From: a virus
DNA: 22,592 nucleotides
Direction: 5' to 3' (one strand)
Virus record (IMG/VR): IMGVR_UViG_3300020411_002953
Span: 1-22,592 of that record
The first letter of the stretch is position 1, and each line of letters begins with the position of its first letter. The notes beneath the pieces are model-generated. The model did no database searches. It was not told the DNA's origin and was given only the letters and a program-made list of their open reading frames with translations. Shown piece after piece: positions 1 to 22,592 of the stretch. Position numbers and translations under genes: made by a program.

Positions 1-471
1 AGGTTTACCGTTAGGATCAGAAGGAGATGTGCCGTTGTAAATGCACTTGTAAACTTGATAGGACGAGTTAACAACGAAGAAATCTGCGTCGTATAGTTTC
101 GTAGCACCCGAAGATGCGGTTTTAGTCGAGGAGTAATCATGACGATACATATCATAAACGTAACCCAAACCACCAGTGGTTTGTTCTGGGGGAGTCCAGT
201 CAACACGTCTGATAACTTGAATTACATCATTCGCTAGAACACGTTTGAGTGATATCAAATCATCATAGACATCAGAAAATTCCTGAAATGAATCTACAGG
301 AGTAGGTGGATTATTTTCATTATCCCACGTTTGTGGTCTTCCTATGAAGACGTATAGACGATCTCTACTGGCACCAGCAGCAGCATCAGACTGAATCGGA
401 TCTGGTCCTTCTAAAGCCTTAATGAACTTATTGGCAGTAAAAATTCTAAATTGGTCAGTAAGTAGTGCCAT
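1..471 (-). CDS. 8: Baseplate wedge subunit gp8 homologue (N-terminal part, runs off the left edge)
   Basis: The frame opens with ATG at 471-469 and stays open for 157 codons to the window edge, so the C-terminal half is missing. From my knowledge of T4 gp8 (about 334 residues), the segments line up in the same order: a start region rich in Phe/Lys (TDQFRIFTANKFIKAL); then LYVFIGRPQTWDNEN, matching T4's FITFGR...W..NEN; a Pro-Thr-x-Asp-Ser segment (PPTPVDSF); an RRVDW motif where T4 has RRDW; and YQVYKCIYNG where T4 has VYRCL. gp8 is a structural subunit of the T4 baseplate wedge, which assembles in the host cytoplasm. An AGAAGG ribosome binding site (485-490) lies 13 bases upstream and a late-promoter-like box (494-501) lies just before it. 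It is the last gene in a head-to-tail run of virion genes. The family call is strong; the degree of identity was not computed. Confidence 0.87.
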   Translation of the reverse strand, partial: MALLTDQFRIFTANKFIKALEGPDPIQSDAAAGASRDRLYVFIGRPQTWDNENNPPTPVDSFQEFSDVYDDLISLKRVLANDVIQVIRRVDWTPPEQTTGGLGYVYDMYRHDYSSTKTASSGATKLYDADFFVVNSSYQVYKCIYNGTSPSDPNGKP

Positions 472-493
472 TTAGCTGCGTTTACCTTCTTTT

Positions 494-501
494 TATTTAT
501 G
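494..501 (-). promoter_or_regulatory. Possible T4-type late promoter box upstream of gene 8
   Basis: On the minus strand the octamer is CATAAATA, one mismatch from the T4 late consensus TATAAATA and matching the looser NATAAATA. It sits in the 35-base gap between the upstream stop and the gp8 ATG, 22 bases before the start codon, with an AGAAGG ribosome binding site between. The placement is sensible for a short-leader late transcript. The region is AT-rich, so a chance match is possible. Confidence 0.4.
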
Positions 502-506
502 AGAGT

Positions 507-2372
507 TTACTCTGGTTCGTTTCTCAACTGGGAATCATAGTTGATCTCCCAAGGTTTTATAGATGCACCAGATGTTCCACCAACAACATTTTCAGTTGTG
601 AGGAATTTATAATTTGCTCCATTATTCGTAGGAGTTTTCACATCTAAATATGAAAATTCTCCAGAAGCAGAAGCAGGAGTCCAAGCAGTCACAACTGCAG
701 TAACCCCTGAAGTAGAACCAGAAATAGTTTCATTAACTTGAAACGGTGTTGTAACTGGCCAAGTTTTACTTGATATCCGATATGTTGCAAGATGAACTTC
801 ACCATCACCTAGTTGACCAGCAGACTGAACTGTGGCAACTAACTGTGATTGACTTCCATCGTAGATAGAATCACCAATTGCTAATAGTGTTGTATTCTGT
901 CCACCAACTGTTTCTTCGATACCATATAATGAAGATGCAATACCACCGTCTAGACTGGTTTCATATTCAAAATCTGTACCAGTATTTACCAGGTCAGGAA
1001 TACCATCACCAGCACCAGACAGTTCGTCATCATCTTCAAACTTCTTATTCGGAAATACTGTTAAAGGATCAGTAAAAAGTACGATCTCATCACCAATAGA
1101 ATCAAGTAATACATGTGGTTCAACACCAGTAGAAGTAGATGATGCAACACCAGCAACGAATGCAACGATTGATGCTTCTGTCTGAGAACGACCAGCATCA
1201 ATAAATGCAAGTTCATCTACTTGGAATACTAGATACAGATCTCTAGTTTCAGGTCTCCAGTCATATACAATAGCAATTTTATTATCACTATTTTCTTGTA
1301 CACGACGAACCCTGTCATTAATAGTAAATGAATACCCAGTTATTCCAGTATTAGGATCATCTTGTAATGAGTCTAATGTTACCTTTTGATCATACTTAAA
1401 ATTAATACCTCTACTAACTCCCTTAAATTGGGTAGCAGTTTTAGAAGTATACCGAAAAAGTTCTTTTCCTATTAACGCTTTTCCAGAACCAGGAAATGCA
1501 TTGGTAGTCTCAACGTTAATAGTTACATCAGAAACAGCAACATCTTTAGTAAGACCAGTAACGTTATATACTACTGAATTTAAAGATTGACGATTTCGTG
1601 TTGTTCTGATTAAATTTGTATTTCTGGTAAAGATTATATCAGGTGCCTTTAATGGATCAGGACTATATCCACCACCAGGATTAGTGATAGTAATATTACT
1701 AATCTTACCAAGATTAATCTCTGCTTCAGCAGTAGCACCACTACCACCTCCACCAATGATTTGAATGATAGGTGGAGTTTCAAAGAACTCACCTTCATTA
1801 CTAATTGTTATATTTTCTAACTTACCAAACTCATTAACCTCAGCAATACCAGTGGCACCTTCTCCTCCACCACCACTAATAACTAAAGTTACATCATCCC
1901 TACTATAATTTCTACCTTGATTTTCTAATGATAGACCAGTAACAAATCCAGTAACAGGTACCAATTCTGCACCTGATCCACCACCACCTTCAAGTCTTGC
2001 TGTAGTACCACCAAAATAATTATCACCATTGGTACGCATCTGGATCAGATCAATGCTACCATCTTCTTTTAAAAATAGATCTGCATCAGCACCAGAGGCA
2101 CCTGCATCAGTACTTTCAACTACCAATCTTAATGGATCATATCCTTCACCTGGATCAATAATTTCTACAGACTGAATTTCTCCAGCAGTATTAATTACAG
2201 GACGTAATACTGCATCACGAACAGGAGTACCACAATTTGCAATAACTAATTTTGGTGGATCGGAAGCAGTGTATCCAGTTCCACCAGACACCACAAAAAC
2301 GTCCTTAACACCGAACGTGCTGTTAAAAACTGGTGAAATTGCTGCACCTGATCCTGGAACTGTTCTTGCCAT
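507..2372 (-). CDS. Gly-rich repeat virion structural protein (621 residues)
   Basis: The gene starts at ATG 2372-2370 and ends at TAA 509-507. The start is one base after the upstream TAA (TAA-T-ATG) with no clear Shine-Dalgarno, so translation is probably coupled to the upstream gene. No enzyme motif, signal peptide or membrane segment is visible. Residues from about 20 to 250 hold at least five copies of a roughly 40-residue beta-type repeat, with a Gly-Tyr turn (GGTGYT, DPGEGYD, NPGGGYS) followed by a short strand and a GGGGSGA linker. The remainder is beta-rich with GSTSGVTAVV and GGTSGAS motifs that recur in the giant protein of this window. The same repeats, the position next to gene 8 and the Thr/Ser/Gly/Asn-rich composition point to a tail or baseplate structural protein. 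I do not recognise a characterised homologue, and its exact location in the virion is unknown. Confidence 0.85.
   Translation of the reverse strand: MARTVPGSGAAISPVFNSTFGVKDVFVVSGGTGYTASDPPKLVIANCGTPVRDAVLRPVINTAGEIQSVEIIDPGEGYDPLRLVVESTDAGASGADADLFLKEDGSIDLIQMRTNGDNYFGGTTARLEGGGGSGAELVPVTGFVTGLSLENQGRNYSRDDVTLVISGGGGEGATGIAEVNEFGKLENITISNEGEFFETPPIIQIIGGGGSGATAEAEINLGKISNITITNPGGGYSPDPLKAPDIIFTRNTNLIRTTRNRQSLNSVVYNVTGLTKDVAVSDVTINVETTNAFPGSGKALIGKELFRYTSKTATQFKGVSRGINFKYDQKVTLDSLQDDPNTGITGYSFTINDRVRRVQENSDNKIAIVYDWRPETRDLYLVFQVDELAFIDAGRSQTEASIVAFVAGVASSTSTGVEPHVLLDSIGDEIVLFTDPLTVFPNKKFEDDDELSGAGDGIPDLVNTGTDFEYETSLDGGIASSLYGIEETVGGQNTTLLAIGDSIYDGSQSQLVATVQSAGQLGDGEVHLATYRISSKTWPVTTPFQVNETISGSTSGVTAVVTAWTPASASGEFSYLDVKTPTNNGANYKFLTTENVVGGTSGASIKPWEINYDSQLRNEPE
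1627..2310 (-). repeat. Gly-Tyr / GGGGSGA beta repeats
   Basis: Within the 621-residue protein, about five degenerate units share the pattern: Ile-rich strand, Asn/Asp-Pro-Gly-x-Gly-Tyr turn, proline, second strand, then Gly-Gly-Gly-Gly-Ser-Gly-Ala. GGGG tracts are encoded near 1745, 1870 and 1980. The same unit occurs in the N-terminal region (21380-21990) and C-terminal region (around 6055-6130) of the giant protein, so it is a module shared between genes. Confidence 0.65.
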
Positions 2373-2373
2373 A

Positions 2374-3870
2374 TTAGACTATTACGAGGTTTCCTACCAT
2401 TGCACCATGAATTGTACACTGATAAACATAAGTTGTACCAGCAGCAACGGTCATGGGAACCGTGTATACTATAACTCCAGAAGTTGAACCAGAGACACCA
2501 TCAGTAAGAGCAGCACCACCTGAACCCACACGTAATTCGAATGGGTGATTGGTACCTGGACCACTGTTATTAAATCTATATGTAAATCCTCTATACAAGT
2601 ATAGTGTTGGATTATCTGTACTACTATTCACTCCTGGACCTGTCAATCTATATGAACCAGCAGCATTATTAGTAGTCACATATGACAATACTGGAGATGC
2701 AAATGCATTCAAAGTATTTGCTGCAGTAGCAACAATACTCTGACCTTCTGTTACATTAGGTAATGCTGAAGCAGTATTGTTTATAGTAAGAGTGGAACCA
2801 GATATAGAAGTAGATATGTTGGTCCCACCAGTAACAGTAAGAGTAGAATCAGAAGCAGCAGCAGTATAACTACCCGTATCCGCAGTTGCCGTTTGGAGGA
2901 CGTTTTGTACGATATTCGGGGCATCATTTGTTATTGTAAGGTTATCACCTGATACAGCAGTGCTGATTGAAGTACCACCAATAAAATTAATAGTAGAAGT
3001 TGCACTTGCTGCAGTCTTATTACCCGCATCTGAACCAATCGTAGAAAAAAGGTTTTGATCTGGATCACCAAGTGTCCCTGTCATTGCTATTGTGACAGTA
3101 TCACCTGTGATAGATGTAGAGATATTGGTTCCACCAGCAAAGATTAATGTATCTGTTGCAGCACTTGCAGTAGTTGTACCAGTATCGGCATTAATTGTTT
3201 CAAAGAGGTTTTGAGTTGATCCTCCACCACCTCCAGCAGTTGTCTCATCATTAGCTGGTTCCCATTTAGTGTTAGATGCGTTCCATTTTAGAACTTGTCC
3301 ATCTGAGGGACCACCACTTACAGTTGTATCAACATCACTCAATAAACTAATACTGCTGTTCTCAGAGATGAGAGGAATCCAAGCAGCGTTGTGAGAAAAA
3401 TATCCTTTACCTGTGTCATGTGCATGAGCAAACATACCATGATAAGTTGATGCACTTGGAAGACTTGCCTCATCAGTATATGGAGCATTCCATTTAAAAA
3501 ATCCATCAGCACCATCACAAACAGCATATGCTTGACCACTACCACCTGCCCAGAATTTAATATCACCCGTACTATCTGGTTTTATAACTACATCACCAGC
3601 AGAACTAGAAACAATATAATTGCCACCAACATCCAAATCAGATGTCAAAGTATCATAGTTTGCACCTTCGAATTGTGTATTAGATGCATTCCACTTTAAA
3701 ACTTGATTATCTAATATACCAGAACCAATATCAACTTGTACATTAGTTCCATCCCCAAGTGCTTGATATATTTCTGTGAAGTTGGAATTGAGTTTGACTG
3801 CACCATCACGAAGGGTATCACCTGTACCGTCGTTAGCAGAAGAACCAATACCAATAGACTGTTTTGCCAT
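2374..3870 (-). CDS. Fibre-like virion protein with C-terminal cupredoxin-like domain (498 residues)
   Basis: The gene starts at ATG 3870-3868, preceded by an AAAGGA ribosome binding site (3881-3886, 10-base spacing), and ends at TAA 2376-2374. The N-terminus carries SANDGTGDTLRDGAVKLNSN, a segment I recognise as recurrent at the start of T4-like cyanophage tail proteins. Two short repeats, VLKWNASNT, lie near residues 58 and 193. Three tandem units of about 50 residues start at Gln220, Gln272 and Gln322 (QNLFETINADTG, QNLFSTIGSDAG, QNVLQTATADTG) and resemble a fibre shaft. Residues from about 404 to 498 look like a cupredoxin: His442 in NHPF, then Cys485, His488 and Met491 in YQCTIHGAMVGNL, the ligand set of a type-1 copper site. 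Copper binding is inferred. Fusion to a shaft suggests a surface-exposed virion tip rather than a soluble electron carrier. Confidence 0.88.
   Translation of the reverse strand: MAKQSIGIGSSANDGTGDTLRDGAVKLNSNFTEIYQALGDGTNVQVDIGSGILDNQVLKWNASNTQFEGANYDTLTSDLDVGGNYIVSSSAGDVVIKPDSTGDIKFWAGGSGQAYAVCDGADGFFKWNAPYTDEASLPSASTYHGMFAHAHDTGKGYFSHNAAWIPLISENSSISLLSDVDTTVSGGPSDGQVLKWNASNTKWEPANDETTAGGGGGSTQNLFETINADTGTTTASAATDTLIFAGGTNISTSITGDTVTIAMTGTLGDPDQNLFSTIGSDAGNKTAASATSTINFIGGTSISTAVSGDNLTITNDAPNIVQNVLQTATADTGSYTAAASDSTLTVTGGTNISTSISGSTLTINNTASALPNVTEGQSIVATAANTLNAFASPVLSYVTTNNAAGSYRLTGPGVNSSTDNPTLYLYRGFTYRFNNSGPGTNHPFELRVGSGGAALTDGVSGSTSGVIVYTVPMTVAAGTTYVYQCTIHGAMVGNLVIV
2377..2660 (-). other. 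Cupredoxin-like domain with complete type-1 copper ligand set
   Basis: This is the C-terminal domain of the 498-residue protein. The translated sequence shows His442 followed by Pro, then the C-terminal strand-loop-strand with Cys485-x2-His488-x2-Met491 and a hydrophobic end (GNLVIV). In cupredoxins, two His, one Cys and one Met hold a single copper ion, with the last three on one loop near the C-terminus, as here. The fold assignment rests on these motifs and the domain length of about 95 residues. Confidence 0.72.
2790..3213 (-). repeat. Three tandem ~50-residue shaft-like repeats
   Basis: Three units in the 498-residue protein begin with Gln-Asn at residues 220, 272 and 322. Each runs QN-(L/V)-x-x-T, then Ala-Asp/Ser-Asp-x-Gly, an Ala/Ser/Thr-rich strand, GGT-(N/S)-IST-(S/A)-(I/V), and a closing TVTIAM/NLTITN/TLTINN strand. 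The regular alternation of beta strands and Gly turns is typical of phage fibre shafts. Confidence 0.7.
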
Positions 3871-3896
3871 TTTTTTCTAGTCCTTTACAATGTTAT

Positions 3897-5477
3897 TTAG
3901 GTTTGGTCGAATCGAGATGTTGTAGCATCAAGAGTCAAATTAGTATTATCAAATGTATTATTGGTTGAACCACCAGTACCAGTAACGGTAAGAGTAGCAA
4001 CATCAGATTCAAGTGGGGAGTTTTGAGCTGGTGTAGCACCAGTTGGACCAGCAACAACACACTTAAACTTATACCCAGTCATGTAAGACAATGCTGTGAA
4101 CTGGTAAGTAGATGAAGTTGCACCATTCAACGTTGAATATGCAAATCCACCATCTGTAGACCTGTACCATTGATATGTCTTAGGTCCATCTTCAGGAATA
4201 ATAGTAACCGAGATGGAGAACGTAGCAAGTTGACCAGAATTGAGAGTAGAGTTCTGAGGCTGAGAAGCAATCTGAATGGTTGCTGGAGGTGCCTGACCAT
4301 CACCACCAGAATCAGGTGGAGCAGGTGCCTGAGCACCATTATTTGCTGGTTGATCTATTACTTCTCTAGTAGTAACACCAATCATATAAGGATAACCAGG
4401 ATCCCCTTGTTCAGTTACACTAAGAAAATAAGCATATGTACCATTAGGATATTCTGGTGTAAAACAAAAACGTCCATTATGATAATCTAAATCTCCTAGA
4501 CCTTCATTATATTCCCAGTCTTGTATAAACGAACCAGCAGCAGGATTTGCTAATGAGTTTCCATAAGCAGGTCTCCCTGCTGCTTCTGTTGCCTTCAATT
4601 GGTATGAAGACCTCATAGTTTTAATAGAAGTCAATACACCAAATGGTTCCGTATATCCATAAGGACCATATACAGGAAATCCATCAAATGAATAACCAAG
4701 AATTTTTGAATGTCCATCTGGATGACGTAATGTGTCACCATTAAACTGACTCAAACCATAGTAATCATTATATGTTGACATGATGGAATTATTATTCCAA
4801 CAAGTAATGAAATGAGTATCATGATAATGATATTGCCCAGTCTGTTCTGGATGACCACCACATGAATCATCACCGAAATCTACAGGTGAAAATTCATAGT
4901 GAGCATTCCAATTAAAACCTGCGGGTGGGTTACCACCTAAACCTGCAGATGGGTTGAAAATAACAACTCCATTTGCTGCTATTCCAACTGCACCTAAAGG
5001 TGTTTCTGTTCTACCATTTCTTTGATCATAGTATGTGTAAGTACCGCTTACATACTGTGATGTATTTGTAACTAACTGTAAATTAGTATCAGTAGATCTC
5101 CAACAATAACCATTCGATGAAGTGAAGGTAGTTCCATTATAGACAAACATTTGATGTCTACCATCACTAAATTTGAATAATAAATTATCTCCAGGTCTTA
5201 TCGCTCCTGTAGTTTCATCACCTAATAATGTATTATCTGCAGGAGATAAGGTGATATTTATAGCAAACCCTTCTTGTGTAAAATTAGCATCATCGAATGT
5301 TCTCTCAACACCAAAAGTACCCCCACGGTAAGTGAAGTCATGATCGAAATCTTGTTCAGTAACCGTATTGGGGTTGTTCAGGTTTGGAAACGTTCCATAT
5401 AAAACAGGATTAGGTAATCCGTTAGATGCAACGTCCAAGATATTTGTACCTGGATTGTAAGTGGCGGTAGCACTCAT
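3897..5477 (-). CDS. YHYH-domain virion protein with C-terminal Ig-like domain (526 residues)
   Basis: The gene starts at ATG 5477-5475, 13 bases after the stop of the giant gene, and ends at TAA 3899-3897. The defining motif YHYH is at residues 216-219 (GQYHYHDTHF), preceded by CGGHPEQ. It is followed by the other hallmarks of the YHYH family: HSKILGYSFDGFPVYGPYGY near residue 257-275, and LDYHNGRFCFTPEYPNGTYA near 331-350. The family is widespread in bacteria and marine viruses; its biochemical role is not settled, though the His/Tyr/Cys-rich core suggests metal or ligand binding. Residues from about 398 to 500 form an Ig-like domain (SQPQNSTLNSGQLATFSISV, YQWYRSTDGG, YKFKCVVAG), followed by a short tail ending RFDQT. 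No clear Shine-Dalgarno is seen; the leader is AT-rich with a late-promoter-like box. No signal peptide is present, consistent with assembly into virions. Confidence 0.9.
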   Translation of the reverse strand: MSATATYNPGTNILDVASNGLPNPVLYGTFPNLNNPNTVTEQDFDHDFTYRGGTFGVERTFDDANFTQEGFAINITLSPADNTLLGDETTGAIRPGDNLLFKFSDGRHQMFVYNGTTFTSSNGYCWRSTDTNLQLVTNTSQYVSGTYTYYDQRNGRTETPLGAVGIAANGVVIFNPSAGLGGNPPAGFNWNAHYEFSPVDFGDDSCGGHPEQTGQYHYHDTHFITCWNNNSIMSTYNDYYGLSQFNGDTLRHPDGHSKILGYSFDGFPVYGPYGYTEPFGVLTSIKTMRSSYQLKATEAAGRPAYGNSLANPAAGSFIQDWEYNEGLGDLDYHNGRFCFTPEYPNGTYAYFLSVTEQGDPGYPYMIGVTTREVIDQPANNGAQAPAPPDSGGDGQAPPATIQIASQPQNSTLNSGQLATFSISVTIIPEDGPKTYQWYRSTDGGFAYSTLNGATSSTYQFTALSYMTGYKFKCVVAGPTGATPAQNSPLESDVATLTVTGTGGSTNNTFDNTNLTLDATTSRFDQT

Positions 5478-5487
5478 TTTTTCTGAT

Positions 5488-5495
5488 TATTTATT
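5488..5495 (-). promoter_or_regulatory. Possible late promoter box upstream of the YHYH gene
   Basis: On the minus strand AATAAATA matches the relaxed late motif NATAAATA and overlaps the TAA stop of the giant gene. The distance to the YHYH ATG is only 10 bases, so a transcript from here would have almost no leader. The match also falls partly on a stop codon in AT-rich DNA. Support is weak. Confidence 0.25.
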
Positions 5496-8400
5496 GTTGA
5501 AAGATTTGGTCAGGAGTGAAGTTAGTGACGACTGTGTTACCAGTTTGTACAGATAGAACTGCAGAGTTGGAGTACACAGGAGTTGCACCAGCGTAAGTGA
5601 TTGCAACACGGAATTCATCTGAGTCATCAGCCTGTATAGTTGGATTACTGTCATATGTTGCTGATGTAGCACCAGTAATGTTAGACCATGCAGTTTCACC
5701 ATACTGCTTGACTTGCCACTGATAGTTGAGTCCAACTGTTGTCTCAGCAGGATCACCATCTGCAGCACTGAAGTGTGCTACAACAGTGAAGCTAGCAGTC
5801 TGACCTTGGTTAACTGTTACGTTGGAAGGATTACGTGTGATAGCAATCAAACCAGCTTCAATAATGATTGGTTCACCAGTCTGAGCATTGATTCCTTCAC
5901 CTGCATAAACATCAAATCCACCGTTAACTGGAGGTCCATCTGGAGATACAAATGTATCTTCAACGGTATTCTCTACAGCAACGATTGGTTGTGCGTATCC
6001 AATACCTGCAGATCCAATGTCAATTCTAGCAACACCCATTTGTGCACGTACACGACCATCAAATCCAGTAGATGAAATAACACTAACTGAAGGACGTGAG
6101 GTGTAACCGTTACCTGGGTTGGTAATAATTGTTTGATCAATGGTACCAGAGCGAACACTTGCTAATGCTTCTGCGTTACGTCCTTTAACTGTGCCAGTGT
6201 ATTCGAATGTTACAAGAGAGTTGGAAGACTCAATTAGAGCAACCTCACGTGGAACAATCTCATCTTCACCCTCGATGAAGAGTTGGTCACCTGCCTCAAT
6301 TGGAGGTACGACTGTAGCAGCAATAACGTCTGCATCAGAACCAATGTATGAGAATCCAACAAATGTTGTACCCGCACGTGGGACTTCAGCAAAGATGATT
6401 CTAGAACCAACCAGTTCGTAACCTACGCCTGGTTCCTGAATAACACCATTCAGTGAAACCATGATATTATTTTCTGGTTTAATCACGTTAGACTGAACAC
6501 CTTCGGTTAGTGTTAGTGAGTAGAATCCACCACTCTGCTTAAGGTTGAATGAAGATCTCAATGAGTCAAACTCGAAGGAGATATCATCTAACTGACGTAA
6601 TTTACCAATGTAGTATCCGATGAAATCAGATCCAACTTCAGGTGGTTCAGCAAATGTGATAATGTCTGAAGATGCAGTGTAAGCACCAGTAGCACCAGGT
6701 GGTTGTAGAATTCCATTAACGAAGATCAACATGTGACCAGCAGGATCAGGTAGATATTGCTGACCATTGGAGATTGTAAGATTGAACTGTGTCTGCGTAC
6801 CGTCAAATCCACGGAAGTAACGATCAACACGTCCAAGTAAATTCTTAGCAGTTGTAACACCAGCGATCCATCCATTATCGGACTTAACTGTTATGTTATC
6901 TACGAAATCACCTTGTACATCTTCTAACCAGCAACGAGCAGTAATACCAGATTGTTCGATAGCAATGATCTTACCGTATGATGAATAACCTGTCTCAGTG
7001 TAATTTGATGCTGTTGCATAGATTAATGGGAAGTTCTGTAAGTTATCAAACTTACCAATGTTGTATCCACCTGTTGCAGCTAGAGATCCATCAGGATCAG
7101 TTGTTGGTTCTGTTGCATCACCTGTCCAGTAATTTTGTAATCCAGCAATATAGAGATCGTTAACGTTATCGTCAGGTCTGTAATCATACTTGGTTACATA
7201 TCCCCACCAGCCAGGGTTGAGAGGTGTGGTTCCCTGAAGTAGATAAACTTTATCACCAGCAACAAATGTACCAGAATATTCACTATCCACAATTACCTGA
7301 GATAGAGTTAATTTTCTAACCTTCTCACCATGTACGTAGGTGTTAATTGTAATTGGAGATCCACCGTCTGTAATACCTACAAAGTCGAGAATTTTTTCTG
7401 TCTTAGATCCGTAGATAATATCACCAGACTGGAATGCACCAGTAATAGTTTCAACGTCTATCGTTACACGACCACCGCTATTATCTGTAAGAACACCTGA
7501 CTTATTATCATATGCACTTGCATATGCTTCTGTAGCAGTTGTATCTTTAAACAACCAATCACCTTCTAAGAATTCACCTATCTTCTCATTGATTAATAGA
7601 CGATCTTCTATGACTGAAGTTACAACAGCAGTTGCACCAGAGTCAACACCTTCAATAGTTTGACCAGCAGAGATGGTTCCTTGAACAAGTTCAAGTTTAA
7701 TCCAACCTAAGTTATTCTCATCTCTAAGAACTCTCTGCATTACATAACCATTATTAGCAGTTGCACCTTGTACCTGAACTTGCTCACCGTTTGTAAATGC
7801 GATGGAAGACATGGTATTTAAACCATAGTACTTGAAGGTCTTAACAACATTCGCTCTATTAATGAAACTGGTTGAGATCTCAGCAGATGCACCAGTTGTT
7901 GTACCAACTAAAACATCAGCAATATTAAATCCAGCAGTAATTGGTTGATCAATATCACGTACACCGTAAGTGTTAGCAACACGATCAATTCCAGAACGAC
8001 GAACTGTAAAGAATTGCTGGTTACCAGCATTAGTTGTGTCTAATGCAAATGGACGGTACCTTGCATCATGATTAGGCATACGAGCAATCTCAAACCAATC
8101 TGGTTGTGCATTAAGAACGTAGTAGTAATCTTGATCATTAGCACCATCTAATGAATTAGCAGATGCAAGAACATACTTAACAACATCACCACGACGGAAG
8201 AAGTTAGTTCTATTAATACGAGCACGATTTTCTTCTCTTTCATATCCAACTTCAATTGTTGGAGTTAGATTTACTAGAGCAGGATCAGTATTGTAATCAA
8301 TACCTTCATCATACTTGTTAGAGTAATTAATTACATCAGTAGCAGCATTAAATATTACTTTATTATCTGTTGGGAATGTTGCTCTTTCTATAGCAAATTC

Positions 8401-11400
8401 TAAACAGTTTAATGAACTATCAAAATTAAATTCTGTAGTTTCCTTATCCCATTCTACATGACGACGATATCCATTTACTTCAGGATACTGATAAACATCA
8501 TATGTATTCCATCCAGAATTAGTTGGATCTTGAACAACTTCCTTACAATATTCTCTTACCTTATTCAAACCGTAAAGTAAGCGAATTCTATCTACTGTAG
8601 GATAAGCAATAAATTGACCTTCACCATCAAACCATGTTCCAGCAAGTTCAAACGCAGAAGCATTACCACCTGTAGTTAAATCGTATAGACCAGCTTCAAG
8701 AACTGACTTGAAGAATGCTAAATCTGGATTATCTCCTGCAGGATAATTTGCTTGAGTCGCAGCAAGAGCACGTCCAGTAATTGCCTGATCATTCCACCTT
8801 AGATAATGTGCAGTATTACGATTAGAGTATGAACCAGCACCAAGAGTATCAATGATCAAATCAAACTGAGTTGTCATTGCAGATACAACATTATAACAAG
8901 TATATTGCTGATAAAGTGTATTAGTATATGGTGGTACAGTTCTTGTTAAACCACTCAAGTGATTTGTATTAGTCTTAGCACTCTCTATTGTATTAACAAC
9001 AACATCAAATAATGTGCTTATAGCAGATGCAGTAGTTGCACATGTTTGATTCCAAGTTGGAGCTGCAACTTGATATGTAACTGATAGATCTCTTTCAGCA
9101 ACATCACCATGATAATGACATGGCCAGATAGATGGTATCTGACGAGAAACGGAATCAAGACTTGCATTAGAACTAATGGTATCTGTAATAATACCAAACA
9201 TGGTAGTTATTGTTGCAGCAACATTAGCACAAGGACCATTGCCTGAACCTGTAGGTAATGTACGTGTACCACTAACTGCATTAGTACTAATTGCATCCAT
9301 TACGATATCAATTAATGTAGTTGCAGCAGCGACCTCTGTTGGACATGCTGGTTGTGTTACATCAGTAGTAATTGTTGTATCTCTGTATTGTAAAAGACCG
9401 TGATTACCATATACAGGAGTCTGAATATTTCTAATGATTTGAGTAATAATCTCTTTGGTTAGAGTCATAATACCAAGACTCCATTTCTCCTCAAAGTAAT
9501 TATTGAGGTGAGTCTGAGTAACATACTCCATTGCCATATCATATATCTCGTTGTTACCACCAAATGCAATATGGTATGCAACACCTCTCAATATACGCTC
9601 AACGTCATCACAGCAATTTGCATTTCCACCAGGAATTGTATAAAGTTTGTTAATTGCATTATCATGTGCACGTACAAACTTATGAGTGTAAGCACCACCA
9701 GTTTGTACAGCACCAGAAGTTGCACTTACAAATGTATGCTTATGAATTCCACCAGTGATAACACATGCCTTAGTGATACCATTATTTGCACCAGTTACAA
9801 ATGTATGAGCAGTAACGTTAGTTGAAGGAATAACATCAAGAACAACAACTTCGAATGTGTCAGTGGTTACATTTTGAACCTTCAACCATCTACCTGACAT
9901 TGGGTCAGTAGCACGTGGATATGAATGATTACCACCACCTTGTGTGCAGGTAAAGGTTACAGCATCATCATCAAACTTAACCCACTCATCATTTTCCAAC
10001 TTATGTGCAGAAGCAGTCTTAATCTTCATTACACCTGTTGTTGGATCATAAGTTGTACCTGCAGCAGCAGTTAACTTATTCTCCATTCCTACCCATGTAT
10101 GAGCATGTTGATTAGCAGGAAGAGAATCATAACCAACGTTAATTGTGACAGTACCAGTTTGTCTTAGAATTCCATTAGCAACAGCAGATGCAAAATTATG
10201 TTGAGATGTATTTTGTGATATTCCAACATTTACATCAAACTCATTTGTTTGTACATTAAAGATTGGTAACCATCTTCCACTAAACGGATCAGTTGCACGA
10301 GGATATGCATGAAGTGAACCAAAGTCATCTTTACCACAACGGAAGACTAGTGAATCATTTACAATCTGTACATAGTCATTTGCTTTCTCAATTCCACCAC
10401 TTGTTGCAGAAACAAATGTATGTGCATAATTACCACCAGTAATTAATGCCTTAGTCTGTTTCTTAAGTGCTCCACCAACAGAACTTACAAACATGTGTGT
10501 GTAGTTACCACCCGCAACTACTGAATTAGTAAGTGCAGATTGGAATACATGAGTTGTAGTGTTTGTAGATGGTGCAGTATTCAGAACATTGATTGTAATT
10601 GAAGTAGAATCAGCAGCAATGATAGGTAATGCATTATCATATGATGGGTCACGCTTAGATGTGATTCCATTAGCAGATGTTGCTGTACATACATGAGTAG
10701 TTGTATTTGTTGAAGGAATATCATCAAGTACAACAACTGTAAACTTACTTGCATTTACATATGTAACTTTCAACCAACGACCATTTACAGGGTCAGATGA
10801 ACGAGGATATGTATGATCTGTTGCCTGACCATCTTCATCACATCTGAATGTTAATGAGTTCTGAGCGATCTGGATCCAATCTCCAGTTACCAAACCATGA
10901 GGTGCAGAAGTCTCAATCGTCAAAACACCAGTAGTAGGATTATATGCTGTATTAGTTGTAGCAGTATGTGAATCAGTTAGACTTCTAGGATATGCATGAT
11001 CACTTGATTGACCATCTTCATCACAACGGAATGTGATAGCATTTTCTGCTAACTTAATACTGTCTCCTTGTGCAAGAGTATGTGATCCAATAACAATCTG
11101 TAAATTACCTGTAGTTGGATTATATGAAGCACCAGTTGGAGTGTATGTTGATAGAGGAGTATTACCAACATTAACATCAAATGTATTTTCAGTAATGTTA
11201 GATATACTTAACCACTTATCACTAGCAGGGTCAGTAGCACGTGGATATGCATGATCTGTAGCATAATCATCCATCTCACATTTGAATGTGATTCCATTAT
11301 TATCAATCTTAATTTGCTCACCTAAAGCAAATCCATGCTTAGGAACAGTCAAAGTCATTACACCACTTGATGCTGTGTATGATGCATCAGTAATAGTATG

Positions 11401-14400
11401 TGATGTTTGACCAGTAGCAGCATTAACGAAGTTATGAGCAAACTGATTTGAACTAGAAGCAACACCAACATCAACGGTAATTGTCTTCGATGTAGAATGA
11501 ACTATATGAAGAGGAACATTATATGCAGGGTCAGTAGATCTTGGATATGCATGATCTGTAGCATAGTCATCTTGTGCACAACGGAATGTTAATGAATTTG
11601 CTTCAAGTTTAACAGTCTCACCAGCACGTCTAACGCCATTTTTCGCAGCAGTGATAAATGTATGTGCTGTAGTATTAGTTGGTGAAGTTCCCTGAAGAAT
11701 ATTACATTCAAATGTATTTGTAGTTACGTTTGATATACTAATAAACTTACCACTAGAAGGATCAGTAGATCTTGGATATGTGTGCTCAGATTGATGACTA
11801 TCTTGATTACATGTGAATGTTAATGAATGATCAGCAATTCTAATCTTGTCACCATTAGAGAATCCATGATTAGGAATAGTAAGAACTAATAAACCACTTG
11901 AAGCAGTGTATGTTGCATCTGTAACTGTATGATCTGAATGACCACGTAGACCGTGAGGACCAGGTGTGGTAAGGGTCATATGACCAGTTGCCTGATCATA
12001 CTCAGCATTAGATACATCCCACGAAACTATTGGGGATTTACCAACAATAACTTCGAATGTATTTGTTGTAACAGATGTGATTGTTAACCACTTATTAGCA
12101 ACAGGATCACTAGATCTTGGATAAGTATGATTTGATGCTCCACTATCCATTGTGCACTGGAATGTCAATGCATTAGGACTAAACTTGATTTGATCGCCAG
12201 GAGTAAATCCATGACCGTTTAGAGTCATCTTCATTACACCAGTCTTAGCGTTATACTGTGCACCAGTTACAGTATGAGTTGTTGATGCATTAAAGTTATG
12301 ACCATTAATTTCCAGTGTCATTACACCAGTTGTAGGTACATAAGTTGCATCAGTAGCAGTATGCTGTGTTGATCCTACAGCATCAACATTAATAGAAGTA
12401 TTGAAGAATGGGTCTGTTCCACCATCACCTGCAAGTCTTCTTGGATAAGTCTTCTGTGCGGAGTTTCCATCCATTGCACATGTAAACTTCAGAGTTTCAG
12501 CACCGAGTTTTAATTTATCACCTGTCTTCAATCCATGTGATCCAATGGTTAGAACCATTGCACCAGTTTGATGATCATAAGTTGCAGTTGATACATCGTA
12601 GTTGATATTTGGTGTAGAACCAACGTTGATGATGATCGATCCATCTTGCTTCTCTAATCCATTGTTAGAAGCACTGACAAATGTATGTGAAGATTGATTA
12701 GGAGAAGCACCGATATTAACTTGGAATGAATCTGTTGACACTCCAGAAATAACTAACCACTCATCACTGAATGGATCTGTTGGACGTGGATATCTATGCC
12801 ATGTAGCATGTTGATCAGCAGCACATGTGAATACTAATGATCCGTCTGCAATTCTAACTCTGTTACCATTGGAGAATCCATGATTAGGTACAGTAAGAAC
12901 TAAGTTACCAGAATTAGGATCATAAAGTGCACCTGTAACTGTCTTAGATATTGTACCAACTTCCTTAATTGGGATATTGGTATTTCTAACTGGATCTGAT
13001 GCTCTTGGATAAGTATGGTTTGTACCATTATTATCCATACTACATGTGAATGTTAAGGAATCATCAGCAAGTTTAATTGTCGTTCCTTCAGTTAGGTTAT
13101 GTAAACCAACATTCAACCACATGTCACCTGTCTCAGGATCATATGTAGCAGCAGTTGGAGTGTAATTAACAGCAGGAGTTGTTCCAACATTTACGGTAAC
13201 AGTACCGTCTTGACTCTTAACACCACCAGCAACAGCAGAAACAAATGTATGCTGATATAGTGGGTTAAATTGAATAGCACCAGCAAGAGCAGACTGCCAT
13301 ACATGACCTGTGTTATTAGAAGAAACACCAACGTCAAGAGTAATAGTTGTACCAGTTATTGCAGTAACAGGAACATGCTGTTCGAATGCTCTATCACGTT
13401 TTTGCTTAATACCATTAGAAGTACCACTCTGGAATACATGAGTAGTTACGTTTGTGGAAGGTATAGTTGTTAAAACTTGAACTGTAAATGTTTGTCCAGC
13501 AATAGCGGAAACTTGTAACCACTTACCACTTACAGGGTCAGTAGATCTTGGATATGCATGATCAGATGATTGACTATCTTCATCGCAACGGAAGGTTACA
13601 GCACCATCATCAAACTTAACCCAGTCACCTACCTTAATACCATGTGTGGTACCTGTGTTAATAGTCATAAGACCTGTAACAGGATCATATGTTGTACCAG
13701 CACCAGCGGTATGTGTATCAATTGTATTTCTTGGATATGCATGATCACTTGACTGACCATCCTGATCACAACGGAAGGTTAATCCTCCAGTCTTGATCAT
13801 GACTTTAGAGTCAACAGAGAGATCATGAGATCCGATTGTTAATTCAAGAAGACCAGTAGTCGGAGTGAATGTAGCAGCAGTTGGAGTGTACTCAATAACT
13901 GGAGCAACATGTACATCGACTTTGAAACTATCGTTCCATGCTTCTGTTATTGGTAACCACTCGTCACTAGCATAATCAGTATATCTTGGATATGGATGTT
14001 GTGATTGATGATTATCAGCATCACATGTAAATGTAAGTGCACCATCTTCAATTAAGATAGAATCATTTGCCTTCTCAAATGTTGCTCTAGTGATTGCATT
14101 AGATGCAGTTCCACCAGTATATGTGTGGACTGTTGTGTTTGTAGAAGGAGCATTTGCTAATACCTGAACATCGAATGTATCAGCAGAAACATTGAATGCT
14201 CTTATATATCCTGCAGCAGCAGGGTCAGCATGTGTAATTCCATTATTAGTACCACTTACAAATGTATGAACACTTGTGTTGGTTGAAGGAGTAATCTCAA
14301 GTACTTTTACATCAAATGTAGTTGATGTAACATTTGATATTCTTAAGAACTTACCACTAGCAGGGTCAGATGAACGAGGATATGTATGGTTAGTACCATT

Positions 14401-17400
14401 ATTATCTCTTCCACAAGTAAAGGTTAATGCGTTATCATCAAACTTAATCCACTCACCATTTGCCATGTTATGAGCAGAACTTGTTGTGATGCTCAATATA
14501 CCTGTAGTTGGATTATATGTTGTACCTGTATCTGCAGTATGTTGTGATACTTGTGCACGAGGGTAACTATAAGTACCGCCACCTTGTGTACAAGTAAAGT
14601 CTAATGAACCGTCAGTAATCTTAATGAACTCACCATTATTGATGCCATGTGCAGCACTGGTAAGTGTCATTATACCTGTTGTTGGATTGTAATCAGCATC
14701 AGTAACATTCAACTGACTGTTAGCAACAAACTTATGTTGACCAGCAGCAGCAGTCTTACCAATCTGTACCTCAAAGGTACCATCAGTTACAGCACTTACA
14801 GGTAACCACTTATCACTAGATGGGTCAACACCCTTACGTGGATATGTGTGGTTTGTATTGTAGTTATCATTATCGCACTGGAAGATTAATGCATCATGAG
14901 AGAACTTAATTCTGTCACCATTTCTAAAGTTGTGATTCGCAACAGCAAGTTTTAAGATACCAGTCTTAGGATTGTAATCTGCATCAGATACAGTGTATGC
15001 CTCAGATTGTCTTAATCCATGTGCTGCAATATCTAAAGTTAATGCACCAGTTTCAGCATTGTAATCTGCACCTGTTGGTGTATGTGCATTAGTACCAACA
15101 GCAGTAATTGCTAATCTCTCATTATATGAAGGATCAGTTTCACGAGGATAACTATGCTCTGAAGCATGACCATCTTGATCACAAGTAAAGATTAATGAAT
15201 TTGCATCTATAGAAATAGAATCATTAGTAGTTAAATTATGTGATGGTAAAGTTAATACTAGATCACCAGTTGCAGCATCATATGTTGCATCAGATGGAGT
15301 AAACTCAGTTACAGGTGTTAGATCATTATCTCTTGTATAACGATATACTGCTTCCTCAGCAACGAAGCGAGAATTATTAAGAATTAACTGATAGGTATCA
15401 GCAGACTTATTAACATTAATACCACCAACTAACTGTGATGCTTCCATAGTAGGATTATCACGTTCCTTACTATTGTAAGGATAGAAATCTAATTGCTCAA
15501 AGAATGTTTGAACCTTACCATGAATATTCTGACCACGTGCAATAATTGGAATATTACGCATAGCCTGAATTGCCATATCTCTTGCCTCATTGAAGGCATA
15601 TATTGGCATCTGATTTGTTAAATGATATGTTGATGCCTTTCTATAGAAATCAGCAGCATCCCAAACTCTACTGTTTCCACCATACTTCATATTGAAGGTC
15701 ATGGAACGTAGGAAGTCACATATATCATCTACACAAGACTTATCACCATTTGTGATATGAAGTTGTGGATATTGAATATTTGCACGATATACTGCTTCTT
15801 CTGAAATGAATCTAATATTACGTTCGATAATATTAGCAGCATCAATCTGTCTTGAAATAACTGGGTTCTGATCGTATGAATCTACACCAGGATCATTAGC
15901 ACCAACAAGTGTATCAACATCACCAACACCTTGAGCATAGAAGTTATCACGTCCAAAAGCATTTCTCATTGCGAGAATTGCCATATCTCTTGCTAACTTA
16001 TAAGTGTAGATAGATGCATCTTCTTCACCAGCAATATGCTTAATACCATTATTTTCTGGTTCGATATAGTAGTTTGAAGCATCCCAAACCTTACTATTAC
16101 CACCAAGACGAAGATCGTGAATAACTGCGTCAAGATAGTCATTAACATCATCAACACAGTCTTGCTGAGTCTGACCTGCAGGATAAGTATGATCTTGGAA
16201 TCTAGCAGTATCGTTCATTGTATGAACTGCTTCCCAAGCAATCTGATCCTTATTTCTTTCGATCATATCAGCTGCATCTAGGAACCTATCTCCATCAGAA
16301 CGTCCTGGATCATATCCTTGTGGATCAGGTGGGAAGGTTACTGTATCCCAATCAGCATCAGTATTGTGAACTGTCTTAGGTGCAATTTGTGTATATACAG
16401 CAGTATAGTAATCATCTATATTTGTCTGACCTTGATTTGCATCAGGTGAATTACCAAATTGAACTAAGAGTTGGTTTGCTGCTTTAATGGATAAGAACTT
16501 AGTAAATTCAAGAGCATCCAACATAGGAAGAAGTTCTTCATCTACATGAAGGATATCTTGATCTTCATCTAAGTACTTGTCAATAACCTCATTAGTACCA
16601 GCATTACCACCAGTAATTAAGTCAGCAATTATACCAGGAATAACGAAATCTTTAATATCTCTTTCACAGTATGGTTGACCATAACCAGGCATTTCCAACT
16701 TGTCATAAGTTGTACCATTGATTTCAACTTGCCACTTGTTCTGAATATAACCAGCAACCTCTTCAGCAATGAAATCACGGTTCTGCCACATAGCATCACC
16801 AGCATCACGATATCTAGCACCAGTAGGTCCAAGAATATCAAGAATACCATCAACTAGTGCGGTAACTTCATTTTGTACACCAGCAGATGCAGGTGATGAG
16901 AAGTTGTTAGGTACACGTAATCTATCTGTATACCTAACATTTTCATATTTCTCTAAATCAGTACTTGTTGTTGTGATTACAAAATTGATAATTTCACCAA
17001 CTTTCTGCCAAGTGTATAAAGTTTGTAGAAGTTCTTTATTAACGAAATCTAATCCACCAGTTGCAGTTAAGTATCCTTTAGCAGCAACAGTAGTATAGTA
17101 GTTACCACCATACTTAAGATCTTTAATGATAGCATCAATAATATACTCTTCAGTATCCCTTAAGCAGAAGTAAGTACCAAGATAATTATTAGTTGCAGGA
17201 TCATCACCACGAATCACAAAGTCTGGGAACTTAGCCTTCATCATTGCAACAGCAGTCTCAGAGATCCACTTATCATTCTGTTGTACTTGTTCTGCACAAC
17301 GACGATGCTCATCTCTACCAAGATCTACATCTTCAATAATTACACGCTTAGAATCATAATCAATCTTCTTAGCAGTTGCAGATGATATAGTCTGACCAGT

Positions 17401-20400
17401 AAACTTAGCATAAGTTTCAGTAGTAGAACATATAAATGGTGTCTCACCTGTTAGACCTAAAACAATCTTATCATCAGTAAAGTCTGGAGCAACAGGAGGA
17501 GTAAATGCAGCAGTGAATGTTGCAATTCCTTTTCTTACGATAACATTATCCATGTTACCAGTGAAGTCATTGGAACCTGCTAAATCAGATCCAATATAAC
17601 AAGGACCATATCCAAAGTCATCACTATTAGCAGCATTACTACCTGCTTGTGTTCCATTAACATATGCTTGCATTACACCGCCATTTCTTATGACTGCAAC
17701 GTGATACCAAGTATTTGCTGTATTAAATACGTCACCAGAAAGTATGATGCTAGTGCTTCCGTTGTAAACACGGATAGCCTTATCAAACATATTAACTCTT
17801 AAACCTGATCCAGCAGTTCTACGTAAGTCGAACAACATCTGTGTGCCACTTACAGAAGTGGGATTAATCCATCCTTCAAGTGTGAAATCTCCTGTTCCAA
17901 AGTCAAAGTCATATGTATCTACAGCTTTAAGATATGCACCAGAAGCAAATTTTAACGATTTTTTGGAGTTAGCTAACTCAGACTTAGTAACAATAACACT
18001 CTGAGTAACACCACCTTGATTAACAAGAGTGGAGTTAGTGATATATTCACGATCTGTGAATGTTCCTGTTACACCATTACTGTCACTGAATAACCATCCT
18101 AAACCAGAGTTAACACCCTCTAGAACTGTTGAAGCACCAGATGATACACCCTTAACAGTTTGACCAGTAGCAAATAATCCAGTTGACTTATCCTTATAAG
18201 CAATCTTAATAACACGAACGGTCTCACCATCACGGAATGATCCATCATCAATACTTGCAAGTGCATTGATATTGTTCTGATTACCAGCAGTAAATGCAGT
18301 TGTAACAATACCAGTTAAAGTATCAATTGTAGATTGAACGTTAGCACAGTTTGTTGCACTCTGATTATTACCAGATGCATAGTTAGCATCATAGTATTGT
18401 GCAGGAGCAACACCACCACTATAAGTGGTAGGATCATTCAAATTATAACCTGTTGAATTTAAATCCTTAACATAAAGTAAATTATTAATTGCTTTCTTAG
18501 AAAGATCACGAGCATGTGTTATGGAAGTATTTGCTTGTGAAGCATGAAGACCTGAGATGATATTACCAGAAGTGTCATAGTACGAACGAACAAATTTAAC
18601 ACTTGATAGATTACCACCACTCTTAACATCTTGCGCTAAAGCATCAACAAATAAACCTAAGTCACGACGACATGTAGTCTCAGATGAATTATAAGTTGGT
18701 TCAGTTGCCTCAATATCACCGAAGTTCTGATTCTGTAGAAGTGTTTCACTAATAGTATTCTTAAGTGTGTCTAGAGCAGCACGAACATCAGCACAAGCAC
18801 CAGAGTTTGTATTAGAAATTGTATTACCTGAAGTATCAGTATAATTTGCTCTACCTTCAGTTAAAGTTGTATCTTGATATATTGTGTATGCTGTTCCGTC
18901 AACAGTGATAGTACCAGATAGTTGATTAGTAACCACCTGATTCATATACTCACTACACTTAGAATAACCCCAAACAGTTTCAGTTACCTGTGCATTAATA
19001 TACTGTAGACTTGCTCCACTGAAATACTCAGTGATAAATTTACGTGCATACTTATTACCACCAGAATACATATCGTATGCAACAGCATCGATATAGTATG
19101 CCATATCCCTCTTACACTTATCTGCACTTGGTATAGCAGTTGATGGATATTGAGCAACCATATCTGCATATGATTGTGCTACGATATAATCCTTATTCTT
19201 GATTATCATTCTATAAGCATCACGGAAACGTGATCTTCCATCAGTCTGTGACTGTCCTGGATAATAGAAATCTGGATGATCTACTGATATCTGAGCATCA
19301 CCAAAGTCAACAATCTCATCTCTAGATCTTTCTATAGAACGAGCACCATCAGCATGTCTGTTAGCAGCAATACCATATGCAGATCCGAGAATTGGATTAT
19401 TGTATGTTACCTTAATATTTCTAAGTGTATCACCAATACTGAATACACCATTAGACAAATCAGTATATGTAACTTCTGAAGAACGAATTGCTTCAAAGTC
19501 TAGGAAGTCACCATTAATACGATTATCACTATCTAATAGTTCCGTTGGAGTAACAGTAGATTTAGCAATATTGTCTAGAAGAATATTAGGATAAGACTGA
19601 CTAACTAGACGTTCAAATAATAGACCATAGAATGTAGATCCAGAAGTTAATTCCTGAACACCTCTATTTTCATCTGTACCAACAGGATAAGGTGCCTGAG
19701 ATGTTATTCTTGCAGCAACGTTAGAACGATTAGAATATATGATGTCTTGAAGATCAAAATCATATACTCCAGTTTCATACTTAGCAGTACCAGAAGTCTT
19801 AGATAGAACTATATCATTACCAGCAGTACCATCTTCATTCAAGTTGATTTCAGTTATTTGTGCAGTTGGATTATTCTTACTGCGATTTGTACCAATAACT
19901 GTTTCATCAAATTCATAGATATTCTCTGCACTAAGTAAGGTTACTGAATCAAGTCTTCCACTCCATCCTAGAGCACTAACTCTAACTACTTCATTAAGTT
20001 CAAATATTGCTGATCCACCAGTATTTTGTAGATCTACAACATCAACTGTATTAGTACCAGTAGCAACAACAATAGCATAAGTATCACTATTATCACCTTG
20101 TACTTGATAACCAATTTCAGGATATATACCACCAACATCACTCAAATTCAAACGAGTGATATTTAAGAACTCAACACTAACATTCTTATAAACAATCTTA
20201 GAAGGTGCCTTTGGTGCTTCCTTAAATACAATCTGTCCACCAACGATATCATATGAATCGATAGGTGCCTGAATAACACCATTCAATGTAATTAACAACT
20301 GGTCATTTTTAACAATAACCTGTTCGTTTTCTACAGTAAGATTGAATGCTTTCTTAATTCCATCAAATTCACCAGAGATATCATCTAATTTTTTAACGAT

Positions 20401-22592
20401 AGAAGTTAGAATTTCCTCAGAGTTAGTTAAACGCTTCTTACGGAAAAGTACTTCAGTGTTATTGAAATCAGAATATATTGGTTGAGCAGCAGCAAATGAA
20501 GTTACCTCATTAACATTAGAGTATTCATTAATATTAACCTGCTTAATAAACTCAGTACCAACTTTACGTCCAGATACATCCTTACCACCAGTCAGTTGTA
20601 ACTGACCAAACATATTGAAACCTGCAGGGTGGTTATTCTCAAGAATTTGTTGCTTCCACTCATTAATAGGAATCTGGGATTTAATAACATAAGAGAAGTT
20701 CTGATAGAAGAAGGAGTCTTGAACTTTCTGAACAATCTCTGATGGTTTACCAACGTCATCAATAAATTTACCTGGTGTCTCAGTTAGAGATCCAATATTC
20801 AATACACCTTTAGCAAGTGATACATTATCAATAACACCAGATGCACGAGATACAGTACCATTGACTCTATATCCAGCCTCAAATGTTCCTGTAGCATCAA
20901 TTAATTTTAAAATCTTAGGTCCAATCTGCCAACCATCGTTTGTAGAAACAGTAGCGAATACGGTTGCTTGATCTTCACTATCACCCATATAAACTCTCTC
21001 ACCTTCCAAGAATACGGAAGTTTCAACAACAGCTGTTGCTTCACCACCAAATACCTCAGTTAGAAGTACTTGACGACCAGAACCAGTACCAGCAGAACCA
21101 TCTACGAAAGTAATGTAGTTACCAGATTCAGCATCAGCAGGTGTTAAAGCAAATCTTAATTGATCAGTTTCAAGTGAATTTGCTTCACCAGCAATAGCAT
21201 AATAAATCTGACCTTCAATTAATGCAGTCAAACCAGCAGATCCAGGTTGAGGTAGGATACCTTCAGTAGTACCAACATCATCTGCACGGAATGTTATAGC
21301 AGCACCCTGTGTAATTCCATGTGGGAAGTTAAATTGTAGATATCCTAAATCAGTGTTAACAACGTAGTTAAATTCAGATTTCAGAGTAACAACTGGTTCA
21401 GAACTATATCCAGCACCAGGATTCTTAATTTGAATCTCTGATAGACGATTGTTCTTAACAACAGCAATTGCTTCTGCACCAAATCCACCACCACCTGTTA
21501 CGATGACTGCTGGTGGAGAAGTATATCCAGCACCAGGATTGGTGATTTTGATCTGTGAAAGTATTGATGTATTGAAGAGTTGTAAGTTAATTGGGAAGGT
21601 AATTTCTGGTTTCAGAGTATAGTCATGTGAATAACCATAACCAAACTCATTATTCTTCAATTTCTTAATCTTACCAATATTCTTACCAGTTAAGAATACA
21701 GAAGCACCAGATCCCTCTGCAGGAATAACCACATCAAGTTCTGCACCAGAACCAGTCAATTGAGGTCCAAGAATTCCAGTTATTCCATCAACATCTATAC
21801 TTGCAAATGTATAACCTTTACCTGGATCTGTAACAGTTACACTACTAATAGTTCCAGAACCAATAGTTTCATCTACTGTAACTTCTATACGGCAAAGTCC
21901 ACCTTCACCATCACCAGCAATAGCTACCTGATCATAAGTTCCAACTGCATATTCAGATCCACCAGCAGTAATTGTAACTCTTTCAATTTGACGGAATGAT
22001 GCAATATCTGAAATGATAGGTAACTTCTTATAGAATCCACCAGCAGATATTAGTTTAATTGCATTGATAGGACCAATTGCTTTAAGTGATGTAGTTGAAT
22101 ACTTAGAGTATGCTACACCTTGATCATCATTACCTACATTAGCTTGTGTGAACTCAGGTTCAAATGATAATGGGAATTGGAAGTTAGTATCATCAATAAT
22201 CTTAGTGACAGTGTAAGTTCCATCAAAAGGAGTCTTCTTAACATCAATAAATGATTGAGCACCAACAGGAGAATCAGATCCAGTTCTAGATGGATCAAAA
22301 TAGTAAGAGATATTTGTTACTTGACCATCAATCTTAAACTTAACGAATGGTGCATTAGTACCATCAAATACACCTGGAGTTCCAGTTCTTTCAATATTAT
22401 TAAATGAGTATTCTAGTTTAAACTCATTATCTTGAGCGAATGATAAGAAATATCCAACGTTGGAAGAATCACTCATATCAAAGATATAATTATGATTCCT
22501 TGTTAGCATCAATGTGGGATGCTTGGTGTATATGTCTACTCTAGCAATACTTCCATTAACAAATGCTGGTTCAGCACTAGGGATAGCACGAG
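5491..22592 (-). CDS. Giant modular virion protein, probable baseplate/fibre adhesin (5' end outside the window)
   Basis: The frame ends at TAA 5493-5491 and is open to the right edge: the 26 codons upstream of the TTG at 22512 contain no stop and continue the same composition, so the start lies outside. At least 5,699 residues are encoded. Modules in N-to-C order are: beta-rich region with Gly-Tyr repeats (21990-21380); a FYQNFSYVIKS...HPAGFNMFG motif (about 20720-20620); an NGVIQ repeat (20375-20165); helical Cys/GGN repeats with a LamG-like domain (19240-15320); the 18-copy YPR array (15306-9646); the remaining helical repeats (9645-8500); a long beta-rich region (8480-6815); two more NGVIQ repeats (6815-6340); a Gly-Tyr repeat (6130-6055); and an Ig-like domain (5850-5540). 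There is no enzyme motif, membrane segment or collagen repeat. Its place ahead of gene 8 parallels T4 gene 7 (about 1,032 residues), but no similarity to gp7 was established. Adhesin or baseplate-extension function is inferred. Confidence 0.93.
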   Translation of the reverse strand, partial: RAIPSAEPAFVNGSIARVDIYTKHPTLMLTRNHNYIFDMSDSSNVGYFLSFAQDNEFKLEYSFNNIERTGTPGVFDGTNAPFVKFKIDGQVTNISYYFDPSRTGSDSPVGAQSFIDVKKTPFDGTYTVTKIIDDTNFQFPLSFEPEFTQANVGNDDQGVAYSKYSTTSLKAIGPINAIKLISAGGFYKKLPIISDIASFRQIERVTITAGGSEYAVGTYDQVAIAGDGEGGLCRIEVTVDETIGSGTISSVTVTDPGKGYTFASIDVDGITGILGPQLTGSGAELDVVIPAEGSGASVFLTGKNIGKIKKLKNNEFGYGYSHDYTLKPEITFPINLQLFNTSILSQIKITNPGAGYTSPPAVIVTGGGGFGAEAIAVVKNNRLSEIQIKNPGAGYSSEPVVTLKSEFNYVVNTDLGYLQFNFPHGITQGAAITFRADDVGTTEGILPQPGSAGLTALIEGQIYYAIAGEANSLETDQLRFALTPADAESGNYITFVDGSAGTGSGRQVLLTEVFGGEATAVVETSVFLEGERVYMGDSEDQATVFATVSTNDGWQIGPKILKLIDATGTFEAGYRVNGTVSRASGVIDNVSLAKGVLNIGSLTETPGKFIDDVGKPSEIVQKVQDSFFYQNFSYVIKSQIPINEWKQQILENNHPAGFNMFGQLQLTGGKDVSGRKVGTEFIKQVNINEYSNVNEVTSFAAAQPIYSDFNNTEVLFRKKRLTNSEEILTSIVKKLDDISGEFDGIKKAFNLTVENEQVIVKNDQLLITLNGVIQAPIDSYDIVGGQIVFKEAPKAPSKIVYKNVSVEFLNITRLNLSDVGGIYPEIGYQVQGDNSDTYAIVVATGTNTVDVVDLQNTGGSAIFELNEVVRVSALGWSGRLDSVTLLSAENIYEFDETVIGTNRSKNNPTAQITEINLNEDGTAGNDIVLSKTSGTAKYETGVYDFDLQDIIYSNRSNVAARITSQAPYPVGTDENRGVQELTSGSTFYGLLFERLVSQSYPNILLDNIAKSTVTPTELLDSDNRINGDFLDFEAIRSSEVTYTDLSNGVFSIGDTLRNIKVTYNNPILGSAYGIAANRHADGARSIERSRDEIVDFGDAQISVDHPDFYYPGQSQTDGRSRFRDAYRMIIKNKDYIVAQSYADMVAQYPSTAIPSADKCKRDMAYYIDAVAYDMYSGGNKYARKFITEYFSGASLQYINAQVTETVWGYSKCSEYMNQVVTNQLSGTITVDGTAYTIYQDTTLTEGRANYTDTSGNTISNTNSGACADVRAALDTLKNTISETLLQNQNFGDIEATEPTYNSSETTCRRDLGLFVDALAQDVKSGGNLSSVKFVRSYYDTSGNIISGLHASQANTSITHARDLSKKAINNLLYVKDLNSTGYNLNDPTTYSGGVAPAQYYDANYASGNNQSATNCANVQSTIDTLTGIVTTAFTAGNQNNINALASIDDGSFRDGETVRVIKIAYKDKSTGLFATGQTVKGVSSGASTVLEGVNSGLGWLFSDSNGVTGTFTDREYITNSTLVNQGGVTQSVIVTKSELANSKKSLKFASGAYLKAVDTYDFDFGTGDFTLEGWINPTSVSGTQMLFDLRRTAGSGLRVNMFDKAIRVYNGSTSIILSGDVFNTANTWYHVAVIRNGGVMQAYVNGTQAGSNAANSDDFGYGPCYIGSDLAGSNDFTGNMDNVIVRKGIATFTAAFTPPVAPDFTDDKIVLGLTGETPFICSTTETYAKFTGQTISSATAKKIDYDSKRVIIEDVDLGRDEHRRCAEQVQQNDKWISETAVAMMKAKFPDFVIRGDDPATNNYLGTYFCLRDTEEYIIDAIIKDLKYGGNYYTTVAAKGYLTATGGLDFVNKELLQTLYTWQKVGEIINFVITTTSTDLEKYENVRYTDRLRVPNNFSSPASAGVQNEVTALVDGILDILGPTGARYRDAGDAMWQNRDFIAEEVAGYIQNKWQVEINGTTYDKLEMPGYGQPYCERDIKDFVIPGIIADLITGGNAGTNEVIDKYLDEDQDILHVDEELLPMLDALEFTKFLSIKAANQLLVQFGNSPDANQGQTNIDDYYTAVYTQIAPKTVHNTDADWDTVTFPPDPQGYDPGRSDGDRFLDAADMIERNKDQIAWEAVHTMNDTARFQDHTYPAGQTQQDCVDDVNDYLDAVIHDLRLGGNSKVWDASNYYIEPENNGIKHIAGEEDASIYTYKLARDMAILAMRNAFGRDNFYAQGVGDVDTLVGANDPGVDSYDQNPVISRQIDAANIIERNIRFISEEAVYRANIQYPQLHITNGDKSCVDDICDFLRSMTFNMKYGGNSRVWDAADFYRKASTYHLTNQMPIYAFNEARDMAIQAMRNIPIIARGQNIHGKVQTFFEQLDFYPYNSKERDNPTMEASQLVGGINVNKSADTYQLILNNSRFVAEEAVYRYTRDNDLTPVTEFTPSDATYDAATGDLVLTLPSHNLTTNDSISIDANSLIFTCDQDGHASEHSYPRETDPSYNERLAITAVGTNAHTPTGADYNAETGALTLDIAAHGLRQSEAYTVSDADYNPKTGILKLAVANHNFRNGDRIKFSHDALIFQCDNDNYNTNHTYPRKGVDPSSDKWLPVSAVTDGTFEVQIGKTAAAGQHKFVANSQLNVTDADYNPTTGIMTLTSAAHGINNGEFIKITDGSLDFTCTQGGGTYSYPRAQVSQHTADTGTTYNPTTGILSITTSSAHNMANGEWIKFDDNALTFTCGRDNNGTNHTYPRSSDPASGKFLRISNVTSTTFDVKVLEITPSTNTSVHTFVSGTNNGITHADPAAAGYIRAFNVSADTFDVQVLANAPSTNTTVHTYTGGTASNAITRATFEKANDSILIEDGALTFTCDADNHQSQHPYPRYTDYASDEWLPITEAWNDSFKVDVHVAPVIEYTPTAATFTPTTGLLELTIGSHDLSVDSKVMIKTGGLTFRCDQDGQSSDHAYPRNTIDTHTAGAGTTYDPVTGLMTINTGTTHGIKVGDWVKFDDGAVTFRCDEDSQSSDHAYPRSTDPVSGKWLQVSAIAGQTFTVQVLTTIPSTNVTTHVFQSGTSNGIKQKRDRAFEQHVPVTAITGTTITLDVGVSSNNTGHVWQSALAGAIQFNPLYQHTFVSAVAGGVKSQDGTVTVNVGTTPAVNYTPTAATYDPETGDMWLNVGLHNLTEGTTIKLADDSLTFTCSMDNNGTNHTYPRASDPVRNTNIPIKEVGTISKTVTGALYDPNSGNLVLTVPNHGFSNGNRVRIADGSLVFTCAADQHATWHRYPRPTDPFSDEWLVISGVSTDSFQVNIGASPNQSSHTFVSASNNGLEKQDGSIIINVGSTPNINYDVSTATYDHQTGAMVLTIGSHGLKTGDKLKLGAETLKFTCAMDGNSAQKTYPRRLAGDGGTDPFFNTSINVDAVGSTQHTATDATYVPTTGVMTLEINGHNFNASTTHTVTGAQYNAKTGVMKMTLNGHGFTPGDQIKFSPNALTFQCTMDSGASNHTYPRSSDPVANKWLTITSVTTNTFEVIVGKSPIVSWDVSNAEYDQATGHMTLTTPGPHGLRGHSDHTVTDATYTASSGLLVLTIPNHGFSNGDKIRIADHSLTFTCNQDSHQSEHTYPRSTDPSSGKFISISNVTTNTFECNILQGTSPTNTTAHTFITAAKNGVRRAGETVKLEANSLTFRCAQDDYATDHAYPRSTDPAYNVPLHIVHSTSKTITVDVGVASSSNQFAHNFVNAATGQTSHTITDASYTASSGVMTLTVPKHGFALGEQIKIDNNGITFKCEMDDYATDHAYPRATDPASDKWLSISNITENTFDVNVGNTPLSTYTPTGASYNPTTGNLQIVIGSHTLAQGDSIKLAENAITFRCDEDGQSSDHAYPRSLTDSHTATTNTAYNPTTGVLTIETSAPHGLVTGDWIQIAQNSLTFRCDEDGQATDHTYPRSSDPVNGRWLKVTYVNASKFTVVVLDDIPSTNTTTHVCTATSANGITSKRDPSYDNALPIIAADSTSITINVLNTAPSTNTTTHVFQSALTNSVVAGGNYTHMFVSSVGGALKKQTKALITGGNYAHTFVSATSGGIEKANDYVQIVNDSLVFRCGKDDFGSLHAYPRATDPFSGRWLPIFNVQTNEFDVNVGISQNTSQHNFASAVANGILRQTGTVTINVGYDSLPANQHAHTWVGMENKLTAAAGTTYDPTTGVMKIKTASAHKLENDEWVKFDDDAVTFTCTQGGGNHSYPRATDPMSGRWLKVQNVTTDTFEVVVLDVIPSTNVTAHTFVTGANNGITKACVITGGIHKHTFVSATSGAVQTGGAYTHKFVRAHDNAINKLYTIPGGNANCCDDVERILRGVAYHIAFGGNNEIYDMAMEYVTQTHLNNYFEEKWSLGIMTLTKEIITQIIRNIQTPVYGNHGLLQYRDTTITTDVTQPACPTEVAAATTLIDIVMDAISTNAVSGTRTLPTGSGNGPCANVAATITTMFGIITDTISSNASLDSVSRQIPSIWPCHYHGDVAERDLSVTYQVAAPTWNQTCATTASAISTLFDVVVNTIESAKTNTNHLSGLTRTVPPYTNTLYQQYTCYNVVSAMTTQFDLIIDTLGAGSYSNRNTAHYLRWNDQAITGRALAATQANYPAGDNPDLAFFKSVLEAGLYDLTTGGNASAFELAGTWFDGEGQFIAYPTVDRIRLLYGLNKVREYCKEVVQDPTNSGWNTYDVYQYPEVNGYRRHVEWDKETTEFNFDSSLNCLEFAIERATFPTDNKVIFNAATDVINYSNKYDEGIDYNTDPALVNLTPTIEVGYEREENRARINRTNFFRRGDVVKYVLASANSLDGANDQDYYYVLNAQPDWFEIARMPNHDARYRPFALDTTNAGNQQFFTVRRSGIDRVANTYGVRDIDQPITAGFNIADVLVGTTTGASAEISTSFINRANVVKTFKYYGLNTMSSIAFTNGEQVQVQGATANNGYVMQRVLRDENNLGWIKLELVQGTISAGQTIEGVDSGATAVVTSVIEDRLLINEKIGEFLEGDWLFKDTTATEAYASAYDNKSGVLTDNSGGRVTIDVETITGAFQSGDIIYGSKTEKILDFVGITDGGSPITINTYVHGEKVRKLTLSQVIVDSEYSGTFVAGDKVYLLQGTTPLNPGWWGYVTKYDYRPDDNVNDLYIAGLQNYWTGDATEPTTDPDGSLAATGGYNIGKFDNLQNFPLIYATASNYTETGYSSYGKIIAIEQSGITARCWLEDVQGDFVDNITVKSDNGWIAGVTTAKNLLGRVDRYFRGFDGTQTQFNLTISNGQQYLPDPAGHMLIFVNGILQPPGATGAYTASSDIITFAEPPEVGSDFIGYYIGKLRQLDDISFEFDSLRSSFNLKQSGGFYSLTLTEGVQSNVIKPENNIMVSLNGVIQEPGVGYELVGSRIIFAEVPRAGTTFVGFSYIGSDADVIAATVVPPIEAGDQLFIEGEDEIVPREVALIESSNSLVTFEYTGTVKGRNAEALASVRSGTIDQTIITNPGNGYTSRPSVSVISSTGFDGRVRAQMGVARIDIGSAGIGYAQPIVAVENTVEDTFVSPDGPPVNGGFDVYAGEGINAQTGEPIIIEAGLIAITRNPSNVTVNQGQTASFTVVAHFSAADGDPAETTVGLNYQWQVKQYGETAWSNITGATSATYDSNPTIQADDSDEFRVAITYAGATPVYSNSAVLSVQTGNTVVTNFTPDQIFQQ
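5540..5850 (-). other. C-terminal Ig-like domain of the giant protein
   Basis: The last about 105 residues before a short tail show the Ig-like pattern: PSNVTVNQGQTASFTVVA (strand B region), then LNYQWQVKQYGE with the core Trp, ATSATYDSNPTIQADDSDEF, and a closing FRVAITY...SNSAVLSV strand. The canonical cysteines are absent, as in many phage Ig-like domains. The next gene ends with a comparable domain. Confidence 0.7.
6340..6815 (-). repeat. Two 'FDG..F.L / NGVIQ' beta repeats near the C-terminus
   Basis: Two consecutive units of about 75 residues share the order FDGTQTQFNL or FDSLRSSFNL, a loop, LIFVNGILQPPG or MVSLNGVIQEPG, an aromatic-Gly turn, IITFAEPPEVG or IIFAEVPRAG, and a closing FIGYYIG or FVGFSYIG strand. 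A third unit lies at 20165-20375 (FDGIKKAFNL, LNGVIQAP, IVFKEAPKAP). This pattern is common in marine phage tail proteins. Confidence 0.7.
8500..9645 (-). repeat. Helical Cys/GGN repeats, C-terminal group
   Basis: This stretch resumes the helical repeat after the YPR array with CCDDVERILRGVAYHIAFGG followed by N (GGN codons at 9553-9561). Four short units of the type Cys-x-x-Val-x-x-x-x-x-Thr-x-Phe-x-x-(Val/Ile)-(Val/Ile) follow (PCANVAATITTMF, TCATTASAISTLF, TCYNVVSAMTTQF and a variant ACPTEVAAATTLI). A last GGN unit that lacks the Cys closes the group (DLAFFKSVLEAGLYDLTTGG, GGN at 8662-8670). Predicted structure is alpha-helical, unlike the flanking beta regions. Confidence 0.65.
10580..11145 (-). 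repeat. Higher-order repeat block, copy B (two YPR units plus PSTN extension)
   Basis: The block holds YPR units at 10984 and 10801 separated by a short SLTDSHTATTN linker, then a PSTNTTTHV segment, a KRDPSYDNALPI segment and TSITINV. Its order and length (about 565 bases) match 13330-13893, so a two-unit block was probably duplicated as a whole. Confidence 0.6.
13330..13893 (-). repeat. Higher-order repeat block, copy A
   Basis: The block holds YPR units at 13729 and 13546 separated by a NTIDTHTAGAG linker, then PSTNVTTHVFQSG, a KRDRAFEQHVPV segment and TTITLDV. The architecture is the same as in 10580-11145. A third, more diverged block with the same order (linker AQVSQHTADTG, then PSTNTSVHTF) spans about 14163-14700. 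Confidence 0.6.
15320..19240 (-). repeat. Helical Cys/GGN repeats, N-terminal group
   Basis: Six units carry a signature Cys-x-(Arg/Asp)-Asp-x3-(Tyr/Phe)-...-(Asp)-(Leu/Met)-x-x-Gly-Gly-Asn, with GGN codons at 19054, 18610, 17101, 16603, 16096 and 15673 (left coordinates). Examples are CKRDMAYYIDAVAYDMYSGG, CVDDVNDYLDAVIHDLRLGG and CVDDICDFLRSMTFNMKYGG, each followed by N. Several are preceded by a helix of the type (Asp)-Ala-x-x-(Met/Ile)-Ile-x-x-Asn-x-x-(Phe/Tyr)-Ile-x-x-Glu-(Ala/Val). The last helix (FVAEEAVYRYTRDN, ending near 15320) has no Cys/GGN half directly after it; that half appears only beyond the YPR array. Confidence 0.72.
17435..17963 (-). other. LamG-like (concanavalin A-type) domain inside the giant protein
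   Basis: About 175 residues have the classic LamG layout: SLKFASGAYLKAV start, FDFGTGDFTLEGWINPTS (the FTxEGW-type strand), MLFDLRR, WYHVAVIRNGGVMQAYVNG (the WYHVAVxR...xxYVNG strand pair), then CYIGSDLAGSNDFTGNMDNV with the GxIDxVRI-like end strand and a final IVLGLTG strand. In the family such domains often bind carbohydrate, so glycan recognition at the host surface is plausible but unproven. Confidence 0.8.
20165..20375 (-). repeat. Single 'FDG..F.L / NGVIQ' repeat near the N-terminus
   Basis: The segment FDGIKKAFNL ... LLITLNGVIQAP ... GQIVFKEAPKAPSKIVYKNV follows the same pattern as the pair at 6340-6815. The presence of this unit at both ends of the giant protein suggests it marks the boundaries of the central repeat region. 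Confidence 0.6.
21380..21990 (-). repeat. N-terminal Gly-Tyr beta repeats of the giant protein
   Basis: At least four degenerate units are seen: TAGGSEYAVGTYDQVAIAGD, TVTDPGKGYTFASIDVDG, ITNPGAGYTSPPAVIVTGGG and IKNPGAGYSSEPVVTL. They alternate strands with Asn-Pro-Gly-x-Gly-Tyr turns and GGGGFGAEA or GSGAEL linkers, the same module found in the 621-residue protein at 507-2372. Confidence 0.65.

Follow-up and report, generated by a model that had tools for sequence, protein, structure and literature searches.

A giant gp7-position protein of a T4-like cyanophage with a probably self-nested beta-module array in one loop of a phycobiliprotein-like domain

The closest described counterparts of the protein analyzed here are the “baseplate wedge initiator” giants of cyanophages S-SZBM1, S-WAM1, P-TIM40, P-RSM6, and S-SM1 (T4-GC969). 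These proteins belong to the same family, lie in the same gene order (gp6, giant, YHYH, gp9/10, gp8), and share the helical units and YPR modules. However, the S-SZBM1 and S-WAM1 giants lack the array that we describe, the P-TIM40 giant carries three modules one unit earlier, in the corresponding loop, and the arrays of P-RSM6 occupy other loops. The S-SM1 homologue, SSM1_102, is assigned to T4-GC969 and was found in purified virions (PMC3037559). The helical units themselves resemble phycobiliproteins (phycocyanin, phycoerythrin, and allophycocyanin; PF00502) over helices B to G, with which they share equivalents of Cys84 and Asp87 and may share a globin-like fold, but they are shorter, lack the X-Y helices, and are repeated inside one structural protein, and bilin is only putative in them. 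The FCCH domain occurs in ubiquitin-activating enzyme E1 as an insertion, and the phycobilin domain of ApcE (L-CM) bears an inserted PB-loop. The latter is a single loop of some tens of residues, compared with 1,892 residues of nested domains in our case. Linear tandem arrays of fibre repeats, Ig and FN3 among them, likewise extend a surface protein with many copies of a small domain, but these are placed head to tail, whereas the modules described here can sit within one another and form a tree. We know of no described parallel for a branched repeat array, and a literature search of partial coverage, with some narrow queries, found no earlier report of phage-tail phycobilisome domains or Russian-doll nesting.

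The window, by which we mean the whole analyzed stretch of 22,592 nucleotides (IMG/VR record IMGVR_UViG_3300020411_002953), encodes 5,699 aa of a giant protein whose N end is missing at the contig edge; the full-length counterpart frame in contig L007 encodes 6,926 aa. The protein is matched by the PHROG 701/18802 profiles (E = 0 to 1e-265), and the genes downstream of its frame are those of S-SZBM1 and S-WAM1. By gene order and annotation, from which the label is taken, this is the protein in the gp7 (baseplate-wedge) position of a T4-like cyanophage. Searches with the N-terminal 1,200 aa of the S-SZBM1 and S-WAM1 proteins detected no similarity to T4 gp7, and no similarity of the giant protein to solved phage proteins was detected. 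Its features are as follows.

5491..22590, minus strand: giant structural protein, one open frame with repeated helical units
18862..19299, minus strand: U1, phycobiliprotein-like (C-K-R-D), above the Pfam PF00502 cut-off
18418..18855, minus strand: U2, phycobiliprotein-like (C-R-R-D)
17542..17922, minus strand: Laminin_G_3 (concanavalin-like) domain separating U2 from U3, E 6.7e-19
16912..17349, minus strand: U3, phycobiliprotein-like (C-L-R-D)
16414..16851, minus strand: U4, phycobiliprotein-like (C-E-R-D)
15907..16344, minus strand: U5, phycobiliprotein-like (C-V-D-D), with an NCBIfam CpeA-like stretch, E 5e-4
15481..15918, minus strand: U6, phycobiliprotein-like, intact; the equivalent loop in L024, L042, and P-TIM40 holds 1-3 modules
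15322..15426, minus strand: U7 N-half, helix 1 (~ phycobiliprotein helix B), aa 2389-2423
9646..15321, minus strand: insert of 18 FCCH-like beta-modules (YPR modules), aa 2424-4315, 1,892 aa
9361..9645, minus strand: U7 C-half, loop IPGGNAN, C-C-D-D, helices 2-4
8518..8841, minus strand: U8, last unit, degenerate, with the fold motif kept and Cys and Asp lost

The initial annotation described an alpha-helical repeat. The units are indeed repeated and helical, but they are phycobiliprotein-like rather than generic. When a profile of 37 units was compared with the whole PDB, 117 chains matched at E<=0.1, and the best 60 of these 117 were all phycobiliproteins. In the top match, CpcA (E 2.9e-7), the bilin-attachment residue Cys84 aligns to the unit Cys and the bilin-binding residue Asp87 to the unit Asp. 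This Cys and Asp are the sole invariant columns among the 37 units, which are 16-61% identical to the first unit, and both are present in 132 of 179 nonredundant units; the exceptions are mostly the degenerate last unit, in which both are lost. Against PF00502 (cut-off, 22.2 bits), U1 scored 46.4 bits in the whole protein and 29.6 bits alone, while the remaining units, scored singly, fell under the cut-off with the exception of the rejoined U7 described below. PF00502 matches across whole phage genomes were confined to the giant frames, and in 14 control genomes Synechococcus alone was matched. Foldseek searches with an AlphaFold model of a natural one-module relative (mean pLDDT, 65.7) returned phycoerythrins (probability, 0.95-1.00; TM [target], ~0.5-0.6; E, ~0.2-0.9). 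Most profile matches start at approximately residue 30-40 of phycobiliproteins, and the N-terminal X-Y helices (alpha-beta dimer) are absent from the units. The giant protein contains eight phycobiliprotein-like domains, predicted to have a globin fold.

The seventh of these domains is divided in two. Its N-half, SRFVAEEAVYRYTRDND, stops at aa 2423 (base 15322) and its C-half, LYTIPGGNANCCDDVERILRGVAYHIAFGGN, begins at aa 4316 (base 9645), and the insertion point lies just N-terminal of the bilin-attachment-equivalent Cys of U7. Across 95 loci and 317 units, 21-39 residues (median, 27) separate the helix-1 Ile from this Cys, compared with 1,916 in the split U7. With a unit HMM from which the window and L009 sequences were excluded, the two halves scored 16.3 and 49.7 bits separately and 75.0 bits when joined, whereas fusing the C-half to each of 200 shuffled N-halves gave at most 56.7 bits. 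The rejoined U7 also reached 23.5 bits against PF00502. In four relatives (L009-L012, 59-60% identical), U7 is uninterrupted, reading NARWIAEGVVNTFVATNGWTIPNGTVSCIDDTERILKGVAYHVAYGGN, and alignment to them locates an insert of 1,893 aa precisely at the uninterrupted site. In line with the initial annotation, the array is an expandable insert in the loop that joins the two halves of a single helical repeat. Of the bounds given there for the insert, 9646-15306, the end at 9646 stands and the start moves to 15321. Homologues with a short loop or another number of copies, which the annotation had suggested looking for, exist (0, 1, 3, 19-20, and ~30 copies). On sequence grounds the two halves are one unit, U7, and secondary structure and homology suggest that they pack together.

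The inserted module is probably an FCCH-like barrel. Its best fold matches are the E1 FCCH domain and the beta-barrel of phi92 endosialidase (4hiz), with Foldseek probabilities of 0.9-0.99, and the module scores 29.2 bits against E1_FCCH (PF16190; cut-off, 29.5). The E1 and phi92 barrels are single copies, whereas the window modules have the motif C..D..H.YPR and take up further modules of their own kind. When the array was parsed into module segments, one outermost module enclosed 17 others, to a depth of up to 8, as marked by the following positions.

15247..15291, minus strand: outermost module, first segment S1
9658..9693, minus strand: outermost module, last segment S4, HKFVRAHDN (compare the single-module insert of L024)
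10669..10953, minus strand: deepest module (depth 8), S1-S4 all present, aa 3880-3974

The nested parse of the window array requires 3 edits, compared with 34 for a tandem parse, and 0 of 1000 shuffles were as low; for the L008 array it requires 8 edits, with 0 of 500 shuffles as low. Orphan head segments are balanced by orphan tail segments in the correct order, and the whole array begins and ends like the inserts of relatives that consist of a single module. A PSSM built from the relatives' single modules alone detected fewer segments (80 labels, 13 edits). Comparisons between relatives point the same way, in that related arrays differ by whole modules placed within other modules, and complete modules lie within ones that a close relative has without a break, as in L037, which has 106 aa between DMVLTIGSHSYNGG and EAVYIENQSLVFKC where L036 is continuous. 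Indels of this sort leave S1 beside S1 and S4 beside S2. The nested fit is poorer for arrays at other sites (10-18 edits), and for the L064 and P-RSM6 arrays it is no better than for shuffles, probably because these arrays were cut by our clustering rule.

The array is not peculiar to this unit. Related arrays occupy five or more other places in this protein family, which has six or more insertion places in all, and in other relatives 1, 3, or ~30 modules lie in the corresponding loop of U6 or U7. Two contigs from other samples, L006 (90% DNA identity) and L007 (95%), are collinear across the whole array. Purifying selection acts on the open frame, with a dN/dS of 0.20-0.26 across the array. 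At the DNA level, no two modules are more than 79% alike, and no tandem repeats were found in the array DNA. Fast expansion by slippage is rejected, since tandem repeats are absent, the modules are old, and their number is stable; the array probably grew instead over long periods, through infrequent insertion of whole modules.

Based on these observations, we consider it probable that the window encodes a baseplate-wedge giant with a self-nested, branched cluster of beta-modules on the U7 loop. On the sequence evidence, the loop N-terminal of the (former) bilin-attachment Cys in the seventh domain acquired one beta-module, and further like modules then entered loops of that first module and later of its daughters, yielding 18 modules up to eight deep. 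The entire array is attached to one loop with both ends staying together, so the host domain can still close. Because each module enters and leaves at the same surface loop, we expect a compact or branched cluster of barrels that stands off the baseplate rather than a single stalk. Such an array most likely decorates the cyanophage baseplate as a branched structure, probably peripheral and used for host-surface attachment, or else acts as a spacer or stabilizer between adjacent baseplate and fibre parts; it may serve as the “display platform” first proposed.

The initial annotation pictured a long beta-stalk; on such a reading, tandem beta-modules, many of them truncated, would form one long linear fibre from the loop. 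Linear beta-stalks are frequent in phage fibres, and 18 similar modules do follow in series, but we reject a tandem reading on the edit counts and on the whole-module indels inside modules. The ordered balance of orphan heads and tails, S1-S1 and S4-S2 junctions, which tandem duplication would not produce, and the fixing of both insert ends at one loop also argue against a single fibre, which we regard as very unlikely. Tolerated, hard-to-remove loop insertions could instead have accumulated as a neutral ratchet, leaving an array with no specific job. The many insertion places and copy numbers in the family, and the existence of presumably viable array-free relatives, fit such a history; purifying selection across the array and a module number that is stable at 90-95% DNA identity do not, and we judge it unlikely. 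That the array comes from a single environmental contig raises the question of an assembly or annotation artefact, an explanation refuted by the independent copies in L006 and L007 and left with a vanishingly small probability by the selected open frame and by similar arrays in the isolated phages P-TIM40 and P-RSM6.

A further proposal is about the scaffold and could hold alongside the nested array: the units may still bind bilin at Cys through phage or host enzymes (PebS/PcyA and CpeT), with light sensing, quenching, or a structural lock on the baseplate as proposed uses. The retention of Cys and Asp speaks for it, as do CpeT-family genes in 13 of 14 unit-bearing phages, bilin reductases in 6 of the 14, and the distribution of unit-1 matches (352 of 50,697 phage records, all cyanophage-named except one marine virus record). 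Phage pcyA, pebS, and cpeT have no settled role (PMC3037559). However, P-RSM3 has CpeT and a bilin reductase, yet Cys is gone from all three of its units; the units lack the X-Y helices; and only a single lineage has cpeT next to a gene with units. The lyase CpeS was considered as the missing enzyme and rejected, as it is absent from all 14 phages, which itself counts against bilin attachment. In the S-RSM4/S-CAM1/Syn1 lineage, cpeT lies beside the unit-bearing tail gene; because P-HM1 lacks this arrangement, adjacency was not counted as evidence. On balance, bilin binding by the units seems unlikely, as does the wider idea that T4-like cyanophage tail-base proteins are virion biliproteins with phage- or host-supplied bilins and that the self-nesting beta-module is a mobile domain building branched structures.

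Protein repeat arrays are usually viewed as linear. Growth of a protein through a domain family whose copies enter one another, here to a depth of 8 and visible in progress when close relatives are compared, is unusual, and the self-nesting module family makes branched domain arrays testable. Virion biliproteins, if real, would provide a use for phage bilin genes that have long lacked an explanation (pebS, pcyA, ho1, and cpeT), and the bilin-site residues kept in tail domains of abundant ocean viruses offer a direct test of what those genes are for.

The giant protein of the window stands in the gp7 place of T4-like cyanophages. Downstream of its frame come a YHYH gene, a T4 gp9/10-N gene, a gene without assignment and a gp8-like gene. 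T4-like cyanophages show this order downstream of gp6, and their annotations call the giant gene either virion structural protein or baseplate wedge initiator.

22590..5491, minus strand: giant protein gene, 5,699 aa, N end open (window edge)
17542-17922: Laminin-G/concanavalin-like domain (PF13385, E 6.7e-19) of the giant protein, between helical units U2 and U3
3897-5477: YHYH protein gene (PF14240), directly downstream of the giant gene

The protein belongs to PHROG families 701 and 18802, and its S-SM1 homologue SSM1_102 (T4-GC969) was detected in purified virions (Sullivan et al. 2010, PMC3037559). The giant protein of S-SZBM1 itself contains a YHYH domain as well. Because the contig of L010, a relative of the window lineage, carries psbA and a CpeT gene, the host of the window virus is probably a cyanobacterium.

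A C-half motif (C-x-x-D, then GGN) and an N-half motif (N..xIAEEAV) recur along the giant protein, and we counted eight helical units, of which U1-U6 are intact, U7 is interrupted by 1,892 aa and U8 is degenerate. The initial annotation had placed the beta-repeat array between the halves of a single unit, and our analysis bears this out. The Ile-to-Cys spacing is 21-39 residues in 317 units versus 1,916 in U7. The U7 halves score 16.3 and 49.7 bits separately and 75.0 bits when joined in silico, whereas shuffled versions reach at most 56.7; rejoined U7 lies above the PF00502 cut-off. Moreover, U7 is uninterrupted in L009-L012, the sister of the window clade (100% support), and in the alignment the insert falls exactly between FVATNGWT and IPNGTVSC of L009.

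The units themselves are phycobiliprotein-like. U1 matches the Pfam Phycobilisome family (PF00502, 5.5e-12). When a 37-unit profile was compared with the PDB, phycobiliproteins ranked first and made up all of the best 60 of 117 matches (best 2.9e-7). In the alignment the Cys of the unit coincides with the Cys that attaches bilin, and C-x-R-D with the bilin site. An AlphaFold model of L024, a natural relative, over U5, U6 and one module shows four helices per unit and places the beta-domain after helix 1 and before helix 2. Foldseek matched this model to phycoerythrins, among others, at probability 0.95-1.00 but with weak E-values. PF00502 matches in whole phage genomes are confined to the giant frames, and Synechococcus is the sole match among 14 control genomes. 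We use the suffix "-like" because the units, unlike phycobiliproteins, have no N-terminal X-Y helices.

Among the 37 units, which are 16-61% identical to the first, Cys and Asp alone are invariant. Both are retained in 132 of 179 non-redundant units, the remainder being mainly U8 (both lost) and P-RSM3. A CpeT-family gene occurs in 13 of 14 phages with units and a bilin reductase in six. P-RSM3 argues against a strict link between these genes and the unit Cys, because it retains CpeT and bilin reductase, yet the Cys is replaced in all three of its units (Q, K, V); the Asp is also lost in two. In three isolates, a gene of the bilin lyase family, cpeT, precedes the unit-bearing giant tail gene by about 0.7-1.1 kb.

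L086 11598-13076: S-RSM4
L091 14055-15656: S-CAM1
L095 14282-15527: Syn1

Two bilin reductase genes stand side by side in the L063 contig (G018:25252-26467), and P-RSM6 has a similar pair.

Each module of the array spans about 100 aa in five consecutive segments.

S1: ATYxPxTGxLxLTI
S2: IKIxxxSLTFTC..D.....HxYPR
S3a: TDPxxxxWLPIxxV
S3b: TFxVNV
S4: HTFVSAxxNGI

Both the models and Pfam suggest that the module folds as an FCCH-like beta-barrel. The motif C..D......H.YPR is conserved across the modules at 9646-15321, and its Cys, Asp and His might together bind a metal.

The linear beta stalk initially proposed is unlikely given the segment order, which is impossible for tandem modules. A PSSM scan located 89 segments (18/18/19/17/17 per kind), and their order is 34 edits from a tandem word versus 3 from a well-nested one; in 1000 shuffles of tandem pieces the nested cost was always at least 6. 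In the parse, a single outermost module (S1, S2 and S3a at aa 2434-2498, S3b at aa 3128, S4 at aa 4300, the very end of the array) holds 17 modules at depths up to 8. Its end residues resemble those of single-module inserts in relatives (FTPTAATY ... HTFVRAEDNAV). The array of L008 parses alike, with a single outermost module and depth 8, at a cost of 8 edits that none of 500 shuffles matched. Of the arrays at other sites, all of them roughly delimited, those in L064 and P-RSM6 do no better than shuffles.

Independent of the parser, indels between the window and L008 and among L036, L037, L055 and L066 give the same picture of nesting. The clean single-module indels listed are complete S1-S4 modules inside another module, lying at its S1/S2, S3a/S3b or S3b/S4 boundary, or else within or after its S2. 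Several are flanked on both sides by closely matching sequence; other gaps, larger or of lower identity, are less clean. At one such point L036 reads ANYLVSAATYEPTTGVMTMTIGAHSYNAG|ESVYIEDQSLVFKC uninterrupted, and its counterpart L037 reads ANYLVSAADYTPTTGDMVLTIGSHSYNGG, a complete module of 106 aa, then EAVYIENQSLVFKC.

Across 80 viral contigs and 14 isolate loci, homologues with short loops and other copy numbers exist, as the initial annotation had suggested looking for. This kind of loop holds no module in S-SZBM1, S-WAM1, L009-L013, L015-L017 and others, one (about 100 aa) in most of L018-L034 and L041-L052 plus L079, three in P-TIM40, 19-20 in the window, L006 and L007, and about 30 in L008. 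The modules of P-TIM40 and of the relatives with a single module sit one unit earlier, in the U6 loop, which means that corresponding loops in two sister units have been used separately. In P-RSM6 and L064 an array occupies the loop joining helices 3 and 4 of the unit before, and arrays of up to about 3,000 aa follow the last helix of U6 in P-RSM6, L064, L046 and others, with further arrays still more upstream. Mapped on a C-terminal-region tree, 7 changes are required for the site states and 4 for site U6 alone.

The array arose by repeated loop insertion and nesting, and selection keeps its frame and residues. Module turnover is slow: the module set is unchanged among the window, L006 and L007, whose DNA identity is 90-95%. 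Because every insert would exit and re-enter at one loop, the product would be a branched or compact barrel cluster with no stalk. As the giant protein is a baseplate component, this cluster probably lies exposed on the rim of the baseplate, where it may act in attachment or pack against fibres.
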